Positions 1-64,000 of a stretch of 64,000 nt of DNA are shown here, piece after piece; position 1 is the first letter of the stretch, and the number at the start of each line of letters is the position of its first letter. The notes below the pieces were generated by a model that worked only from the letters and a program-made list of their open reading frames with translations, was not told where the DNA came from and made no database searches. The DNA is from Holdemania sp. Marseille-P2844 (GTDB lineage: Bacteria; Bacillota_I; Bacilli_A; Erysipelotrichales; Erysipelotrichaceae). The position numbers and the translations under genes were made by a program. The DNA lies in NCBI RefSeq assembly GCF_900120005.1, contig NZ_LT635447.1:1-64000 (forward strand), in the 5' to 3' direction.

Positions 1-565
1 ACTCCTGCTTGGCCGGAGCCTCGCCGTAATTCAACGACCCGACAGTCATCGTGTTAAATTGATCCACGGTAATGTTGGCGCTGTTAAACGACTCAACGGT
101 CCATGCCGGATAAAGCAGCTTGTGCTCCGCCAGCAGCTCGCCCCCGCGGTACCACCGGCAGATCGACTCTACCGGCTTGCTGTAGTCATCATAGTAACAG
201 GTGATGCCAGCCGAGCTGTGCCGCTTATCAAACTGCACCGTGATGATTTGTGGTCTGACAAACTCACAGCTGTCATCTGACAACTCTGACCACCAGCCTA
301 CTCTCTCCCGGGTGTAGTCATCCGGCATCAGCGTCATGGATCCGTCAAGCAGAAATTGATCGTACTCGCAAGTCGCAAAGCGTTTAGGGATATCACGGTA
401 GCCGTCATACACCTCACTGAGATGAGCCAGGCGCCACTGGCTTGCAGTCACCTCTGTGATATCACCCTTGGCGGTGTTGTCAAACACATCAATGTCAATC
501 TCGGCCTCGGTATTTCGCCATTTGAAAATTGAGTTTTCGTAAAACGTTTGTGTAGTCTTTGCCAT
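1..565 (-). CDS. Phage tail-region structural protein, partial (C-terminus off the left edge)
   Basis: The reading frame opens with ATG at 565 after a GGTAGGGTG ribosome binding site and stays open to position 1, giving the first 188 residues of a protein that begins MAKTTQTFYENSIFKW. It lies directly downstream of the DUF6711-like protein and tape measure, where phages of this type encode distal tail or baseplate proteins. The visible part is acidic and rich in aromatic residues, with no signal peptide or membrane segment. I do not recognise the family. A tail-tip or baseplate role is inferred from position only. Confidence 0.75.
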   Translation of the reverse strand, partial: MAKTTQTFYENSIFKWRNTEAEIDIDVFDNTAKGDITEVTASQWRLAHLSEVYDGYRDIPKRFATCEYDQFLLDGSMTLMPDDYTRERVGWWSELSDDSCEFVRPQIITVQFDKRHSSAGITCYYDDYSKPVESICRWYRGGELLAEHKLLYPAWTVESFNSANITVDQFNTMTVGSLNYGEAPAKQE

Positions 566-574
566 GTACTCACC

Positions 575-946
575 CTACCTTTCGATCGCCGAGAAAGAAA
601 AGTTTTTCCAGGCACGGCCCTGGCTGTCCTCATAGGCAAGACTTGCGGAAAGTTTTGAGCTGTACGCCTCCATCGTAACCGGATCGCCAGCTGGATCGTA
701 AAACTGGACATAAAAAAAAGGCGGAAGTCCCTTAGCCCATTTTACGAATCGTCTAAACTCAGGTGTCTCAATAGCGATCGCCCACTTGATCGTGATCTTG
801 TTTTTTTTGCCAATCACCTCGCGGAGCATTAAGCCTGAATCATTACGTCCGGATGTTTTATCCACATCGTTAAGCTCCCATGACAACTCGGTGGGGGACG
901 GAAAATCCCGAACCGTTGGATCGTCATCTGTCCAATATTTGAGCAT
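575..946 (-). CDS. Small phage tail protein, DUF6711-like
   Basis: A 123-residue protein with a good ribosome binding site (GGAGGGATAG) before ATG. It shows the pattern of small Bacillota phage tail proteins often placed in DUF6711: a central RNDSGLM stretch, an IKW strand, and an FYVQFYDP strand near residues 76-85. It follows the tape measure gene after 10 bp and precedes the tail-tip gene by 9 bp, so all three are almost certainly co-transcribed. A role at the distal tail is inferred from context. The family assignment rests on remembered motif layout rather than a search. Confidence 0.72.
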   Translation of the reverse strand: MLKYWTDDDPTVRDFPSPTELSWELNDVDKTSGRNDSGLMLREVIGKKNKITIKWAIAIETPEFRRFVKWAKGLPPFFYVQFYDPAGDPVTMEAYSSKLSASLAYEDSQGRAWKNFSFSAIER

Positions 947-956
947 CCTATCCCTC

Positions 957-3503
957 CTACCTGTTTATGCCATTAAACGCAAAATCACCACGGCGACCCT
1001 TTGTGCGATCCCAAGCCTCGCCGATGATCCCGACGATCTCATCCATCAAATAGACATCGCCGCTCTTATCCAGAAGCTGACGCAAAAGATCAATGATCAG
1101 ATCAAGCTGCACTGAGGTCATGCTGTTACCCTGGGGCAGCCGGGCTGCGACACGGTCCGCGAGCTGATCAATCCACCCGGTGTTGTTTTCCAGCGGCATG
1201 ACTGCTTCTTTGCCGGATTCGCCCACCATCGCCAATGTAGGCTGATCGATGAGACCACCTTGCGCAAGGTATGGAATTTGAGGTATTGTTACAAGCTGAA
1301 CGCTGCCACCATCATAAATTTTTTGTCCCATCAAATAAAGTGGATCCCAACTAAACTTAAGTTTTTCGTTTAACCATCCTATAAAGCGATTAACGTGTTC
1401 AATCGCCCAGTTTATACCTCGTTTAAAGCCATCACCGATATTGTGGGCTAGCTCTCCGAAGAAATCTCCAATTTTCTTTACAGTTGTGTCAAAGAATGTT
1501 TTCACTTCGGTAAATTTCACCTGAATACTATCACATAACGATTTAAATTTACCTGAAACCCAAGTTACAAGCGTGCTCCATAAATTCGTTAAACCGGTTC
1601 GGATACCCTCGACTAAGTTTGTTGCTAATGTTCCTCCAATTTCCAGGAACATCGTGAATAAAACATCTAGCGAAACAAGGAAAAGTTCTGCCATCAGTGA
1701 AACTAAGGACACAAAAATACCTAGCCAGTCAATAGACATCAAGCCTTGAGCAAATGACTCTCCCACAGCTCTGTAATCTGTTTCCCTTAATTTCTGCGTC
1801 CACGAATCCATTAGATTGATTGCAAGTACACTCAATCCCTCACCCAATACACCCAAATCAGCGTTTATAAACGCATTTGCAATCATCTGCATAAATCCGC
1901 CTAAGAAACTTCCGATTGTGTCGCCAAGCATTCCCCAATCAAATGTTTCAAACAAACCTGCCAGTCCATCTCCAATAAATACACCTAAGCTATCCCAGTT
2001 TATCCCAGTTACCAGACCATGTAAGAGACTTAACGCTGTATTTAAAGCTTCAGCAATATTTTTACCGATTTTTTTTCCTAGACCTGGGAACTCTACAAAT
2101 CCGTTTATCAACTGAGCTAAATTAGAACCGACCTTAGCAGCCTTCGCCTTAATTGGAGCCCAATTTATTTTATCTAATGCTTCACTTAGCTTTTCACCGA
2201 ACAAAGCGCCAATCCCATACCAATCGCCAGCATCAATTAAATCTTTCAGTTTCTGTGCAAAATCAGAAATCCCTGAAGTATTGATTTCAGGCATGGTGAT
2301 TTCGGGTAGCGCCGCACCATCGTCCTCTTTTTGTCCGATAATATTGAGCTCGTCAAACGATGCAAGTTGAAGACTTGCTTTTTTTGCAGCCCCGCCCACT
2401 CCAGACAGTGCCTGCTTTTGAGCATTAAGCTGCTTTGTAGTAGCCACGCTCGCAGAAAGTGAGCTGCCAAACAGTGTGGAAGTAAATGCAGCAAAATAGG
2501 CAGTAATCTTAGAAAGTCCCGCCATCAGTGCATTAACTGCCGGTAGAATTGCCTGAAAAATAGGAGTGAAAGCGACAGAAAGATTGGACTTAACCTGCTT
2601 TAACGATCGGTTGAATTGATCGTTAGTCTGTAAGCTTTGGCTTAGCGATGTAAACATTGACTTAATGCCTTTTGTAATCGCAGGCATAAGCAGTCTAAAT
2701 ACAACCAAAGTACCTAACAAGCGTTTAAAAGAAAACCGCGAAGTGCTGGCATGTTTACCGCTGTTTTTGAGATGAAGATTGAATTTCGGCAAATTTTTAA
2801 CCAATCCGCCAATCACTGACCCAAATTTTCCTAAACTTGAAAATAAGCTTTTAAAGGAAAAACCAGATGATTTACTTTGGGATCCTAGAGAAGATAACTT
2901 GTTTCGTAACGAGTCCGCCTTAATCTCAAGATCAACCATTTGCGCGCCGATTTGTTTTAAATTAGATTCAAATCCATCTGCTGCAATTGGATCTGTCTTA
3001 ATTGCTTTTTGCATCGCGTCCTCAAGTTCATTTGATTTATTTCTCAACTTTTCCATCTGTGCTTCTATTTGAGTTAATTGATTGTTGATTAGTTCTTTCT
3101 GCTGTTCAATATTAAAATCAATTTTTATCTTTGGGAAGGATATGACTGAAGGCGGCGCTCGTGGCATGGCTGATCCCGGTGTCGTTTGAGATGGTTGTGT
3201 AGTGTCCTCGGGTGCCGGCATGTTTGGCATCTTAACGTTATTGATCTGTTTAAGATAATCTTCCAGCTCCTTTTTGCTTGCTGCCATCATATTACGGACC
3301 TCATCCGTAATCGCCTGCAAGCTATCGGTCATGGATTTAGCCATATCCTCAAAAAGCTTTTTGATCGGCTCTTGCATTGTTTGTGACAGCTGCTTTTGAA
3401 GATTTTGTGTCAGCTCCATCATCTGTTCTTTGAGGTTTCCACCCATCTCGATATCAAGGGATATTTTACCGATTGACGTACCACCCGAAGCGGATTCTGC
3501 CAT
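957..3503 (-). CDS. Tail tape measure protein
   Basis: 848 residues, the longest structural gene in view, placed directly after the tail assembly chaperones. Residues 20-110 and 125-200 are predicted coiled coil. A hydrophobic stretch lies near residues 255-345. From about residue 400 to 600 there are repeated amphipathic segments built around an INW or DW turn followed by glycine-rich helices. The C-terminus has the conserved tape-measure ending with GGLIDQPTLAMVGESGKEA. The protein sets tail length and is ejected with the DNA. The start at 3503 follows GAGGTGAGAAT. No peptidase or lysozyme domain is evident. Confidence 0.93.
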   Translation of the reverse strand: MAESASGGTSIGKISLDIEMGGNLKEQMMELTQNLQKQLSQTMQEPIKKLFEDMAKSMTDSLQAITDEVRNMMAASKKELEDYLKQINNVKMPNMPAPEDTTQPSQTTPGSAMPRAPPSVISFPKIKIDFNIEQQKELINNQLTQIEAQMEKLRNKSNELEDAMQKAIKTDPIAADGFESNLKQIGAQMVDLEIKADSLRNKLSSLGSQSKSSGFSFKSLFSSLGKFGSVIGGLVKNLPKFNLHLKNSGKHASTSRFSFKRLLGTLVVFRLLMPAITKGIKSMFTSLSQSLQTNDQFNRSLKQVKSNLSVAFTPIFQAILPAVNALMAGLSKITAYFAAFTSTLFGSSLSASVATTKQLNAQKQALSGVGGAAKKASLQLASFDELNIIGQKEDDGAALPEITMPEINTSGISDFAQKLKDLIDAGDWYGIGALFGEKLSEALDKINWAPIKAKAAKVGSNLAQLINGFVEFPGLGKKIGKNIAEALNTALSLLHGLVTGINWDSLGVFIGDGLAGLFETFDWGMLGDTIGSFLGGFMQMIANAFINADLGVLGEGLSVLAINLMDSWTQKLRETDYRAVGESFAQGLMSIDWLGIFVSLVSLMAELFLVSLDVLFTMFLEIGGTLATNLVEGIRTGLTNLWSTLVTWVSGKFKSLCDSIQVKFTEVKTFFDTTVKKIGDFFGELAHNIGDGFKRGINWAIEHVNRFIGWLNEKLKFSWDPLYLMGQKIYDGGSVQLVTIPQIPYLAQGGLIDQPTLAMVGESGKEAVMPLENNTGWIDQLADRVAARLPQGNSMTSVQLDLIIDLLRQLLDKSGDVYLMDEIVGIIGEAWDRTKGRRGDFAFNGINR

Positions 3504-3528
3504 ATTCTCACCTCACTTTCTAAATGTG

Positions 3529-3557
3529 AAAAAGGCGTTCAGATCATCCGAACGCCT
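3529..3557 (-). terminator. Hairpin with T tract after the tail-chaperone genes
   Basis: On the minus strand a 7-bp stem, GGCGTTC pairing with GAACGCC (3534-3540 and 3550-3556), is followed by five T residues. The TGA of the Gp15 gene lies in its loop. It has the form of an intrinsic terminator placed inside the tail operon. It may lower expression of the tape measure relative to the chaperones. Confidence 0.55.
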
Positions 3558-3819
3558 GTGCCAATATTTGTTCTAATTTTTTAACTTCTGCTTCTTTTTC
3601 TTCTTCTGACATTTCTTTAACTGGATTTATCTTCATTCGCCATTCGCTGCGGATCCGTTTTTGCTCAGTCGTAAACAGCTTAAGCATATCTTTGTTGTCC
3701 TCTGATCTGATCCTGACTATCTGCCCAAGTGGTGTTTCTGGCATTATGCCAGAAAGTAAGGTGCAGAATTCCTGCCAGTCCATCGAATCATCGTACAAGT
3801 TTTTATTCGGATACTGCAT
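3544..3819 (-). CDS. Gp15-like tail assembly chaperone, downstream part of a -1 frameshift fusion
   Basis: The annotated ATG frame gives 91 residues with the Gp15 family pattern: WQEFCTLLSGI, then TPLGQIV and IRSE. The same frame is open upstream to 3876, where the preceding chaperone gene has a slippery sequence. The added stretch reads VNQWYDIYEDWDLIESSFA and supplies the start that Gp15 proteins normally have. The natural product is therefore probably a fusion to the 115-residue upstream protein. It would act with the unfused form in tail-tube assembly around the tape measure, like lambda gpG and gpGT. No ribosome binding site precedes the internal ATG. Confidence 0.88.
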   Translation of the reverse strand: MQYPNKNLYDDSMDWQEFCTLLSGIMPETPLGQIVRIRSEDNKDMLKLFTTEQKRIRSEWRMKINPVKEMSEEEKEAEVKKLEQILAQAFG

Positions 3820-3872
3820 AGCGAAACTGGATTCTATTAAATCCCAGTCTTCATAAATGTCATACCACTGAT

Positions 3873-4220
3873 TTACTTTTTTTTAGCCTTACCCTCAAGC
3901 TTGTCAACATCCTCTAAAGATTGCCCACCAATACAAGCAAAGATGACAAAGACCAGATCCTGCAAAGCCTCAAAAGATAAATCCATACTGTTGATGTAAT
4001 CAGCAGCACTCTGACCCAACGATAAAATCAAAATTTGATCAATAGCTCTCATCTGCTCCTTTGCAGGTGCATCATCAGCCATCTTTTCCTGCAGCGCCAT
4101 GATCTCCAAAACATTCGTTTTTGAGGTGTTTACAGTAAAGCAATGGTCAGCATCGATTGTGATAATCGGCCGCTCATTCTTTGCTTTTAGGCGCTCAATA
4201 ATATCATATTTTCTTGCCAT
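3873..4220 (-). CDS. Tail assembly chaperone (gpG-like)
   Basis: 115 residues with a strong ribosome binding site (AAGGAGGAAATAAA) before ATG. It lies between the tail tube and Gp15-like genes. The N-terminal half is beta-rich (residues 16-32) and the rest helical, ending in a lysine-rich tail encoded by the slippery A run. Proteins in this slot bind the tape measure and recruit tail-tube subunits. A minor product is extended by -1 frameshifting into Gp15. The call rests on position and on the frameshift arrangement more than on a sequence signature. Confidence 0.85.
   Translation of the reverse strand: MARKYDIIERLKAKNERPIITIDADHCFTVNTSKTNVLEIMALQEKMADDAPAKEQMRAIDQILILSLGQSAADYINSMDLSFEALQDLVFVIFACIGGQSLEDVDKLEGKAKKK
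3876..3882 (-). other. Programmed -1 ribosomal frameshift site A AAA AAG
   Basis: The upstream chaperone gene ends in GCT AAA AAA AAG TAA. Slippage by one base on A AAA AAG, the same heptamer used in E. coli dnaX, moves ribosomes out of the zero frame just before its TAA stop at 3873-3875 and into the Gp15 frame, which has no stop until 3544. The eight-A run occupies 3877-3884 (as T on the plus strand). Position, frame and family all match the conserved tail-chaperone frameshift. Confidence 0.85.
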
Positions 4221-4232
4221 TTTATTTCCTCC

Positions 4233-4688
4233 TTATGCCGTCGGTGTCGCTGCCGGCGTCCATGTAGGCTTACCATCACCCTGAGCGGTGAACTCCAACG
4301 GCGCCACATTAGTGCTGTCACCACCAGCAACATTGGTAACGTTTAGAACGCAAGCAAAACTCAGCTTACCACCGTCTGGAAATTCGATCGCCATTTTTGT
4401 AGAGCAGCTGAGACCATCTTTCCATGCGGTCTCTGCCACATAATCATTACCAGGGTCACCGACATGCCGTTTTCCACTAAACTCAATGCTGAATGCTTTG
4501 CCGGTCATTAAAGAACGAGCCCATCCCGCTGATCCGAACGGCGTCCAATTTTCCACATTGCCATCAATGGATATTCCCATTGTTTCGAGATCCGCAATAT
4601 CAACATCAGGTTCGGTTGTTCCGCCATCTGTCGAAATTTTAATTTTCATGTTATAGACTGGAAAAACACCTTTAAATTTCTCTGCCAT
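4233..4688 (-). CDS. Major tail tube protein
   Basis: 151 residues starting MAEKFKGVF, with GGAG seven bases upstream. An ATG two codons earlier is too close to that site. The protein has alternating beta strands and a conserved-looking NWTPFGSAGW segment near residue 52, then ends in a Thr/Pro/Ala-rich tail. It sits between the minor capsid (tail terminator) cluster and the tail chaperone, the invariable place of the tail tube gene. It should polymerise into the tube through which DNA passes. Confidence 0.85.
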   Translation of the reverse strand: MAEKFKGVFPVYNMKIKISTDGGTTEPDVDIADLETMGISIDGNVENWTPFGSAGWARSLMTGKAFSIEFSGKRHVGDPGNDYVAETAWKDGLSCSTKMAIEFPDGGKLSFACVLNVTNVAGGDSTNVAPLEFTAQGDGKPTWTPAATPTA

Positions 4689-4690
4689 GT

Positions 4691-5089
4691 TCATTCTCCT
4701 TTTCTTTCGTAGGTCATATAAACCTCAATTACATACTCATTAACCCCTGAATCATCCTGCCCCAATGAGATTGGTTCATCATTGCGCATGTCAAACTTAA
4801 CTACTCTGCGGCCTGCGATCACAGGATTTTGTCCATAAAACTTGGAATACAATTCTTGAGCCGCTCGCTCAGAATCATCTGGATTTTTTGTCCAATGCAA
4901 GACGATGGATAAACCTTTAACTGCAGTAGAAGTTTGACCAACACCACCTAAGGCAAGCCGGCCGCGACTTGTCGCTAGATTCCGTATACAAACCGTTTTG
5001 TTGTTAGATTTATCGTAGGAAGCCAGGATCCAATGATCAGCCTGAAATTGTGGTTTTAGCCAGTCTTTAATCTCTTTGAGCGTCATCAT
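4691..5089 (-). CDS. Minor capsid protein 3-like (tail terminator)
   Basis: 132 residues matching the layout of the Minor_capsid_3 family: an N-terminal helix beginning LKEIKDWL, the segment GLSIVLHWTKN near residues 59-69, and a C-terminal strand EYVIEVYMTY. Proteins at this position usually cap the tail or complete the head-tail joint. The ATG overlaps the stop of the upstream gene (ATGATGA arrangement) with GGAGG nine bases before it, so translation is coupled. Third of the three consecutive minor capsid genes. Confidence 0.85.
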   Translation of the reverse strand: MMTLKEIKDWLKPQFQADHWILASYDKSNNKTVCIRNLATSRGRLALGGVGQTSTAVKGLSIVLHWTKNPDDSERAAQELYSKFYGQNPVIAGRRVVKFDMRNDEPISLGQDDSGVNEYVIEVYMTYERKGE

Positions 5090-5499
5090 TTCACTAATCC
5101 TCCTGCGGTCTCTTTAAAAAATCGGCTGTAATTATCCTTGATCAGCCGCAAACCTTCTCCATCGAGATAATAATCCATCCAATGATCTTGTGCATTAGGA
5201 TTATGTGCTGTCTGAAAATGAGCAACATTCCCTTTTTCATTCGGCGCATTGAAGTACCATCGCCGCGCATAAGGTGTGTTAAAGATTACACTACCAACAA
5301 GTCCCGCAGCATCTTCTTTTACAAGTCCCCAGCCACTGCTTTGCATGGTACCAGTATCAAAAGGGACAACTTGTCTTACGGTGATGTCGCTCAAAATCCA
5401 GTCCACAGTTTTTTCAAAAGCCGTAGTTTTTGCACGATCAAGTTTATCGATAATACCTGGATAAATCTCAACTTTAACGTTTGCCTTAATCCCATTCAT
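5086..5499 (-). CDS. Minor capsid protein 2-like (HK97 gp10-type head-tail joint)
   Basis: 137 residues. The centre carries the Minor_capsid_2/HK97 gp10 signature: VVPFDTGTMQSSGW (residues about 44-57), then VIFNTPYARRWYF (about 71-83). This family forms part of the neck connecting capsid and tail. The ATG overlaps the previous stop as ATGA and the stop overlaps the next start, so the three minor capsid genes form a tightly coupled set. Confidence 0.88.
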   Translation of the reverse strand: MNGIKANVKVEIYPGIIDKLDRAKTTAFEKTVDWILSDITVRQVVPFDTGTMQSSGWGLVKEDAAGLVGSVIFNTPYARRWYFNAPNEKGNVAHFQTAHNPNAQDHWMDYYLDGEGLRLIKDNYSRFFKETAGGLVK

Positions 5500-5843
5500 C
5501 GCAGATCAATCTCCGTACTAAATACAACACCCATCGCCGTTGGTTTACTCACTCGGTAGATTGTGCGCTGCTCATCCCCTATTTTGACATATCCCTGGAT
5601 TGCCGCAAGGCTTCCAATCGTTTGAACATCACCCTGAATGATAATTGTACCCGACAGTACCGTAAGCTTGCTATCTGCATTAAAAGTGTGCCGGGATGAC
5701 TGATCGAATACAGCCATTCCAGAATACACTTCAACTTCCTGCGGACCCTGATCTTCGGTATCAATTTCTTGCACCACACTTATTTGTGTAGTCGCTTCGT
5801 AAGTCGGAAAAGGAAGCGGCGACTTGATTACAGCACCAGGCAT
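5496..5843 (-). CDS. Minor capsid protein 1-like (head closure)
   Basis: 115 residues, beta-rich, beginning MPGAVIKSPLPFP and ending STEIDLR. The central segment has short strands separated by glycines, as in the Minor_capsid_1/head-closure family that seals the portal after packaging. The ATG lies 16 bp inside the end of the connector gene, with AGGACGGG upstream, and the stop overlaps the next start. The assignment comes from gene order (connector, minor capsid 1, 2, 3, tail tube) plus fold-like composition. Confidence 0.8.
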   Translation of the reverse strand: MPGAVIKSPLPFPTYEATTQISVVQEIDTEDQGPQEVEVYSGMAVFDQSSRHTFNADSKLTVLSGTIIIQGDVQTIGSLAAIQGYVKIGDEQRTIYRVSKPTAMGVVFSTEIDLR

Positions 5844-6190
5844 GTCAATCCCGTCCTATCTAACAGCGCGATCACTGAATCATCCGTATGAACGCCAGAA
5901 ACGACTTTGCCATTAAACGTCATGGACGTTTTACCGATACTATACGACTGCACCGGCGAATTAAAAAACGACCCGTAGGTTGTCACATAATCAGCCTGCA
6001 AGCATGTCGCCTTTCTGATCAGCTCCTGCTGACTGAGTTGCAGACCATCGAAGCCCGTCCGGTGAATTCGTCCGAACGTCAAAGCATCAATATCATCGCT
6101 GGCATTGCACAGCGCCTTGTCAATCAGTTCTTCATTTATTGCACCTGAGCCATAGGCTTTATAGTCTTCCGGCGTTGCATAAGCTTTCAT
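5828..6190 (-). CDS. Head-tail connector (Gp6/Gp15-type adaptor)
   Basis: 120 residues from ATG at 6190, eight bases after AGGAG; a GTG two codons earlier overlaps the spacer and is less likely. Mostly helical, with the pattern of phage head-tail adaptors: YATPEDYKAYG at the N-terminus, a middle QQELIRKATCLQADY helix and a beta turn with SYSIGKTSM. The protein binds below the portal ring. It follows the capsid gene and a small charged protein, and overlaps the minor capsid 1 gene. Confidence 0.82.
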   Translation of the reverse strand: MKAYATPEDYKAYGSGAINEELIDKALCNASDDIDALTFGRIHRTGFDGLQLSQQELIRKATCLQADYVTTYGSFFNSPVQSYSIGKTSMTFNGKVVSGVHTDDSVIALLDRTGLTCLVL

Positions 6191-6209
6191 TGTCACCGCT
6201 CCTTTCTGC

Positions 6210-6467
6210 TTATTCCTTTGCTGGCCGATCCTGCTGATCAGCTTTTTTGTCAGCCTTTTTCAGCTTCTTTTCCAGCTCTGCGACCTTTGCTTTTTCAGCT
6301 TCCAGCTCTACTTTCACTTTTTCCAATTCAGCGTAGGGAACTGTTTTACTCGGCGCTGGGATACGTTTACCATCTTTGATGATATCGTACCCAGCCTTTA
6401 AAAACTCCTGCTCCTGGGCTTCGTTGATTGTTTCTTCACGGTTACCTTTGATTGCGTAAATCTTCAT
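6210..6467 (-). CDS. Small coiled-coil phage protein of unknown function
   Basis: 85 residues with a clear ribosome binding site (AAAGGAGAAAGAC). The first 40 residues look like a small beta domain. From about residue 47 to 75 there is a run of Glu/Lys/Ala heptads, a probable coiled coil, and a charged tail. Located between major capsid and connector, where many phages carry a small head-associated protein. I cannot name a family. Confidence 0.78.
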   Translation of the reverse strand: MKIYAIKGNREETINEAQEQEFLKAGYDIIKDGKRIPAPSKTVPYAELEKVKVELEAEKAKVAELEKKLKKADKKADQQDRPAKE

Positions 6468-6481
6468 GTCTTTCTCCTTTC

Positions 6482-7375
6482 TTATGCTTCGGATTCAGCG
6501 TTAATAAATACGCCCTGCTTGCGATTCGGAATCAAGAACAGATCGCCGTACTTGCGGTTCTGGTACAGATATCCATCGCCCTGGGTATGCGTACCTTCCG
6601 GCCACAATTTGATGTACTGGTGCTTGTCACAAGCCAAAATCGAACGCGGGTGGAACAGGATCATGTTGATCTGCTTAGCGGAAGCACCCGGCTTACATCC
6701 ATCCGAGAAGTCATAGACAGTCTTCATGCGGCTTGACAGAATCGGCTTAATTTTCAGGCCATCAAGATTGACGATCTTTCTACGAATGCTCCCGCTGTTC
6801 TGAGTCAAGCTCAGATACCGCTGAATTTCTTTTGCCTCATTGATCATTTTTTCAACCACTGGCGTCACATACAACAAACGACCTTCCATCGGGACTTCTT
6901 CTTCCGTCATCTTCATCATGGCATTGTCAATGATGGACAATACGTTTTCACTGGTCAGAACCGTGGTGTCCGGCGTTTCACCTGCCGTCTTATATTCGGC
7001 ATACAGCTTCGAATTCCGATAACAGTCAGTTTCTGGGATTGCCTGCTGGGTCTCGAATTCGTTGGTTACATTGGCTGCGGCAAGGGCAAGGTTCGACTCA
7101 TCAACATCCATCTGATCGACAAAGAATTCAACATCACGATCAAACTTCAAAACGAAAGTCTGAAAATCGTTCTTTACAGCCTGCCGGTTGAATCCACCAT
7201 TACGGCTGTGATCTTTGTATCCGGCCATTTCAATAAACGGAATTTTGATTGTATTCGCGTTGATGAATCTAACTCTCTGCGTAGTCATCTCGGCCGTCAT
7301 CAGCTCACGAGCGTATTTCTGCATGAGCTCACTCTGGAACTGTGTTACATAGTTAACTGTGTTGTTTGCTGGCAT
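6482..7375 (-). CDS. Major capsid protein (HK97 fold, inferred)
   Basis: 297 residues immediately downstream of the scaffold gene. Features typical of HK97-like capsids are an N-terminal helix rich in Gln/Glu, an early strand pair with INANTIKIPFIEMAGYKDHS (from about residue 38), the basic RNGGFNRQAV segment, and a C-terminal half of alternating helix and strand ending in FINAESEA. No N-terminal delta domain of HK97 length is present, which agrees with a separate scaffold protein. The ribosome binding site AAAGGAG lies 12 bases upstream. Confidence 0.9.
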   Translation of the reverse strand: MPANNTVNYVTQFQSELMQKYARELMTAEMTTQRVRFINANTIKIPFIEMAGYKDHSRNGGFNRQAVKNDFQTFVLKFDRDVEFFVDQMDVDESNLALAAANVTNEFETQQAIPETDCYRNSKLYAEYKTAGETPDTTVLTSENVLSIIDNAMMKMTEEEVPMEGRLLYVTPVVEKMINEAKEIQRYLSLTQNSGSIRRKIVNLDGLKIKPILSSRMKTVYDFSDGCKPGASAKQINMILFHPRSILACDKHQYIKLWPEGTHTQGDGYLYQNRKYGDLFLIPNRKQGVFINAESEA

Positions 7376-7392
7376 TTATATCCACTCTCCTT

Positions 7393-8103
7393 TTATTTTG
7401 TGTTTCCGAAAATACTTGAAATTTGATTTTTTGTTGCTTCTGCAGCTTCTGTTTCCTCCTGCTGGTGAGCGCCAAAGGAAAAAGTATTGGCAGCTGCAGC
7501 TTGATCTTCCGATGGTTTAAGCTCCGGCCAGTCGGCAAGCAATGTTTTAACAGCCTCCTTGGCTTTTGCCTCGCTGTACTCGCCGTTTTCCATGACTTCC
7601 TCTGGGTCGATCAGTCGCGCCGCGCGAGCAATCTTTGTCGGATCCACACCGGCAATCGCTAACTCGGATTTAATCTCTGCTCTGGCCAATTTGGTTACGA
7701 GCATGCCGGTTGCTGGATCTCGCTGCGCTTGTACCGCTGGATGCCCTGGATCCACAGCTGGAGTTTCTGTTTCTCCATCTGTTCCTGCCGCAGCTTCGGC
7801 TTCTGTAGCTGCAGGTTCCTCAGTTTCTGCAGTGACTCCGCCCTTTTGATACTTCTTCCGGGCTTTCGCCATCATTGCGTCTACTTCGGCTTGTGTGTAT
7901 GTTTTTCCACTCTGCGCTTTGTCATCGCTGGCAGATTCAGCGCCCTCCTGTTTCTGTTCAGTTTTTCCCTGTTCAGCGGCCTTAGGATCAGCCTTTTCTG
8001 GTTTGTCTTTTTTATCTTCCTCTTTCGGCTTCTCGTTGCCAAAAGCGGAGGCAATTCCTTCTTTTTCTGTTTTTGTTTCTGTCGGTTTCTTTTCGTCTTC
8101 CAT
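7393..8103 (-). CDS. Capsid scaffold protein (DUF4355/GP20-like)
   Basis: 236 residues starting MEDEKKPTETK at 8103, directly after GGGAGGAAACAAA; an upstream in-frame codon at 8142 lacks a site. The N-terminal 100 residues are extremely charged and Ala/Glu-rich, the middle carries a DAMMAKARKKYQKG segment found in phage minor structural proteins of the GP20/DUF4355 type, and the C-terminus is helical. It would guide assembly of the capsid protein encoded 17 bp downstream and then be removed. Confidence 0.85.
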   Translation of the reverse strand: MEDEKKPTETKTEKEGIASAFGNEKPKEEDKKDKPEKADPKAAEQGKTEQKQEGAESASDDKAQSGKTYTQAEVDAMMAKARKKYQKGGVTAETEEPAATEAEAAAGTDGETETPAVDPGHPAVQAQRDPATGMLVTKLARAEIKSELAIAGVDPTKIARAARLIDPEEVMENGEYSEAKAKEAVKTLLADWPELKPSEDQAAAANTFSFGAHQQEETEAAEATKNQISSIFGNTK

Positions 8104-8184
8104 TTTGTTTCCTCCCTCGGCTTCAGGTGCCGATAACCTCACAGCGCTTTATTTAATGTCCACTGCGCCGGAACGGACCGTGAC

Positions 8185-8361
8185 TTACAGATGACTTCCG
8201 AAGTTCGGAAGCTTGCGTTTTGGCGGGTCTTTCATATGCACGATCTCCCTTTCCTTTTTTCCACAAAAAAAGCAGGTCTTTTCAATTACCTGCTTCCAAC
8301 ATTGATTCTTAAAATGCCATTCCTGGCTGACAATTTGCTCATTCCATACATGTTTACACAT
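8185..8361 (-). CDS. 58-residue putative zinc-binding phage protein
   Basis: A short gene: ATG at 8361 with GGAGGGAAAAAGAGC upstream, overlapping the last codons of the minor capsid gene, stop TAA at 8185. The product begins MCKHVWNEQ and contains CFFCGKK near residues 34-40. The Cys-x-His and Cys-x2-Cys pairs could bind one zinc ion. Small proteins with an N-terminal MCxHxW and a later CxxC occur at this place between minor capsid and scaffold genes in many Bacillota phages. Function unknown. Confidence 0.72.
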   Translation of the reverse strand: MCKHVWNEQIVSQEWHFKNQCWKQVIEKTCFFCGKKEREIVHMKDPPKRKLPNFGSHL

Positions 8362-9547
8362 GCTCTTTTTCCCTCCAACGATTCCGCTTAAGTTCAGGGT
8401 TTTGTTTTAGATGATCACGAAGTAGTGCCTGGCAATGTCTCAATTTCTTTTTTGCCTCCTCTTGATTTTTCGGATCAATTACAGTTGCAACATCTCTTTT
8501 CGCTTGCCGAATACTTCTTTCCAACATTCTCATCTGCTGTTCAGCTTTGTAAAGCCTCGCTGATTCCTCAGGTGATGCCACAATCGGTTCCCGATCACCG
8601 GGATAATAGGTATAAAGCGTATGTCGGCAATTCGGATGAAATAACCCGGCTTTGATAGCCTCAGAAACACACTTATACTTACCATCGTTTGTCTGAATGA
8701 AATCCTCTGACGGGTGACTGAATACGTCATCAATCAGAATCTCACCTTGCCACGGCTGGCAAAGTGAACAGGTTGCGGTATGACTGGAAACACGGACAAG
8801 CCAGAGTTGGTGTTTATCCCGGAAGGCTCCCTCACCAAGCATGCGGGCACGCTGTGACGCTGTCCGAATTGCCATCTCAACATAGCTTACGATATCAAAC
8901 CGAGCACCATTTTTGTACTGAATGCACTTAATACCCTGAGCTAGCAACTCCTTGGATGCCTCATCCACAGCCTGCTGCAGTGTTAAGGCTCCGGAAGACA
9001 TTTTATAAGTCGCCTTGAAAACTGTCTGCCGATAGATGTCGTCCATCTTCCGATATACCGCTTTATTCGCTTCGTTGAGGTCTTCTTTTACCGCCTCTGT
9101 TAATGCGTCTAGCTTTCGCGGATTCGCTTTAAAGAAATCCTGTTCAGGATTCGCAGACTTCCCTACTGGCGCGGTGTTCTTTCCATCCTCAGGCAAAGAT
9201 ACCCCAACGGTCTTTTCGGCACCCTGACGCTCTGCGGCACGCTCAACTGTCGAATATCCAGAATCATATGAGCCATTAAGAACCTCGTCAACTTTGCGCT
9301 GTGTTTCCGTCGAAATCTCTCCGATGATCTCGCGACACTCACGCCGAAACTGTTCTATATTGCGCAGTGTAGCCTTTTGCCATTGTTCCCACGCAAAGCC
9401 CAGCCGTTCTTCTTCCTTCATATGACGCTTAAGATTCCGACGCATGGAGTTGATCAAGTAAAGCTCCATCTCCTCATAAATCTGTCGTAAATCATAAGGA
9501 TTAGGCGGCTCTGACGGATCTCGGCGCTTATCTTTATCCGTTGCCAT
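8354..9547 (-). CDS. Phage minor capsid protein 2 (Phage_min_cap2/MuF-like)
   Basis: 397 residues. The N-terminal half is a long charged helix bundle with a variable middle. The C-terminal half has the Phage_min_cap2 core: SHTATCSLCQPWQGE (about residues 263-277) followed after about 35 residues by GLFHPNCRHTLYTYYPG. The Cys pair and His residues may hold a metal. These proteins are packaged near the portal and are needed for head assembly. The start lies 14 bp inside the portal gene, indicating coupled translation. Confidence 0.92.
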   Translation of the reverse strand: MATDKDKRRDPSEPPNPYDLRQIYEEMELYLINSMRRNLKRHMKEEERLGFAWEQWQKATLRNIEQFRRECREIIGEISTETQRKVDEVLNGSYDSGYSTVERAAERQGAEKTVGVSLPEDGKNTAPVGKSANPEQDFFKANPRKLDALTEAVKEDLNEANKAVYRKMDDIYRQTVFKATYKMSSGALTLQQAVDEASKELLAQGIKCIQYKNGARFDIVSYVEMAIRTASQRARMLGEGAFRDKHQLWLVRVSSHTATCSLCQPWQGEILIDDVFSHPSEDFIQTNDGKYKCVSEAIKAGLFHPNCRHTLYTYYPGDREPIVASPEESARLYKAEQQMRMLERSIRQAKRDVATVIDPKNQEEAKKKLRHCQALLRDHLKQNPELKRNRWREKEHV

Positions 9548-11063
9548 TGGTCATCTGCTCGATTGGCGGCATGGTCTGCGTAATCGGTGGAAGATCGAAC
9601 TCGTTTACCGCTGCCGGTTGCTGCATTGGGATCAGCCCGTCTCTTTCATTCAGCCGGCGGATTTCCTCTTTCTTTTCTTCCTCATCCAGGCTGTCCCCGT
9701 ACATTTCTTCGATGATCCGCTCGTTGCTCATGACGCCGTATTGCTTCGCCTTACCGACGGTCTCAACCACAGATTCAAACGACGGGTTCGCATACTCGCC
9801 AAAACTGCAGGTGATTTCGTATTCCTGGTACGGCTTTCCTGCCGCCGTGTCCATGATCTTAAGTGCTGTTGAGATAATATCCGGAATGACCTTTTCCGCC
9901 AGCTTTACGATCTTGTTTCTGGTGTACAGCGTGGCCTTTTCTTTTTCCCGCTGTGCTTCCGCATTGTCCATCTTCTTCACGTCAATGCCGAGTGTAGCAG
10001 GGCTGACAAGTCCCTGAAGGCACAGATCTAGCGCGGCCATGTATGCCGCCATCAATCCCTCGCCGTCCACCTGCCCTTGCTTTACATCAATGGTATTGTT
10101 TGCCGTTTCGGCACCGGATCCCGTGATCTTGATAAAGCGACTGTCAAACGTGTTGGGTTTAAGCAGATCGCCACGCTTGGGATCTCGGGGAATCATCTTG
10201 TCTGGGATAAATGTCTTTGTCCGGTTATCTCGCAGCGCCTCAATCCATTGGCTGAAAGCCTCATCAAAACTGTCAAAAGCGTCCTCTTTTCCATCAAACA
10301 GCGACTTTCCACGGCCTTTATATTTTGGCGATGATCCGAAAATCACCGGAACCGCCATCATATACGCCTGCGATTTACTGATTGGTTTAAGGTGTGCGAA
10401 TTCGGGATAATCAAGCAGGTTTTCCTTTTCCCAAGTTGGGCTGTAAAGCTCGTAATCTATCCCATGTTCATCATAGATTTCATGCAATTCAAAACGACCT
10501 TCACTGAATTCATACGGATTCTTAAAAATGATCTTTTTGATTTTCCCATGCACAAAAACAAATTTGACCTGATCCGCCGGATAAAACTCTGGAATTGGAT
10601 AAGGACTTTCTTCTGGATGGAAAGAAAACTTGATTGCTCCATCGCCTAAATAGAGCGCTTGCTTAAAGATATCTTTCCAGAAATCGTCAGGGAGTTCTTT
10701 CTCCATTTCCTCCCAACGCTGCTTTCCTTTGGTGTTGTCAAAATCCAGCTCATTCATATCGTCTAAAACGATACCTGTCAAAACATCGACAATTAAAGCC
10801 GGTAATCCTGTATGAATTTTTCTGAAATCAACGCCATTAGTTGCCGTCGCTGCCCAAAACTTTGTGTTGCCCATCATATCATCAATGGTCGTGTAAAACT
10901 GATGCAGCTCCGACGGATCTCCACGATACCAGATCTGGTTTTTGAATACATTGGCATCAAAGTCCATCGGCTCAATAATCCGCACCGTCAACGGATTCAT
11001 ACCTTTGTCAATTTCCAGCCAGTTCCGCAGCTTTACCTTGACGCTTTGGCTAAATTTTCCCAT
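9534..11063 (-). CDS. Portal protein (SPP1 gp6-like)
   Basis: 509 residues starting MGKFSQSVKVKLRN at 11063, with AAAGGG upstream; an ATG six codons earlier lies inside the terminase gene with no site of its own. The protein follows the terminase and has the composition of SPP1-type portals: an acidic N-terminal wing, the segment FWKDIFKQALYLGDGAIK, a KKMDNAEAQREKEKATLYTR helix in the stem/crown region, and an acidic C-terminus ending in a Pro/Met-rich tail. It forms the dodecameric DNA entry channel. Confidence 0.92.
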   Translation of the reverse strand: MGKFSQSVKVKLRNWLEIDKGMNPLTVRIIEPMDFDANVFKNQIWYRGDPSELHQFYTTIDDMMGNTKFWAATATNGVDFRKIHTGLPALIVDVLTGIVLDDMNELDFDNTKGKQRWEEMEKELPDDFWKDIFKQALYLGDGAIKFSFHPEESPYPIPEFYPADQVKFVFVHGKIKKIIFKNPYEFSEGRFELHEIYDEHGIDYELYSPTWEKENLLDYPEFAHLKPISKSQAYMMAVPVIFGSSPKYKGRGKSLFDGKEDAFDSFDEAFSQWIEALRDNRTKTFIPDKMIPRDPKRGDLLKPNTFDSRFIKITGSGAETANNTIDVKQGQVDGEGLMAAYMAALDLCLQGLVSPATLGIDVKKMDNAEAQREKEKATLYTRNKIVKLAEKVIPDIISTALKIMDTAAGKPYQEYEITCSFGEYANPSFESVVETVGKAKQYGVMSNERIIEEMYGDSLDEEEKKEEIRRLNERDGLIPMQQPAAVNEFDLPPITQTMPPIEQMTNGNG

Positions 11064-11067
11064 CTTA

Positions 11068-12462
11068 TCATCCCTTTCCATCCGGTATACCGATCATGTG
11101 CTTGTACGGCATCCAACTGTACTGATCAGCGTTGATCGTATGATCGTTGGCATCCTCTGGCAGTTTTTTGTCATCCTGCCAGCTGTATGCGTTGTACTCA
11201 TGGATGCTGTTGGTGCATTCATCCACGATGAAGTAATATCCCTGCGCCATCCAGCCGATCTGCAAATAGATTCTGTCCAAGATCGGCAGACGCTTCCAGC
11301 TTGGATAAAAGAAATACAGACTTCCGATCTGCCTGTTATACTTCTCACACTCTGTAAGCGTCGCCTGGTCGGCTGAGTCTATGTAAACATCACGGGCGAA
11401 AGCATCGCCGCCATCTACCCAGCGTTTCCGGTTGCGCTCCAAGAAGTCAACCAGCAGCGGTGGAATGTCCGAAGGTGCCAGAGCGTTCTGTCCTCTCGCT
11501 ACACGGCCCTTGTTGTTATAGACTTCTTCGGCCAGCGCAACAAAGACCCGCTCCGTTGTGATCCCGCCAAACTTGAAAGAAATAGTGTCGTCACTCTTAC
11601 GTGAGTAAGATGTATCCACTGCAGCGCAAAATTGTACATACTGCTTTTCTTTCGCTTCTTGCGGGGTGATAATGTGTCTTTTCTCAAGGTTAAAGACAAG
11701 CCCCGTTGCTCGACCACGCAAGCCTAGAATCTTGTTTTTATACATCTTGGTGCCAGGCGCAACCGCGCTTTTTTTGATCTCTATTTCCTCAGCGGTAAGT
11801 GCTGCATTGTCGTTAAAGTTAAAGTACCAATGCACCCATCCTTTTACCGGCGGCTCGTTAAGCTCTGCAAGAAGTTCCGCCGGGTAGTCATCAACGTACC
11901 TTTTTAGCGGTCGGCTGCGGTTGAGAAACTCGGAATACACTGGCAGGTTAGGATCATCTGGATTACTTGTCGTCATCATGTATTTGCAGCGATGCGTGAT
12001 CTCCCGCAAAAATTCCATATCTGCGATATTGACCTCATCAATGTACACACAGCCAACCTGGCCGCCCAGAACCTTTTTCCATCGCGTCTTGTTGTCATAT
12101 CCGCAGACGTAAATGATCTTTACCCCCTGCGGTGTGAGTAGCTCAACATGCGGTAGTCCAACCTTACCATGCCCTTTTGGCCAATAGCTGGCTGTGTATT
12201 TAAACTGATCCAGCAGCATTCTTTCACCGTTGATGACGTTCTTTTCCACGGTACCAAGATCCGCGCCGGCGATAATGTGAAATCGCACCGGACTGGCAGC
12301 TACCTTACACATAAATTTAAAAATGCCGACCGTCGTCTTGCCGCAGGCAGTGACTCCCTCCAGGTATTCACGGGGCACGTCCACCCGCAAAAAATCCTTG
12401 AACTTATCCGAGAGGATCAGCATTGGCTTCTGCACTTCGTTGACTTGATCCGTTACTTGCAT
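11068..12462 (-). CDS. terL: Terminase large subunit
   Basis: 464 residues with both motor and nuclease. The Walker A variant GVTACGKT is at residues 36-43, Walker B VYIDE at 139-143, and a coupling motif TTSNPDD near 164. The RNase-H-like nuclease has acidic residues in AVDTSY (Asp283), IDSADQ (Asp362/365) and DANDHTINADQY near 440. It cuts concatemers and drives DNA into the prohead through the portal encoded next. It overlaps the small subunit gene by 10 bp. The T4/SPP1-like layout suggests headful or cos packaging cannot be decided here. Confidence 0.95.
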   Translation of the reverse strand: MQVTDQVNEVQKPMLILSDKFKDFLRVDVPREYLEGVTACGKTTVGIFKFMCKVAASPVRFHIIAGADLGTVEKNVINGERMLLDQFKYTASYWPKGHGKVGLPHVELLTPQGVKIIYVCGYDNKTRWKKVLGGQVGCVYIDEVNIADMEFLREITHRCKYMMTTSNPDDPNLPVYSEFLNRSRPLKRYVDDYPAELLAELNEPPVKGWVHWYFNFNDNAALTAEEIEIKKSAVAPGTKMYKNKILGLRGRATGLVFNLEKRHIITPQEAKEKQYVQFCAAVDTSYSRKSDDTISFKFGGITTERVFVALAEEVYNNKGRVARGQNALAPSDIPPLLVDFLERNRKRWVDGGDAFARDVYIDSADQATLTECEKYNRQIGSLYFFYPSWKRLPILDRIYLQIGWMAQGYYFIVDECTNSIHEYNAYSWQDDKKLPEDANDHTINADQYSWMPYKHMIGIPDGKG

Positions 12463-12941
12463 ATTTCATCATCCTCTGGTGTCATCATTTGTTTCACGAT
12501 TTCGCTGACCGCTTCCATCTGCTTAACGGTCGGATCATCGGCATCCTGGTGTGCAGCTGCTGCCTTCGCTGCCTTCAATTCCTTTTCCCATATCCGCATT
12601 TTCTTCTTTTCGAGTTTAAGCCGTTCGGCATCGGTATCCATCCGATCAACATCGCGGATAAACTCCATCGCTCGAACGTCGCCTTTTAGCGCGCTGCGGA
12701 AGGCAGAAGCAAGAACTAAATACTGATTATCAGCATCATCCGGATCAATGCCTAAATCAATAAGCATTTCCTTGCTTTTCTTGCTTTTTACAGGCAGAGA
12801 AAGAAGCATCTGCATGGCTTCCCGCATTTGCTTTTTACGCTTGAGTTTTGCATTGGTTGCAGCTGCGCCCTTGCGCTGGATCGCAAGGCGTTCTTCCGGA
12901 GTCCGATCGCGTAAATTGATTAAATTCTTCTCATTGGCCAT
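12453..12941 (-). CDS. terS: Terminase small subunit
   Basis: 162 residues with AAAGGAGGAACTGGC before ATG. The N-terminus (RTPEERLAIQRKGAAATNAK) is typical of small terminases of Clostridia phages, followed by a KRKKQMREAMQMLLSLPV helix and a long charged C-terminal coiled coil. It recognises the packaging site and loads the large subunit encoded immediately downstream with a 10-bp overlap. Confidence 0.9.
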   Translation of the reverse strand: MANEKNLINLRDRTPEERLAIQRKGAAATNAKLKRKKQMREAMQMLLSLPVKSKKSKEMLIDLGIDPDDADNQYLVLASAFRSALKGDVRAMEFIRDVDRMDTDAERLKLEKKKMRIWEKELKAAKAAAAHQDADDPTVKQMEAVSEIVKQMMTPEDDEICK

Positions 12942-12973
12942 GCCAGTTCCTCCTTTCCCAGAGTTCAGAGTTT

Positions 12974-13738
12974 TTATTTAGACTTTCTCGCAGTATATGA
13001 ATAACCGTATTTCTTGGCGTTTTTTCGCAGCCACCAGTCAGCCCCATCATCATAGCTCAAGTGTTTTGGCCATTTCGCGGTGCTAACGCCTTTGATGAAC
13101 GCTTTTGAATCAAAACCCTTTTTCTTGCTAATTGTGTAAATTTTGCGAGTCCCGATGGCTGCTATCCCCCGCTCATTTCCCGAAGCGATAGAAATCAGGT
13201 CTGCTTTGCTGAAATTCCCGCCGCTGGGATGATTGTGTAAGATCATTTGATTCTTTCCACCACTTATTGCAACTGAGGATCTACCGCCCTCGATATGCCG
13301 ATGAACAAAGCCTTGATCATCAACGGTTATGCCATATTCATGATCTGCACTCGCATATTTTTTCACGAATAAATCCAAGGTTTTATCATAGCTTCTGAAC
13401 TTCCCGCCGACATTAAATTCAGCTGGGAATTTTGCATTTCTAAAGCCATGATCACGGCCATCTCCGGCTGAGTTAAAACCACCACCGAGGTCATTTTTTC
13501 CGTACTTTGCCCCCCGGCCGCCTGCAAACGTCCGATAAAACTCATCTTGCGATGATATGAGAGCGGCAATCGACTTTTTGCCGATCATGATTTTAAGAAA
13601 ATCATCAAAATTCTCACTGACAATAGATTTACCTGTGTTGAGATTGTAAAGCTCCAGATCATTAAAAACGATCCAGTTATCATCTAGCCGGATCGCATTG
13701 TTACCTTTCAGCAAAGCTCTGAATTTAGCTGTCTCCAT
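12974..13738 (-). CDS. Phage protein with JAB-like HNHP metal motif
   Basis: 254 residues with GGAGGGGAAGGAAA before ATG, starting inside the end of the ParB-DUF4417 gene. Residues about 168-180 read HNHPSGGNFSKAD, close to the JAB/MPN (RadC-like) metal-binding signature HxHP-x(5-6)-S-x2-D. A GGRGAKYG segment near residue 74 resembles the start of the 15.4-kb gene product. The C-terminus is basic. The motif suggests a metal-dependent hydrolase or a fold built on it. Its place just before the terminase genes suggests a head- or packaging-linked role or a delivered effector. Function is not known. Confidence 0.8.
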   Translation of the reverse strand: METAKFRALLKGNNAIRLDDNWIVFNDLELYNLNTGKSIVSENFDDFLKIMIGKKSIAALISSQDEFYRTFAGGRGAKYGKNDLGGGFNSAGDGRDHGFRNAKFPAEFNVGGKFRSYDKTLDLFVKKYASADHEYGITVDDQGFVHRHIEGGRSSVAISGGKNQMILHNHPSGGNFSKADLISIASGNERGIAAIGTRKIYTISKKKGFDSKAFIKGVSTAKWPKHLSYDDGADWWLRKNAKKYGYSYTARKSK

Positions 13739-14840
13739 TTTCCTTCCCCTCCTGTTTCTGATTCTTCATTCTTTCAGTTACCTTATTTTCAAAATAAATG
13801 ACCTCACATTCTGGCGGATAGTCATATTCGAGCTTCCCGCCGTACACAAGTATGTGAGATGGCTTAACGTGCTCGATCATCGCATCCATTCCCTCTTTCC
13901 AGACCTGAAAGCATTCATCATCGCGCTTAACTCCGATCGTGGACACTGCCACGATGCTGCCCGCTGGGATCCCATCAAAGCAAAAAGTAAAGGTTTCCGG
14001 TTCTGCCCAACTTATAGTCGGAATAACTTTGATGCCGTTCCGTTGCCAGTATTGCCCAAGAAGCCGCGACCTGTACACATTCCACACCTTCATAGCCATG
14101 GGCATGTCTAAATACAGCGAAAAGTCAGGAGATAGCACTACCTCGTAATCAGCGAGCGTTTCTAGATACTTCTCCGGTTGATTCCAAAGCCGCTCAAACT
14201 GATAGTCATCCACAAAACAATGCACGCCTACGGCCTTGTTACGGCTGCTCAGCGCGTAATTAAATCCGATCAAATCAGTTGGGATTACACCGTCGTTGTA
14301 GATAACCGGCATTTGATAAAAACCATCAGCCTCATCCTCGTCAAATTTATCAAGGTTATAGGTTTCCATCGTCCTTATGCGCTCATTCTCGCGTTCTTCC
14401 GGTTGGTCATCATGCCAGCCGATCAAGTCATCAATTTCTTCTGGATCAAAACCCGTCAGCTCCAGATCGAATTCTTCTGATGATAGTTCAGTCATCAGAC
14501 CGCCGAGTAGCTCCATATCCCACTCACCGCTGATTTTGTTGAGCGCCACATTCAGTGCCTTCTCGTCGTTTTTTCTGATGTCCAGGACAACGGCGCTGAT
14601 CTCCGTGTAACCCATGTCCTGCATGACCTGCAGACGCTGATGGCCTCCGATTACTGTCATATCCTTGTTGACGATCACCGGGTCACAGTATCCCCAGCGT
14701 TCAATGCTGGCTTTGATTTTTTGATACTCGCTATCTTTCGGCGTCAATTTTTTGCGCGGATTGTACTCCGCCGGCCGTAGGACAGAGACATCAAGCAGCT
14801 GCGTCTGCAGCTCGGCTGCGCGCGCGTGAAAGCTAGTCAT
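13725..14840 (-). CDS. ParB-like nuclease domain fused to DUF4417
   Basis: 371 residues. Residues 15-100 form a ParB/sulfiredoxin-like N domain, with YNPRKK at 26-31 and VIGGHQRLQ at 63-71. After an acidic linker, residues about 175-345 form a DUF4417 domain, recognisable from LSPDFSLYLDMPMAMKVWN, IPTISWAEPETF and VAVSTIGVK. The two domains occur as separate phage genes elsewhere; here one frame carries both. Phage ParB-like proteins may bind or nick DNA near packaging genes; the role of DUF4417 is unknown. The start overlaps the stop of the small Cys-rich gene as ATGA. Confidence 0.88.
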   Translation of the reverse strand: MTSFHARAAELQTQLLDVSVLRPAEYNPRKKLTPKDSEYQKIKASIERWGYCDPVIVNKDMTVIGGHQRLQVMQDMGYTEISAVVLDIRKNDEKALNVALNKISGEWDMELLGGLMTELSSEEFDLELTGFDPEEIDDLIGWHDDQPEERENERIRTMETYNLDKFDEDEADGFYQMPVIYNDGVIPTDLIGFNYALSSRNKAVGVHCFVDDYQFERLWNQPEKYLETLADYEVVLSPDFSLYLDMPMAMKVWNVYRSRLLGQYWQRNGIKVIPTISWAEPETFTFCFDGIPAGSIVAVSTIGVKRDDECFQVWKEGMDAMIEHVKPSHILVYGGKLEYDYPPECEVIYFENKVTERMKNQKQEGKENGDS

Positions 14841-14980
14841 TGCGTTTTCTTTCCTCCGCTGCGTTTGTGTTTAATGCTTTTTAGATACTCCTGATACGGT
14901 TCGCAATAAGCACAATCGCGGCATACTGTCGGGCAGTCTTTTGGACAACGCTTGCTGTCATTGCATGGTGATTTAATCAT
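14837..14980 (-). CDS. 47-residue cysteine-rich phage protein
   Basis: ATG at 14980 with AAAAGGAG upstream; the stop TGA overlaps the ParB-DUF4417 start. Six cysteines lie within the first 26 residues (pattern C-x5-C-x3-C-x3-C-x2-C-x2-C), followed by a basic tail. This spacing could bind zinc. It is the first gene of the late operon downstream of the AT-rich intergenic region. Function unknown. Confidence 0.7.
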   Translation of the reverse strand: MIKSPCNDSKRCPKDCPTVCRDCAYCEPYQEYLKSIKHKRSGGKKTQ

Positions 14981-15231
14981 ACGAATCACGCTCCTTTTCT
15001 TATTTTCTGCCTACATTGATCGCTTAAATATTTGATAATTAATAACTATCAATGCCTAACTCGAAAAACATAAATATTTATTAGTTATTAAATATATAGA
15101 GAGAGAAAGAGAAAGAGAAAGAGAAAAAGGTCAGCGGCAAGGCGATAAACCAATCTGACCAGTGTTTGTATTTTGCAACATGTTGTCATATGCTGCCACA
15201 TTCAGCGAGGGAGGCGCTCGCTAAAAACCAT
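14981..15231 (-). promoter_or_regulatory. AT-rich intergenic region, probable late-operon control region
   Basis: About 250 bp without a convincing gene. It contains a polypurine tract of repeated GAGAAA-type units at 15099-15130, and an inverted repeat TTGATA-N9-TATCAA at 15032-15052 just upstream of the first late gene. An ArpU/RinA-type regulator is encoded 1 kb upstream, and regulators of that class switch on late operons starting near here. No convincing sigma-A promoter is visible on the minus strand, which would fit activator dependence. The assignment is inference. Confidence 0.4.
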
Positions 15232-15262
15232 TAAAAAAGCAATCTGATAGATTGCTTATTTT
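15232..15262. terminator. Bidirectional intrinsic terminator
   Basis: An 8-bp perfect stem AGCAATCT/AGATTGCT (15238-15245 and 15249-15256) with a 3-nt loop is flanked by an A run on one side and a T run on the other. It can terminate in both directions. It closes the two-gene unit at 15.3-15.8 kb; the stop codon of the 53-residue gene overlaps the stem. Confidence 0.85.
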
Positions 15263-15417
15263 TTTTCTAACTCATTCTCTGAGTATTCCTTTACATCGTT
15301 ATTATCTAATTCAACCTGATAATAATACGTGTTTTTTACTTTATACATGTCAACAACTATACCTGTTTTCTTAGTGTTTTTAATTATTACTTCCTCTAAG
15401 TCTTTAAATTTATTCAT
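15256..15417 (-). CDS. 53-residue protein downstream of the DUF6883-like gene
   Basis: ATG at 15417 with GGAAAGGAGTGAGATAG upstream, 5 bp after the stop of the larger gene, so co-transcribed. The product begins MNKFKDLEEVIIK and has a compact beta pattern with TGIVVDMYKVKN and YYYQVEL, resembling small SH3/Tudor-like domains. Coding is very AT-rich compared with neighbours. Its size and tight coupling would suit an immunity or antitoxin partner, but nothing in the sequence proves that. Confidence 0.68.
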   Translation of the reverse strand: MNKFKDLEEVIIKNTKKTGIVVDMYKVKNTYYYQVELDNNDVKEYSENELEKK

Positions 15418-15422
15418 CTATC

Positions 15423-15794
15423 TCACTCCTTTCCTTTTTTCTTTTTAATCCTGTGAGCTGTAATATTTCTAAAATATTGTTCCTCTTTATCTTTACCCCA
15501 AACTGTTCTAAACAACTTTTTTTCTGTAACCCCCAATTCCATATCTACTATTGCCTTTGTATATCCTGTTTCTGATCTTTTATACTCAGTCACTTCATTA
15601 CCCAAAAGACCTTTAAGCATATCTTTTCTTAGCTGTTCCGCATTTTCCATGGTATATCCAACTGCAGCGAATTCTTGATAATGCTTTTGAACTGGATTCA
15701 AATAATACTTATATATTTTATCATCATGTATAGTCGCATGAGAAGCTCCTTCAATTTGTTTTTTTATACCTATTTTTGCGCCTCTACCGCCCAT
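15423..15794 (-). CDS. DUF6883-like protein with MGGRGA start (possible effector/cargo)
   Basis: 123 residues starting MGGRGAKIG at 15794, eight bases after a perfect GGAGGTG; the longer frame from 15809 begins before that site. The body contains HDDKIYKYYLNPVQKHYQEFAAVGY, the layout I associate with DUF6883, a small domain found in putative toxins and phage proteins. The MGGRGA-type beginning is shared by several phage head-linked effector-like proteins. The coding DNA is AT-rich and bracketed by terminators on both sides, as for cargo (moron) genes. Function is unknown. Confidence 0.72.
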   Translation of the reverse strand: MGGRGAKIGIKKQIEGASHATIHDDKIYKYYLNPVQKHYQEFAAVGYTMENAEQLRKDMLKGLLGNEVTEYKRSETGYTKAIVDMELGVTEKKLFRTVWGKDKEEQYFRNITAHRIKKKKGKE

Positions 15795-15814
15795 CCCGTG
15801 CACCTCCATAATAA

Positions 15815-15843
15815 CAAAAAGCGCCCTGGATTACCAGAACGCT
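15815..15843 (-). terminator. Intrinsic terminator after the late-regulator gene
   Basis: On the minus strand a 10-bp stem with two G-U pairs (15820-15829 with 15834-15843) and a 4-nt loop is followed by five T residues. It would stop early transcription downstream of the ArpU-like gene and isolates the AT-rich two-gene unit. Confidence 0.8.
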
Positions 15844-15888
15844 TAGACATACCTACTGCATCGTTACGCGCACAGTATATCACAAAAG

Positions 15889-16317
15889 TCAACCGTACGC
15901 GTACGGACTTTTACAAATTTGATCGATGCGATACTGTAAGCCTGTTTTTGACATATTGACCATGGGCGCAGCTGCCTGATAGCTGTATCCATCCTCATAC
16001 ACCAGCCGGATGATCTGCCGATCGTCCTGGCTTAGGCTGCTAAGCCAGGTATCCAGCCCCAGCAGCTGCCGCTCGGCGTACGCCTGATCGATCTCTCGCT
16101 CCAATGTTGCCTGCTCAATAGTCATACGCTGCACCGCAGGGTGCTTGGGATCCAAACGGTGGATCCCGCACTCTTTGGCAGCCTGCTCTGGCCAATCCTG
16201 ATGCCAAGCAATAGCATCCTCGATCTGCTGCAGCCGGCGCTCCAACTGTCGGATCTGGCGGGTGTAGTTGCCGTACACTCGCAGCTTATCCTTGGTCCGT
16301 TTGATCCTCTCGTCCAC
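15889..16317 (-). CDS. ArpU/RinA-like late transcription regulator
   Basis: 142 residues from GTG at 16317 (VDERIKRTKDKL), seven bases after GGAGGG; upstream in-frame codons precede that site. Long N-terminal helices are followed by a C-terminal sigma-70 region 4-like helix-turn-helix, LSQDDRQIIRLVYEDGYSYQAAAPMVNMSKTGLQYRIDQI in outline (residues about 93-132). This architecture is that of phage late-gene activators. It is the last gene of the early transcript, just before the terminator and late region. The final codons contain a 14-bp DNA palindrome (15893-15906). Confidence 0.85.
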   Translation of the reverse strand: MDERIKRTKDKLRVYGNYTRQIRQLERRLQQIEDAIAWHQDWPEQAAKECGIHRLDPKHPAVQRMTIEQATLEREIDQAYAERQLLGLDTWLSSLSQDDRQIIRLVYEDGYSYQAAAPMVNMSKTGLQYRIDQICKSPYAYG

Positions 16318-16510
16318 CGCTATCCCTCCTGTCAACACCGATCAACTCTGCCCGATATCGTTTTTTAAATTTGCGTCCTTGCCTGATGCTGTGGTACGCC
16401 GCGGTGAGCTGCATCTTAAAAAATTGAGCGATCTCCGGTACCGTACCGACAAATACACAAAGATCGTTGTCTCTGGTGTCGTACAGAGCGTATGTCTTTA
16501 TAGCTCTCAC
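16286..16510 (-). CDS. Small phage protein of unknown function
   Basis: 74 residues beginning at a GTG codon (MRAIKTYALYDTRDND), with GAGAGG about 12 bases upstream. The middle FVGTVPEIAQFFKM plus a basic RQGRKFKKRY stretch resembles short phage proteins with a helix-turn-helix-like recognition segment. It overlaps the start of the late-regulator gene by 32 bp in another frame. No family name can be given. Confidence 0.65.
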   Translation of the reverse strand: MRAIKTYALYDTRDNDLCVFVGTVPEIAQFFKMQLTAAYHSIRQGRKFKKRYRAELIGVDRRDSGGREDQTDQG

Positions 16511-16511
16511 A

Positions 16512-16661
16512 TCAGCGACTGCCTCTCATTGCCGCTCGCAGCTTACGCCTGAGTCGTGCCAGGTGGCGCTGCATGTCTCTTTTGCGCATCGGCGACATCG
16601 TGTTGGCTATTTGTTGTTTGGTGGCCAGGATGGCCGCTTGGATCTCAGTGACGGTCATCAT
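16512..16661 (-). CDS. 49-residue basic helical phage protein
   Basis: ATG at 16661 with GGGAGGAG nearby; it overlaps the stop of the 23-residue gene (TGATG). The product begins MMTVTEIQAAILATKQQIA and continues with an Arg-rich helix (RHLARLRRKLRAAMRG). Short proteins of this kind occur before late-regulator genes in Clostridia phages. It is probably nucleic-acid binding because of its charge; the function is unknown. Confidence 0.62.
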   Translation of the reverse strand: MMTVTEIQAAILATKQQIANTMSPMRKRDMQRHLARLRRKLRAAMRGSR

Positions 16662-16732
16662 CAATCTCCTCCCATCCTGTCAATCAGCAGCACGAGCACC
16701 ACAAACACGACGGCGAGTAGTACGGGGATCAT
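16661..16732 (-). CDS. 23-residue single-pass membrane peptide
   Basis: ATG at 16732 overlaps the stop of the zinc-ribbon gene (ATGA), and the stop overlaps the next start. The product, MIPVLLAVVFVVLVLLIDRM plus three residues, is a hydrophobic helix with a charged end. The strict ATGA/TGATG overlaps with both neighbours support translation. Function unknown. Confidence 0.45.
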   Translation of the reverse strand: MIPVLLAVVFVVLVLLIDRMGGD

Positions 16733-17061
16733 TGATTGCCGCTCCAATCCAATGCCTGACCGCAATGCTTACAATACAAGTCCCCATCAAACGGGTGTAC
16801 TCTTCCTCCGCATTTAGGGCAACGGTATATAATTACTGTTGTTGGACGATCGTCTATAAATTTAGCGGTTGCCGTTTCTTCATTGATCTTCACCGGCGTC
16901 GCTCTGTCAATAAGCTCCTGTAGAACGGATTTATTTGCGTTAAGTGTTTCTTTGTCCAAAGGGTAATAATCTCCGCATTCATATTCTTCCAAATCAAAAT
17001 CTTCGATGTACTCCATCGCATGATCGCATAAGAAATTTAACGCTTCTTGATATTTATTCAT
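16729..17061 (-). CDS. Phage protein with C-terminal zinc ribbon
   Basis: 110 residues. The first 75 are acidic and helical; residues about 80-102 form a zinc ribbon, CPKCGGRV then CKHCGQAL. The ATG overlaps the stop of the preceding gene. Such proteins are frequent in early regions of Bacillota phages, usually unnamed. Metal binding follows from the two CxxC pairs; the target is unknown. Confidence 0.75.
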   Translation of the reverse strand: MNKYQEALNFLCDHAMEYIEDFDLEEYECGDYYPLDKETLNANKSVLQELIDRATPVKINEETATAKFIDDRPTTVIIYRCPKCGGRVHPFDGDLYCKHCGQALDWSGNQ

Positions 17062-17417
17062 TCTTCAACCTGATTTCTGTAAAAACGGTTTTCTTCAAAT
17101 TCTTCTAATAAATCAATTTTATCATGTGTTACAGTCATAGCTTCATAATTTATCTTTCCGTTTAAATCTTCATAGAAATTCATCAAGCACCAACCATACA
17201 CTTCACACCAATACCATTCTCCATCTTCAAGCTCTTTAAATTTCAACGGAGGATTGTCAAAGTGTTTATTTATTAGTTTTTCTAGGTTTGATATATGCTT
17301 CATAATTCTTGGAGAATGAAAGCTTATATATCTTGGAGTATGTAAAAGAAAACTGTCTTTTAATTCTTTAGTTGCTTTTAAACATTCTTCTTTTGTAAGT
17401 TTCTTTTCATCAATCAT
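17058..17417 (-). CDS. Hypothetical phage protein
   Basis: 119 residues, AT-rich coding, beginning [14 protein letters not shown]. The N-terminal 60 residues are helical. A tryptophan-rich segment, [18 protein letters not shown] (about residues 67-84), looks like a small beta core. The start overlaps the stop of the pentapeptide gene (ATGATTGATG). I do not recognise the family. Confidence 0.68.
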
Positions 17418-18136
17418 CGTTCGACCACCTCCAACAGTTCGACTCGTTCACATCTGATTTTCCCATCCGAGTTGTACGGGACACAAACTCCGCAAAGCCA
17501 TTCCCAGCGAATTAAGACCTTCCAGATCTCGCCTTTGTAGTTGTTTTTAACAAATTCCAGCGGTGCGACGTTTATTCCACATCCGCAAGCATTGCATCTA
17601 TCAAAGTTCACATTCTCATTAATCACCGATCCGGCAATGATATTCCAACTTCCCGGCGGTTTGCGTTCACCGCCAAACGTTTTATACGCGATATATCCAT
17701 CTTTTGTTTTTTTAAAGTTTCTTTCCATGAAGTCAACCGCAGCTAATATTCCTTTAGATCCACTCAGGTTAGCGTATCTCAGGTCAGCGTTGCTCAGGTC
17801 AGCGCCACTCAGGTCAGCGTTGCTCAGGTTAGCGTATCTCAGGTTAGCGCCACTCAGGTTAGCGCCACTCAGGTCAGCGTTGCTCAGGTCAGCGTTGCTC
17901 AGGTCAGCGCCACTCAGGTCAGCGTTGCTCAGGTTAGCGTATCTCAGGTTAGCGCCACTCAGGTCAGCGTTGCTCAGGTCAGCGTTGCTCAGGTCAGCGC
18001 CACTCAGGTCAGCGTATCTCAGGTCAGCGTATCTCAGGTTAGCGTATCTCAGGTTAGCGCGTTCTCCGCCTTCTTCATCTAAAAGCCAGTTTTTATGGTT
18101 TTCCAATATTCTGTTCAGTTCTTTTTTATTCATCAT
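17414..18136 (-). CDS. Pentapeptide-repeat protein with Cys-containing C-terminal domain
   Basis: 240 residues. Residues about 25-128 are roughly 20 consecutive pentapeptides of the A(D/N)LSx, A(D/N)LRY kind, expected to fold as a right-handed quadrilateral beta helix. The remaining 110 residues form a separate domain with CNACGCG near 181-187, two later cysteines and many aromatics, and may bind zinc. DNA mimicry (Qnr, MfpA) is known for some pentapeptide proteins, but the arrays vary widely in role. It lies in the phage early/middle region with GGGGGTGAG before the start. The repeat array is unusually uniform at DNA level. Confidence 0.85.
17759..18061 (-). repeat. Tandem array of about 20 15-bp units
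   Basis: Units of the type GCTAACCTGAGATAC, GCTGACCTGAGCAAC and GCTGACCTGAGTGGC (minus strand) follow one another without interruption. Only a few positions vary, so units are nearly identical in DNA as well as in protein. This points to recent expansion or ongoing homogenisation by slippage or recombination. Copy number may differ between strains or be mis-assembled. Confidence 0.9.
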
Positions 18137-18139
18137 TAC

Positions 18140-18331
18140 TCACCCCCATGCATCGCTTTTATATCGCGATTCTTCCTTTCTTTTTAAGTTTTCGACTTGC
18201 TGTCGTAATCCGAGATTTTCACGTTCAAGTTTTTCGATATATTCGATGATCACTTTTAAATCATGCGGATATTTGCTTTTCGCACACTGCGTTAAATCAA
18301 AGATGCAATTTTCAACTTCTTTATTTTTCAT
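18140..18331 (-). CDS. Small coiled-coil phage protein
   Basis: 63 residues from ATG at 18331 ([12 protein letters not shown]), with GGAGG six bases upstream; four further codons upstream belong to the preceding gene's end. Residues about 28-53 are a Leu/Glu-rich coiled coil. The start overlaps the preceding stop (AAATGA). Function unknown. Confidence 0.65.
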
Positions 18332-18522
18332 TTCGTCCTCCAATACCCAAGACGAATCGCCATTTCTTCAAATTCGGCAATGTTTATCAATTCCGGATCT
18401 ATTCCGTTATTCTCTGCGATTCTTTTCATTGCTGTCGATGGCTGGATCGCTTTCTTTTCCCATCCGCAAAAGACTGTTCGATCTTTTGCTGCAATTTTTT
18501 CTGATTTCTTAAATTTGATCAT
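18328..18522 (-). CDS. Hypothetical phage protein
   Basis: 64 residues with GAGGAAAATGAAAA before ATG. The sequence [19 protein letters not shown] suggests a short helical domain; there is no recognisable motif. It sits between the DNA methyltransferase gene (13 bp away) and the coiled-coil gene, in the same operon. Confidence 0.65.
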
Positions 18523-18534
18523 TTTTCATTTTCC

Positions 18535-19287
18535 TCACAAATTCAAGCATACAGGCACATCCGACAACATCTTTTCTTTAGCTGCTCTGTAAAACTCTTT
18601 CTTGATCTCAAACCCATAGCAGTTCCGATTCAGCTCGGCGCAAGCTCTTAATGTGCTTCCGCTACCGGCCACCGGATCTATTACAACATCGCCTGGATCC
18701 GTGTAGATTTCAATCAGTCGTTTTAGCACTGGAACTGGTTTTTGTGTTGGGTGAATCCTCGGGTATTTTCCTGACTTATCCCACTCAAACCAATCCAGAA
18801 TCATCTTCCCACCGTTATTAAATTTAGGCAGTTTGTCCCGATACAGGACAAGCGCTGTTTCTGTCGCGCCGCAAATTCGCATGTTGGCTTTCAGTACCTG
18901 CGAAGAAGACTTCTTGACGAAGAATAACGGCTGTGTATGATTAAATCCAAATTGTTTTGCATAGTCTGTGATCTCGTTCAGCTGCTGCCAGCTGAAGAAG
19001 ATGATCATACACGGTGCTTTTCCTCTTTCCTTCGGCTCCGGCCTGAGAAGCCGCGTGCAGAACTGGAAAAAGTTATAAATTTTGAAATCTTTGTCCGTGT
19101 CAAAGAATTCCTTTCCCGCCTTATCACTTTCGCCATTTTTGTTGTCGCCGCCAATATACCAATCAGAACGGCTTCCGTAAGCGTTGATCCCGATATTGTA
19201 CGGTATGTCAGCAATGATCAACTGCGCCCGTGGGATCTGGTATCGTTTGGCGTTTTCAAAGTGATCGTTATACAACTCAATCTTCAT
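18535..19287 (-). CDS. Phage DNA methyltransferase (N6-adenine or N4-cytosine type)
   Basis: 250 residues from ATG at 19287, after GGCGGAG; a TTG five codons upstream is unlikely. The order of motifs is catalytic first: motif IV DIPY at residues 27-30 and the S-adenosylmethionine motif DPVAGSGST near 213-221, preceded by HPTQKPVPVL. That is the N6_N4_Mtase (beta-class) arrangement. DIPY in place of DPPY still retains the essential Asp and Pro-Tyr. There is no partner nuclease nearby, so it is an orphan that may protect phage DNA from host restriction or mark it for packaging. Confidence 0.9.
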   Translation of the reverse strand: MKIELYNDHFENAKRYQIPRAQLIIADIPYNIGINAYGSRSDWYIGGDNKNGESDKAGKEFFDTDKDFKIYNFFQFCTRLLRPEPKERGKAPCMIIFFSWQQLNEITDYAKQFGFNHTQPLFFVKKSSSQVLKANMRICGATETALVLYRDKLPKFNNGGKMILDWFEWDKSGKYPRIHPTQKPVPVLKRLIEIYTDPGDVVIDPVAGSGSTLRACAELNRNCYGFEIKKEFYRAAKEKMLSDVPVCLNL

Positions 19288-19302
19288 AACACTCCGCCTC
19301 AA

Positions 19303-19809
19303 CTAAAATGGGAGATCGTCAGAGCTGATGTCCAGCGTTGGACCTGAGCTGTAATCCTCACCAAACGGATCCTGATACTCCGGATTGGCAAAACCTGTGC
19401 TGCCGTAGGCTGACGATGAACTGCGGCCGGCAGTGTTATCCCGTGTAGTCGATCCGCCTTTGTATTGTGACTTGCTACTCGCTTGCGATGACGCCTGCCG
19501 CTGGATCTCAACACGCTCACAGACGACTTCGGTAACGTTCACTTTCTGGCCAGAGGCATTGTCATAGCTGCGCGTCTGGATCCGGCCATCCACCGCAAGC
19601 AGCGCTCCCTTTTTTGCATAGTTGCAAATGTAGTCAGCGGATTGCCGCCAAGCCTGGCAGCTGATCCAGTCCGTGACAGCCTCGTCCTGCCCCTTGAGTT
19701 TTGGACGATCCACAGCCAGCTGGAAGCCGCAGACGGACAACCCAGACTGCGTCTTGCGCAGCTCAGGATCCCGAGCCAGCCGGCCGGTTAAGATTACTCG
19801 GTTAATCAT
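19303..19809 (-). CDS. ssb: Single-stranded DNA-binding protein
   Basis: 168 residues. The OB fold covers residues 1-110 (MINRVILTGRLARDPELR at the start), then a Ser/Gly/Gln-rich linker, and the acidic tip SSDDLPF that docks partner proteins. It protects single-stranded DNA in replication and in recombination by the RecT-like protein. The ATG overlaps the previous stop as ATGA. The last hydrophobic tip matches the general SSB pattern. Confidence 0.97.
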   Translation of the reverse strand: MINRVILTGRLARDPELRKTQSGLSVCGFQLAVDRPKLKGQDEAVTDWISCQAWRQSADYICNYAKKGALLAVDGRIQTRSYDNASGQKVNVTEVVCERVEIQRQASSQASSKSQYKGGSTTRDNTAGRSSSSAYGSTGFANPEYQDPFGEDYSSGPTLDISSDDLPF

Positions 19810-19964
19810 GATCGTTTACCCTCCCACGGGATCATCCCGATCACTTCTATCTCTGTTTCTTGTAGTTTCAGCGCTCCGCTTACGAGTCGCAAGCCCTCCA
19901 CAGCATTACTGCACATGATGTAAGACGGCGCCAAGTGTGGATAACGGCGCAGACGATAAACCAT
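19806..19964 (-). CDS. 52-residue phage protein upstream of ssb
   Basis: ATG at 19964 overlaps the stop of the preceding gene (TGATG), and its TGA overlaps the ssb start. The product begins MVYRLRRYPHLAPSYIM and is otherwise featureless. The double overlap and position in a tight operon support coding. Function unknown. Confidence 0.6.
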   Translation of the reverse strand: MVYRLRRYPHLAPSYIMCSNAVEGLRLVSGALKLQETEIEVIGMIPWEGKRS

Positions 19965-20872
19965 CAGCACGCTTCCAGCTCCTTCAGCACTCGCTCGAGC
20001 CGATAACGTCCATTATTGGTTAGCTGCGTTTGCCAGGCGTTCGCCCGTGGCGACCAGCGGAAACCGTTCTTTTTCAGGACATCACGAACTTCCGCAGAAG
20101 GCTTTTCTTCAAAGATCAGCTTAATTCTCATGGCTTCCGGATCTTCTTCAACTGAAAATCCGTCATATTCTTTTCTGTAAGCCGGTTGTGATTTTGCGAC
20201 TTCTAGCTTTTTAATCCGTTCTTTCACCCGCCGGATTTCTGCGTTGTTGTTGGTGAGCTGATAGCTTTCAAACGGCTTCGGGTCTGCGCGCCAATTGATG
20301 TCCAAAGATATTTTCAGTTTTTCCAGCTCTTCTAAAGGTAAATTAGGGCAACCGTCCAGCGTTTTATACTTGCGATAAAAGGCATTGACTGCCTTCATGG
20401 TTTCCTGCGCCTGCTCAAGATTCGCCAGCTTGTTTTTCAGCTTTTCTATAGCTTCCGGATCACCGGCGGTTATGACTTCCTTACCATTTAGCAGATTTCT
20501 GATTTTATCTTCGATCGCTTTGCACATTTTATACTTCTCTTGGTTTCGATCCCACGCCTGATTCTGCTTTTCTTTTTTTCTCATCGGAAATTTAGCCGGT
20601 CCAGCGATCATCACCGACGGACACATCTGATCGATCCGGAAATTGGTATTGTAGTAGTCTGCGAGCAGCTTAGCGTACTTATCCGCTAATTTCTCCGCTT
20701 TCTCAGCGGCGTCTGGCCGTCTATCAGCCACTTTCTCAGCCAGCTGGTATATTTGTTCTGCTTCCTGTCGATAAGCTGATGTCGCACTTCCTTCGCGGTA
20801 GTCATCAAAGGACATCATTTCCTTTGATCGCCGGGCTGCAGCTTCGTTAATTTCGTAGTATTTTCTTTCCAT
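19964..20872 (-). CDS. Conserved phage protein in replication module
   Basis: 302 residues. The N-terminus carries MMSFDDYREGSATSAYR and later CPSVMIAGPAKFP (about residues 84-96) with a basic KKEKQNQA stretch, a pattern I recognise from many Bacillota phage proteins without an assigned role. The middle is coiled coil. The last 65 residues form a small domain, RIKLIFEEKPSAEVRDVL then GFRWSPRANAWQ. Situated between the replication initiator and ssb, it probably acts in replication or DNA processing. Confidence 0.8.
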   Translation of the reverse strand: MERKYYEINEAAARRSKEMMSFDDYREGSATSAYRQEAEQIYQLAEKVADRRPDAAEKAEKLADKYAKLLADYYNTNFRIDQMCPSVMIAGPAKFPMRKKEKQNQAWDRNQEKYKMCKAIEDKIRNLLNGKEVITAGDPEAIEKLKNKLANLEQAQETMKAVNAFYRKYKTLDGCPNLPLEELEKLKISLDINWRADPKPFESYQLTNNNAEIRRVKERIKKLEVAKSQPAYRKEYDGFSVEEDPEAMRIKLIFEEKPSAEVRDVLKKNGFRWSPRANAWQTQLTNNGRYRLERVLKELEAC

Positions 20873-20874
20873 CT

Positions 20875-21855
20875 CTACTTCTCCTGTTCTTTTAATTTGC
20901 GGCGGATTTCTTCAAATTCTTCACGGTTGAAATCTGTGGCTTCTGCAACTTCCAGATCCGATCCGGTTTTCATCTGCTGGTAGTAATCCGGGAATACGTC
21001 CTGGCGCTTTTGAGTTGTCTTGCCACGAGATCCGCTATCCTGAGCACGACTCAGCCAATTTGTAACAAATCGCAATATCCCACGCTTTGTTTTACGTCTC
21101 GCCGGATCTGCAAGTAGCCAGCCTCTCATCTTGCGCAATTCTGTCACCACATTCGTTGCTTGATATAGCTGTTGCCATTCATTGGCCATTGATGTGGCTA
21201 CAGGGTATTCTGTTCCATCGTTCAATGGCAGCATGATTAATGGCAGCTCTTGCGAAACTTCGGCAAACTCCTCTGGTTCTTCTTCGTCATAAGGTACAGG
21301 TTCGGGAGTATTTTCATCCGGCGTCGAGTCGTTAGAGCTCGGCGCAAAAGTATTTAAATATAAGCTACTGTTACTGTTACTGTTATAAGCTACTGTATTT
21401 CGAACTCTTTCAGTAAGGGTTACGGTAAGGGTTTCTAAAGCCTTTTTGAAATCTTGGCTTTTGTCCTTGGAACAGTCTTCGTAACCCATTTTTATAACCT
21501 CGATAAGATCACTTAAAAATACTGTATCAGGTAAAGTGCCTAGGAACTTTATAGCCCCTCTAATTTGGTTTGAGTTCTCAAAGCTGTTATACCGCAAAAA
21601 GTTCTTAATAAAGACGATTTCGTTATCTTTGTCGTACTTAATGCAACCGTTTTGTAACAGTTCTTTAAACCCTTTTTGAACCCTTTCAAGTGTCCATTTT
21701 ATGTCCGAAGCAACATATTGTTCAGGGAGGTAATACAACCCTATTGAGCTACGATGAGGACAAGTCAGAAGATATAAAAACAACAATTTCCCGTCATCAC
21801 TTAATTTTCTATTTTTTTGATCCCGCCAAAACATGCTATCAATCTTGGAATACAT
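20875..21855 (-). CDS. Phage replication initiator / replisome organiser
   Basis: 326 residues with GGAGGGTTTATACA before ATG. The N-terminal 110 residues resemble the winged-helix domain of phage replisome organisers (YSKIDSMFWRDQKNRKLSDD at the start, then LFLYLLTCPH). A Ser/Asn-rich and Pro/Glu-rich linker (about 150-205) separates it from a C-terminal helical domain with LRKMRGWLLADPARRKT that resembles DnaD-type ends. It likely binds the phage origin and loads the helicase. Repeats inside the linker coding region may be that origin. Confidence 0.85.
   Translation of the reverse strand: MYSKIDSMFWRDQKNRKLSDDGKLLFLYLLTCPHRSSIGLYYLPEQYVASDIKWTLERVQKGFKELLQNGCIKYDKDNEIVFIKNFLRYNSFENSNQIRGAIKFLGTLPDTVFLSDLIEVIKMGYEDCSKDKSQDFKKALETLTVTLTERVRNTVAYNSNSNSSLYLNTFAPSSNDSTPDENTPEPVPYDEEEPEEFAEVSQELPLIMLPLNDGTEYPVATSMANEWQQLYQATNVVTELRKMRGWLLADPARRKTKRGILRFVTNWLSRAQDSGSRGKTTQKRQDVFPDYYQQMKTGSDLEVAEATDFNREEFEEIRRKLKEQEK
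21360..21396 (-). repeat. Possible iterons of the phage replication origin
   Basis: Inside the initiator gene, ATAAGCTACTGT occurs twice (21360-21371 and 21385-21396 on the plus strand) with two further TACTGT units between, in an AT-rich stretch encoding the unstructured linker. Lambda-like phages place their origin iterons at the equivalent place in gene O. The assignment is inference. Confidence 0.4.
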
Positions 21856-21870
21856 TGTATAAACCCTCCT

Positions 21871-22620
21871 TTACAAAATACCCCCACTTTTTCGGCATAC
21901 AAAACAAGGCTTTCCGAACTGTTTCTGAACCCTTTGTTTAAACAAATTGGGGTTGGCGTGACGGTCAGATAAGTGCATCAAAAAGATGCCTTTACAGTTG
22001 CTGAGATCCAGTTTTTTGAGCTGATCACAGGTGTGCTTAATGGACATGTGGCTGTTTAAAATGCGCTCATAACGTTTGATATCGACCTCGTTGTGCTGCT
22101 CTTTGGCAGCCTCGTAAGCAAAGTGGATCACCTGACCGTCATAGTTGGACTCAATAAATACATAATCAAACTGCTGCTGTGAAAGATCCTCCGCAAAGTA
22201 TTTGCAATCATTGACAAACAGGATCATCTCCATATCGGTATAAATCACAAAACCCAGGCTATCCTCTGCGTCATGCTCAACGACAAACGGGTAAACTCTG
22301 GTTTCCGCAGCGACGGTCTTAATCCGGCCGGCCTCCAGCAGTGTGCTCTGGTCCTCTCCAACGATCAACCGGTTGCCATACACACGCTTCCCGCGGCGTT
22401 GCAGATCGCCGGAAGCAGCGCAGTGGTCCTTGTGGTTATGCGTGATTAAAACAGCGTCTACGGGCCGTAAGTCGAGCCCCTCAGAGGTCATACGGCGCAG
22501 AAGCTCAGCATAGGGAAGGCCAGCCTCCAGCAGCAGCACTACCGGAGGCAAGTCTTTGCGATTTAATGTAATATGATAACAGTTGCCAGCGGATGAGCTG
22601 GCCAAACAACGGAATTCCAT
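21871..22620 (-). CDS. MBL-fold metallohydrolase (YycJ-like)
   Basis: 249 residues. The start, EFRCLASSSAGNCYHI, and HNHKDH (about residues 61-66), then later His/Asp residues in NSHMSIKHT and HLSDRHANP, are the metal-binding positions of metallo-beta-lactamase-fold proteins of the YycJ/WalJ type. Phage copies are commonly found directly after a RecT-like gene, as here. A nuclease or phosphodiesterase activity in recombination is likely. It begins 2 bp after the RecT-like stop without a strong ribosome binding site, so translation is probably coupled. Confidence 0.9.
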   Translation of the reverse strand: MEFRCLASSSAGNCYHITLNRKDLPPVVLLLEAGLPYAELLRRMTSEGLDLRPVDAVLITHNHKDHCAASGDLQRRGKRVYGNRLIVGEDQSTLLEAGRIKTVAAETRVYPFVVEHDAEDSLGFVIYTDMEMILFVNDCKYFAEDLSQQQFDYVFIESNYDGQVIHFAYEAAKEQHNEVDIKRYERILNSHMSIKHTCDQLKKLDLSNCKGIFLMHLSDRHANPNLFKQRVQKQFGKPCFVCRKSGGIL

Positions 22621-22622
22621 GG

Positions 22623-23726
22623 TCAGAACGGGTCAGCCGACGCAGCGACCTTCTCGGCTTCATTAAGCTTGATTTCCGGGGCCTTTTGTACGCTCTCGGC
22701 CTGTTGAGGGATCGCCGGGATATCGTCTTGTACTGGGCGGCTTCCGGCCTGCTCAGCGACTTCTGCGTCCACAGCACCTTCTTTGTCGATACGTTCATCT
22801 TCTGTTTCTTTATATTCGTCATCTTTCATTGAATCCTTATAGGATTCAAAAATATAAGAATCTCCAAAATCCTTTGGAATTGGTTTTGTTACGTTGTTAC
22901 GAATTTTCCGGATAATCATAGATTCTCTGGAATGCGGAGAACGCCAGGCCGGACTGATGTATTTTTGAACTGATGGATGATCAAGAATCTCCTCTAATGG
23001 CAGATCCTTTACTCCATCTATTATTTCTTTACGCATCGCCGCTTGCTTTTCTTTGGCTTCTATCGCAGCTTTACCCTCAAGGTTATATGCACTGATACCG
23101 AAGTATTCCCCCATCAGATTTTGATTGATGTGCGCAAGTAAATTAACTTTAACAGACTCTCGATCAGCGATGTGATATTGGGTAGATCCATCAGAGTAAG
23201 TAATTGGATAAACAACACGTACAACCTTTTGACTATAACCTTTGGGCTCCCACTCCGGTGGCACAACTTCGAGACCTTTAAAATGAGGAAATTTAAAATC
23301 ATCACCCTCACGGACGAGCCAATAAGGATGTACTGTCTGAACATTTACGCCATACTCTCGCAGAATTCGATCATTACCATCACCTTGAATACCAAAATCA
23401 AGATGAGGTGTTTTGTTGGGCTTGTTGATGTCCCGAGGAGTGATATAACACTCCTCAGGAATAGCTAATGCGTTGAGCCTGAACATGGCCGCACGCTCTA
23501 AAATCGTCGCCACGTCATCTTTTAAGACATTGATATCCACCTTGTTCGTTTTACAAACGTCAAAGCACTTTTTAAAAGCATTTTTTGCACAGATCATTTG
23601 ATAATCATCTAAGCGCATGCCAACTTTCCCTAATCCCTCAGCAGCACCATTGATAAACAATTCTGATAGTTTCTGTTCAGCGGTTCTAAAAACTTTTACC
23701 GGCGCATTCTTCTTTTCTTCTGCCAT
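22623..23726 (-). CDS. RecT-like single-strand annealing recombinase
   Basis: 367 residues from ATG at 23726 (MAEEKKNAPV); a TTG five codons earlier overlaps the previous stop. The core (about residues 45-190) contains LERAAMFRLNALAIPEECYI and GIQGDGNDRIL, which fit RecT-family annealing proteins. The MBL gene downstream and the SbcC-like ATPase upstream support this. The C-terminal 90 residues are acidic and disordered, ending in KVAASADPF, which resembles the hydrophobic tip of SSB. It should anneal phage DNA during replication-recombination. Other annealing families cannot be fully excluded. Confidence 0.7.
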   Translation of the reverse strand: MAEEKKNAPVKVFRTAEQKLSELFINGAAEGLGKVGMRLDDYQMICAKNAFKKCFDVCKTNKVDINVLKDDVATILERAAMFRLNALAIPEECYITPRDINKPNKTPHLDFGIQGDGNDRILREYGVNVQTVHPYWLVREGDDFKFPHFKGLEVVPPEWEPKGYSQKVVRVVYPITYSDGSTQYHIADRESVKVNLLAHINQNLMGEYFGISAYNLEGKAAIEAKEKQAAMRKEIIDGVKDLPLEEILDHPSVQKYISPAWRSPHSRESMIIRKIRNNVTKPIPKDFGDSYIFESYKDSMKDDEYKETEDERIDKEGAVDAEVAEQAGSRPVQDDIPAIPQQAESVQKAPEIKLNEAEKVAASADPF

Positions 23727-23730
23727 TTTA

Positions 23731-24453
23731 TTACCCCACAATTACCTTTCTATCTTCAATCTCGGCATATAAATAATCTATTAAATATTTTTTAATTTCA
23801 AGTTGACAGGACGCTTTCCACGCTCCTCCATCCGCATCAAATAAAGCAACATTCATGTTTTTATCTATACGGAATAGGAACATTTGTTCTGGTTGCACCA
23901 CTTCGTAAAATGTCCGGAAAGGTATCAATTTTACCAGAGGTGGAACGGCAATTGTGCCTTTTACAGAAACTCCCTGCGTCACTGCGACTCTCTGTCCCAT
24001 TCCATCATCAGTCATCTCAATCTTATTTTCTGAAGAAATACGGCTGATCAACTGGATGAGATTGTTCCGGTTTTCAGACTCTGCAAAATTGGTTTGTAGC
24101 ATGATAATCATAGCCTCAACGGACATATACTGATTAAACTCAATATTGGGAGCCTGGGCTGTCGACCGGAAGATGTGCTCACGATCTTTGTAACGATCGT
24201 ATGAGGAGTAAACATTGACTTCACGTTCTTTTACAAGAACACGCAATGGAAGATTGTGGTCATCGAGCTCTGTTTTAATATTTTCAATCAGCATTTCGAG
24301 ATTGCAGAAATCCATGCGATCACAGCGCGGAATCCGCTCTTTGATTGGGCTGAGAGCCAACTCCGTGTAAGTTGTACCCTCAATATCAATTGTTTGCACC
24401 TTGTTTCGACTTTCGACTAGTTCCTGAATTTTTTCAATAGCTTCTTTTAACAT
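23731..24453 (-). CDS. Conserved phage protein of the recombination module
   Basis: 240 residues with GGAGGAAATCGCA before ATG. Mixed alpha/beta. The conserved-looking parts are DDGMGQRVAVTQGVS, LIPFRTFYEVVQPEQMFLFR and ALFDADGGAWK (about residues 146-220). I know this C-terminal pattern from many Bacillota phage proteins near recT and exonuclease genes, possibly DUF2303, but cannot confirm the family here. It lies 5 bp before the RecT-like gene and is probably part of the same recombination complex. Confidence 0.75.
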   Translation of the reverse strand: MLKEAIEKIQELVESRNKVQTIDIEGTTYTELALSPIKERIPRCDRMDFCNLEMLIENIKTELDDHNLPLRVLVKEREVNVYSSYDRYKDREHIFRSTAQAPNIEFNQYMSVEAMIIMLQTNFAESENRNNLIQLISRISSENKIEMTDDGMGQRVAVTQGVSVKGTIAVPPLVKLIPFRTFYEVVQPEQMFLFRIDKNMNVALFDADGGAWKASCQLEIKKYLIDYLYAEIEDRKVIVG

Positions 24454-24466
24454 TGCGATTTCCTCC

Positions 24467-24856
24467 TTAATTCGCTCTTTCTGATGGTATATAAATTTCC
24501 GGCATCACGACATCACCTGATAAGTTAATCTGTCCCGGAGCTACTCCGCAGTTTTCTTGCAAACCCTCTTTGATCTCGCCAGTTTCCTCATCAACAATTT
24601 GGACTGTAAGCAAAGAAACTTTGATAGGATTCGTTGGTTGTAACGAACTAGAAACTTTAACTGTTACTGCCGGGTTCTTTCTTTCATAGTCAGCCTGAAC
24701 GGTTAATTCGACTTTAATTTTTCTTGGCTTAACTGGATCCGTATTAAGATCAGCAATGTTTTTCAAAACTTTGCTCAGTTCAAGATCAATCCGTTCTAGG
24801 ATAGCTCCACCATTGAACTCAAGAATTGAGCTTGTGTTCTTTTTGTTCTTCATCAT
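24467..24856 (-). CDS. Small phage protein, replication-terminator-protein-like
   Basis: 129 residues beginning at ATG 24856, overlapping the cold-shock gene stop (TGATG) with GGAGG just upstream. Its N-terminus, FNGGAILERIDLELSKVLKN then IADLNTDPVKPRKIKVEL, matches a short phage family often labelled replication terminator protein in databases, a label with little experimental support. The C-terminal third is variable and acidic. Probably acts in the recombination/replication module. Confidence 0.72.
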   Translation of the reverse strand: MMKNKKNTSSILEFNGGAILERIDLELSKVLKNIADLNTDPVKPRKIKVELTVQADYERKNPAVTVKVSSSLQPTNPIKVSLLTVQIVDEETGEIKEGLQENCGVAPGQINLSGDVVMPEIYIPSERAN

Positions 24857-25059
24857 CAAGCCTCCAAGCAGACATAGCCTGCTTTTTCACCATGGTCACC
24901 CTGAATAACCTCAAAGGTTACCCGTTGATCTTTTTCAGCTTTTTTAAAGCCTTCCATTTGTAAATCAGACCAGTGAAAGAAATAATCAACTCCGTTGTCG
25001 CCGGCGATGAAACCATAACCCTTTTTGTCCTCAAAAAACTTAACTGTACCTTTAATCAT
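24856..25059 (-). CDS. Cold-shock-domain protein
   Basis: 67 residues, a single cold-shock domain. RNP1 is KGYGFI (residues 13-18). RNP2 is DYFFHW in place of the usual VFVHF type, so one aromatic position is changed. It begins MIKGTVKFFEDKKGYGFI as in host Csp proteins. It should bind single-stranded RNA or DNA. The location between recombination genes and translational coupling to the next gene suggest a phage role rather than a stress response. Confidence 0.93.
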   Translation of the reverse strand: MIKGTVKFFEDKKGYGFIAGDNGVDYFFHWSDLQMEGFKKAEKDQRVTFEVIQGDHGEKAGYVCLEA

Positions 25060-25078
25060 TTACTTTACCTCTCTCTTT

Positions 25079-27118
25079 CTATGCGCTAATCAGCGTTACT
25101 TTGTTATAGTTGACGTCGTCAACTTTGGTCGTGATGATCTGCGCCTGCGTCGGAATCGCCGCCAGGCTGGCTGTGTCGAGCTTGTCGCACTCATCAAATA
25201 TGTAAGGCAGATCTGACAGTCTGAGATGACGTTTAACGCATTCAGCCAGGTAGATGCCTGTCAGGATCTTTTCAGAGCCCGAGCCATCCTCAAACGGTGT
25301 GTTTTTGTCCAACACCGATGGATAGCACACCTCATCCCAGCTGCCTTTTTTGAGATTGTATTTGATCAGAGTAAATTGGACACGATCACCAAACACGCTG
25401 GAAATACGGCGCTGGAACAGTCCGAGCTTGATCTCTAAAAACCGATCAATCAAGATGGACTGCTGCTCAAAGTCAATGAGCGTGTCCTCTTTTGCTTTAA
25501 TTTGTATACACATGGCCGCAGCCTTTTTTTGCGTGGCCACGTAAGCGCCGTGATCGTTTAGGACGTTGTGATACTGTACAGAGTCAGCGTTTAACCGCTG
25601 GATCTCCGCTTGTACGTCAGCCATGGTTGCCTGCTGATTTTTGATCAGATTGTCATAGCTATCCTGAGCCGCTTTCACAGCCTCTCTGAGCGCTATTGTC
25701 TGATCTGAGTCAACTACCTCACTTAACTGTTTACGCAGCTGTCCGGCGCTATCCTGAGCTTGCTGAGCGTCTTTTTCAAACTCGCGGATTTGTTGTTTGA
25801 TCAGCGGTAAACTCTCCTCTGCGTCTGCCTTTCCTTTTCGGAGTTCTTCAATTTTAAATCTCAGATTTTCGATGTCATTTTTCAGTTGCTTACCTTGCCG
25901 GACGATGTAATCAAGGTCTCGCTGCTTACTGGACTCCCAGGTTACACGGTAGCTTTCAAGCGCCGCTTGATTGAGCACATAGCCACAATTTGGGCACACT
26001 TCTTTTTGTGATTCTGGTTGCGTATATTCCTCGGCATTTCTGGTGTGATATTTCTGCAACCGCTCCTGCCTTCTCGTTTCCAACTCCGCGATCTGCTGTT
26101 CAATGCTGGCAATCTTTTGATCATTGCCAAGAATTGCATTCTCAGCGGAAATCCGACGCCGGATTAAATCCTGTGCTTGACACTCAGCATCTTGTCTTAC
26201 CTTTTCCAGCCGGCGAAGCTCCGCCTCAATCTGCCGGTTGTGCTCCTGTACTGCCTCCATGTCCTTTGTCCGGCTCTCAGCAAGCTTAAGGGTCATATCA
26301 GACAGTTGGAGTTTTGCCTCGTTGATCCGCGGATTGTCCCGGCCAGACAGCTGTACCTGTAAGCCTGACACTTGCTTGTCAATTTGATCAAGCGCCTCTT
26401 GAGCCTTTTGAAGTGATACATGATCTACGTCTAGCACAGACTCCAGACCTTTAACTTGCTGCTCACTTGCTTCAATATCCTTTTTAACCGCTACGACTTG
26501 TTGCTTGACAAACTTTTGCGCAAGTCCTGGATCGTACTGATACCGCGCCATCAGATCGCGGATTGTCAGCAGCGCCGGATCGGATGCAAAGACATCCTCA
26601 TTACTTACATCGCCGATGATCTCAACGATAAAGCTTCGCAGCGTCTTATAGTCGCAGCCTTGGCCGATGTAATATGGGTCAATCATCGCCCGGGTCAAAT
26701 CAAATTTTGATGTCTCAAGCTGCCGGTTGGTACCAAGCAGCTTAAGCAGCGTCTTTTTTGCCTCGCCCTGGTTTTTAAACTTTGTGCCGTCGATCCAATA
26801 ATCGGTCGTATGCTGCAAGTCACCCGGCTCGCCGGATCCTTGCTGCCGAGGCCGCCATCCCTTGTACACTTTTTTTAATGTAAAGGTATCGCAGACCAGC
26901 TCAACGCTGACCTCTGCCTCCTCTTTAAATTCCGGCTTAAATGATTGATAATCTGACGACCCATCAAGCAATAAATCAGTTAACGCCCAATAGATGGCCA
27001 GGATTGTATTTGTCTTCCCCTGCCGATTCGGACCCGCGAAGATGCTGCGGGATGTAAGATCATATTCCGCGTGAGTGATATTGCGGAAATTCTCAATGAT
27101 GACCTTTTTTAATTCCAT
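25079..27118 (-). CDS. SbcC/Rad50-like AAA ATPase
   Basis: 679 residues from ATG at 27118 (MELKKVIIENFRNI), seven bases after GGAAGGGAG; an earlier in-frame ATG precedes that site. Walker A is AGPNRQGKTN (about residues 33-42). Two long coiled-coil arms flank a CPNCGYVLN zinc-hook-like CxxC near residue 390. The C-terminus has the signature/Walker B region, DGSGSEKILTGIYLAE and LPYIFDECDKLD. SMC-type ATPases with a hook usually pair with an SbcD/Mre11 nuclease; none is next to it, but the MBL-fold protein could be a partner. It should work in DNA end processing. Confidence 0.9.
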   Translation of the reverse strand: MELKKVIIENFRNITHAEYDLTSRSIFAGPNRQGKTNTILAIYWALTDLLLDGSSDYQSFKPEFKEEAEVSVELVCDTFTLKKVYKGWRPRQQGSGEPGDLQHTTDYWIDGTKFKNQGEAKKTLLKLLGTNRQLETSKFDLTRAMIDPYYIGQGCDYKTLRSFIVEIIGDVSNEDVFASDPALLTIRDLMARYQYDPGLAQKFVKQQVVAVKKDIEASEQQVKGLESVLDVDHVSLQKAQEALDQIDKQVSGLQVQLSGRDNPRINEAKLQLSDMTLKLAESRTKDMEAVQEHNRQIEAELRRLEKVRQDAECQAQDLIRRRISAENAILGNDQKIASIEQQIAELETRRQERLQKYHTRNAEEYTQPESQKEVCPNCGYVLNQAALESYRVTWESSKQRDLDYIVRQGKQLKNDIENLRFKIEELRKGKADAEESLPLIKQQIREFEKDAQQAQDSAGQLRKQLSEVVDSDQTIALREAVKAAQDSYDNLIKNQQATMADVQAEIQRLNADSVQYHNVLNDHGAYVATQKKAAAMCIQIKAKEDTLIDFEQQSILIDRFLEIKLGLFQRRISSVFGDRVQFTLIKYNLKKGSWDEVCYPSVLDKNTPFEDGSGSEKILTGIYLAECVKRHLRLSDLPYIFDECDKLDTASLAAIPTQAQIITTKVDDVNYNKVTLISA

Positions 27119-27159
27119 CGTCAATCTCCCTTCCGCCAGCTGGATCATCAGCTGGACAT

Positions 27160-28212
27160 TTACATATATTTTCTGTGGCTATGTTTAACATTTTCCTGTG
27201 ATACCTGGGCATAGATCATCGTTGTGTTGATCTCATTGTGTCCAAGCATCTGCTGCACTTCTTCGATTGGCATTCCTTTGGTCAAGGCCATCGTCGCACA
27301 GGTGCGTCTGAATTTATGCGGATGACACTTGATCCCGAGTTGATCGCCTAAATGCCGGAAGTAGCTTTCGATTCCACCTGCGCCGAGTATCGTTCCGGTA
27401 TTGTATGAATTCTGATACCCGGTGAACAGATACTCGCTGTCTACTGACATTTCTGATCTCACTTCAAGCCATTGCTTTAAGCGGATGATTGATATCTCGT
27501 TTAGATAACAGATTCGTTCTTTTGCACCTTTGCCGAACACGAGGATCTCGTTGCTTGTCAGGTTTAAATCCTTAAGCTTAGCTCCGGAAGCTTCACTTAC
27601 GCGGCAACCGGTGCTCAGCATAAATTCAAAGAGTGCTTGCATTCTTATCGCTACAAAACGATCTCGTGTATTTCTTGCCTTTTCAACCCGGTTCTTCAAT
27701 TCGTCTCGCATGAGTTCGATTTCTTCCTGGCTGAATGGTTTCTTGATCCGCTTGTCTTCTTTCATCTTCTTAATCGCCCGCATTGGATTCCTTGGAATAT
27801 ATCCATTATCCGCGAGCCAAGTAAAGAAGCTGGACAGATATCGACGCTCGCCGTTCAGTGTGGCTTTTGACAAATTCGGACTGTCGATCATCCGCTTTGC
27901 GAAGTGCATCCGCAGATCGTCCGTTGTAATGTCGGTGATCTTTTTTTGAATGTATAGGTGTAGATGTGAATTTAACTCCTGCCTATACACTTTAATGGAT
28001 CGATCACTCAATCCATCAATCTTTTTGCTTACCAAGAACAGCTGAATCAGCTTTTCGTCTTCGTAGCCATACGGTACGACTTCATTCTTTTTAGGTACCA
28101 GATCATAATCTTCGAGGCAAGTGATCAGTGTATTCTTTACAAGCTCAATTTCGCGGCTTTCAATTTTATCATTTAGCTTCAAAATGATTAAATTGATTAC
28201 ATCATTTTTCAC
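27160..28212 (-). CDS. Tyrosine recombinase (XerC/D-like), second in the prophage
   Basis: 350 residues from GTG at 28212, after GAGAGGTG and overlapping the previous stop as GTGA. An N-terminal SAM-like core-binding domain (about 65-155) is followed by a catalytic domain with STGCRVSEA (Arg), GKGAKER (Lys), PHKFRRT (His-x-x-Arg), LGHNEINTT (His) and the nucleophile in MIYAQ. All catalytic residues are present. It is not at the attachment site, where a different integrase lies. Inside the replication module it could resolve genome multimers, act on another site, or invert DNA. Confidence 0.92.
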   Translation of the reverse strand: MKNDVINLIILKLNDKIESREIELVKNTLITCLEDYDLVPKKNEVVPYGYEDEKLIQLFLVSKKIDGLSDRSIKVYRQELNSHLHLYIQKKITDITTDDLRMHFAKRMIDSPNLSKATLNGERRYLSSFFTWLADNGYIPRNPMRAIKKMKEDKRIKKPFSQEEIELMRDELKNRVEKARNTRDRFVAIRMQALFEFMLSTGCRVSEASGAKLKDLNLTSNEILVFGKGAKERICYLNEISIIRLKQWLEVRSEMSVDSEYLFTGYQNSYNTGTILGAGGIESYFRHLGDQLGIKCHPHKFRRTCATMALTKGMPIEEVQQMLGHNEINTTMIYAQVSQENVKHSHRKYM

Positions 28213-28826
28213 GGTGACACACCTCTCAAGCAATACATTGGCGTGACTAAGGTAAAATTGATTTCATTTTGCAGGGTATTGCCTTGCACACATATCGCAC
28301 TAATACCCGCAAAGCTAAACTGTAGATAAGACATCCACACACATTTGTAGTCGAGATCCTGGGCGACAACGTCAAGCAAACTTTGATAATCGTAACCTAA
28401 ACGCTGGATCTCCTTGGCTACCGCCAGAAAATTGGCCCCGCCGCCGACACTGGGCTCATTGGCTGTGATCTTTTCGCCGCTATATCCAGTAAGTACCGCC
28501 TTGGCCATCAGCACACACACATGAAATGGTGTGAAAAATTGACCTGTCCTCGAATTCCCGGCATTTAACATCATGTAGATGCTGCCGAGATAATCATTGA
28601 TATCATTCTCAAACAGCTCTACAAGCCTTGCGGTCCATCGGCACATTTCTTTTAACTGCTCATCGTTGTATTTTTTTGCAAGTGTCAGATACTGCTCTTC
28701 CAGTCGTTGATCGAAGAATAACTGGTTTGATATAGAGATCCCGGACATCTGCACCCAATCCTGGAAGATATCTTGAGCATGATAGCTGCCCGCCATCCTG
28801 TTGATGCCGTTGATGATTGCCTCCAT
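28209..28826 (-). CDS. N6-DNA-methylase-like protein, truncated/degenerate
   Basis: 205 residues. GQFFTPFHVCVLMAKA (about 94-109) and NEPSVGGGANFLAVA (about 123-137) correspond to the HsdM-type region before and at the cofactor motif, where DPACGSG-like sequence is usual. The catalytic NPPY region is absent; the protein ends soon after GNTLQNEINFTLVTPMY. This short form recurs in phages and may be non-catalytic or act with another subunit. Its stop overlaps the tyrosine recombinase start, suggesting the two products work together. Confidence 0.78.
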   Translation of the reverse strand: MEAIINGINRMAGSYHAQDIFQDWVQMSGISISNQLFFDQRLEEQYLTLAKKYNDEQLKEMCRWTARLVELFENDINDYLGSIYMMLNAGNSRTGQFFTPFHVCVLMAKAVLTGYSGEKITANEPSVGGGANFLAVAKEIQRLGYDYQSLLDVVAQDLDYKCVWMSYLQFSFAGISAICVQGNTLQNEINFTLVTPMYCLRGVSP

Positions 28827-28829
28827 AAG

Positions 28830-29351
28830 CTACTCAGCCAGCTGCTCCATGAGCTGGACTATCTTTTCTGTATCATCAGCCTCCGACCACAGCGAGCGCT
28901 GCTGTGCTACCGTGGTCAGGCCGTTGCCGTAGTAGTCGGCCATGATCTCAAACATGCGCCGCAGGCCATCCGTGGCCGTGCTGTACTGGCAGTACCGATC
29001 ACCGCACCGGATGCCGGCCGGATTGTGCTTGGCCAGCCAGGCCGATGAGCTACCCCAGCCAGTCTCAAGGACAAACACCGCCGCGGCGTAGACTGGGCTG
29101 ATGTTGTACTCCTCAGCCAGCTCCAGCAGTGCTACCGGCACCACGCCGGCGGCCTTGCCGATCGGCTGCCAGTCGTGCCAACTGACGTCCATCTCTGCGG
29201 TGTAAGCCGGCGTATCAGGCTGATAGAGATCGATCACGGTCACCGTCTGCCGTACTGGTGTCTCGGCCTCAGCTGCAGGCAGGTTAAGCGTCACGCCGGC
29301 GGTAATCGCAGCCGTGAGAGCCACGAGCACTGGGCGTCTAAGCCGGCGCAC
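28830..29351 (-). CDS. Secreted glucosaminidase-like protein in the early region
   Basis: 173 residues from GTG at 29351, with GGAGGATCGGTA upstream. Residues 1-29 form a signal peptide (basic start, then VALTAAITAGVTLNL and an AEAETP cleavage region). The mature part contains LLELAEEYNISPVYAAAVFVLETGWG and AKHNPAGIRCG, the helix and Glu-containing motif of glucosaminidase (LytG/FlgJ-like) domains. It is smaller than whole cell-wall hydrolases and lies among early genes rather than in a lysis cassette. It could remodel peptidoglycan during lysogeny or early infection. Catalysis is likely but unproven. Confidence 0.8.
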   Translation of the reverse strand: MRRLRRPVLVALTAAITAGVTLNLPAAEAETPVRQTVTVIDLYQPDTPAYTAEMDVSWHDWQPIGKAAGVVPVALLELAEEYNISPVYAAAVFVLETGWGSSSAWLAKHNPAGIRCGDRYCQYSTATDGLRRMFEIMADYYGNGLTTVAQQRSLWSEADDTEKIVQLMEQLAE

Positions 29352-29524
29352 TACCGATCCTCCTGGCCGATCAAATTTCGCATCTTGTCCATGATCTCCG
29401 TCTCCGTGTAAATATCCATCAGATACGCCATCTCCTCCACGATCTGGTCTATCTCGTCCATCTTAAGTCCGATATGCTTTGCTGCCACCGCTGCATAAGC
29501 GCGGGTTGCTTCGTTCGTTGTCAT
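29351..29524 (-). CDS. 57-residue phage protein
   Basis: ATG at 29524 with GAGGAGGTGCCAGA upstream. The stop TAG overlaps the GTG start of the secreted protein (TAGTG). The product begins MTTNEATRAYAAVAAKHIG and is an acidic helical protein. No family is recognised; the overlap links its translation to the secreted enzyme-like gene. Confidence 0.65.
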   Translation of the reverse strand: MTTNEATRAYAAVAAKHIGLKMDEIDQIVEEMAYLMDIYTETEIMDKMRNLIGQEDR

Positions 29525-29536
29525 TCTGGCACCTCC

Positions 29537-29803
29537 TCAATATGCTTCTCTCATTGCATCCATTTCTGCTTGAATTTTTTCTAATTCGGCAGTCAAACTT
29601 TCTTTTCTCTTTTCGAGCGAATGAAAACTAAGTGCTTTCTCTTCTAAGAATTCAATCATTGTTTGACCACCCAATTGCCAAAGGAATACCATTTCATCGA
29701 CATTCAAATTTACTGGGTGATAATTATAAACATTTTCTACTGACTTAAATTGATCATCAGTAATTTCATGCCCAATAAAATCTTCAAATTCTTTTTTTAA
29801 CAT
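29537..29803 (-). CDS. Small phage protein
   Basis: 88 residues from ATG at 29803 (MLKKEFEDFIGHE), with AAAGGTAAAAAT upstream. It contains ITDDQFKSVENVYNYHP, a segment seen in short early phage proteins, then a Glu/Lys-rich coiled coil. A longer frame from 29848 lacks a ribosome binding site. Function unknown. Confidence 0.7.
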   Translation of the reverse strand: MLKKEFEDFIGHEITDDQFKSVENVYNYHPVNLNVDEMVFLWQLGGQTMIEFLEEKALSFHSLEKRKESLTAELEKIQAEMDAMREAY

Positions 29804-29890
29804 ATTTTTACCTTTCGTCTGCCACAAATTTTTCTGTATTTTAACCATTGCCGTGGTTTTTGTAGTATAATTTCACTGAACTTGGGTAAA

Positions 29891-30256
29891 TCAGTTCAGT
29901 TTTGTTCTTGCCTTCCGGTTGCCGCCGGTTGGCTTTTTTTGTGCTGTCAGCGTCTCGCTGATCCGCAACTGGTTGACCGCCTCGATAATTTTTTGCTCGC
30001 TGCTCAGGTCCATGCCGCGGGTCCGCTCCAGAAATCTCTCGGCCTCTTCCCGGGTGTATATCCACTCCTGCCCGTTCCGCGTGCCGGTAAGCAACCCATG
30101 CTTGCGCAGCACATGGATCCTTTGCGGATATGTACCCAACGCCTCGGCAAGCTCCTTGGTGGTGTAAACCAGCTTGTACTGATTAGCAGCCAAGCTGGCC
30201 TGCAACATGTCAACCTTTTTTGTTAGCTGCTCGATGGCAGCCAGTAACTCGTCCAT
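29891..30256 (-). CDS. HTH DNA-binding protein (excisionase/MerR-like)
   Basis: 121 residues with GGAGGATTAAGGGC before ATG. An N-terminal coiled coil (residues 3-27) is followed by a winged-helix/MerR-type HTH, TTKELAEALGTYPQRIHVLRKHGLL, and a wing with GTRNGQEWIYTREE. The basic C-terminus is variable. Early position and domain suggest an excisionase-like or regulatory protein. About 30 bp downstream a short inverted repeat precedes the next gene. Confidence 0.78.
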   Translation of the reverse strand: MDELLAAIEQLTKKVDMLQASLAANQYKLVYTTKELAEALGTYPQRIHVLRKHGLLTGTRNGQEWIYTREEAERFLERTRGMDLSSEQKIIEAVNQLRISETLTAQKKPTGGNRKARTKLN

Positions 30257-30270
30257 GCCCTTAATCCTCC

Positions 30271-30453
30271 TTATCTCGCTTGTGCTTGGTCAGTTCTGGG
30301 CGTCGTAGGCTTGCGTGCCTTTTGATCAAGGGCTTCGCGCGCTTTAAGCAACTGCATGTCATGTTCCAACATAGCCTGCCCTACAGGACTAAGCTCGCGG
30401 AAAGCCTTTAAAAACTTCTGCATTTCCTGCTGATCGCTGTTCTTTTTACGCAT
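30271..30453 (-). CDS. 60-residue phage protein
   Basis: ATG at 30453 with GAAAGGAG upstream, 14 bp before the HTH gene. The product begins MRKKNSDQQEMQKFLKAFREL and is a charged helix bundle with a basic, proline-containing tail. It is the first gene after the 430-bp gap holding the RNA candidate. Function unknown. Confidence 0.65.
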   Translation of the reverse strand: MRKKNSDQQEMQKFLKAFRELSPVGQAMLEHDMQLLKAREALDQKARKPTTPRTDQAQAR

Positions 30454-30598
30454 ACTCTCACACTCCTTTCTGGCCTCATCAGTGCCGGCCTAACCGGCAG
30501 ACCATCGGGCAGATCGCCCTAGGTTTCGACCTGTTAAAAATTTCCAAGTTGTGTTAAAATTATCGTGGAGGTGATAAAGTTGACAAAACTTTTGAACT

Positions 30599-30887
30599 CC
30601 CCTATTCTTCATAGCTAAGATCGCACACCGTGCGCCAGCAGACGGCTGTTTTTGCTTAGAATGACAATCGCTTTTTATATTTGCTTACCATGGCAAATAT
30701 AATAGATTCTAAGTGTTGCACAGCAAGCAACCATACTTTACTGTGGCTGAAATGTAATCTTAGCTACCGCTCAATAGGGTCTTCGGCAGAAGCGTCCTGC
30801 CTTAAGTGGGTGGACTTCCAGGTGACGCTGGAAGTTGAGGTAAACAAATAACGCAGGCATCAGTGCGTCACCACTGGTGCTTTTTTA
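30599..30887 (+). ncRNA. Candidate structured non-coding RNA, about 275-290 nt, with intrinsic terminator
   Basis: No gene lies between 30453 and 30885, but the plus strand contains nested helices. A 10-bp perfect helix (30612-30621 with 30757-30766) is extended outward by 7 bp (CCCTATT 30600-30606 with AATAGGG 30773-30779). It encloses hairpins at 30622-30634 and 30636-30648, a 9-bp helix (30654-30662/30706-30714) capped by a 10-bp hairpin (30675-30684/30693-30702), and a hairpin at 30719-30745. Beyond are hairpins at 30785-30801 and 30814-30835. A 9-bp stem plus TTTTTT (30857-30886) terminates it. TTGACA-N17-TATTCT (30580-30608) could be its promoter, though the outer helix would then need an upstream start. 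No class is recognised. Confidence 0.7.
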
Positions 30888-31094
30888 TTTGTTGTTGAAG
30901 AATACTTGATCGACACTAACATCAGGAAATTTCACTTTAAATTTCTTAAGAAATTCATAACTTGGATTTTGATATCCACTTTCAACCTTGTAGTAATAGG
31001 AAGCAGAAACACCTATTTTTTCAGCCATTGCTTTTTTAGTTAAATCAGCCGATCTTCTAAGGTTAATTAAGTTCACCATTTCTTTACTTTTCAT
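30885..31094 (-). CDS. Cro-side XRE-family HTH protein
   Basis: 69 residues, a single HTH domain: LRRSADLTKKAMAEKIGVS then ASYYYKVESGYQNPSYEFLK. It lies in the transcript divergent from the CI-type repressor and probably acts as the Cro-like or secondary regulator of the lytic switch. The start overlaps the previous gene by 11 bp. Its stop codon coincides with the end of the RNA candidate on the opposite strand. Confidence 0.85.
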   Translation of the reverse strand: MKSKEMVNLINLRRSADLTKKAMAEKIGVSASYYYKVESGYQNPSYEFLKKFKVKFPDVSVDQVFFNNK

Positions 31095-31437
31095 CGAATA
31101 ATTCCTCTATCAATTCTTTAGGCACCGGCTGATTCTGTCTTTTGTGCTTATCAGCCAACGACATTTCAGCTTCCTCTCTCTGGATCGCTTCCATGCAGTC
31201 TTTTACTCCTTTTCTTTTTTTGATCAGATATTCCTCGCCATCTATGGATATGCCATTTATTTTTTTACCTCGGCTGTTCCATAATAGAGAACATTCATTT
31301 CCGTATGCTCTTAGGAGATTCATGGCTGCGGTGAGCTGCTGCCATGGTTTTCCGAGCTGCTTGGTCTTGTTGATTTCTTTTGCCAATTCAAGCAATACTC
31401 CTGGATTTACCATAATTTCAATTTGTTTTTTCTTCAT
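31084..31437 (-). CDS. Phage protein in the Cro-side operon
   Basis: 117 residues with AAGGAGGTGTGAG before ATG. It begins MKKKQIEIMVNPGVLLELAK and has a helical body, with a beta hairpin at NGISIDGEEYLIKK and a charged C-terminus. I recognise no family. Being in the first lytic transcript it may be an antirepressor or regulator, but this is only positional inference. Confidence 0.65.
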   Translation of the reverse strand: MKKKQIEIMVNPGVLLELAKEINKTKQLGKPWQQLTAAMNLLRAYGNECSLLWNSRGKKINGISIDGEEYLIKKRKGVKDCMEAIQREEAEMSLADKHKRQNQPVPKELIEELFDEK

Positions 31438-31438
31438 C

Positions 31439-31474
31439 TCACACCTCCTTGACGTTGGCTTCTTCTAAATTCAT
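31439..31474 (-). CDS. 11-residue ORF coupled to the next gene
   Basis: ATG at 31474 follows GGAGGCAATAAG and encodes MNLEEANVKEV. Its coding sequence contains the AAGGAGG ribosome binding site of the next gene and it stops one base before that gene's ATG. This looks like a coupling peptide that delivers ribosomes to the downstream start. Very short, so the call is tentative. Confidence 0.35.
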   Translation of the reverse strand: MNLEEANVKEV

Positions 31475-31491
31475 CTTATTGCCTCCTTTTT

Positions 31492-31623
31492 CTAATTGAC
31501 GCCGAACAGCTTTTTGTAGGACTCAAGTCCGTAGCCTGTTGTTTCAATTACAAACTCATGTTTGACGCTATCGTAGATGCCGTACCAGTTGGTGCTGATC
31601 TGTTTTACTTCGTATCTTTTCAT
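31492..31623 (-). CDS. 43-residue first protein of the lytic transcript
   Basis: ATG at 31623 after AAAGGAGAACATAAG, about 25 bases from the predicted transcription start. The product begins MKRYEVKQISTNWYGIYDSV and looks like a compact beta protein. It is the first gene on the Cro-side transcript. Short leading proteins at this position are common in Bacillota phages; no function known. Confidence 0.62.
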   Translation of the reverse strand: MKRYEVKQISTNWYGIYDSVKHEFVIETTGYGLESYKKLFGVN

Positions 31624-31642
31624 CTTATGTTCTCCTTTAATC

Positions 31643-31722
31643 TATTGCAATATCATATTACACCAAACGTTTATTTCCGTCAATACAAAAATATTGCAAA
31701 AGTTTATTTTTTAGTTTATGAT
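31643..31722. promoter_or_regulatory. Divergent lysis-lysogeny promoters with two operator dyads
   Basis: Minus strand: TTGACG (31678-31683), a 17-bp spacer and TAATAT (31655-31660), giving a start near 31648. Plus strand: TTGCAA (31694-31699), 17 bp and TATGAT (31717-31722), giving a start near 31729 for the repressor. Two matching dyads built on TATTGCAATA lie at 31643-31652 (perfect, at the minus start site) and 31691-31700 (9 of 10, over the plus -35), 49 bp apart. Repressor bound at both would shut lytic transcription and control its own synthesis. Confidence 0.8.
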
Positions 31723-31753
31723 AGGTTTGTAATTAGAAAGGAGGTATCAATAA

Positions 31754-32143
31754 ATGACTATAAATGAGCGCGTGCGCGCATTGAGAAAGGAACTCGGGAT
31801 GAATCAGACTGAATTTGGCGAGCGTATCGCCTTATCACAAGGTCACCTTACAAGTGTCGAACAAGGCAAAAGAGCAGTTACCGACCGAACCATCAAATTG
31901 ATTTGTACTGAATTCGGTGTATCTGAAGATTGGCTGCGGACAGGCAAAGAGCCCAAGTATTTGAATGATGATGATTCCAGTCTTTTCCGGCAGGCCGCTG
32001 CGGGCATCGAGATGGTTGATGACAAACGTGCGATGGCTGCGCTTGAGGTTTACTGGTCGCTAAGCCCGGATGACAAAAAAGTGATCTGGACAATGCTTGA
32101 CCAGATTTATGAAAAAGTGCATAAAAAAAAGAGCAGCGACTAA
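31754..32143 (+). CDS. CI-type prophage repressor (XRE family)
   Basis: 129 residues with AAAGGAGG before ATG. The N-terminal XRE HTH includes RALRKELGMNQTEFGERIAL then SQGHLTSVEQGKR. The second half is a short helical region (SLFRQAAAGIEMV, PDDKKVIWTMLDQIYEKV), likely for dimerisation. There is no S24 peptidase domain, so RecA-stimulated self-cleavage as in lambda CI is not expected; induction would need an antirepressor or another route. It is expressed from a promoter overlapping an operator dyad. Confidence 0.88.
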   Translation: MTINERVRALRKELGMNQTEFGERIALSQGHLTSVEQGKRAVTDRTIKLICTEFGVSEDWLRTGKEPKYLNDDDSSLFRQAAAGIEMVDDKRAMAALEVYWSLSPDDKKVIWTMLDQIYEKVHKKKSSD

Positions 32144-32151
32144 ATCACTGC
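32121..32151 (-). terminator. Intrinsic terminator of the small gene convergent to the repressor
   Basis: Minus strand: a 7-bp stem with one G-U pair (32133-32139 with 32145-32151), 5-nt loop, then eight T residues. It lies within the last codons of the repressor gene and directly after the convergent 43-residue gene, supporting that gene as real. Confidence 0.75.
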
Positions 32152-32276
32152 CCATGAATCCTGCGCCACTCAGCACAGATTGATTTAAACCAATTCAAAA
32201 GCTTGTCTAAAAGACCTGGATCATCGATCCTGTCTATCATGTTTTTAAGCACTGTTCTATAATCTTCTACGTTCAT
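32145..32276 (-). CDS. 43-residue protein convergent with the repressor gene
   Basis: ATG at 32276 with GGAGGAATAGCCG upstream; TGA one base beyond the repressor stop, on the other strand. The product begins MNVEDYRTVLKNMIDRI and has an amphipathic helix, GLLDKLLNWFKSI. It has its own terminator inside the repressor gene's 3' end, so transcription opposes that of the repressor. It could modulate the lysogeny switch, but no homologue is known to me. Confidence 0.6.
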   Translation of the reverse strand: MNVEDYRTVLKNMIDRIDDPGLLDKLLNWFKSICAEWRRIHGQ

Positions 32277-32509
32277 CGGCTATTCCTCCACTATCTAATA
32301 TTAAACGGTTGGAAGACTCCGGAGCCTCTGTATGATTATAGATTACCAGTAACTGGAAATTTATTCAAGCTACTCAGCAAGATAGAATCGAACAAAAAAA
32401 TCTTACCTGGTATCTAATACAGGGAAAGATAGAATTAAAAATATTTTTTAAGATTTAGTTTTTTATGCCATCATTAAATAATTAACAAAGAACTTGAAAG
32501 GGGATAAGT
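32277..32509. other. Intergenic stretch before the TM2 gene
   Basis: About 230 AT-rich bases between the convergent small gene and the TM2-domain gene. I see no further gene. The part nearest 32509 holds AT-rich sequence and the ribosome binding site GAAAGGGGATAAGT. It presumably contains the promoter of the TM2 gene, but no clear -35/-10 pair can be picked. Confidence 0.5.
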
Positions 32510-32866
32510 ATGTCAGAAAATTATGAAACAAAGTTTTGTCAACACTGCGGTGAAAAAATAAGAAAAGACGCCGTCATCTGTCCTCACTGTGGATGTGAAG
32601 TAGAGAGCCGACGTCGGGAAAAAGATGAAAAGGTTATCATCAATAACAACATAAGCAATCGCGTTAATGCACATGGTGGAGGATGCAAGAACAAATGGAT
32701 TGCCTTGCTTCTTTGCATTTTTCTAGGTTTTTTAGGAGCACACAAATTCTACGAAGGTAAAATATTATTAGGAATCGTTTACATATGTACTCTTGGATTT
32801 CTAGGAATAGGTATACTTTTTGATTTTTTCTCATTATTATTTAAACCAAATCCTTATTGGGTCTAA
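32510..32866 (+). CDS. TM2-domain membrane protein with N-terminal zinc ribbon
   Basis: 118 residues. Residues 9-30 form a zinc ribbon (CQHCGEKI, CPHCGCEV). From about residue 62 follows a TM2 domain: a first transmembrane helix with LCIFLGFLGAHKFYEGK, then a second with GIVYICTLGFLGIGIL and the conserved D-F-x-L ending. TM2 proteins are small two-helix membrane proteins of mostly unknown role. Lying between repressor and integrase in the lysogeny module, it is probably expressed in the prophage state and could act in superinfection exclusion or alter the host envelope. Confidence 0.87.
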   Translation: MSENYETKFCQHCGEKIRKDAVICPHCGCEVESRRREKDEKVIINNNISNRVNAHGGGCKNKWIALLLCIFLGFLGAHKFYEGKILLGIVYICTLGFLGIGILFDFFSLLFKPNPYWV

Positions 32867-32868
32867 AA

Positions 32869-32901
32869 AAGAAAAGCCCACCGGCGGCAACCGGTGGGAA
32901 T
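32869..32901 (-). terminator. Strong hairpin between TM2 and integrase genes
   Basis: CCCACCGG and CCGGTGGG flank a 6-nt loop (32878-32899). The T-rich tract follows on the minus strand only, so as an intrinsic terminator it would act on leftward transcription. On the plus strand it lacks a U tract and could instead stabilise the TM2 transcript end. Confidence 0.5.
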
Positions 32902-33007
32902 TGAGGAACTGATTGCAGTCAGAACCTCTGCATAGAAAAATTTGTCGTGGCAGACATATCTTTTTCTATGCGCTCATTTTACCACAAAAAGAAAAGGAGC
33001 GCTATAT

Positions 33008-34177
33008 ATGGCAAAAACAAAAAAACTCCGCAAGGAAAAATACATCAAGCAAAAAACAGTCAATGGTCGCTTATATTTACAGGTATCATTTTTGTATGAG
33101 GATGAATATGGCTTTAAACAATCGTACAGCAAGAGTTTCCGCGCAGACGATTACGAGTCAGCCGCCGCGGCTCTGGACGTTGCCTGTGCACACCGCGATC
33201 AGATGCGTACCCAGCTGCTGCACAGCGGCCAGAAGGTCCGCGCACGAGCTGACAGAAAGCATACGGTGGATGAGGCGTTTATGCTGATCCAGCAGATATT
33301 TCCAAAAACCTTAAAGACAGTCAAGCACCGTACGATTACCTACCGCAATTACATCCAGCCGGCTGTCGGCAACAAGCCGATTGAGGAGATCACCGGCCTG
33401 GACATCCAGCAGACGCTTAACGCGATGATCACCACAAAGTCAGACGACAACATCGGACGGGTGGCCACCTGCTGGAGATATATAATCCGGGCGGCTGCCT
33501 TCACAGGCTGGATCAGCAGCGATCCTATGCTGCAGGTGGTTGTCCCAGCATCGCAGCTGCCACATAAAAAAACAGATGTATCGACAGATCGCGAAACACT
33601 CGATAAAGTCATCGCCGGCATCCGGCATTATACTAAAAATAATGACAGGTATAAATTTAACGCTGAACTCATCGTTTATATGCTTGAGATCATCTATTAT
33701 ACCGGGATCCGGCCGGCAGAATGCCTGGGGCTTGATAAAGCAGATATCGATCTTGACGCCGGATATATAAACATTGATACCGCACAGGGCAGCACGACCA
33801 AGGAATGGAACACGCAGAAGGCGACAAAGACTAAACAAAGCGTGCGTCTGGAGCCGATCGTTCCGCAGCTTGAACCAATCTTGCGGCAGCTCATCGGTAT
33901 ACAGCCTAGTGAGCATTTGTTTATGCGCTGCGATGATACTGTATGGTCTATTGATGATGTTGCAAACAAGATCAACTATGTCAGCAAGCGTGTGGGTGTC
34001 GATTTTAACGTATACCGGTTGCGGCACAAATTTTCCACTGACCTTGTCACCAACAACGTCGATCCGCGCACGATCATGGAGCTCATGGGACATAACAATA
34101 TCAATCAAACATTGGACTATGCCAGGAGCAACGATCAATTAAAAAAAGATGCATTGAAAAATCGCAAATACTCATGA
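33008..34177 (+). CDS. int: Phage integrase (tyrosine recombinase)
   Basis: 389 residues from ATG at 33008, after AAAAGGAGCG; the frame is open 22 codons further upstream but without a site. An N-terminal AP2-like arm-binding domain (about 1-70), a SAM-like core-binding domain (about 80-170) and a catalytic domain follow. The catalytic Arg is in YTGIRPAE, a Lys precedes TKQSVRLEP, His-x-x-Arg is RLRHKFST, and the final His and Tyr are in MGHNNINQTLDYAR. It ends about 170 bp from the tRNA-Leu 3' end and should integrate the phage there. Confidence 0.96.
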   Translation: MAKTKKLRKEKYIKQKTVNGRLYLQVSFLYEDEYGFKQSYSKSFRADDYESAAAALDVACAHRDQMRTQLLHSGQKVRARADRKHTVDEAFMLIQQIFPKTLKTVKHRTITYRNYIQPAVGNKPIEEITGLDIQQTLNAMITTKSDDNIGRVATCWRYIIRAAAFTGWISSDPMLQVVVPASQLPHKKTDVSTDRETLDKVIAGIRHYTKNNDRYKFNAELIVYMLEIIYYTGIRPAECLGLDKADIDLDAGYINIDTAQGSTTKEWNTQKATKTKQSVRLEPIVPQLEPILRQLIGIQPSEHLFMRCDDTVWSIDDVANKINYVSKRVGVDFNVYRLRHKFSTDLVTNNVDPRTIMELMGHNNINQTLDYARSNDQLKKDALKNRKYS

Positions 34178-34182
34178 ATTAC

Positions 34183-34206
34183 TGCCCGGTTATCCGGGCA
34201 TTTTTC
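34183..34206 (+). terminator. Intrinsic terminator of the integrase gene
   Basis: A perfect 6-bp stem GCCCGG/CCGGGC (34183-34188 and 34193-34198) with a TTAT loop, followed by ATTTTTC, 6 bp after the integrase stop. Confidence 0.88.
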
Positions 34207-34289
34207 TTTGAACTGTTTTTGAACGATTCTTGAACGATTTTGCTTGAATTGCATTAAATCGGATTGATTTAACACATTGCAAAATAAAA

Positions 34290-34316
34290 TAAAAAAGCCC
34301 TTTGTTAAAGGCTTTT
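34290..34316 (-). terminator. Terminator downstream of tRNA-Leu
   Basis: Minus strand: the stem AGCCTTT with AAAGGGCT (one G-U pair, 34297-34314) is followed by TTTTTTATTTT. It would end the tRNA-Leu transcript. Because it lies on the phage side of the tRNA, it may have been brought in or preserved by integration. Confidence 0.7.
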
Positions 34317-34349
34317 CTTAACCACATTGAATTGTGGGCTTCCTTAAAA

Positions 34350-34395
34350 TGGTGCACCGAACGGGACTTGAACCCGTACGAATAAATCACACGCC
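34350..34395. other. Probable prophage attachment site (att, right junction)
   Basis: The 3' half of the tRNA-Leu gene faces the integrase. tRNA-targeting integrases usually recombine within the T-arm or anticodon-loop sequence, leaving the gene intact. The core duplication cannot be delimited here because the other junction is outside the window. A second copy of some of this segment should lie at the left end of the prophage. Confidence 0.6.
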
Positions 34396-34433
34396 CCTCA
34401 AACGTGCGCGTCTGCCGATTCCGCCACCGGTGC
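34350..34433 (-). tRNA. tRNA-Leu (anticodon GAG)
   Basis: The minus strand folds as a class II tRNA. Acceptor GCACCGG pairs with TCGGTGC (one G-U), the D-arm region has GGCGGAATCGGCAGACG, the anticodon stem is CACGT/GCGTG around TTGAGGG, a variable arm follows, and the T-arm is ACGGG-TTCAAGT-CCCGT. Anticodon GAG reads CUC/CUU leucine codons. ACCA is encoded at the 3' end (34350-34353). A TATAAT -10 box lies at 34445-34450, just upstream. Confidence 0.96.
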
Positions 34434-34444
34434 ATTGCTTAATT

Positions 34445-34450
34445 ATTATA
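34445..34450 (-). promoter_or_regulatory. -10 box of the tRNA-Leu promoter
   Basis: TATAAT on the minus strand ends about 11 bases before the mature tRNA 5' end at 34433. A matching -35 is weak. Spacing suits a tRNA promoter. Confidence 0.6.
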
Positions 34451-34543
34451 GCAAAGTTCCATTCAAAAAGGAAGAATTTTTATTCACACGTCGCTTTTTC
34501 GTGAGCAGGAAGAAACAATGGGAAATCATTCAAAAAAAAACAG

Positions 34544-34570
34544 AAAAAACCGCGGCTGAATCAGACCGCG
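34544..34570 (-). terminator. Terminator of the kinase/c-di-GMP operon
   Basis: Minus strand: a GC-rich stem (CGCGG-T-CTG with CAG-CCGCG, single bulge) at 34550-34570 is followed by six T residues, 12 bp after the stop of the large hybrid kinase. Confidence 0.8.
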
Positions 34571-34581
34571 ATTTCCTGTAA

Positions 34582-37500
34582 TCAATCGGGATTTCCGTTT
34601 TTTTCCGGCAGCACCCGGCTGAGCACCACATAAAGCAAATCAATATCAATCGGTTTCGCGACATGCGCAGTCATTCCCGCCGCCATGGACGCTTCCACAT
34701 CCTCCGCAAACGCGTTGGCCGTCATCGCGACGATCGGAATCTGCCGCGCGTCCGGGCGAGGTAATTGACGGATTGCCCGGGTCGCTTCATAACCGTTCAT
34801 CACCGGCATCTGGATATCCATTAATATCGCGTCGTAATACCCCTCGGGCTTGTCGCTGAAGTTGCTGACCGCCTGTTTTCCATCACAGCAGACCTCAAAC
34901 CGGGCGCCGGCCAATTCCAGAATGCCGCTGAGAATTTCCGCATTGATCTGATTATCTTCCACGATCAGAAAACGCCGCCGCGCCAGATTTTGATCCACCT
35001 GCGGCTTCACGGTCAAAGTCTTTGACGAATCCGGATTATCCGTTTCTCCGCTGAAATCCTGTTCACATTCCAGTTCGACGATAAACGTAGAGCCGTGTCC
35101 GACTTCACTTTCCACTTGGAGACTGCCGCCCATCCGTTCGATCAGACCGCGCGTGATGCTTAATCCCAATCCCGTCCCCTCGATCTGTCCGACTTGCGGA
35201 CTGCGGGCAAACGGATCGAACAAATGGGCCAGAAACTGCGGCTCGATGCCGATGCCGGTGTCGCGGATTGTAAAACGGTATCTCACCTGTCCCGGAGATG
35301 AACCGGCGATTTCCTCCACGATGAAATCCACCTGGCCTCCCTCCGGAGTGAATTTGACGGCGTTGCTTAAAATGTTGATCAGAATCTGATTGATCCGCAG
35401 CGCATCGCCAAAGAACCGGGTGTGTTCGATCCGCTCGGCATTGATATTCAGCCGAATCGCTTTGGCTCGCGCCTGCGGTCCCATGATTGCCGACAACTGT
35501 TCGATCACCTCCGGCATCCGCAGACCAGCGCGGTTCAATGTAATCTGCGAACGCTCGATCTTGCTCATATCGAGAACGTCGTTGATCAAACTCAGCAGAT
35601 GTTTGGACGAATAGGTAATTTTTTTCAGACAATCCGCCACCCGCCGGGAATCATCCAGATGGGCTCTCGCCAGCGCGGTCATCCCCATTATCGCGTTCAT
35701 CGGCGTGCGGATATCATGACTCATCGCCGAAAGGAAATCACTCTTGGCCCGGTTGGCTTCCTCGGCCTGGATCAGCGCATTTTCCAGTGTATTTTTCGTC
35801 TGACGTTCCGCGGCGAGCATCTCCGTAACGTCCGCGCGCACAAGACAGACAGTCTGATGATCGGCGTCCCCCCACAGCACGCTGACTTTTTTTATCCGCT
35901 CGCCAGCCTCGCTCTGATAAGGAAACAGGAAATCATAGCCTTGCGGCTCACGCTGCAGGCGCTTTAGCATCGTCGCCAGGGCAAATTGCCGGCTGCTCTC
36001 CTCCGCGCTGCCGCTCTGACTGTGGCTGCGGGCAAACTTGTCAATCGCTTCGTCGCAGTTTTCAACGATATACGGCGGCAGATTCTCCACAATAGTCTGG
36101 CGTGTATGAATGGTCAGCCGCTGCGAAGCGATATCAATGAACCCGGCCAATTCAAAGATTACGGCGGCTACCCGCAGCAGTCCCTGCTGCTCGCGCACCG
36201 ACTCGGTGATGTCGGTCCGGGACAGGCAGATCCGGTTTAACCGCCGGTCCGTGACCGACACAGTGACGTTTTTCATGCGCAATTCGCCGCGCGGATCGCA
36301 CATTGAGAATGTGAATGTAAACGAGTTTTCTTTCGCCAGCCGGGGTTTCAGGAATTCCGGTTTCAAATTGCCGGCGTAGCGTTCCTTATCCTTGGGCAGC
36401 ACATGGCTTTCCAGCAGCTGATCAATCCATTGAGAATAGCGGCCATGCGTCCTTGCGGTCAGCGCCGTCTGTTCGTTCTGGGTCAGAATCTTAAATGTAT
36501 CCGCACCCAGGTCGATATCGGCGACAAAATCATAGTTGATTTTTGACAGCTGCTGCAGAATCAGGTTGGCGATTGTCTTTTCCGTGATGTCCGTGACAGT
36601 CAGAATCCCCGTAACGTCCCCGCTGTCCGGCGTCGTTACCATGTTCATTTTAATTTCGACATAGCGGCCTTGCGATTCCCTGGGCAGCTGCACGAAACAT
36701 TCCTGAATCTGCACAGTTTCTCCGGCCGCGAATTCCCGCCGGGCCGGCTCGTTTAAATAATGATCAAGGAAATACCGGCGCTGATCCGGCTCGACGATCA
36801 ACGACGCCAATCCTTTAAAGAACACGTCGCGGTCGTAGCCGAAAGTTGCCAGCAATTCGGAATCCGTGTAATCCATGATGTCCAGAATCACGCCCTGAGT
36901 GATGTTGCAATGTCCCGCTACCAGCGCATTTTCCCCCGGTGTGCGGTAATGTTCAAGAATCAGTTCGTTATACTGCTGGCGAATCCGCTGCTGTTCCAGC
37001 CGTTCCCGGGTGATATCGTGATGCAGCGCATAGACGCGGATTTCCCCTTCCTCACCCGGGATCATCGCCAGCTTGCTGCTGACCCAGATCTGACCTTTGT
37101 CTGCCGTCAGCATGCGGAAAACAATTTCGCCCTGAGGTTGGCGGTCGGCGATGAACTGAAGCAGCTGGCGGCGGACTCTTGCCTGATCTTCCGGATGAAT
37201 GTTCGCGGTAAAATCCTGCCGGATCGCCTGACTTATCGCAGCGTAGCTCATCCCCGCCATTTCGGCAAATCCTTCCGAGATGTATTCCGGAATCAGCTGC
37301 CCCTTTGGCGTACATTCGATCACCGTCACGCCGCCCGGCAAATTCTGGACGACCGTCTGAAAATACTGCGCCAGCCGTTCGTTTTCCTTGCGGACGCGGA
37401 CTTCCTCGGTGATCTCACGAACATGCTTGATATAAGCCCCGATCCCGTTCCAATCCGTTTCACGAAAGCGGGTCGCATAAAAACGGCCGGGCTGATCGAC

Positions 37501-39087
37501 GGACATCTCATGTTCTTCATTATCCGGCGCGTGTGTTTTCAGCGTGCAGAAGGCGCAGGGCTGCGACTTGCCAAACAGCACTGCGTAGCATTTCCGGCCG
37601 GCATATTGTTGATCATTGGAAAAAATTTTATGGTTATCGTTGACATAATAAAGTTCATAGTTCTGCTTGCCGATCACATAAATCCCATCCGAGGATTCAT
37701 CGGCGATACTCTGGTACAACCGGGTTTCCGCCGACATGCCGGTAAACACCGCATAGAACTGCGTCGATTCCGACAGGGGACCCATTCGCCGGCCGTTCAG
37801 GTGTATCCAGACCAGCGAACCATCGCGGTGAGGACTGCGGTAGGAAACATCCAGCACCTCGCCGCTGACTAATGCCTGCCACGCCGCTTTCTGCACCCGC
37901 TCGCGATCCGGCGGATAGATTGCGTTCATCGCATCCTGATGGACGATAGTCTGAAATTCCTGCTTTCCATAACCGGTCAGCTCTGCGACGCCGGCAGAGA
38001 AATACGTCGGGATAAAGACCTTGTTTTCCACTTTATAACTGGCGATTCCGCCGGGAATGGAATTGACCAGATGATTCATCTGGAGCTGCGCTTCCTTGAG
38101 ATCGGAAATATTGTGGAACACGCAGTGAAGCAGCGAACTGCCGTCCTCCTCGCCGATCCAGCTGATCTGTACGCGCACCCAGACGAGGTGACCGTCACGG
38201 TGAGCCATGCGGAATTCCAGCGTCGCCGGCTCATGCGTGCGCACGACTTCCACAGCCTGGGCCTCGACGCGGCCACGGTCCTGATCATAGATCAACTTGC
38301 CGGCGTCTGCGGCAGCCTGGACAGAATATTCTTGAGAAGTATATCCGCTGAGCGCAGGCACGCCATCGGAGAAATAAACGGTCTCCAACTTGTCCGTCAC
38401 TTTATAAACGGCAACGCCGCCCGGGATTGCATTGATGATCTGCTGCATTTTCTGATTGGCGGCGTTAAGCTGTGTTTTTAACGCGGCCTGTTCGCTGCCG
38501 TCCTGAAACAGGCTTACCAGCACCGTTCCCCATTGAGGCAGCGTGCCCATCGAAGCCTCAATCTGAATTGCACAGTAACATCCCTGCGTTTTATCCCACG
38601 CCCGCAAGCTGTGCCGCAATGTTCCGCGCTCTGTTTTCAGCTGTTGCAAAGCCCGCTGCAGTGCTGGCCGATCTTGTGGATGCACGGCAGTCTGCGCCAG
38701 AAGTCCCTCTGCAGGTTCGCCGAAGTGCTGCCGAAAAGCAGCGTTGGCATACAATGGCGGCGATGCATTGTCCGCAAGCTGATAAATCACGAATCCGCAG
38801 GCAAGCGCGTCCCCCAAATTTTCCAGCATTGTGAAAAATGACGGGACTTCCGGTGTCAGTACCAACAGCGTCGCCGTTTCCTCAGCAATCTTCAGCGTCT
38901 GAACTTCCGTTGTGTAGCGCGCCTGCGTGCGGGGATTTTGCCAGACAGCCGGATTCTGGTTTTCCCCGATGTTCTCCAGCCAGCCGCTGAAGTCGGGATC
39001 CTGACTCCAGCTTTGCGCCGCTTCGTTGGCCGGCTGCCATTTCATCTGTGAACCGCGGACAAACAAGATTGTTTTATGGGAATTCAT
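34582..39087 (-). CDS. Very large soluble hybrid histidine kinase with multiple PAS domains and receiver
   Basis: 1,501 residues from ATG at 39087, which overlaps the HPt stop as ATGA. There is no transmembrane segment. At least six PAS-type sensor domains are stacked over about 1,100 residues; repeats of PGG(V/I)A(V/S)YKV, YPPDRERVQ, HRDGSLVWIH mark them. The kinase core has [14 protein letters not shown] with His1124, N box [10 protein letters not shown]1 DTGIGIEP and G2 GTGLGLS. A receiver (about 1,370-1,490) has IVEDN, phospho-Asp in LMDIQMP, and a Lys in VAKPID. It should pass phosphate to its receiver and the HPt protein. Confidence 0.93.
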   Translation of the reverse strand: MNSHKTILFVRGSQMKWQPANEAAQSWSQDPDFSGWLENIGENQNPAVWQNPRTQARYTTEVQTLKIAEETATLLVLTPEVPSFFTMLENLGDALACGFVIYQLADNASPPLYANAAFRQHFGEPAEGLLAQTAVHPQDRPALQRALQQLKTERGTLRHSLRAWDKTQGCYCAIQIEASMGTLPQWGTVLVSLFQDGSEQAALKTQLNAANQKMQQIINAIPGGVAVYKVTDKLETVYFSDGVPALSGYTSQEYSVQAAADAGKLIYDQDRGRVEAQAVEVVRTHEPATLEFRMAHRDGHLVWVRVQISWIGEEDGSSLLHCVFHNISDLKEAQLQMNHLVNSIPGGIASYKVENKVFIPTYFSAGVAELTGYGKQEFQTIVHQDAMNAIYPPDRERVQKAAWQALVSGEVLDVSYRSPHRDGSLVWIHLNGRRMGPLSESTQFYAVFTGMSAETRLYQSIADESSDGIYVIGKQNYELYYVNDNHKIFSNDQQYAGRKCYAVLFGKSQPCAFCTLKTHAPDNEEHEMSVDQPGRFYATRFRETDWNGIGAYIKHVREITEEVRVRKENERLAQYFQTVVQNLPGGVTVIECTPKGQLIPEYISEGFAEMAGMSYAAISQAIRQDFTANIHPEDQARVRRQLLQFIADRQPQGEIVFRMLTADKGQIWVSSKLAMIPGEEGEIRVYALHHDITRERLEQQRIRQQYNELILEHYRTPGENALVAGHCNITQGVILDIMDYTDSELLATFGYDRDVFFKGLASLIVEPDQRRYFLDHYLNEPARREFAAGETVQIQECFVQLPRESQGRYVEIKMNMVTTPDSGDVTGILTVTDITEKTIANLILQQLSKINYDFVADIDLGADTFKILTQNEQTALTARTHGRYSQWIDQLLESHVLPKDKERYAGNLKPEFLKPRLAKENSFTFTFSMCDPRGELRMKNVTVSVTDRRLNRICLSRTDITESVREQQGLLRVAAVIFELAGFIDIASQRLTIHTRQTIVENLPPYIVENCDEAIDKFARSHSQSGSAEESSRQFALATMLKRLQREPQGYDFLFPYQSEAGERIKKVSVLWGDADHQTVCLVRADVTEMLAAERQTKNTLENALIQAEEANRAKSDFLSAMSHDIRTPMNAIMGMTALARAHLDDSRRVADCLKKITYSSKHLLSLINDVLDMSKIERSQITLNRAGLRMPEVIEQLSAIMGPQARAKAIRLNINAERIEHTRFFGDALRINQILINILSNAVKFTPEGGQVDFIVEEIAGSSPGQVRYRFTIRDTGIGIEPQFLAHLFDPFARSPQVGQIEGTGLGLSITRGLIERMGGSLQVESEVGHGSTFIVELECEQDFSGETDNPDSSKTLTVKPQVDQNLARRRFLIVEDNQINAEILSGILELAGARFEVCCDGKQAVSNFSDKPEGYYDAILMDIQMPVMNGYEATRAIRQLPRPDARQIPIVAMTANAFAEDVEASMAAGMTAHVAKPIDIDLLYVVLSRVLPEKNGNPD

Positions 39088-39452
39088 AACGAACACGCGG
39101 TCAGCTCGGCATACATCCCTCTGACCTTCTCAAACTCCTGCCCGATCTTTTCCAGCTTTTCTGGATAATCGCCCCGAACTTCCAAGCGCCGCAAAGGCTC
39201 CACGATCTCGCAGACCGCTTCGTACAACGACGTTAATCCCAGATTGCCAGATACGCCCTTGAGCGTGTGAGCCGCCTGAAAAGCAGCTTCCAGATTTTTT
39301 TCTTCTACCGCTTTCTGCAGCGCCGGCAAGCTCTCATCCTTGAACAACATGCCTAAAATCCGCACATACATGCGTTCCTGCTGCATAAACCGTTCCATTG
39401 TCAGCGCATAATCCACGCCGTAGGCCGTCATAATCATTTTAACGTCTGACAT
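39084..39452 (-). CDS. Stand-alone HPt phosphotransfer protein
   Basis: 122 residues forming one HPt four-helix bundle. The phospho-accepting His62 lies in AHTLKGVSGNLGL, the canonical HPt motif. Such proteins shuttle phosphate between receivers. It lies between the genes of the two hybrid kinases and overlaps both, the first by 19 bp. It is the natural link between them and the response regulator encoded at the head of the operon. Confidence 0.93.
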   Translation of the reverse strand: MSDVKMIMTAYGVDYALTMERFMQQERMYVRILGMLFKDESLPALQKAVEEKNLEAAFQAAHTLKGVSGNLGLTSLYEAVCEIVEPLRRLEVRGDYPEKLEKIGQEFEKVRGMYAELTACSL

Positions 39453-42400
39453 CCGAAAACCTCCTTGTTTCCGATAAATTCATTCAGCGTCCGGATCAGT
39501 AAGTCCGGATCAATCGGCTTCGCCAGATGCGCGTTCATCCCGGCCGCCATGCTTTTTGCGATATCGTCGTCAAACGCGTTGGCGGTCATGGCGATGATCG
39601 GAATCTGTCCGGCATCCGCGCGCGGACTGGTGCGGATCCTGGCCGCGGCAGTTAAGCCGTCCATGACCGGCATCCGGATATCCATTAAGATTGCATCGTA
39701 GTAATTCAGGGCGGAAGCCTGATAAGTCTGCAGCGCCTGTTCGCCGTTTTGCGCCGTATCAACGCTGAAGCCCCTGTCCTGTAAAAGCATAGCCGCGACT
39801 TCGGTATTGATGGCGTTGTCTTCGGCCAGTAAAATCCGCCGGCCGGTAAAGTCCAGCGTCTTCAGATCCAGACCCCCGGCGTCCCCGGCGGAAACGATGC
39901 CGGCGAAAGTTTCATGGACGCCCGCTGCCAGACCAAGCTTGACCTCAACGATAAATTCCGTACCCCGGCCCTTTTGCGAACGGACGCTGATTCTTCCATC
40001 CATCAGATCGACGACGCTTTTGGAAATTGCCAGCCCCAGCCCGCTGCCGCCGGATGTCGCCGTCGTCCCGGTTGACTCCTGAGAGAACGGTTCAAACAGA
40101 TGCGGCAGAAACTCCGGGCTGATGCCGACGCCCGTATCCCGAATCACAAACCGGACGACGGCGTTGTCTTTCTTTGCCTGAAGCTGGCTGACGTGCATCA
40201 CCACCTCGCCGCCGGACTCTGTGAATTTCACCGCGTTGCTTAAGATATTGACCAGCACCTGCTGCAGCTTCATCGCATCGCCCATATACTCCGCCTGCAG
40301 CGAAGGTTCGACGATGCATTGATAACGCACGCCTTTGTTCGCGGCCTGACCGGCGCACAGAGTGCTGACTCCTTCGATCAGTTTCCGCGTGGATAAAGGT
40401 CCGTTATTTAAAAGCAGCTTGCCGCTTTCAATCCGGCTCATGTCGAGGATATCGTTGATCAGTCCCAGCAGAAACCGCGAAGACAGCTGAATTTTTTCAA
40501 TACAGTCGCCAATGCGGACCGGATCGTGCAGCGACTGGGCGGCGATTGCGCTCATTCCCAGAATCGCGTTCATCGGGGTGCGAATCTCATGCGACATCCG
40601 CGAGAGAAAATCCGTCTTCGCGGCGTTGGCCTGCTGCGCGGCGTTCAGTGCGGAAGCCAGCTCCGCTTTCTGAATCTGTTCCTGACGCACGACCTCGGTC
40701 ACGTCGCTGCGCGTCACGCACAACCGATCCAGCCGGCGGTCGAGATAGAAAACTTTATACAGTTTGACACGGGTCTGTCCCTGCTTGTCCTGCATTTCAA
40801 TGGAAAAGGTATAGGATCCCTTTTCCGCCAGCTGTTGTTTCATAAAAGGCAAATCGAGCTGACGGCGGTATTCCGCTTCAAACTCCGGTTTGACATAACG
40901 CCGGGCAAATTGTCCGATCGCTTTTGAAAATTGATCCTCCTTTGGAATCATCGGATCGTTGGAAGCATGAATCCGCAGTTTTCCGGACAGCGCGTCGATT
41001 TCCGCGATGATGTCGTAATTCAGACTGACGATCTGATCCAGCAGCTGTTCCTGCAGCTTTTGTTCCGTGATGTCAAGGGTATAGAAAAAGACGATGAGTT
41101 CCCCGGTTTCCGGATTCAGGCAGGAATGAAACGTTGTATGACTCCAGAACGCGCCTTCGCGCGTACTGCGCAGAAATTCAAAATGATATTCCGTCTTGCC
41201 GACGGCGTAATCGGCCTGGACCTGTTCGCGCCGCATTTGCTCTTCAATCCGCAAGCCGGTCAGCGGGTCGATGGAGGAATGCGCAAACTGAGCGATCACC
41301 TTGTCATAGCTTTCGCCGATCTGAGCAACGGCGAAGTTGGCCGTCGTCAGATAGCTTTCCAGCACATTGCGGGTCAGATTCAGCCGTCCCTGACCGCTCT
41401 GATTGCCGCTGGCAGCCTCCACAAAGTAACGCAGTTCCCGTTCGTACAGTTCCTTTTCGCGCCGGTGGAGCTGCTTTTCCTCGGTAATATCAATAAACAC
41501 ACAGTCAAGATACGGTTCGTTGTTTTCCATAAACAGCTGAGCTTTCACCGAGACCCACTTCACGCTGCCATCCTTGCAGCAAATCTGGTTTTCAATGTGG
41601 ACGGTTTTCGCCTGACGCAGCTGTTCGCGCAATCGTTGGGCGATTTCCTGCAGTTCCTGCGGGGCGATGATCAGCGCCAGCTGATTGCCCAGCTCGGCAA
41701 ATTCAGCGCGGGTGTAGCCGATGAACTCAAACAGTCCGTCGTTGGCGCTGACAACAGTCAGGCTGGCGTCGTAACGGCAGCGGAAAACCGCGCCGGGAAT
41801 GTTGTTGTACAGCCGCAGCACTTCCTCCTGCGCCTGAATCTGTGCGGTGATGTCATAGCACACCGACGAAATCGCCGGACGTCCGTCCTCCGCCTGCAGC
41901 CGCCGACCCAGATCATGAACCCAGATATAACTGCCGTTCTGCTTCTTCATCCGATATTCCACCGTGTATTCATCGCTGGTTTTCAGCTGATCGGCGACTT
42001 CCTCATCGACCCGCTGCCGATCGTCCGGATGCATGCAGTTGATGATCCGGCCCTGGATGTCCGCGACGAATTCCGCTTCGTCCCGATATCCCAGATACGC
42101 CAGCATCTGATCATTGATGAAATAAAACGGGAAGCCCTCGGCGATATAGCCGCCCATCATCCCGCCCGGGAGCGTGTCGTTCAGCAGCTCTTCCCGCTGG
42201 CGGCGCAGCCGTTCCACAACCACCGTCTGCGGGTAGTGCTCACCCGCCTGCTGACTGCGGCCCGGTTCGGCAAAATGCAGACTGACGATTTTCCAGGTCT
42301 CCGCCTGCCGCCGCAAGATAAAAAACCCCCGAAGATGCCAGGCATACTGGGAGTTTTGAAGAATCATTTCAGTAAAAACAGAACTCAGATCCGCTTGTAA

Positions 42401-42637
42401 AAAACGGACTTTCATCACAGGAAAAGCGGCCGAAAACGGTTCGGCCAATTCCTGAATATCCGCGACGATATACGCGTGCATCGCTTCCCGCCCGCTGGCG
42501 GCTTCCTGTTCGCCAGTTCCGATAAAATCAAGGTCCTCATCCAGATAGCCGACGGTTTTCTCCACATCGCGTGCTTCAAACCAGGCCTCGCAGAACTGCC
42601 GGACTATTTTTTCACAATTTCGCTCCTGATCCCCCAT
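39434..42637 (-). CDS. Soluble hybrid histidine kinase with SnoaL-like and PAS domains
   Basis: 1,067 residues from ATG at 42637 ([12 protein letters not shown]), with GGGAGGAAG upstream and a 34-bp overlap with the preceding gene. The first 125 residues are a SnoaL/NTF2-like domain ([21 protein letters not shown]), then PAS domains (about 160-640). The kinase core has [13 protein letters not shown] with His683, [17 protein letters not shown] and GSGLGLA. A C-terminal receiver has [16 protein letters not shown] and LAKPIDP. No membrane segment. It probably senses a cytoplasmic small molecule or redox state and feeds the shared HPt protein. Confidence 0.93.
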
Positions 42638-45231
42638 ACATTCGCTTCCTCCCATAAACGACAACGGCTCTGACAGCCGACCTTTGCGCATTTCAACGCG
42701 CTGTCCGCGCGGGACAGCACCTCATCCAGCGTTTCGCTCAAATCCCACATTGCAATCCCGGCGGAGACTGTCAGCGGCACGTCCTGATTCCACCCGGCCT
42801 CGACAAACGCCTGGCCCAGCGCTTCGCCCTTTCGGACAACCGCTTCCTTCCGCGCCGTCTTCTTCATGACCACAATAAACTCATCCTGCCCTAATCGGGC
42901 GAAGATATCGCTCTGACGGAAATGTGAGCGCAGCAGACGGCTGAACTGACGAATCCGCTGATCGCCGCAATCATGACCAAGCTGGTCGTTGACTTTTTTC
43001 AGATTGTCAAGGTCGAACAGGAACAACGCCAGCGGGGCATCGTCCTGACGCAGCGACTGACAAACCGCATACAACCCCCGGCGGTTTAACAGATCAGTCA
43101 GATAATCACGATAGGCTTCCTCGCGCAGGATTTGTTCCTGCTGCCGCAGAACACTTAATCTCTGCGTGCGCTGGACGCGTTTCCACAGACTCATCGGCGT
43201 GTGCGGTTTGCCCGCAAAATCATCCGCTCCGATATTGAACGCCGCTTCCTCCCACCGGTCGTCCCAATATCCACTCGCAATGATCGGAATATCGCGGACT
43301 TCGATGCGGTGCTGCAGCGTTTTCAACACTTCGACTCCGTCCGGATTTTTTATATCCATACTTAAAACAATCAGCCGGATCTGGCTGGCATAGAGGTCCA
43401 GGCACTGGTAAACACTCTGACCGTCGCCGACGCATTGCACCTGATACTGCTGGCTTAAAACGCGGCGCATTTCTTCGCAATAACGAACGTCTCCATCCGC
43501 TAATAAAAGCATCGGCTTCTGCTGATTAGGAAGCGGCTGCGCATTGTCCAACGCCTGATTCGCCTTCTGTTCGCACTGTTTCTGAAGCAGTTTTTCAAAT
43601 TCCTCGCAAGGCATCGGCCGCGCAAAATAATATCCCTGCACATAATCGCAGCCGGTTTCCCGCAGCCGTTCCAGCTGTTCCCGGGTTTCCACACCTTCCG
43701 CCACGACGCTTAAATTCATCCACCGCGCCAGACTCATGATGAAGCGCAGGATTCCCTGATTGGTCGGCTTAGCCGTTTCGTTCTGAATAAATTTCATATC
43801 CAGCTTTAAAATATCCAGCGGCAGCTGGTTCAGCATGTTTAATGAAGAATAGCCGCTGCCGAAATCATCCATTTCAATGACAAATCCCAGCGTCCGCAGC
43901 TGTTCGACCGTCGCGATGATCTGGCCCGGGTTTTCGGTATAGGCACTTTCTGTAATCTCCAGATGCAGCCGGCTTGGCTGAAGCTCATATTTTTTCAGAA
44001 TCCGGGTCAGAAAGTCGATCAAATCGCTGTTGTAGATATCCGCCCGGGAGACGTTGACGGAAACCGAGATCGGCGGATAGCCTGCCTGATCCCATTGGTG
44101 CAGCTTGGCGCAGGTCTGTTCCCACACATATTGATCCAGCTTGGTGATAAACCCGTTGCGTTCAAACAGTGGAATAAATTCGGCCGGCGACTGAAAGCCC
44201 CATTGCGGATGATTCCAGCGCACTAACGCCTCGGCGCCTGCCAGCTGATCGTCTTTAATCTGAAACTTCGGCTGCAGATATATCACAAACTGCCGTTCTT
44301 TCAGCGCAGCTTCCATACTGTCGGTAATCGCCTGTTCCCGCAGCAGCTTGTTGCGCAGCGTATCGTCATAGGCAGCGACGTAGTGATTATATTGTCCCTT
44401 GATCCGGCGCACCGCCAACAAAGCCCGATCGCACATCTGTTCCACCGACACCTGTTTATCGCGGATGACATAAACGCCCCATTTCACAACGACGTTCTGC
44501 ATGTTCGCCAGCGTGTTGATCTCGCTGTTGGCGTTGATAAAAGATTCCTGTGGATACGCTTGCGGACGGCGCAGCAGACAGGCGAACTGATCGGCGCTCA
44601 ACCGGCCGCAGATTCCGCGGTCGCCGATTTTTTCCTGAATCATTTCAGCGACGCTGATCAGCAGCTGATCGCCCGCCGGCACACCCAGAATATCGTTGAT
44701 CAGTTTAAAATTCTCAATATTGGAGCACAACATGTCATATTCCTGATCCGGATGCGCCTGCAGCTCCTCCCGCACCCGCCGGTAAAAGAATTCCTTACTG
44801 TAAAGGCCGGTCAGCCGGTCATAGCGGAACTGATTGATCATCGCAGCGTTTTCGCGCAGGTTAATAATACTGGCGACGCGGTGCAGGATAATCTGCGGCC
44901 GGTACGGTTTGGCGACAAAATCCGTCGCGCCGTGGGAAAGCGCCGCAACCTCGTCGGATTCGTTGTCGTTCTGCGTCGCCACAATGACCGGAATGGAAGC
45001 AATCGACGGATCGTTTTTCAGAATGGATAAAAACGTATAGCCATCCATCACCGGCATCATAATATCCAGCAGGATCAGGGAAACGTTATCCTTCTGATCA
45101 CCCAGCACTTTTAACGCTTCCAAACCGTTCTGCGCTTCCAGAACTTTATACTGCGGCTCTAAAATTCCCCGCAGCATGATCCGGTTGATCTCATTATCTT
45201 CCACGATTAAGATTATTTTTTGTGAAGTCAT
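42604..45231 (-). CDS. Response regulator with GGDEF, EAL, second receiver-like and GGDEF domains
   Basis: 875 residues from ATG at 45231, eight bases after GGGG. Receiver 1 (1-120) is complete: LIVEDN, LLDIMMP, AKPYRP. A first GGDEF domain has SADQF in place of GGDEF, so it is catalytically dead. The EAL domain (about 310-555) keeps [30 protein letters not shown] and VAEGVE, so phosphodiesterase activity is likely. Then come a receiver-like domain ([16 protein letters not shown]) and a second GGDEF with GQDEF. Net effect is probably c-di-GMP breakdown controlled by the phosphorelay of the next three genes. Confidence 0.92.
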
Positions 45232-45377
45232 CTTCATTACCCCGCTTCATCCGCCTTGCTTGGACTGTCGCCGGAAATCAAAAACAAGATTTTAATTTTC
45301 AGATTTCCAACCAGTTGTCTGAACTGCTTAAAGAATTAGGGGAGTGTTTTTATCTCTGCCTGATATCCATTGAAATA

Positions 45378-45406
45378 ATTTTAGCATAGGGTAAAGGGAA
45401 CCGCAA
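45378..45406 (-). promoter_or_regulatory. Promoter of the four-gene signalling operon
   Basis: Minus strand TTGCGG (45401-45406), 17-bp spacer, TAAAAT (45378-45383). Transcription would start near 45371, about 140 bases before the first gene. The remaining sequence to 45,620 holds no convincing gene. Confidence 0.5.
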
Positions 45407-45621
45407 TCTCTTTCCAGGGTGAAAGTCGTTCGAATATGGTAATAATTTCAGTAAATAAGTTTAATTTCATCCGGTTTTCTTTTGAATGACAAACCTGAAC
45501 ATAGATTAATCCGGATTGAATTCCTGACTGATTATAAAATGGAATTGATCTATCTAACCCTGGATAATTATTTCATTTCCCTAACTATTTCCCCCGATCC
45601 TGCCCGAAAGGAAAAACAACG

Positions 45622-45647
45622 AAAAAGGGCTGGCGAACGCCAGTCCC
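45622..45647 (-). terminator. Terminator after the small membrane-protein genes
   Basis: Minus strand: CTGGCG/CGCCAG plus GGG/CCC with one bulged base (45627-45647), then five T residues. It follows the two small genes at 45.7-45.9 kb. Confidence 0.78.
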
Positions 45648-45695
45648 TGACTCAAACATCTTTTCATTTCAGGCGAAGCTGGATTTAAAGCTGGA

Positions 45696-45839
45696 TCAGC
45701 GAAGCATCAGCCGGCTGCCCTGATGCAGGATATCCGCGATCAGGTTCAGCACCGGATTGTATTGATCCAGAAGGCAAAGACTCATGCCTCCAAAAACAAA
45801 CATCGTCGTGACAAACCAGCGCAGATTCTTAATCATCAT
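45696..45839 (-). CDS. 47-residue membrane-associated protein
   Basis: ATG at 45839, overlapping the end of the previous small gene, with GGAAGCGGAAG nearby. The product begins MMIKNLRWFVTTMFVFGGMS and has one hydrophobic helix followed by a short amphipathic tail. Paired with another tiny membrane protein in a unit closed by a terminator. Function unknown. Confidence 0.5.
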   Translation of the reverse strand: MMIKNLRWFVTTMFVFGGMSLCLLDQYNPVLNLIADILHQGSRLMLR

Positions 45840-45927
45840 CTTCCGCTTCCTTCTGTTTTTTAATCCACCAAAGCAAGCCTGCCGCCACGCCTAAACTGAT
45901 GAGCAGCCATCCTGTTTTTTTCTTCAT
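45829..45927 (-). CDS. 32-residue single-pass membrane protein
   Basis: ATG at 45927 with a strong GGAGGAAAGGCTTC upstream. The product is MKKKTGWLLISLGVAAGLLW followed by WIKKQKEAEDDD: a basic start, one transmembrane helix and an acidic tail. The strong ribosome binding site and overlap with the next small gene support coding. Function unknown. Confidence 0.55.
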   Translation of the reverse strand: MKKKTGWLLISLGVAAGLLWWIKKQKEAEDDD

Positions 45928-46306
45928 GAAGCCTTTCCTCCTTGATTTCTGGCTTCATTATAAGAAATATTCCCGCCGCTCTCCATCGTTTGAGCTTACA
46001 GACAGCTTACAGTTTCGTCACCCGTGTAAAAAACATGATTTTCTGAAGCCTCATTTTAGTAAATCAAGCCTGAGCGGCCTGCCCCAGTTTGAAAATCGCA
46101 GTTTTCTCATAAAAAAAATAGAAATTCGCTTACCGGGCGCCTTTCTATTTCCATTCCAACAGGAATGATTTTTCTATTGCCAGGGAGTCTGGCTTAACGG
46201 GGGAAAGAAATTAATCAAACTTCTCATTTGATTGTCTTCATTATAACCTCCGCTTGTGTGAAAAACATGGTCGAATTGTGAAATATTTGTGTAAGTCAAA
46301 AGCAGT
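45928..46306. other. Intergenic region with a terminator-like hairpin
   Basis: About 380 bp without a gene I can support. A 9-bp stem AAATAGAAA/TTTCTATTT (46117-46125 and 46143-46151) followed on the minus strand by eight T residues probably terminates the pentapeptide-repeat transcript. The rest is AT-rich and featureless. Confidence 0.6.
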
Positions 46307-46954
46307 TTATTCTTCCTTAATGATAATCCCCAAAACCCGGGCCAGATCCACCGCCTGCGCCGGATTCACAATCACGCCCCTCAGCTCGTCGCCGCACAAG
46401 GCAATTCCTTCGATCGAACAGGTGGACAAATCGACGCCGCTGAGATGACTGTGGAAAAACTCACTTTCATCCAGCTTGCAGCGTTGAATTTCAAAGCTGG
46501 AAAACTTTCCTTCGCTGAATGAAGACTGCGTGCAGATGCAGTCCGCAAAGCGGCAGCTTTTAAAACTGGAGAACGCGAAGTTGGAATAATCGAGCGCACA
46601 GTTGAGGAATACCACGTCCTGCAGCACGCAGCGCGACAGATCCGCGCCGGTCATGCGGCAATGATCGAACACAACCCGCCGCAGCGTGCTTTCACTCAGC
46701 TGACAGTTGGAAAAATCGCAGTGATCGAAAATCACGTCGATAAAATAATTTTTCTCGCTGATCGCCGCCATCGTCACCTTTGTCAGCCGGCATTCGCTGA
46801 ATTCCCTGCCCGGCGCTTTTTCTTCCGGCCATAAATCATCGTTGATTTCCAAGCCGGTCAGTTTTTCCTGCGCCGCCAGCGCGGACGTCAGCACAGCGGG
46901 ATCCAGCTTCAGGGGCAGGCGCGGCGCTTGCAGTTCTTTTTTGATTTGTTTCAT
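46307..46954 (-). CDS. Pentapeptide-repeat protein (YjbI/Qnr-like fold)
   Basis: 215 residues from ATG at 46954 (MKQIKKELQAPRLP), with GGAAGGATGAG upstream; the 21 codons before it lack a site. Residues about 50-190 contain degenerate pentapeptides with a central Phe/Leu every five residues (FDHCDFSNCQLSESTLRRV, SRCVLQDVVFLNCALDYSNF). The pattern is more Cys-rich and irregular than in the phage pentapeptide protein. The end, NPAQAVDLARVLGI, is common in chromosomal members. Some relatives protect gyrase; here the role is unknown. Confidence 0.85.
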   Translation of the reverse strand: MKQIKKELQAPRLPLKLDPAVLTSALAAQEKLTGLEINDDLWPEEKAPGREFSECRLTKVTMAAISEKNYFIDVIFDHCDFSNCQLSESTLRRVVFDHCRMTGADLSRCVLQDVVFLNCALDYSNFAFSSFKSCRFADCICTQSSFSEGKFSSFEIQRCKLDESEFFHSHLSGVDLSTCSIEGIALCGDELRGVIVNPAQAVDLARVLGIIIKEE

Positions 46955-47019
46955 GAACTCATCCTTCCTGATTCTTTTAATCTTATCACAGATCCAGTTT
47001 CTTGCAATGAAATCCAATG

Positions 47020-47079
47020 TTGACAGCCCTTGTCTATCGTGATAGACTCAAGACAGAAGATGTGTCTATTGCAATAGAC
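47020..47079 (+). promoter_or_regulatory. BlaI-type promoter with two operators
   Basis: TTGACA (47020-47025), 17-bp spacer and TAGACT (47043-47048). Two dyads of the form GTCTAT-N4-ATAGAC lie at 47032-47047, between the hexamers, and at 47064-47079, just downstream of the start. Their centres are 32 bp apart, three helical turns. This is the layout of BlaI/MecI autoregulated promoters. Confidence 0.85.
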
Positions 47080-47091
47080 AGGAGGTGCTTT

Positions 47092-47475
47092 ATGGAACAG
47101 GAACTGAAACTGCATGAAGCGGAATACCGTTTTGCCTGCATTATCTGGGAACACGAACCACTCAGCTCCGGCGAGCTGGCGCAGCTGTGCCGCCAACAGC
47201 TGAACTGGCAGCGTACAACGACGTATACCGTGTTGAAAAAGCTTTGCACAAAAGGGTTCTTTAAAAATGAAAATGCCGTCGTAACAGCGCTGATCAAGAA
47301 GGAACAGGTGCAGCAGTATGAAAGCCGCAAGGTGCTGGAAAATCTTTTCGACAACTCGCTTCCGGCGTTTCTGACCGCATTTATGGCCGGAAAGAAAATC
47401 AGCGAGGATGAGGCTGAAGCGCTGAAAGCGTTGATTGACCGCTGTCAGGAGAATGATGATGAACGCGGCGCTTAA
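47092..47475 (+). CDS. BlaI/MecI-family transcriptional repressor
   Basis: 127 residues from ATG at 47092, eight bases after AGGAGGTG; the open frame upstream covers the operators and is not used. The winged helix (LHEAEYRFACIIWEHEPLSSGELAQL, ending RTTTYTVLKKL) is that of BlaI/MecI, followed by a dimerisation helix region. It should repress its own operon through the two dyads upstream and be released when cleaved by the M56 protein encoded next, with which it overlaps by 17 bp. Confidence 0.93.
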   Translation: MEQELKLHEAEYRFACIIWEHEPLSSGELAQLCRQQLNWQRTTTYTVLKKLCTKGFFKNENAVVTALIKKEQVQQYESRKVLENLFDNSLPAFLTAFMAGKKISEDEAEALKALIDRCQENDDERGA

Positions 47476-49192
47476 TTTTCTGATCGGCAACAGCGTCGCC
47501 GTGTGCTTCGTCTTCCTCGTTGTCGTGATTCTGCGATGGCTGCTGCGGCATACGCCGAAAATCTACGCCTATGCCTTATGGGCGGCGGTGTTTCTGCGGC
47601 TGCTTTTGCCGGTATCGATCAGCGCGCCGGTCAGCTTTGTCCCCGCCGGCGCAATGGCCTTGAGCGAACAGACCGCGCAGGCGCTCTCGCTTCCGCGCAG
47701 CGATGCCCCTCGCACGTCCTTAATCCCGCCAGAAACAGCCGCAGCTGCGGAAACCCGCCCTATGTCCGCTTCCCAACCGGCCGCCGGACTTGGAATGTTC
47801 TGGCTGATCGGACTGGCCGTGATCGTCAGCGGCAGTCTGCTCCAATACCGCCGGTTTCTTCGCCGCTGTGTCCGGGGAACTGAAATTCAGCCTGGAATCT
47901 GGCGGTGTTCCGACCTGGACTCGCCGGTTCTGATCGGCCTGGTTCATCCCCGGATTCTGCTTCCGGAGGGATTAAATGAAATAGAGGAAACCAGCGTACT
48001 GCTTCATGAACAGATGCATTCCCGGCGCAAAGACCCGTGGATCAAGCTGGCCGCTTACGCGCTCGTCTGCGTCTATTGGTTTCATCCGCTGGTCTGGGCC
48101 GCCTTTGCCCTGATGAGTCAGGACATGGAAATGGCTTGCGATGAAGCGGTAATCCGCCGTCAGGACAGTCCGGGAAAACAAGCCTATTCCCATGCCCTGG
48201 TCGAACTGGCTGCCGCCTCTTGGCAGCGCTTCCCGCACCCGCTGAACTTTGCGCGCGGGTCGCTGCGCAGGCGAATTGAGAACATCCTGAATTATAAAAA
48301 ACTACCGTGCTGGGCTGGCGGTCTGCTGACGATCGGACTGGTCGTCGTGCTGATCGTGGCGCTGTGCAGTCCGCGTCAACAAAACGCTTTCGACGCGCAG
48401 GCAAAAACGCTGGCTGAACAATTCTGTTCAGCCTTGGTCGCGCAGGATGACGCAGAGCTGCGGTCACTGCTGCCAGATCAGAGTGCCGCTGACCGGCAGG
48501 AGCTGCTGCGATTCGCGACTCCGGAATGTCAGGTCTGGTCTGAAAAACCGGCAGTTTACCGGGATCAGATCCGGGTTCAGGCAGACATCGTGATCCAGGA
48601 CAGCACTCTGTATGCCTCCGGCGATGCAACGCTCAGTCTGATGATGCGCTCGCAGGATAAGGATTTATTTCTGGAACGCGTGCAGGTCGGCGAAGCCGCC
48701 CCCTTTGATCTCGATCCCGCGGACGCCGACGCGTTCATGCCGCTGAACGATATCGTCGATCGGCTGCGGGCTTATATCCCGCAGGCGGTGCTGGACGGCA
48801 TCAACAGCCGGACAATCCCTTCTTCGCATTTCTATCTGCTCGCCAGCTACGATGATCCGCAGACCCGGATCGCTGACAGCTACCGCTATAATCTCCAGAT
48901 CACCGTTGACGCCGACCGGATGACCTCGCTGCACTTCCGGGATTACGGTGCGGACGCCTCGCAATGGCCGCTTGTCAATCTGACGCAGGCGCAGGGGCAG
49001 GCGCTGGCCGAAGCCTTCGCCCAGGATTTCCTCAAGCTGGATCAGAATCCTCCATGGGAACCGGCCGGGATTCAGGAAACGATCGGCGGCGACTACGACA
49101 GCTGGAAAGCGGTGCAGGACGGGGTCACCTATACGATCTGCATCGATCGGGAACATGCGTTTGTCGTCTACTATTTCTCCGAAGCCGAATAA
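47459..49192 (+). CDS. M56-family (BlaR1-like) sensor metallopeptidase
   Basis: 577 residues from the third of three ATGs (47459), seven bases after AGGAG. Transmembrane helices lie near 5-27, 32-52, 110-130, 200-225 and 285-305. The zinc site is HEQMH (about residue 182) with ACDEAV as third ligand region, as in BlaR1/MecR1. The extracellular C-terminal 260 residues are not the usual penicillin-binding domain: they contain FCSALVAQDDAELRSLLPD and later FRDYGADASQWPL. The protein probably senses another envelope signal and cleaves the neighbouring repressor. Confidence 0.88.
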   Translation: MNAALNFLIGNSVAVCFVFLVVVILRWLLRHTPKIYAYALWAAVFLRLLLPVSISAPVSFVPAGAMALSEQTAQALSLPRSDAPRTSLIPPETAAAAETRPMSASQPAAGLGMFWLIGLAVIVSGSLLQYRRFLRRCVRGTEIQPGIWRCSDLDSPVLIGLVHPRILLPEGLNEIEETSVLLHEQMHSRRKDPWIKLAAYALVCVYWFHPLVWAAFALMSQDMEMACDEAVIRRQDSPGKQAYSHALVELAAASWQRFPHPLNFARGSLRRRIENILNYKKLPCWAGGLLTIGLVVVLIVALCSPRQQNAFDAQAKTLAEQFCSALVAQDDAELRSLLPDQSAADRQELLRFATPECQVWSEKPAVYRDQIRVQADIVIQDSTLYASGDATLSLMMRSQDKDLFLERVQVGEAAPFDLDPADADAFMPLNDIVDRLRAYIPQAVLDGINSRTIPSSHFYLLASYDDPQTRIADSYRYNLQITVDADRMTSLHFRDYGADASQWPLVNLTQAQGQALAEAFAQDFLKLDQNPPWEPAGIQETIGGDYDSWKAVQDGVTYTICIDREHAFVVYYFSEAE

Positions 49193-49208
49193 TCCCAAAT
49201 ACATGATA

Positions 49209-49245
49209 AAACAGGAAAGATCACGGTCTCTCCTGTTTCTTGTTT
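49209..49245. terminator. Terminator between the M56 and M14 peptidase genes
   Basis: The stem AACAGGA/TCCTGTT (49210-49216 and 49231-49237) with a 14-nt loop is followed by TCTTGTTTATT on the plus strand and by TTTATC on the minus strand. It probably serves both convergent genes. Confidence 0.6.
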
Positions 49246-49277
49246 ATTCTTCTTTCGTTTGAAAATCAGCGCCAGCC

Positions 49278-50966
49278 TTATAACACAAGCTTTACGACCG
49301 CGCGGCCGGCTTTCGGCTGGAACGCAGTAATCGTGATTTCCGCACCCTTGCGCGCCTGCACCAGCCAGCGCAGGGTATGGGTCAGCGGTGCGTGTGCGCC
49401 GGTAGTGACTTCACAGGAACGATACTCGGCGTTCGCACCGGAATAGCCTTCCAGATCGCCGATCTCCGTAATTGCCTGACCGGCGATGAAGCTCTCAATC
49501 TGCCCCTGCAGCGAAACCTTGACCGGTTTGGCCGTGCCCAGAAGCTTCGCTTCCCGGCTTAAATAAGTCGGCAGATAGCCAACGTTAGAAATTGTAGCGG
49601 TTACTTCCGCCAGATCCGCACCCAGCCAGTTCACATTTGTCTTGTCGATCTCCAGCTGCGGCAGCGACTGAGCGTAGCGCAGGCAGAACTTCGTCGTTTT
49701 TTCCACTTCCTGCAATAAGAACGCATTCGGACAGTTTTCCTCAGTAAATTTCAGATTCAGTCCGCCGATTTCCACTAATCCCAGCTGCGGATGTTGATAC
49801 GGCGTCCAGGCTTCCATGCTTTCCGGGGCGTTTTCCGCGCACCACGCCAGCACCTTCGCCATCGTGTCCAGACATTCCGCTTCGCTTTTGGCGTCGCGGC
49901 GATCCCAGTCGATCTTGCAGCCGGCCCGTTCCAACAGATTCCACAGTTCCAGCGTATAGGCAGGAATGCCCTGATCCTGGAAGCACCAGTCGTCAAACGC
50001 GCCGGAGGAATAATTTTCCTGATCCGTCATGAAGTGATCGAAAATGTTGATCGCCGGATAGCCCATTTCTTCCGTCGCCATCGCCGCGATCTCACGCAGC
50101 CGGCGCATGTCGTCGGGATCCGCGCTCTTTTCCGGGCGGGTTCCCGGCGGATACAGAATCACGCCGCCGCTGGTATGATGCGTTGCGACCGCGCCGATGT
50201 TGTGATGGGCCAGGACAAAATCCACTACCGCTTTGTTTTCCGGATTGCTTAACGGGTAAGCCCCGGCCCCGGCCTGGCGGGATTCATGGAACCAGCCGAA
50301 CGGATAGTTGCGGTTGAAGTCCAGTCCCCATAAGGTGGGAGCCGGCTGAATCTCATTGCCGTTGGCGCCCTTCAGCACGCCTTCACTGACGACCGTGTAG
50401 AACTCGCCATCGCGCTCATCCGGCTTGCGTTTTTCCATTAACTGCGGGTGCGTCTTGCTGATCTTCCAGGCGCCGTGCTTGTCCTTGATCCGCATCATCC
50501 GGATCACGCCGTCCTGATCCATGTCTTCCGGCACTAAACCCGGCTGCTGCACCGGGGTCAGATACGGCCGGTCAGCGGAACGCAGATCATACGGCGAAGT
50601 CAGATACACCTCGCTGCCGTCCACGCTGATCCGCGGAATGACGTAGAACGTCAGCGTGTCCACCAGCCGCGTCAGCTGGGCATCCTCGCCATAGTTTGTG
50701 CACAAGACGTCGAGCGTATGCAGCGCCGCCATCGAACCGGTCACTTCCCCGGCATGCGTATTGGCGTCGATATAGAACGCCGGCTTCGCCAGCGGATCGC
50801 CCGTCTGCTTATTGGTCAGCGTCAGCGCCCATACGTCGCGGTCCTTTTCACTCTTGCAGATCGATTCCATCGCAAGTAAATCCGGATGGTTTTTGACCAG
50901 CGTCTGCAGCGCTTCGGTCAGCTCGGAATAAGCATAGTAATGATCGTACTGAAAGGTTGTTTTCAT
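49278..50966 (-). CDS. M14-family zinc carboxypeptidase
   Basis: 562 residues with GGAGGTGTCCGA before ATG. The M14 site is complete: HAGE (His71, Glu74), third zinc ligand near THHTSGG (His263/264), the substrate-binding LDFNRNYP (Arg219) and the catalytic glutamate in YTLELWN (Glu340). There is no signal peptide, so it acts in the cytoplasm or is released otherwise. The last 150 residues form a beta-rich accessory domain. It likely trims peptides or cell-wall peptides; the exact substrate is not evident. It stands alone, convergent with the M56 gene. Confidence 0.92.
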   Translation of the reverse strand: MKTTFQYDHYYAYSELTEALQTLVKNHPDLLAMESICKSEKDRDVWALTLTNKQTGDPLAKPAFYIDANTHAGEVTGSMAALHTLDVLCTNYGEDAQLTRLVDTLTFYVIPRISVDGSEVYLTSPYDLRSADRPYLTPVQQPGLVPEDMDQDGVIRMMRIKDKHGAWKISKTHPQLMEKRKPDERDGEFYTVVSEGVLKGANGNEIQPAPTLWGLDFNRNYPFGWFHESRQAGAGAYPLSNPENKAVVDFVLAHHNIGAVATHHTSGGVILYPPGTRPEKSADPDDMRRLREIAAMATEEMGYPAINIFDHFMTDQENYSSGAFDDWCFQDQGIPAYTLELWNLLERAGCKIDWDRRDAKSEAECLDTMAKVLAWCAENAPESMEAWTPYQHPQLGLVEIGGLNLKFTEENCPNAFLLQEVEKTTKFCLRYAQSLPQLEIDKTNVNWLGADLAEVTATISNVGYLPTYLSREAKLLGTAKPVKVSLQGQIESFIAGQAITEIGDLEGYSGANAEYRSCEVTTGAHAPLTHTLRWLVQARKGAEITITAFQPKAGRAVVKLVL

Positions 50967-51080
50967 TCGGACACCTCCATCTTTATTTTATATTCAGTCC
51001 TGCCCTGGCTTAGTCAGCTTGAATTCAACGATTTGCTCAGGCCGGCCGGTAATCCTATGATGCGCCAAAATCCTGTTTTT

Positions 51081-51824
51081 TTACAACACTTTGCTTAAGA
51101 ATTCAATCGTTCGCGGATGGGTTGGATGATCGAAGATTTCCGTCGGACTGCCCTGTTCGGCGATCACGCCTTCATCCATAAACAACACGCGGTCACTGAC
51201 CGACCGGGCAAAGCCCATTTCATGCGTGACGATCACACACGTCATGCCGCCTTCCGCCAGCTGCTGGATGACCTCCAGAACGTCCTTGACCATTTCCGGA
51301 TCGAGCGCCGAGGTCGGTTCGTCGAACAACATGACGTCCGGCTCCATCGCCATCGCCCGCACGATCGCCAGCCGCTGCTTCTGACCGCCGGAGAGCTTGC
51401 GCGGATATTCGTGCGCCTTGTCCTCCAGGCCGACCTGCTTCAACAGCTTCATCGCTTTCTCTTCCGCTTCCTTCTGCGGAACCTTCTTTTCCAGCGTCGG
51501 GGTGATCGTGATGTTTTCCAGCACGGTTAAATGCGGGAAAACGTTGAAATGCTGGAACACCATGCCGATCTTCTGACGGTGGTGGTCGATATTGATCTTT
51601 TTGTCGGCAATGTCCACGCCTTCAAAGATGACCTGACCGCTGGTCGGCTTTTCCAGCAGGTTCAGACACCGCAGAAACGTCGACTTGCCGCTGCCGGAGG
51701 GGCCGATGATCGAGACGACCTCGCCCTTATGAATCGTTTCGTTGATTCCTTTTAAAACTTCCAGCGATCCGAAATTCTTTTTCAGATCTTTGACTTCAAT
51801 TAATTTTTCTCCTGCATTAATCAC
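51081..51824 (-). CDS. Amino-acid ABC transporter ATP-binding protein (GlnQ/ArtM-like)
   Basis: 247 residues beginning at GTG 51824, overlapping the fused permease stop by 8 bp. Walker [11 protein letters not shown] loop [10 protein letters not shown], signature LSGGQKQR, Walker [14 protein letters not shown] and the switch His in VTHEMGFA are all canonical for polar amino-acid uptake. It energises the transporter formed with the fused binding protein-permease encoded just upstream. The T-box in the leader implies arginine as the sensed, and perhaps carried, amino acid. Confidence 0.96.
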
Positions 51825-53376
51825 TGACGCTCATCCTCTTTTCCATATATTGAATGCCCTTCGATAAGACAAAGGTCACGACGAAGTAGATCGCGGCAAT
51901 GATGATCAGCGGCTGCCAGGCATAGAACTTCGTGCTCATTAACAGCGTCCGCGTATACATCAGCTCACCGATATAGAAGGTGGAAGCCAGCGAGGTTTCC
52001 TTGATCATCGTGACAAACTCGTTGCCCAGCGCCGGCAGGATATTCTTGACCGCCTGCGGCAGAATGATCTTCATCATCATGTGCCGGTTGGACATGCCCA
52101 GACTCTTGGCCGCTTCGCTCTGGCCCTTGTCGACCGCCTGAATGCCGGAACGGATAATTTCCGCAACATAAGCCGAGCTGTTGAAGACCAGCGCGATGAC
52201 GACGCAGGCATATTTGGACAGGTTCAGCCATGGGAAGGCCATCGGCAAAAAGAAGCGGAAGATATACAGCTGCACGAGAATCGGCGTGCCGCGCAGCACT
52301 TCGACATACACCGCCGTGATGAATTTCAGCAGCGGATTTTTCGACAGCTTGATAATCGCGATCAGCGCGCCGAAGATCGTGCCGAAGAAGACCGTGATTG
52401 CCGCCAGCTTCAAGGTTTCCCACAAGCCGCCCATGAAGATGCCGGAATTCTCCTGGAAGACCTGGATGACGCCCGGCGACTTCTTTGCGACGCCTTCGGA
52501 GCCGTCGAATTCAATGCCCAGCTTGGAAGCCAGCGTCTTGGCTTCGTTTTTCCATTGTTCATACAGCCCCTTTTCGTTGATGTCCGCAATTATGTTGTTG
52601 ATCGCGGCAATCAGCTCCGTTTCGCCTTTTTTAACGGCGAGCACGTTGCCGGCATGCTGATCTTCCAACGTCGTATCGAAGCGCGCATCCGCCAAGATCA
52701 GCGAATTGTCCTTGGATACATAGCCTTTGGCCACGTCGCAGTCGGAAGCCAGCGCATCCACCTTGTTGGTGGTTAAGCTCAGGATGCCGATGTCCATCGA
52801 CGTGATCGTTTCCAGCGTCGCCTGCGGCAGCTGGGTCTGCACATAGTTTTCCTGCAATGAGCCGGCCTGCGCGGCGATCAGTTTCCCATCGAAGCTGGCC
52901 AGATCCGGATACTTCTCCGCATCCGCGCGGCGGATCATCAGCCCCTGACAGGCCGCTTCTCCGGTTTTGTTAAACCCGTCGGATAATTCAAAGGAATCCT
53001 CGCGGTCTTCCTTCCAGCCGAAACCGCTGATCGCCATGTCGCTTTCGCCCAGATCGACTGAGCTGAGCACCATCGCGAAGTCCATCGCCTGAATTTCCAG
53101 CTCAACGCCCAGCTGATCAGCGATGTACTGCGCCATCATGATGTCGGAGCCGACATACTGGTCCTGTCCTTTCCTGGAATCGTCGATAAACTCCTGCGGC
53201 GCAAAGTCCGGCGACGTCGCGACGATCAGTTTGCCCCGCTGCAGGATTTCCTCCAGCCGGTTGGCGGGATTGCCCTGAGCCGGCTGTTCCTCCTCGGCCG
53301 CCAGCGACAATCCAGTTGTGATCCACAGGCAGAAAATCATAACGGCCAGGATCAGCGTGCTCTTCATCTTTCTCAT
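51817..53376 (-). CDS. Amino-acid ABC transporter, substrate-binding protein fused to permease
   Basis: 519 residues from ATG at 53376 ([12 protein letters not shown]), with AGAGGGG upstream. A signal peptide or N-terminal anchor (about 1-26) precedes a type-II amino-acid-binding domain (about 40-290; [37 protein letters not shown]). A HisM/GlnP-type permease follows with [30 protein letters not shown] and the EAA-like loop [12 protein letters not shown]. Fusion keeps the binding protein at the membrane next to the pore. The operon is preceded by a T-box riboswitch. Confidence 0.95.
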
Positions 53377-53394
53377 ATTACCCCTCTTTTCCAA

Positions 53395-53631
53395 ACAAAA
53401 AAGCCGTTCCTCTATCTAGGAACGACTCACATCGCGGTACCACCCTAGTTGCCGGAACAAAAACATCCGACCCCCTCGTTCGTTAACGCAGACTCACGTT
53501 TCAGACTACTGCTTTCATCTGAACTTCTCCCAGGTGCGCTTCGCTATTGACAGTGCCGCCAAACTTTCACTCTGTTTTGGCTCGCTAATGGATATCTCAA
53601 GCTACTCTCCTGTTCGCTGAATTTTGAATAT
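53395..53631 (-). promoter_or_regulatory. T-box riboswitch, specifier most likely CGC (arginine)
   Basis: The minus-strand leader contains the T-box sequence AGGGTGGTACCGCG (53433-53446) and a terminator CGTTCC/GGAACG followed by six T residues (53397-53424). In stem I the specifier loop has AGTA on the 5' side and GAA-G-CGC-A on the 3' side, so the codon is read as CGC, arginine. The UGGU in the T-box pairs with ACCA of uncharged tRNA. Uncharged tRNA-Arg would favour the antiterminator and transporter expression. If the register were one base off, GCG (Ala) would be the alternative. Confidence 0.93.
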
Positions 53632-53637
53632 GGATTC

Positions 53638-53666
53638 AGTTTAAGCGAAACTGAGACGGTTGTCAA
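53638..53666 (-). promoter_or_regulatory. Sigma-A promoter of the T-box/transporter operon
   Basis: Minus strand TTGACA (53661-53666), 17-bp spacer, TAAACT (53638-53643). The start site falls near 53631, a few bases before T-box stem I. Confidence 0.85.
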
Positions 53667-53756
53667 GACGGAAATCACCTGCTTCGCGATAAAAAGAGAA
53701 ATTTTACATCAATCCATGTAACTTCTTACATTCTTTTTTTATTTGTCCGGCTGCGT

Positions 53757-54749
53757 TTATTTATCATAGATATGGGTGATGTTTTTCAACAGGATGGAAA
53801 GACTGCCGTCAGGATTAGTGATGAATTCCACATGGCTCTGATCGTGCATATAATCAATCGGCAAAACGATCGAAATCCCGCTGTCGGTCACCAGCTTCTG
53901 CTTTTTCAGCTTGGCGTCGTAGGCGGAGCTGGTCACAACCATCCGCTGCTGATCCAGACCACGGTCCTGCAGCTTCGCCTTCGCTTCAAACAGCGTCGAA
54001 GGATCGTCGACGTAGATTTCCTCAAAGACTTCCTCAAGGTTGACTTCTTCCTTTTCCTGCAGCGATTCTGCAACTTTCTGCTTGAACTCGACACGGCGGT
54101 TCATTTCGGTCAGATCGTCGCTGGGATGAATTTCCTGCACGATTTTCTGCGCCGCCTTGATCTTCTCCTTCGGCGTCATTTCAAATTGTTGATTTAGCAG
54201 CAGTTCCGAAAGCGGCGTAAAGCCTTTTTCCTTCTTTTCAATCAGCTGTGTCAGCCCGGTGAACAGATCGGTGCAGAACTCGAAGCTCACCCCGGCCGAC
54301 GCGCCGGGCAGCGTCGTCTGGTATTCGACTAACTCCAGCCGGGTCTGGCGTTCATCCTGGCTGAGATGGTGAATCAGCGAGCTGCGGTAATCCAGAATTC
54401 CGACATATAAGCTTAAATGCCGGTCGATCTCCAGCAGCGCGAACAGAACATCCGCGCTCTGGCCGCCGTTGCTTTGGCGGTAGTTGAACAGCTTTTCCAG
54501 CAGCTGCAGCGTAAACTGGTAAAACGCCTGCCAGTCCGAGGCTTTCAGCACCTCATCCAGCTGGACCCCGCCGATGCTGGCCGTTGTGCTTGTGCGGCAG
54601 TGTTCGCTGCCCGTCAGACGCTGCAGCCGTTTTTCCAGATAGGTATTTAAAAAGTCCGTCGGTTCCAATTCCACCTGCGAAACCACAGGCATCCCCAGAT
54701 TCATATCCAGGCTGTGCAGAATCGCGGTTTTTAATTCGATCGTTTCCAC
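53757..54749 (-). CDS. Nucleoid-associated protein (NdpA/YejK family)
   Basis: 330 residues from GTG at 54749, after AAAGGAGGAATCGC. It has the layout of 37-kDa nucleoid-associated proteins: ETIELKTAILHSLDMN at the N-terminus, a middle FTGLTQLIEKKEKGF region, and a C-terminus with SGISIVLPIDYMHDQSHVEFI and NPDGSLSILLKNI. These proteins bind the chromosome; the role in Gram-positives is poorly known. Monocistronic between the T-box promoter and a small unknown gene. Confidence 0.87.
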   Translation of the reverse strand: METIELKTAILHSLDMNLGMPVVSQVELEPTDFLNTYLEKRLQRLTGSEHCRTSTTASIGGVQLDEVLKASDWQAFYQFTLQLLEKLFNYRQSNGGQSADVLFALLEIDRHLSLYVGILDYRSSLIHHLSQDERQTRLELVEYQTTLPGASAGVSFEFCTDLFTGLTQLIEKKEKGFTPLSELLLNQQFEMTPKEKIKAAQKIVQEIHPSDDLTEMNRRVEFKQKVAESLQEKEEVNLEEVFEEIYVDDPSTLFEAKAKLQDRGLDQQRMVVTSSAYDAKLKKQKLVTDSGISIVLPIDYMHDQSHVEFITNPDGSLSILLKNITHIYDK

Positions 54750-54794
54750 GAGCGATTCCTCCTTTATCCTGGGCTTAGTTTACCTTTTTTTCCG

Positions 54795-54827
54795 CAAAAA
54801 GAAAAGACATCTCGTTTCTGAAATGTC
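54795..54827 (-). terminator. Terminator of the small unknown gene at 54.8-55.2 kb
   Basis: Minus strand: an 8-bp stem with one G-U (54806-54813 with 54820-54827) is followed by TTTTCTTTTT. Confidence 0.8.
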
Positions 54828-54840
54828 CTGCTTCCCCGTT

Positions 54841-55245
54841 TTACAGCTGCGTCATACCGCCGACGGCAGCGATGATTTCCTCGGTGTCCAGCGTGCTGAA
54901 CCGGCTGCGGTTAAACCGGATCGTCTTCGACTGCATATCGACGATGACCGACAGATCCACGTTCATATAGAAACCCTTGACCAGACATGTGCGGATTGAA
55001 TCCTTCGCCAGATCATGCTTGACGATCGCCAGACTTTCCACATCAGTATAGACTGGAATTCCCCGATCTTCCGAATACATCTGAAGTTCTTCCAGACGGA
55101 TATAATCGACGACGAATGCGTCTAAATTCGCAATCCGGTCGGCGTACTCCAATAACTGTAAGGTCGCGTTTTCCTCCGCCATCAGCGGCACGGCATATTC
55201 TTCCACCAGCGTGTTGCCGATGATTTGTGTTTGTTTCTTATTCAT
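54841..55245 (-). CDS. Conserved hypothetical protein
   Basis: 134 residues from ATG at 55245 (MNKKQTQIIGNTL), with GGGTGAG upstream; the 42 codons before it look non-coding and contain a TATAAT promoter box near 55290. The product is mixed alpha/beta with VDYIRLEELQMYSEDRGIPVYTD and an end VGGMTQL. No motif or family is recognised. It is monocistronic with its own terminator. Confidence 0.7.
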   Translation of the reverse strand: MNKKQTQIIGNTLVEEYAVPLMAEENATLQLLEYADRIANLDAFVVDYIRLEELQMYSEDRGIPVYTDVESLAIVKHDLAKDSIRTCLVKGFYMNVDLSVIVDMQSKTIRFNRSRFSTLDTEEIIAAVGGMTQL

Positions 55246-55448
55246 CCTGCTCACCCATCCTGCTCCTTTACTTATCATCATTATACTATGTTTTAGGAAA
55301 AGTGAATATGCTGAATTGAATAATATCCTTATTTTTTTAATTTCGACAATGTTCGACATAGAAATGATCACAGCGCTTACATTTCCGTTATTTTCCTGCT
55401 TATTTAATTATGCTGAAAAGAGTGCCTTTTTCATGCCCGCAGCGATTT

Positions 55449-55478
55449 AAAAAGTCTGGAATCAAACTCGTTCCAGAC
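55449..55478 (-). terminator. Terminator of the peroxiredoxin gene
   Basis: Minus strand: a perfect 8-bp stem GTCTGGAA/TTCCAGAC (55454-55461 and 55471-55478) followed by five T residues. Confidence 0.88.
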
Positions 55479-55519
55479 CGGTTATCCTGATGAAAGTGAC
55501 CGAAATCGAGATTGGAAAT

Positions 55520-55981
55520 TTAATTCTGTCCTTCCAATCCGTCGATGAACGCCAGCACCTGCGCGACGTCCTGATCCGGCTTTACTTTGTCAAAACGCTT
55601 TAAGATGTTTCCCTGCTCGTCGATCACAAACGTCGTACGCGCCACGCCCATCACCTTTTTGCCATACATCATCTTTTCCTGCCAGACGCCATAAGCTTCG
55701 ATCGCGATCCGTTCAGGATCGGAAAGCAGCGTAAAATTCAGGCTTTGCCTGGCGATGAATTTCTGATGGGATGACGCGGAGTCTTTGGAGATGCCGATCA
55801 CCTTGAGATTCCGCGCGGCCAGTTCGGCAAAATGATCGCGATAGCTGCAAGCTTGCTTTGTGCAGCCCGGCGTGCTGTCCTTGGGATAAAAATAGACGAC
55901 GACCTTCTGCCCCAGGAAGTCATGCAGCGCTACTTCGTTGCCCTCGCTGTCGTTCAGTTTGAAATTATATGCTTTTTCCAT
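55520..55981 (-). CDS. bcp: Thioredoxin-dependent peroxiredoxin (Bcp/PrxQ type)
   Basis: 153 residues with GAAAGGACGAACAATC before ATG. The active site is PKDSTPGCTKQAC: peroxidatic Cys40, resolving Cys45 (spacing of four, as in atypical 2-Cys PrxQ). Conserved Arg lies in GVARTTFVID. It reduces hydrogen peroxide and organic hydroperoxides using thioredoxin. Full family length, monocistronic, with terminator. A cytoplasmic protein without signal peptide. Confidence 0.96.
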   Translation of the reverse strand: MEKAYNFKLNDSEGNEVALHDFLGQKVVVYFYPKDSTPGCTKQACSYRDHFAELAARNLKVIGISKDSASSHQKFIARQSLNFTLLSDPERIAIEAYGVWQEKMMYGKKVMGVARTTFVIDEQGNILKRFDKVKPDQDVAQVLAFIDGLEGQN

Positions 55982-56201
55982 GATTGTTCGTCCTTTCTTT
56001 GTTTTTTTATTTTTGTCAGCTTTATCATACCCGTTTTTCCGGTTTCTGCCTACTCTGACGCCCGGATTTTCTGCTTCCTTTACCGTAATCAGAGGATATC
56101 CACGTAAACTTTTGAAGATAAAGAAAGGAATGGGTATCAGGAAAAGGAATATACAGCGAATACTTCATTGAATTTTGCGAAAAGAAAACAAAAGATGATG
56201 A

Positions 56202-56276
56202 TATAATCAACTTGAAAAGACTGCCGATAAAAAGCTGAACTCTAATCCAGTTTTACTTACTGGCTGAGTTGATCGG
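56202..56276 (+). promoter_or_regulatory. Promoter and structured leader of the glycerate kinase gene
   Basis: An extended -10, TGATATAAT (box at 56202-56207), precedes a leader of about 95 bases. The leader has three nested helices: CCGAT/ATCGG (56224-56228 with 56272-56276), AACTC/GAGTT (56238-56242 with 56266-56270) and CCAG/CTGG (56247-56250 with 56260-56263). An alternative pairing AAAGCTG/CAGCTTT (56231-56237 with 56280-56286) would compete with the outer helix. No T tract follows, so translation control near the GGAGG at 56297 is more plausible than termination. Confidence 0.5.
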
Positions 56277-56307
56277 TAACAGCTTTCACTCTAACTGGAG
56301 GTTAACA

Positions 56308-57459
56308 ATGAAAAAAATCATCGTGGCTGCGGATTCCTTCAAAGGTTGTATGTCCAGCAGCGAGATCGGAGCGCACATTCAGACTGTGACGCATGAACTT
56401 CTTCCGGCGGCTGAAGTCACAGTTCTGCCGATTAGCGACGGAGGCGAAGGCTTAGTTGAAGCTGTCGTTAAAAACGGTGGCTTTCTCCGTCAGGAAGGGA
56501 TGTTCTGCGATCCTCAGCGCCAGCCATGGAGCGCAGTCTGGGCCAGGAGGGGATCGGAAGCCGTGATTGAACTGGCTCAATGCAGCGGGCTGGGGTTATG
56601 CCAGCCCCGCAATCCTGCTCTGGCTTCAACCTACGGCACAGGTCTGCAAATCAAAGCGGCTTTAAACGCCGGATGCAAAACGATTTATCTGGGTCTGGGC
56701 GGCAGCGGCACGCATGATGGGGGATGCGGAATCGCGGCGGCTCTGGGCGTACGTTTTTCCCATCAGGGAAAAACCTTTCTGCCTACCGGTTTGACATTGG
56801 ATCAAATCGAAGCGATCGACGTTTCCGGCTGTGAACTGCGAAACTTTGACGCACAGCTGATCTGCCTGTGCGACGTCGCAAATCCATTGTTCGGCAGTAC
56901 CGGGGCAGCCCGGGTGTTCGCCCGGCAGAAAGGCGCAGATGAACGGCTGATCGGCCAGCTGGACCGCAGTACGGAAGCGCTGACGCGCAAAGTGGAAGCC
57001 TGGCAGGCCTGTTCCCTGGCAAATCTGCCGGGATTGGGCGCGGCCGGGGCCTGCGGTCTGATGTTGAAAGGGTTGTTCAACTGTGAAATCCGCAGCGGAC
57101 TAAAACAGCTTTTACAATGGATGCGGCTGGACGAACAGCTGGCGGAAGCGGATCTGATCGTTACCGGCGAAGGCCGGATCGACGCGCAAAGTTTACAAGG
57201 CAAGGTCCCGCTGGGTATCCTTCGTCATGCTCAGCAGGCAAACGTACCGGTTCTGGCGGTATGCGGTCAGCTCGGTATGGCGAAAACAACGCTGCTGGAA
57301 GCTGGATTTTGCGATGTGCTCGTATTGCAGCAGCCGTCCATGAGCGAGCAGGAAAGCATCCTGCACGCCCCACAGCGGCTGCAGGAAGAATGGAGACTCT
57401 GGCTGAAACAGAATTTACCGCGGCAGGAACTGGCTGAAAAATCCGTCAGTGTGTCATAA
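56308..57459 (+). CDS. Glycerate kinase (GarK/GlxK family)
   Basis: 383 residues from ATG at 56308 (MKKIIVAADSFKGCMSS), after TGGAGG; the 13 codons upstream overlap the leader. Family motifs are intact: DSFKG (9-13), SDGGEG (43-48), GGSGTHDGG (131-139), CDVANPL (188-194), GAAGACG (244-250) and TGEGRID (286-292). It phosphorylates D-glycerate to a phosphoglycerate and so feeds glycolysis from glycerate or related sugar acids. The next gene carries a decayed copy of the same enzyme fused to an acetyltransferase. Confidence 0.95.
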   Translation: MKKIIVAADSFKGCMSSSEIGAHIQTVTHELLPAAEVTVLPISDGGEGLVEAVVKNGGFLRQEGMFCDPQRQPWSAVWARRGSEAVIELAQCSGLGLCQPRNPALASTYGTGLQIKAALNAGCKTIYLGLGGSGTHDGGCGIAAALGVRFSHQGKTFLPTGLTLDQIEAIDVSGCELRNFDAQLICLCDVANPLFGSTGAARVFARQKGADERLIGQLDRSTEALTRKVEAWQACSLANLPGLGAAGACGLMLKGLFNCEIRSGLKQLLQWMRLDEQLAEADLIVTGEGRIDAQSLQGKVPLGILRHAQQANVPVLAVCGQLGMAKTTLLEAGFCDVLVLQQPSMSEQESILHAPQRLQEEWRLWLKQNLPRQELAEKSVSVS

Positions 57460-57530
57460 GCGCAGTCAAGAACATTTTCCCGGACATTGGATTATGATAG
57501 AATAAGAAAAAGAGCCAAAAGAGGTATACC

Positions 57531-58928
57531 ATGAAAATCCGTCATTACCCTGCCGCTCAGCGACAGAAAATTCAAGCGCTTTTAGACTTCAGCCGGCGGA
57601 TGCTGCGCACCCAGCGGCAGACCTGCGTTAAAGCGTGCAGCTGGGACGTATCGGAAATTGTCCCCAACAAACCCTTGCCGCCATGGGAAATTTTTGCCGC
57701 GGAGGAGGATGACGGTCAGATCATCGGAGCTTTGGCGCTGGATCCTACCCGCTGGCAAATTGATTTGTTAGCGGTCCTGCAGCACCATCAGGGCGAAGGC
57801 TTATCCAGCGAACTGCTGCATCAGGCCCGCCGGTTCGCGAAAAAACATCATCATTTTGAGCTGCAGGTGATCGTCCTGATGCCCTCGCTGCCATTCTTTT
57901 TGAAAGAAGAATTTACGCTGATGTCCAGCGATCATCATCCGGTCCAGCTGCAGGAACGGTTCTTCATGCGGCAAACGTTGCGGCCGCGGCTGGTGCTGGC
58001 GGCGGAGCCCTTTGACGACGGCTGGGACGCCCGGGCGTTTAATGAGAGCCTGCAGGCGCTCGTACCGATTTCTCAATGCCAGTCGGTTTCCTGCAATCTA
58101 AGCGATGGACAACATGGATATGTCGACGCGCTGATTGGCCAGTCGGTCTGCCAGCGGGTGACCCTGCCCGTTGATCCGGCTTTCCCTGCCCGAAAAATCA
58201 GTTATGCCGTGCGGGGCAACAACGCGATTCTGGAACTTTCCGCGCTCGCTGATGAAACCAGTACCCGGCTTGGCGGTCACCTGATCCTTCATGCCCTCAA
58301 CCAGGGCTGCCGCCGGTTTTATCTGATGCTCAGCAACGCCATACCGCAGGATGGCGGTTTGGGGATGCTGGAAGTGCTGGGCATGAAGTTTGTTTACGAC
58401 GATCTGGGTGAAATCGTCCGGGCAGACGATCAGGAATTGAAGAAAACGCTGCGCGGATTGACGTTCATCGCGCTGTGCGATCCCAAGGATTTATACCGCA
58501 ATGCCCTACCTGCTTCGCCGCTCATTCGCTGGCTGCAGCAAACTTCGTCCGCCGCCGAACCGGGTGCAGGCGCAGGTTATGGGCTGGGCTATACGATTCA
58601 GGTGCTGCTGCGCGGGAAATGTCAGGATGGCGTCGCTGCCTTGATGTCGACGATCGGTTTTCGAGAACGGCTGCGCCATGCGGACGCCTTGCTTTGCTTC
58701 CGCCAGAAATTCCTGTCGCCTTCCTCCTCCAGTTCCCTGCCTCAGGCTGCGGCAATCGCGCATCATGAAGACATGACGACCATCTTAGTGACGCCGGCAA
58801 AGACAAACGCCGCTCAGGCTGAAATTCTGGGCTTTGATCATGTCTTCAATCTGCCGGAAGGACCGTTAAGCGATCAGGATGTTCAAAAGACATTAAGCCG
58901 GATTCTTAACGAGCTGAACGGTTTATAG
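57531..58928 (+). CDS. GNAT acetyltransferase fused to a degenerate glycerate-kinase domain
   Basis: 465 residues with AGAGGT before ATG. Residues 1-150 are GNAT-like; LAVLQHHQGEGLSSELL (80-96) is the acetyl-CoA loop. From about 155 on, the protein follows the preceding glycerate kinase without its active site: SDGQHG (191-196) for SDGGEG, SNAIPQDGG (268-276) for GGSGTHDGG, CDPKDLY (316-322) for CDVANPL, GAGAGYG for GAAGACG, and HADALLCF (383-390) for the TGEGRID region. Hydrophobic patterns and spacing are kept, so it looks like a folded pseudoenzyme, not a decaying gene. It may bind glycerate or partner with the active kinase. Confidence 0.82.
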   Translation: MKIRHYPAAQRQKIQALLDFSRRMLRTQRQTCVKACSWDVSEIVPNKPLPPWEIFAAEEDDGQIIGALALDPTRWQIDLLAVLQHHQGEGLSSELLHQARRFAKKHHHFELQVIVLMPSLPFFLKEEFTLMSSDHHPVQLQERFFMRQTLRPRLVLAAEPFDDGWDARAFNESLQALVPISQCQSVSCNLSDGQHGYVDALIGQSVCQRVTLPVDPAFPARKISYAVRGNNAILELSALADETSTRLGGHLILHALNQGCRRFYLMLSNAIPQDGGLGMLEVLGMKFVYDDLGEIVRADDQELKKTLRGLTFIALCDPKDLYRNALPASPLIRWLQQTSSAAEPGAGAGYGLGYTIQVLLRGKCQDGVAALMSTIGFRERLRHADALLCFRQKFLSPSSSSSLPQAAAIAHHEDMTTILVTPAKTNAAQAEILGFDHVFNLPEGPLSDQDVQKTLSRILNELNGL

Positions 58929-59288
58929 CCGGAATAGCGGTTCAATTTCATGAAATCTCCTTCCATCATGAAGGTGCTGCCCGGGAAACCGGGCATGGGA
59001 TTCACTGACAATGCAATGACGTGGATCAGCCTGACTCTGGATCGTATCGCTGCGTGAAATTTCCGGCAGACTGCGCTCTGTCTCGTTTCGTCACAGATCG
59101 GAAAAGTCGGGAGGTGTCAGGTCCACGGCGATGATCCCCCCGTTTTCAACAGCCCCTTTGCCAGCCAGAATGTCTGGTTCGGTCAGAATCATCAGAATTC
59201 AAACGGTGCCTTCGTTCAATGCTGCTTCGAAGAACTGGTCATAATCGCCGAGGAATCGCCGGGATCGTCCAGATGGACAATCAACAAC
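58929..59288. other. Degraded or non-coding stretch after the GNAT fusion gene
   Basis: About 360 bp with no gene I can support. The plus frame that becomes the LysR remnant is open from about 59058, but shows no clear family match before 59289. On the minus strand a 33-codon frame (beginning near 59194, MILTEPDILAGKGAVENG) looks protein-like without a recognisable relative. The region probably holds decayed genes. Confidence 0.5.
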
Positions 59289-59534
59289 GCGTGCCCAGGG
59301 TGGGAATGTTCTTCGCTTGAAGCGCTGTTGGAAGCCGCGCGGCAAAACCTCGGGGTCACACTCCTGTCTCAGCCGCTGGCCCATCAGAAGATCGAAACCC
59401 GGCGCTTCACCCCCGTGATCGTCAGTGATTTCCGTTTAGAAAATTCTCTGTCGCAGCTTTGTCATAAACAAAAATACAAAACCCCGGCGATGCTCAAACG
59501 CATAAGACTGGCGGAAACGACGGCGCAGGACTGA
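59289..59534 (+). pseudogene. Remnant of a LysR-type regulator (effector-domain C-terminus)
   Basis: The open frame translates to CSSLEALLEAARQNLGVTLL followed by SQPLAHQKIETRRF and ends RLAETTAQD. The SLEALLEAV-x2-GLGVTLLP-like pattern is the last third of LysR effector-binding domains. No start codon with a ribosome binding site and no helix-turn-helix domain precede it. It is best read as the tail of a deleted regulator. Confidence is moderate because only one segment is diagnostic. Confidence 0.5.
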
Positions 59535-59646
59535 CGCAGGATGAAGGCTGAGAACAGCGCCGGGATCCGTGCTTTTCTATTTCATGGACGCCTTTGATGC
59601 CTTTGTTTTTGTGCATCCCTTGATAATGGAAGGGATAAAAACAGAT

Positions 59647-59687
59647 AAAAGCCCCGCGGCTTTCGTTTCTGAAAGAACGGGGCTTTT
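59647..59687. terminator. Bidirectional terminator
   Basis: A 10-bp stem AAAAGCCCCG/CGGGGCTTTT (59647-59656 and 59678-59687) encloses an inner CTTTC/GAAAG hairpin, with T-rich sequence on both outer sides. It serves the flavoprotein gene on the minus strand and any plus-strand transcript. Confidence 0.88.
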
Positions 59688-59754
59688 CATTTTGATTTTC
59701 TTGATCCGTACCGGTTCTCGTTACAGGGAATACCGACGGATTCTAAATTTCTGC

Positions 59755-61239
59755 TTATTTGTTCGCTGCCGCGTTAGCGCCTGCGATCCGGCCGAAGACC
59801 ATGATATCCGCAATCGCGTCGGAGCCTAAACGGTTGGTGCCGTGGATGCCGCCGGTTACTTCGCCAGCCGCATACAGATTTTCAATGACGTTGCCGTCAA
59901 CATTGACCACCTGAGCTTCCGGATTGATCTTGATGCCGCCCATCGTGTGGTGGATTGCCGGAATCGACTTCATGATATAGTAAGGACCTTCGCCGAAGGC
60001 GATCAGATCGCCGCGCTTGTTGAATTCCTCATCCTTGCCCTTTTCGCAGTATTCGTTATACTTCGCGACGGTGGCCTTCAGGTTTTCCGCATCGATGCCG
60101 AAATGCGCTGCCGCTTCTTCGATCGTGTCGGCTTTTACCAACATGCCGCGTTCAATCAGATCATCATATTCGTTTTGATGCTGCTCGCGGACGCCGGAAG
60201 CGACCATCGAAGCTTCGTCCCAGAACAGATACGAGAAGCCGTCGGTGGTTTCCGTAACCGCTTTGGAGATGACGTCGCGGCGTTCCAGTTCCTCAACGAA
60301 CCGCTTGCCTTCCAGGTTGACTAAGATCGCACGGCCGTCCAGACGGACGTCGCCGACATACAGTAAGCGTCCAGTTTCCGCATCGCAGGTCGGATAGGTC
60401 TGGATCCATTCCATGTCGACCAGCTTCGCGCCGATCGCTTCCGCCATCGTGATGCCGTCGCCAGTCGATCCGACGCTGTTGGTGGACAGGATTTTTTCAT
60501 CCATCATCGGGTTGTACTGCTTGCGCATTTCCAGATTGGAGCCAAAGCCGCCGGTCGCGATGATCACGCCGTTGTGAGCGGTGTAGGTCAGAGTCTGGCC
60601 GTCATGCTGGGCTTCGACGCCGATCACTTTGCCTGCTTCGTCCTGGATCAGTTTGGTTGCCGGCGTATCGGTCTGGATTTCGATGCCCAGCTCGTCGCAT
60701 TTAGCCTTTAACTTCTGAATCGGTTCTACGCCGCTGGCGTTCAGCGGAACCAGACTGCGCTTGACAGAATGACCGCCGAAGAATAACATATTATCCTCAA
60801 ACTGAACATGCACGTCGTCGCGCAGCCATTCCGCAGCGCTCAGGGCATTTTCAGCCAGAACCCGGACCACTTCCGGATCCGCGATATTGTCGCCGCCCTT
60901 CATGATGTCTTCATAGAACAGATCGACGGAATCCTCGATCCCTTCCTTTTCCTGCAGCCAGTTGCCCGGAGCGGCCATTTCCGCACCGGAGATCAGCGTG
61001 TTGCCGCCGACCATCGGCATTTTTTCCAGCACGAGAACGCTCGCGCCGTTTTCCTTTGCGGTGATCGCCGCCGCCATACCGGCTCCGCCTGCGCCTAAGA
61101 CGATTACGTCCGCTTCGGTATTGACGTCCGCAGTTTTCGGCTCGTCGCTGGTCTTCGGCTGTTCCGCAGGCTTCTGCGAACAGGCTGTCAGGCTCAGCGC
61201 CATGACGCCCGCTAACGCCAGAAGAGTTACTTTCTTCAT
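59755..61239 (-). CDS. Exported FAD-binding fumarate-reductase-type flavoprotein (lipoprotein)
   Basis: 494 residues with GGGAGGAAAAAGAA before ATG. A lipoprotein signal ends in LSLTAC (Cys20), then a Thr/Lys/Pro-rich linker. The FAD domain starts with DVIVLGAGGAGMAAAITAKE. Later conserved parts are NTLISGAEMAAPGN, GNRL-type HGTNRLGSDA and the substrate region HHTMGGIKI. These fit the flavocytochrome c/fumarate or urocanate reductase group, a set of extracytoplasmic reductases of unsaturated acids. No FMN-binding domain is attached, so electrons must come from another protein. Its gene faces a two-component system. Confidence 0.93.
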   Translation of the reverse strand: MKKVTLLALAGVMALSLTACSQKPAEQPKTSDEPKTADVNTEADVIVLGAGGAGMAAAITAKENGASVLVLEKMPMVGGNTLISGAEMAAPGNWLQEKEGIEDSVDLFYEDIMKGGDNIADPEVVRVLAENALSAAEWLRDDVHVQFEDNMLFFGGHSVKRSLVPLNASGVEPIQKLKAKCDELGIEIQTDTPATKLIQDEAGKVIGVEAQHDGQTLTYTAHNGVIIATGGFGSNLEMRKQYNPMMDEKILSTNSVGSTGDGITMAEAIGAKLVDMEWIQTYPTCDAETGRLLYVGDVRLDGRAILVNLEGKRFVEELERRDVISKAVTETTDGFSYLFWDEASMVASGVREQHQNEYDDLIERGMLVKADTIEEAAAHFGIDAENLKATVAKYNEYCEKGKDEEFNKRGDLIAFGEGPYYIMKSIPAIHHTMGGIKINPEAQVVNVDGNVIENLYAAGEVTGGIHGTNRLGSDAIADIMVFGRIAGANAAANK

Positions 61240-61320
61240 TTCTTTTTCCTCCCTTTGACAACATCACTTATTTGTGATTACATTAGCATTATAGCCCGGC
61301 AGGACTTGTTTGTATTTGCA

Positions 61321-61340
61321 CAAATTTTCGAAAATTTGTA
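61321..61340. promoter_or_regulatory. Perfect 20-bp palindrome in the divergent promoter region
   Basis: The half-site ACAAATTTTC is followed immediately by its exact reverse complement. It lies between the flavoprotein gene, whose likely -10 TATAAT is near 61289-61294, and the sensor kinase gene starting at 61365. It is a good candidate operator for control of one or both transcripts. Confidence 0.7.
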
Positions 61341-61364
61341 CTTTATCAACCTGAGGTGATCCCC

Positions 61365-63074
61365 ATGAAATTTAAAACCCGAATGATCGTGACATTCAGC
61401 GCGCTGATCACCGCCGCCTTTGCGGTTTTGATGAGCCTTGTATACCTGACCGTTTCCCATGCCAATCAACAGCTGGTCTCCTCCACCAGCGTCCAGCTGT
61501 TCGACGCCAAAGCCCGCGAAGCCGGCGACTGGCTGGCCCAGCGCGTCAGTGAACTGGAAATCATCGCGCTCAGCCCGGCGGTGCAGTCGATGGATTTTGA
61601 CCGCATCCGGCCGTTTGTCGAAACGCTCAACGCCGACGTCGGGCAGCGCTATGGCAATCAATGGGGCACCTTCGCCATCGGCATGCGCGATGGGATCGGC
61701 TGGGTGGCCCAGGATAAGACGATCGACGTATCCGGTCGCGATTATTTTGAACGTGCAATGACCGGTGATGAACCATTTATTCTGAGCGAACCGGTCACTT
61801 CCAAGACCGACAACGCCCCGATCGCCCTGATCTGTTATCCGCTGCGCAAAGACGGTGTGCCGTATGGTTTTATCAACGGTGCGATCGCGCTCAACCGGCT
61901 GACGGAGCTGGCGCAGGGGATTGATTTCTATAACGGGATATCGTGGATTATGGACAGCGAGGGACGCAACTACACCGTGCTGCCGGAAGCGCTGAGCAGC
62001 GCGAAGCTGGCGCAGTTCGCCGAGCATCTGAAAGTGGATCCGCCGACATCCACCCGTTATGTCTCGGACGGCAGTTCGTTTTTCTACTTTACGCCGATCC
62101 CGATGACGGAGGATTGGTTTTTATGTACGCAGGTGCCGCGTTCCGTCTTGATGCAGAACACCTATTCTTTATTGGGAACGCTGGCGATGGTATGGATCGT
62201 CTTGTTAGGCGTGACGATCTTCGCGGCGATCCTGCTTTCCCGCACGATCAGCCGGCCGCTGGCTCAGCTGTGCGCCACCATGGACCAGGCCGGAACCGGC
62301 GATCTGAGCATCCGGGCAGAAGAACGGGGCGGTGATGAAATCGCAACGCTGGCCCGTTCCTTCAACAAGCTGACGGCCCAGATCCAGCGGCTGATGAACC
62401 AGCTGATCGATCAGGAAAAAGCAAAACGGCGGGCCGAGCTGCGGATCTTGCAAGCTCAGATCAACCCGCACTTTCTCTACAACACGCTCGATATGCTGCA
62501 CTGGATGGCTTACGATCACAACGACGAAGACATGCTTCAGCTGATCAGCACGTTATCCAGCTTTTACCGGATTTCCCTGAGCCGCGGCGACGAGTTCATC
62601 CCCCTGCCGCGCGAGCTGGATCACGTCCGGTATTATCTGGAAATACAGAAAATGCGGTTTGCGGATCAGTTTGATTTCACGATTGAAGCTTCGCCTGAAA
62701 CGCAATCGTTGTTAATGCTGAAGCTGCTGCTGCAGCCGCTGGCGGAAAACGCGGTTGCGCATGGCATCAAACCGTGCCCGCATCCGTGTACGCTGTCGAT
62801 TCAGGCGCGCCGCCGCGGTGCGGACGTGGAAATTAAGGTCAGCGACAACGGTGTGGGAATGGACTCCGAAACGCTCGGCCAGCTGCGCCGGGCGTTCGAC
62901 ACGGGAAAAAGCAGTCTGGGCTTCGGCCTGGTCAACGTCCACCAGCGGATTCGTTTAACCTATGGCAAGGACTACGGACTGACGCTGGACAGCGCGAGCG
63001 GACAGGGCACGGTGGTTACAGTGCGGATTCCGGCAATTGAGGAGGATCATGATGTGGAAAGTATTAATTTGTGA
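61365..63074 (+). CDS. Membrane sensor histidine kinase (YesM/LytS-type)
   Basis: 569 residues from ATG at 61365, after GAGGTGAT. Transmembrane helix 1 (about 8-30) and helix 2 (about 270-292) bracket an extracellular dCache-like sensor domain. A HAMP segment follows (RTISRPLAQLCATMDQ), then the His_kinase core with LQAQINPHFLYNTLDML and an ATPase domain with QPLAENAVAHGI, DNGVGM and GFGLVNVHQRI. It should detect an external ligand, perhaps the substrate of the divergent flavoprotein, and phosphorylate the regulator encoded next, which overlaps it by 23 bp. Confidence 0.95.
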   Translation: MKFKTRMIVTFSALITAAFAVLMSLVYLTVSHANQQLVSSTSVQLFDAKAREAGDWLAQRVSELEIIALSPAVQSMDFDRIRPFVETLNADVGQRYGNQWGTFAIGMRDGIGWVAQDKTIDVSGRDYFERAMTGDEPFILSEPVTSKTDNAPIALICYPLRKDGVPYGFINGAIALNRLTELAQGIDFYNGISWIMDSEGRNYTVLPEALSSAKLAQFAEHLKVDPPTSTRYVSDGSSFFYFTPIPMTEDWFLCTQVPRSVLMQNTYSLLGTLAMVWIVLLGVTIFAAILLSRTISRPLAQLCATMDQAGTGDLSIRAEERGGDEIATLARSFNKLTAQIQRLMNQLIDQEKAKRRAELRILQAQINPHFLYNTLDMLHWMAYDHNDEDMLQLISTLSSFYRISLSRGDEFIPLPRELDHVRYYLEIQKMRFADQFDFTIEASPETQSLLMLKLLLQPLAENAVAHGIKPCPHPCTLSIQARRRGADVEIKVSDNGVGMDSETLGQLRRAFDTGKSSLGFGLVNVHQRIRLTYGKDYGLTLDSASGQGTVVTVRIPAIEEDHDVESINL

Positions 63075-63825
63075 CGATGAAGCGATGACCCGGCGGGGCT
63101 TGACCAGGATGATCGGCCACTGCCGAAAGGATATGGAAGTGGTGGGCGCCGCGGCCCAGGGAGAGGAAGCGTGTGCGATGATCGAACAGCTGCGGCCGTC
63201 GATCGTCTTCATGGATATCAACATGCCGTTAGTCAGCGGACTGGAAGTCATTGAGCGCTACCATGAGGATCCGCGGCTGCGGTTTGTGATCATCTCCGGC
63301 TACAGCGACTTTGAATACGCGCAGAAAGCGTGCCGCTACCATGTCGTCGATTACTTGTTGAAGCCGGTCACCGAGGAACAGCTCAGCGCCGTGCTGGATC
63401 GCTGCGCGGCGATGCTCCAGCAGGAGATCACAACCTCCCGGATCGTGGTCCCGCAGCATCAGGACCGCCGGATGATCACACAGGTGCTGCAGGAAATTGA
63501 TCGCCGGGCGACGGACAGCGAGTTTTCGCTCAATCAGCTCTCTGAACAATTTCACGTTTCCGCTTCCTATCTGTCGCGGATCATCAAAGAAGAAGTCAAC
63601 TGTACGTTCAGCGAACTGATCAACGAAAAACGGCTGACGAAGGCGCGGACGATGCTGCTAAGTCCAGAGCCGTATCTGATGTGGGAAATCGCCGAACAGT
63701 GCGGCTTCACGTCGCAGCATTATTTCTGCCGGGTATTCAAAAACCGCTTCGGTCTCAGTCCCCAGCAATGCCGCCAGATGATGAAGGAAGAAAAACAAAT
63801 ATCAGAGGATTCCAATTATGAATGA
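63052..63825 (+). CDS. YesN-type response regulator with AraC DNA-binding domain
   Basis: 257 residues from ATG at 63052, six bases after GGAGG. The receiver (1-120) has ICDDE, phospho-Asp in VFMDINMP and YLLKPV. The C-terminal AraC domain (about 155-250) has two HTHs: LNQLSEQFHVSASYLSRIIK and IAEQCGFTSQHYFCRVFKNRF. It is the partner of the upstream kinase and probably activates the divergent flavoprotein gene and possibly transport genes beyond the window. Confidence 0.95.
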   Translation: MWKVLICDDEAMTRRGLTRMIGHCRKDMEVVGAAAQGEEACAMIEQLRPSIVFMDINMPLVSGLEVIERYHEDPRLRFVIISGYSDFEYAQKACRYHVVDYLLKPVTEEQLSAVLDRCAAMLQQEITTSRIVVPQHQDRRMITQVLQEIDRRATDSEFSLNQLSEQFHVSASYLSRIIKEEVNCTFSELINEKRLTKARTMLLSPEPYLMWEIAEQCGFTSQHYFCRVFKNRFGLSPQQCRQMMKEEKQISEDSNYE

Positions 63826-64000
63826 TCTTGAAAAAGCGCGTATTTTCTCCGTGCATCACAAAGCACAGTGACTTCAGGATCAGCGCTGCGGATGTTTCTG
63901 TTGTCTTGCCATTTTTGATCCCCGGGAAATTATGATTACAGGTATAGATGATCTTGTCGATCAGATCCGAAACGAAACCTGAATCTTCTAAATCCTTTCT
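63755..64000 (-). CDS. Possible partial gene at the right edge
   Basis: A minus-strand frame is open from 64000 to a stop at 63755 (81 codons). The first part reads RKDLEDSGFVSDLIDKIIYT and then FPGIKNGKTTETSAALILKS, which looks protein-like; the last 24 codons overlap the response regulator gene in antisense. No family is recognised and the start is outside the window, so it may be chance. Confidence 0.28.
   Translation of the reverse strand, partial: RKDLEDSGFVSDLIDKIIYTCNHNFPGIKNGKTTETSAALILKSLCFVMHGENTRFFKIIHNWNPLIFVFLPSSSGGIAGD

Follow-up and report, generated by a model that had tools for sequence, protein, structure and literature searches.

Gene content of the locus

The window, a 64,000-nucleotide stretch of Holdemania sp. 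Marseille-P2844 (contig NZ_LT635447.1), carries part of a prophage. A GTG-initiated gene on its minus strand (28830..29351) encodes an early glucosaminidase-like protein of 173 residues, predicted to be secreted and assigned from the ORF and from Pfam PF01832. The Pfam match, which spans residues 76-143 (28923..29126, minus strand), scored 33.7 bits where the cut-off is 30.2 (E 6.4e-8; residues 75-142 of a 172-residue query), and because the score lies above the cut-off, 28830-29351 is more than a chance ORF. By eye, the N-terminus has an Arg-rich start, a hydrophobic stretch and the sequence AEA/E. From this reading and the hydropathy, with its maximum of 1.77 at residue 8, a signal peptide of residues 1-29 is predicted (29265..29351, minus strand), with cleavage after AEA. 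The sequence AGGAGG at 29359..29364 (minus strand), 7 bases upstream of the GTG, gives the gene its own ribosome-binding site.

The start of the gene overlaps, as TAGTG, an acidic ORF of 57 residues taken from the ORF list (29351..29524, minus strand). Both ORFs and their overlap agree with a preliminary description of this DNA, and its claim of an exported glucosaminidase-type protein in an early region is likewise borne out by the Pfam match, the by-eye signal peptide and the gene order, export being predicted. The same description had coupled the enzyme to the 57-residue protein as a meaningful partner, which we did not find. That ORF precedes the gene in two of the six window-type prophages read (the window and C17) and is not a conserved partner of the glucosaminidase; it had zero Pfam or PHROG matches.

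The glucosaminidase gene lies in a minus-strand early lytic operon, flanked by regulators on one side and recombination genes on the other. The order is an excisionase-like HTH gene (29891-30256), a 103-residue ORF, the 57-residue ORF, the glucosaminidase, a methylase-like fragment of 205 residues (28209..28826; weak Pfam match to N6_Mtase, and phrog_5696), a second tyrosine recombinase (27160..28233; Pfam Phage_integrase, E 6.4e-37) and an SbcC-like ATPase. A divergent Cro/CI-type (repressor/Cro) pair occupies 30885-32143. An integrase-like recombinase (32942..34177, plus strand) beside a tRNA-Leu (34350-34433, ARAGORN) marks the prophage end; its label comes from reading by eye and from 41% identity to the L010 gene that occupies the integrase position. 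Outside the window, neighbours were labelled by eye, except where a label from Pfam, PHROG or a record is given.

Several further features of these prophages were recorded. A second tyrosine recombinase, additional to the integrase at the prophage end, follows soon behind the glucosaminidase in several cases: in the window (27160-28233, minus strand), in L085 (12551-13489) and L091 (4075-4995), both labelled by eye, and in Erysipelothrix phage SE-1 (7210-8193). Between the window and the C17 prophage this recombinase is 100% identical, and the genes around it differ. The 205-residue methylase-like protein (phrog_5696) corresponds to the front part of N6 methylases only, and in each of the two prophages that encode it the recombinase is its neighbour. 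By eye, the gene at 18535-19302 is DNA-methylase-like; it is 97% identical to one in L011 (10898-11650), a second prophage on the same contig, and a pentapeptide-repeat-like protein with A[DN]L repeats (by eye) is encoded inside the prophage at 17414-18136 (minus strand). Directly outside it, 34582-39096 and 39434-42691 (minus strand) encode proteins of 1504 and 1085 residues that by eye are multi-PAS sensor kinases with receiver domains.

The enzyme domain and its predicted fold

In a first alignment of six members, the Glu and Thr of an ETGWG motif and the Asn, Pro and Gly of an NPAG motif were invariant, and the Glu and Thr of ETGWG remained so in alignments A1 and A3; the G015 sequence, which has a very long branch in the tree, carries ETSYG in place of ETGWG. 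From A1, A3 and the LytB motif, the putative catalytic Glu of the window protein is residue 96 (29064..29066, minus strand). A profile made from the six-member alignment was run against solved structures and found the glucosaminidase domain of the Clostridioides difficile endolysin Ecd09610 as well as LytB, where Glu96 aligns with the Glu of the LESNWG motif. The best sequence match among solved structures was 8yxk, the Ecd09610 domain (E 4.1e-7).

The model of the window protein is of modest confidence (mean pLDDT 60.6, core blocks 73-83). With it, Foldseek ranked LytB, Autolysin E, Ecd09610, Auto and FlgJ first (LytB 7pj3, E 9.6e-4). The model of the Dielma relative's readthrough product, also of modest confidence, matched LytB with a Z of 11.5 over 117 residues (rmsd 3.0). 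Structure prediction had been proposed as a check on the ETGWG Glu; the Glu is conserved and the predicted fold matches GH73 enzymes. By profile score, catalytic Glu motif and modelled fold, the window protein is a putative glucosaminidase of GH73 type.

Four relatives that were tested scored below the PF01832 cut-off of 30.2 (21.1 to 28.7 bits). The search for a dedicated phage family gave weak PHROG matches only, to pieces of large endolysin families (phrog_3513 for the window protein, E 0.0033), so the enzyme has no PHROG of its own. Neither the NCBIfam scan nor the VIA list contained a family for it, and absence from the latter excludes nothing.

A small family with four architectures

The gene is a member of a small unnamed family. 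Three more copies occur in the same genome (95%, 86% and 47% identity), each in another prophage-like stretch. Within the order, a broad profile at 1e-10 matched 24 places, spread over 19 of 315 genomes, and broader draws gave matches in 6 of 392 genomes of the phylum and 6 of 395 of the class, where five of the six in each draw came from the same bacterial family and the sixth was weak. Together the three draws place the family mainly in prophages of one bacterial family. Named members come from Dielma fastidiosa and Erysipelothrix phage SE-1; Thomasclavelia phages TR-TP1 and TR-TP2 are more remote.

Four architectures were found: a signal peptide as in the window, a membrane anchor in a single ORF, a gene split by TGA and a gene split by a -1 change of frame. 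The 16 of 24 places with E at most 1.7e-25 were classed, as 4 of window type, 5 TGA, 2 frameshift and 5 single-ORF anchor; the 8 weaker places (E 2e-15 to 4.3e-13, open frames of 117-401 residues) were left unclassed. Duplicates across collections were counted once (L013 and L077, L012 and L078, L027 and L073, SE-1 and L093), and the weak matches L069, L076, L079 and L080, long single ORFs, were set aside. L071 and L072 were excluded from the tree and the folds because of indels.

In the tree, three UGA-split members, both -1 members and three single-ORF anchors share one clade (100/99). UGA as a label requires four changes on the tree, at least two of them forced by starred branches; given this and the shared clade, delivery modes seem to have been swapped between members. 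The window type forms its own group (99/99) with signal peptides and free of the internal stop, and the window copy itself is neither split nor recoded. Here delivery seems to be conventional, by a signal peptide. Split versions that look recoded are visible from the relatives only, which is why they had gone unnoticed in the preliminary description.

Relatives split by an in-frame TGA

In nine sequences, TGA closes a membrane/coiled-coil ORF, with the enzyme downstream in the same frame. L012, L013 and L014 have a short ORF of this kind and one TGA in frame with the enzyme; the others are G211, G218, L070, SE-1, L071 and L072. The stop is TGA followed by A in all nine. Leaky UGA codons prefer A as the following base. 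TGA ends 35 of the 188 ORFs of at least 100 residues in the split loci, and the chance of finding it in all six lineages is about 4e-5, a rough figure that assumes independent lineages. Net positive charge precedes the hydrophobic stretch of the first ORF in eight of the nine TGA sequences (G009 has net zero) and in both sequences from the frameshift genome G170, and the enzyme side should therefore face outward.

Might the split relatives be ordinary gene pairs, with the enzyme made separately by re-initiation behind the TGA? Phage operons often have stops that overlap starts, and standard start codons are present behind the TGA in L012, where ATG is the third codon, and at later positions in L013, L014 and L070; these four enzymes could in principle start late, at the cost of part of the conserved stretch after the TGA. 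However, the ATG of L012 is ATA in L071 and L072 and is thus not a conserved start, and the stretch that separates the TGA from any start shows conservation (GxDTRID or ETRID). ATG, GTG and TTG are absent from the 15 codons between the TGA and the catalytic Glu in G211, SE-1 and G218, where the sole near-cognate codon (ATT or ATA) is the one right before the Glu, and also from the 14 codons leading to the Glu in both G170 sequences; five of the 11 split sequences thus have a start-codon-free stretch from stop to Glu. The constant use of TGA speaks against gene pairs as well, and an enzyme with neither anchor nor signal would remain inside the cell. We regard re-initiation as unlikely.

A second alternative, on which codon comparisons bear, is that the split genes are pseudogenes in decay or products of sequencing error. 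Besides the TGA, L071 and L072 (the two copies from IMG genome 2648501420) contain small indels within the enzyme domain, which may reflect decay or an assembly error in that genome, and stops in prophage genes are often ascribed to pseudogenization, as is done for mobile elements in PMC7918605. Against decay, selection behind the stop is purifying. Over the 17 codons right after the TGA, differences between L071 and L072 fall on 8.5 of the 12.5 synonymous sites and on 3.5 of the 38.5 nonsynonymous ones (p 0.00027); the same drift test gave p 0.014 and 0.026 for Dielma L012 against L071 and L072, and pN/pS 0.16 (p 0.05) for G211 against SE-1, a borderline value, like that of the G170 pair below, since these pairs are close. 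Catalytic and core residues are kept, and nine sequences from several lineages and independent sequencing projects, including that of phage SE-1, share one type of stop at one domain boundary. The slippery heptamer described below is correctly phased in both prophages of the -1 form. Decay or error is thus very unlikely. Conserved in-frame coding behind a conserved type of stop, a criterion for readthrough, is found in the relatives and marks them as readthrough candidates.

Other ways of decoding the TGA were considered. Selenocysteine was rejected, with SelB over its cut-off in 0 of 10 genomes and tRNA-Sec over gathering in 0 of 10; reassignment of TGA was rejected from the 35 of 188 ORFs that end in it. 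ARAGORN found no suppressor tRNA with a UCA anticodon in 15 prophage sources. A tRNA-Trp (CCA), the tRNA expected to misread UGA, adjoins the G015 prophage with its TGA-split gene (L014 15945-16018), which may be a coincidence. No conserved stimulatory hairpin was common to the split sequences (z-scores from -4.3 to +0.5, patternless); the Dielma-type sequences share a small CTCGT/ACGAG hairpin, seen by eye.

Relatives split by a -1 frameshift

In two prophages of G170, the last codons of the anchor ORF are GAA AAA AAG TAA, and the enzyme follows in frame -1. An in-phase A_AAA_AAG followed by TAA is present in both, in keeping with the sequence criteria of programmed -1 frameshifting. In the -1 frame the pair has pN/pS 0.15 (p 0.048). 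Fold z-scores gave no strong RNA fold behind the slippery site in G170. The run of seven A could also act by transcriptional rather than ribosomal slippage.

Genomic position of the family and of the lysis genes

The gene stands among early genes in all 18 copies whose neighbourhood was read (the window, C17, C14, the second C10 copy, L017, L018, G027, G009, G015, G211, G218, both G170 copies, G217, G223, G213, SE-1 and TR-TP1; the count leaves out L070-L072 and two G212 copies). Neighbours in the relatives are regulators (HTH genes, antirepressors) and recombination or replication genes. The preliminary description had named the same gene in lysis cassettes of close relatives as evidence that would speak against it; none was found. 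SE-1 has a holin and a CHAP protein about 10 kb from the gene, and the late lysis genes of the C14 prophage encode a Hol44-type holin and a protein whose NlpC/P60 match falls short of the Pfam cut-off. An endolysin displaced from the lysis cassette was rejected on these grounds.

SE-1 was isolated as a phage and has its own independent record. The enzyme half of its split gene (KR816341.1, 8478-8768) is unannotated, and the record lists the anchor ORF AKQ06874.1 only. Current annotation thus overlooks the enzyme half of split genes, as the SE-1 record illustrates.

Proposed mechanism and role

The window gene probably encodes a small exported N-acetylglucosaminidase of GH73 type, expressed early in the lytic cycle and belonging to a family that would deliver its enzyme outside the membrane, with recoding in relatives. 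We infer the early timing and the place outside the membrane from gene position and sequence. Made from the early operon, the window enzyme would act on peptidoglycan outside the membrane well before lysis. Delivery to the outer membrane face in the family would be achieved by a signal peptide, by a single-ORF anchor, or by an anchor/coiled-coil ORF joined to the enzyme by recoding.

In the split forms, joining would occur only when ribosomes read through UGA or slip by -1 on A_AAA_AAG, and the relatives appear to make a tethered enzyme at low dose in this way. Recoding would yield much bare anchor and little anchored enzyme, a ratio by which the wall enzyme would be kept at low dose. UGA is leaky in Bacillus, at about 6% for one reporter according to earlier work quoted in PMC7918605, and PMC9481147 gives about 12% readthrough in one E. 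coli reporter and far less in Pseudomonas. Levels of that order would place few enzyme-bearing anchors among many bare ones. UGA readthrough and -1 frameshifting could supply the same ratio, which fusion, or a signal peptide as in the window, would give up.

The leading candidate for its job would be to alter or cut the wall where a second phage would inject, and such early superinfection exclusion is the likeliest single role, though less likely than not; loosening of the wall for the phage's own later needs is the next candidate. The preliminary description had likewise put forward superinfection exclusion, alongside wall remodelling and prophage release, as possible uses. PADLOC returned zero matches for the enzyme, from which membership of a defence system was rejected; a role in superinfection exclusion is compatible with this result. 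More tentatively, the split forms could be wall hydrolases tethered and dosed by recoding in the style of gag-pol, in which many anchors and few enzyme-bearing subunits would assemble early on the outer face of the membrane and, by limited cutting of the wall, block or divert an incoming phage.

A lesser possibility is that the enzyme is an auxiliary lysis protein, transcribed early and slowly weakening the wall so that the late holin and hydrolase finish quickly. The enzyme class, the predicted export and low dose would suit this, and gp117 of Thomasclavelia phage TR-TP1 is annotated as an endolysin; yet every neighbourhood read is early, and the prophages checked have late lysis genes of their own. 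That the enzyme serves the lysogen or host, in wall turnover or fitness, instead of the lytic cycle is doubtful. One genome holds four copies, all prophage-linked by context, and the signal-peptide form could reach the medium, but the gene is on the Cro side of the divergent switch and would be expected to be silent in a lysogen. We rank hindrance of a second phage through a change in the wall above auxiliary lysis, and auxiliary lysis above host benefit. The family suggests that phages may touch the wall in an early step, long before lysis, that has gone unrecognised.

Comparison with known systems

Taken singly, GH73 enzymes, UGA readthrough and dnaX-type slippage have all been described. 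In the open-licence literature searched, we found neither a GH73 enzyme combined with UGA readthrough or dnaX-type slippage in an early prophage gene nor a description of stop readthrough by which a DNA phage attaches an enzyme to a membrane anchor.

The family shares its predicted fold and catalytic Glu motif with the GH73 glucosaminidases LytB, Auto, FlgJ and AtlA (PF01832). Unlike these enzymes, its members are very short, lack wall-binding repeats, are encoded by prophage early genes and in several cases are apparently joined to an anchor by recoding. The top solved-structure sequence match, 8yxk, is by its title an endolysin domain, whereas the window protein is encoded outside a lysis cassette.

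Coliphage Q-beta likewise has an in-frame UGA, readthrough of which gives a functional extension. There the extended product is a virion protein, whereas here an early gene of a DNA phage would add an enzyme to a membrane anchor. The heptamer of both G170 sequences is identical to the -1 shift site of dnaX, A_AAA_AAG, as given in PMC5009743, and is in the right phase; in contrast to dnaX, G170 would join an anchor to a wall enzyme, and no stimulator was found in the RNA folds. Retroviral gag-pol uses readthrough in some viruses and -1 frameshifting in others, according to the same paper. The present family likewise appears to interchange the two modes at one domain boundary with the enzyme expected in small ratio, but it does so in bacterial prophages, with a wall enzyme and with recoding predicted from sequence. 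A single boundary at which UGA readthrough, -1 frameshifting and plain fusion appear to be swapped provides a natural setting in which to compare recoding modes in Gram-positive hosts.

Follow-up and report, generated by a model that had tools for sequence, protein, structure and literature searches.

The locus and its RNA

The window, meaning the whole analysed stretch of 64,000 nucleotides from Holdemania sp. Marseille-P2844 (contig NZ_LT635447.1, positions 1 to 64,000), carries a phage early region in which minus-strand early genes, including a small regulator gene of the XRE type, are followed by an RNA on the plus strand and then by further minus-strand early genes (Table 1). The stop codon of the XRE gene overlaps the U run of the RNA's terminator. 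The integrase is coded for on the plus strand, like the CI-like repressor.

Plus-strand positions 30530-30890 fold with -108.4 kcal/mol, compared with -90.7 +/- 5.4 kcal/mol for shuffled sequences (z -3.3). For 30567-30887 (+), the probable extent of the transcript, the values are -103.7 against -83.1 +/- 4.5 kcal/mol (z -4.6); in both cases 0/100 shuffles were as good. Folding of the opposite (minus) strand is weaker than that of the plus strand (z -3.0). The window thus holds a real structured RNA of roughly 320 nt, as the first-pass annotation had claimed. The two main helices which that annotation described, one of 10 bp (30612-30621/30757-30766) and one of 7 bp (30600-30606/30773-30779), are both found, as are its 3' hairpin (30814-30832) and its intrinsic terminator (30857-30886), the latter with 11 pairs according to a terminator scan. 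Equivalents of the 10-bp helix, with different sequences, recur as closing helices in relatives, and in 13 relatives these helices are more stable with the native partner than with a swapped one (-12.3 vs -8.3 kcal/mol, p 1.5e-4). A plain riboswitch was set aside, as no gene follows the RNA on the same strand.

Table 1. Features of the RNA and its surroundings; positions are those of the window
Feature	Position	Strand	Basis
HTH_17/excisionase-like gene, next after the first divergent gene	29891-30256	-	
First gene divergent from the RNA	30271-30453	-	
Likely promoter, extended -10 TGtTAAAAT (30552-30560) with AATTTCCAAGTT before it	30539-30560	+	Common to XRE-type lineages
Shine-Dalgarno sequence (SD), GGAGGTG	30567-30573	+	5'-end comparison; paired in MFE fold
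Tiny ORF, TTG start, MTKLLNSPILHS	30580-30618	+	Comparison of relatives
Strand p of 7-bp pseudoknot helix, CCCTATT, within ORF	30600-30606	+	Pairs with AATAGGG 30773-30779
Variable 5' domain, closed by the 10-bp helix	30612-30766	+	Predicted fold
FuFi-1 core	30767-30813	+	RF02986 match; P1 and hairpin covariation in 17 relatives
P1 of core, CCGCTCA/TGGGTGG	30767-30773/30807-30813	+	
Pseudoknot strand q, inside P1 loop	30773-30779	+	
Core hairpin, GGCAG/CTGCC, then TTAAG	30785-30789/30797-30801	+	
Hairpin ACTTCCAGG...CTGGAAGT, counterpart of FuFi-1 P3 domain	30814-30832	+	RF02986 match and fold
GGTAAACAAAT, conserved, unpaired	30839-30849	+	RF02986 match; same or similar string in other members
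Intrinsic terminator, FuFi-1 3' hairpin and U run	30857-30886	+	RF02986 match, fold, terminator scan
Small XRE (HTH_3) early regulator, convergent with the RNA	30885-31094	-	HTH_3 E 4e-11
PR-like promoter	31683-31655	-	Divergent, upstream of CI-like repressor
PRM-like promoter	31694-31722	+	Upstream of CI-like repressor
CI-like repressor, on the RNA's strand	31754-32143	+	

Relationship to the FuFi-1 family

The first-pass annotation had assigned the RNA to no known class. This assignment has to be revised: its 3' half is a divergent form of FuFi-1 (RF02986), to our knowledge an orphan RNA family of unknown function. Neither "FuFi-1" nor "RF02986" occurred in the open-access full texts searched. 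Gathering-level Rfam matches in the window are confined to a T-box and tRNA, with none at the RNA locus; the T-box leader, at 53415-53626 (-), scores 112 bits. At relaxed thresholds the covariance-model comparison, proposed earlier as a check, gives a match of 30767-30886 to RF02986 that is full-length but stays below the gathering cut-off (36.7 bits, curated cut-off 59.6). It spans model positions 1-175, with P1, hairpin, P3, spacer and terminator in order, and has an E of 2.3e-6 in 601 nt and of 1.4e-4 when 37 kb were searched with 4227 families. Covariation of P1 and of the hairpin in 17 relatives is as the family predicts. The window RNA was not recovered by a whole-genome RF02986 search, nor was its locus matched, at E up to 10, by a 60-position core model (R1) built from 14 other members with the window and L014 excluded. 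No useful match came from a BLASTN comparison of the window RNA with phages and plasmids.

The family can be reached from the window through a chain of intermediates. The window RNA aligns end-to-end with that of L014, from SD to terminator (nhmmer, E 9.8e-6), and L014 has its promoter element and XRE gene in common with L017. The latter is one of five viral contigs retrieved by a search with the XRE protein, blind to RNA; retrieved by this protein alone, it carries a FuFi-1 of 110.6 bits in the same convergent position. The same position is occupied by a FuFi-1 of 63.8 bits in L004, from a genome of the same family. The window XRE protein is 60-63% identical to those beside the RNA in L014, L017 and L004. 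On the phage contig L021, an L014-type RNA and a second one, L021b, are present together. Three results of sequence comparison, namely the full-length RF02986 match, the link through intermediates and the common synteny, lead us to regard the window RNA as a divergent FuFi-1 relative.

It shares with RF02986 a P1 with long loop, the GCAG hairpin, TAAG, P3, GGUAAACAAAU and the terminator. Unlike the aligned members, the Rfam model is devoid of the 5' half, which consists of a promoter-proximal leader, the tiny ORF, the helices p:q and r:p (described below) and the variable 5' domain. The comparison therefore extends FuFi-1 by a second half (tiny ORF, pseudoknot and competing helix), and it also assigns to the family a probable promoter and a genomic setting, phage immunity and early regions. 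As these are now supplied, the function of FuFi-1 is directly testable in a lysogen.

Several further loci came out of the searches. The two diverged FuFi-1-like RNAs of L021 (439-880 and 7393-7770) are each convergent with their own XRE paralogue and carry the same promoter element. A promoter-pattern scan of genome contigs retrieved L030 (Faecalibacillus faecis), with an RNA practically identical to that of L014, besides 10 chance matches. Rejected candidates include the match in L003, a chance one within coding DNA; the weak RF02986 matches L006-L012, left unused, of which L006 and L007, for example, are largely coding sequence; L053/L059 and L056, which show the hairpin pattern alone and were not counted as members; and the XRE relative of a Terrisporobacter phage, where an antirepressor directly after the XRE gene leaves no space for an RNA. 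Among XRE relatives from GenBank phages, L042 and L043 had no gathering-level FuFi-1 and L042-L044 no R1 match.

The promoter, the tiny ORF and its pairing partners

The promoter element with AATTTCCAAGTT is the sole match in the window, where 0.01 are expected at <=3 mismatches. A TGNTANAAT-like box is found at comparable position in nearly all of the 17 relatives. Of the two promoters that had been suggested, we prefer the upstream TTAAAAT box, which gives the longer RNA and whose extended -10 (TGNTAAAAT or similar) is kept upstream of the ORF in nearly all relatives; transcription would start at ~30567. The other, TTGACA-N17-TATTCT, exists as a string but not, in our reading, as a promoter: the TTGACA is read as the start of the ORF, because the ORF is conserved and the "-10" is not. 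The region with this string has 5 promoter-like matches vs 3.1 expected. In five lineages (the window, L014, L017, L021b and L004) the -10 box is adjoined by AATTTCCNANTT, at 30539-30550 in the window, which was found only beside an XRE gene of the SYYYKVESG type; other relatives are without it. The restriction of AATTTCCNANTT to these lineages suggests that the SYYYKVESG-type XRE protein may bind it as an operator.

The 5' end of the window RNA reads GGAGGTG-N6-TTG ACA AAA CTT TTG AAC TCC CCT ATT CTT CAT AGC TAA. An SD and an ORF are present at the equivalent place in 17/17 relatives alignable over the 5' part. The ORFs are of the type M(T/L)K(L/A/F)Lx(L/S)P, start with ATG, TTG or GTG and code, for example, for M-T-K-L-L-I-L-P-C..., M-L-K-A-L-L-N-L-P... 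or M-L-K-A-A-L-N-S-P.... Most of the ORF-bearing loci were retrieved via the XRE gene or a 3'-domain pattern, independently of the ORF. The exception to its presence is L045, which has a strong FuFi-1 without the tiny ORF. We infer that the ORF is translated.

Comparison of the relatives indicates that the 5' end of the family consists of this conserved ORF with two alternative RNA pairing partners, one in the P1 loop of the FuFi-1 core (helix p:q) and one in the leader (r:p), which are mutually exclusive and which both covary. The helix p:q is the 7-bp helix, described earlier as an outer helix; it is a pseudoknot, because it joins the ORF to the P1 loop. It covaries across 17 relatives (0.294 vs 0.182 after shuffling, with 0/500 shuffles as high as the observed value), pairing in its 4-bp core amounts to 97% over these members, and its compensatory changes are G-C to A-U three times and C-G to A-U or U-A three times. 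In r:p, the ORF segment pairs in relatives with the leader immediately 5' of the SD or at the SD; in the window, GGAG of the SD can pair with CTCC of the ORF (30597-30600). Covariation of r:p is 0.378 vs 0.173 after shuffling, again with 0/500 reaching the observed value. Because the blocks behind these counts had been put in register manually, and in five members partly with the help of pairing itself, the helices were retested by whole-block swaps and with anchored members: among the 11 distinct members in which conserved letters fix the register, the observed covariation was reached by 5/2000 swaps for r:p and by 12/2000 for p:q. ViennaRNA folds of the window contain both states, since the MFE structure is r:p with the SD paired and p:q appears in the centroid of 30530-30890. 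The search for compensatory changes in homologous phage loci, which the first-pass annotation had proposed, was thus successful for p:q, P1 and the hairpin, and in addition for r:p.

The ORF might also matter for its product, a functional micropeptide (toxin, signal or regulator) of which the RNA is a long structured mRNA, and the core M-x-K-x-L-x-x-P is indeed broadly kept in the 17 members. However, the peptides vary between 12 and 36 residues and are not conserved past the P, the nucleotides take part in two helices, and the paired block in the window and L014 is one base out of frame compared with most others; we regard such a function as quite improbable. A type I toxin was set aside, the peptide not being of toxin type. 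That the element is vestigial or non-transcribed might be concluded from its single copy in the genome, but is scarcely credible when each of its parts, from promoter, SD and ORF to helices and terminator, has persisted over large sequence distance.

A candidate role in lysogeny control

Phage immunity or early regions harbour 16 of the 18 loci. In 13 of the 18, the window included, the 3' end of the RNA faces the 3' end of an early HTH/Cro-like or antirepressor gene; one of the 13, L021b, is flanked by replication and RecT-like genes further down an early operon. In L046, L049 and L054 the repressor comes directly after the RNA on the same strand, L058 lies away from an evident immunity region, and L005 is chromosomal, beside recO/era. 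A repressor is visible in 14 loci, and in every one of them it shares its strand with the RNA; the gene divergent from the RNA is often HTH_17 or antirepressor. The chromosomal RNA of L005, at 1450-1744 (+), is FuFi-1-like (43.7 bits), has its own TTGACA-17-TATAAT promoter and a tiny ORF, and is possibly domesticated.

From the homology, the ORF, the two alternative helices and the location, all obtained by sequence comparison, we propose that the divergent phage FuFi-1 relative is a translation-coupled lysogeny-control RNA (~30567 to ~30887), a reading to which we give a probability of about 0.4. Its transcription, translation, switching and effect on lysogeny would proceed as follows. The RNA would be transcribed from the extended -10 promoter and end at the terminator. 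In the r:p state, pairing of the ORF segment with the leader or SD would occlude the translation start, while in the p:q state the same segment would form the pseudoknot with the loop of P1 in the 3' domain. Both pairings would be prevented while a ribosome occupies the ORF, and leader translation may therefore set the fold of the RNA. The RNA would run on the repressor strand, opposite to the early lytic operon, and would stop where the early HTH gene has its 3' end; most likely it would help to establish or maintain lysogeny. This could happen in cis, by antisense pairing and transcriptional collision with readthrough from cro into the early genes, and/or in trans, its conserved 3' domain (GCAGAAC hairpin and GGUAAACAAAU) acting with a partner. 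The role in the lysogeny switch suggested at the outset is thus supported as a candidate. A general extension, that FuFi-1 RNAs are translation-gated switches in which the ribosome on the leader ORF picks the fold and the translation state feeds the lysis-lysogeny decision, is possible if doubtful. If leader translation does set the fold, phages would possess an RNA-based means of adjusting lysogeny to the translation of the host.

Lambda OOP and P22 sar/sas are short, simple antisense RNAs against the early lytic operon. The window RNA resembles them in being directed against this operon and in its end, which lies opposite to, and overlaps, the 3' end of the early regulator, and it would, once transcribed, be antisense to it. 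It differs by the conserved pseudoknotted fold and a leader that is probably translated. One could suppose, after the model of OOP, that the RNA matters in cis solely by pairing with early-operon readthrough and with the early HTH mRNA at its 3' end, and that the structure is incidental. The convergent overlap with the HTH stop codon, an arrangement that is the same in most loci, agrees with this, but the compensatory changes in P1, hairpin, p:q and r:p show selection on the plus-strand fold, and in three phages the 3' end of the RNA opposes no early HTH gene; we consider it improbable.

The translation-coupled reading also has to be weighed against attenuation of a transcript comparable to that from lambda PRE, which likewise starts between cro-like and early genes and heads toward the repressor. 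The window RNA differs from the PRE transcript in that it terminates before the early HTH gene and in that no CII-type activator is seen for it. In such attenuation, leader-ORF translation would decide on readthrough, and bypass of the terminator would extend the RNA, in antisense to the early HTH genes, as far as cI (and integrase). The RNA without exception shares the strand of the repressor and precedes it, directly so in L046, L049 and L054, and the ORF of the RNA, if translated as we suppose, overlaps mutually exclusive helices, in the manner of the short ORF within the helix ladder of trp and erm leader attenuators. Unlike in the latter, there is mostly no regulated gene directly downstream, and no antiterminator, that is, no upstream partner for the terminator arm at a constant place, was found among the 12 members scanned. 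Moreover, most members have a strong-looking terminator, and the window cI has a promoter-like sequence of its own. Attenuation is in our opinion rather unlikely.

Somewhat unlikely, too, is a prophage RNA acting in trans on host or competitor targets, in lysogenic conversion, superinfection exclusion, defence or counter-defence. Its 3' domain would bind a protein or mRNA, and its placement would reflect a region expressed in the lysogen. The conserved unpaired sequences and the pseudoknot are more than cis-antisense requires, and the chromosomal copy of L005 is not in an evident phage; both points fit such a function, whereas action on the switch is suggested by the close association of the RNA, in diverse phages, with the early HTH gene and the repressor strand.

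ROOL and GOLLD, like the window RNA, are large structured phage-borne RNAs, but of another family, size and position. The phage contig L052 carries a ROOL at 281-873 (-) of 297.6 bits together with a FuFi-1 at 9774-10055 (+). On the phage contig L048, a DUF3800-VII RNA (10083-10163 (-), 61.7 bits) lies ~2 kb from the FuFi-1.

The minus strand of the window also contains, at 30464-30531, a sequence that resembles a complete type II hammerhead, with stem I UGCCGGU/GCCGGCA, CUGAUGA, GAAA and a GUC site, and that lies in the 5' leader of the early operon running divergently from the RNA (gene 30271-30453). It scores 23.3 bits against an Rfam cut-off of 37 (E 0.04 at whole-genome scale) and is probably a type II hammerhead ribozyme. 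This putative ribozyme would cut readthrough RNA, which is antisense to the FuFi-1-like RNA, off the early-gene mRNA.
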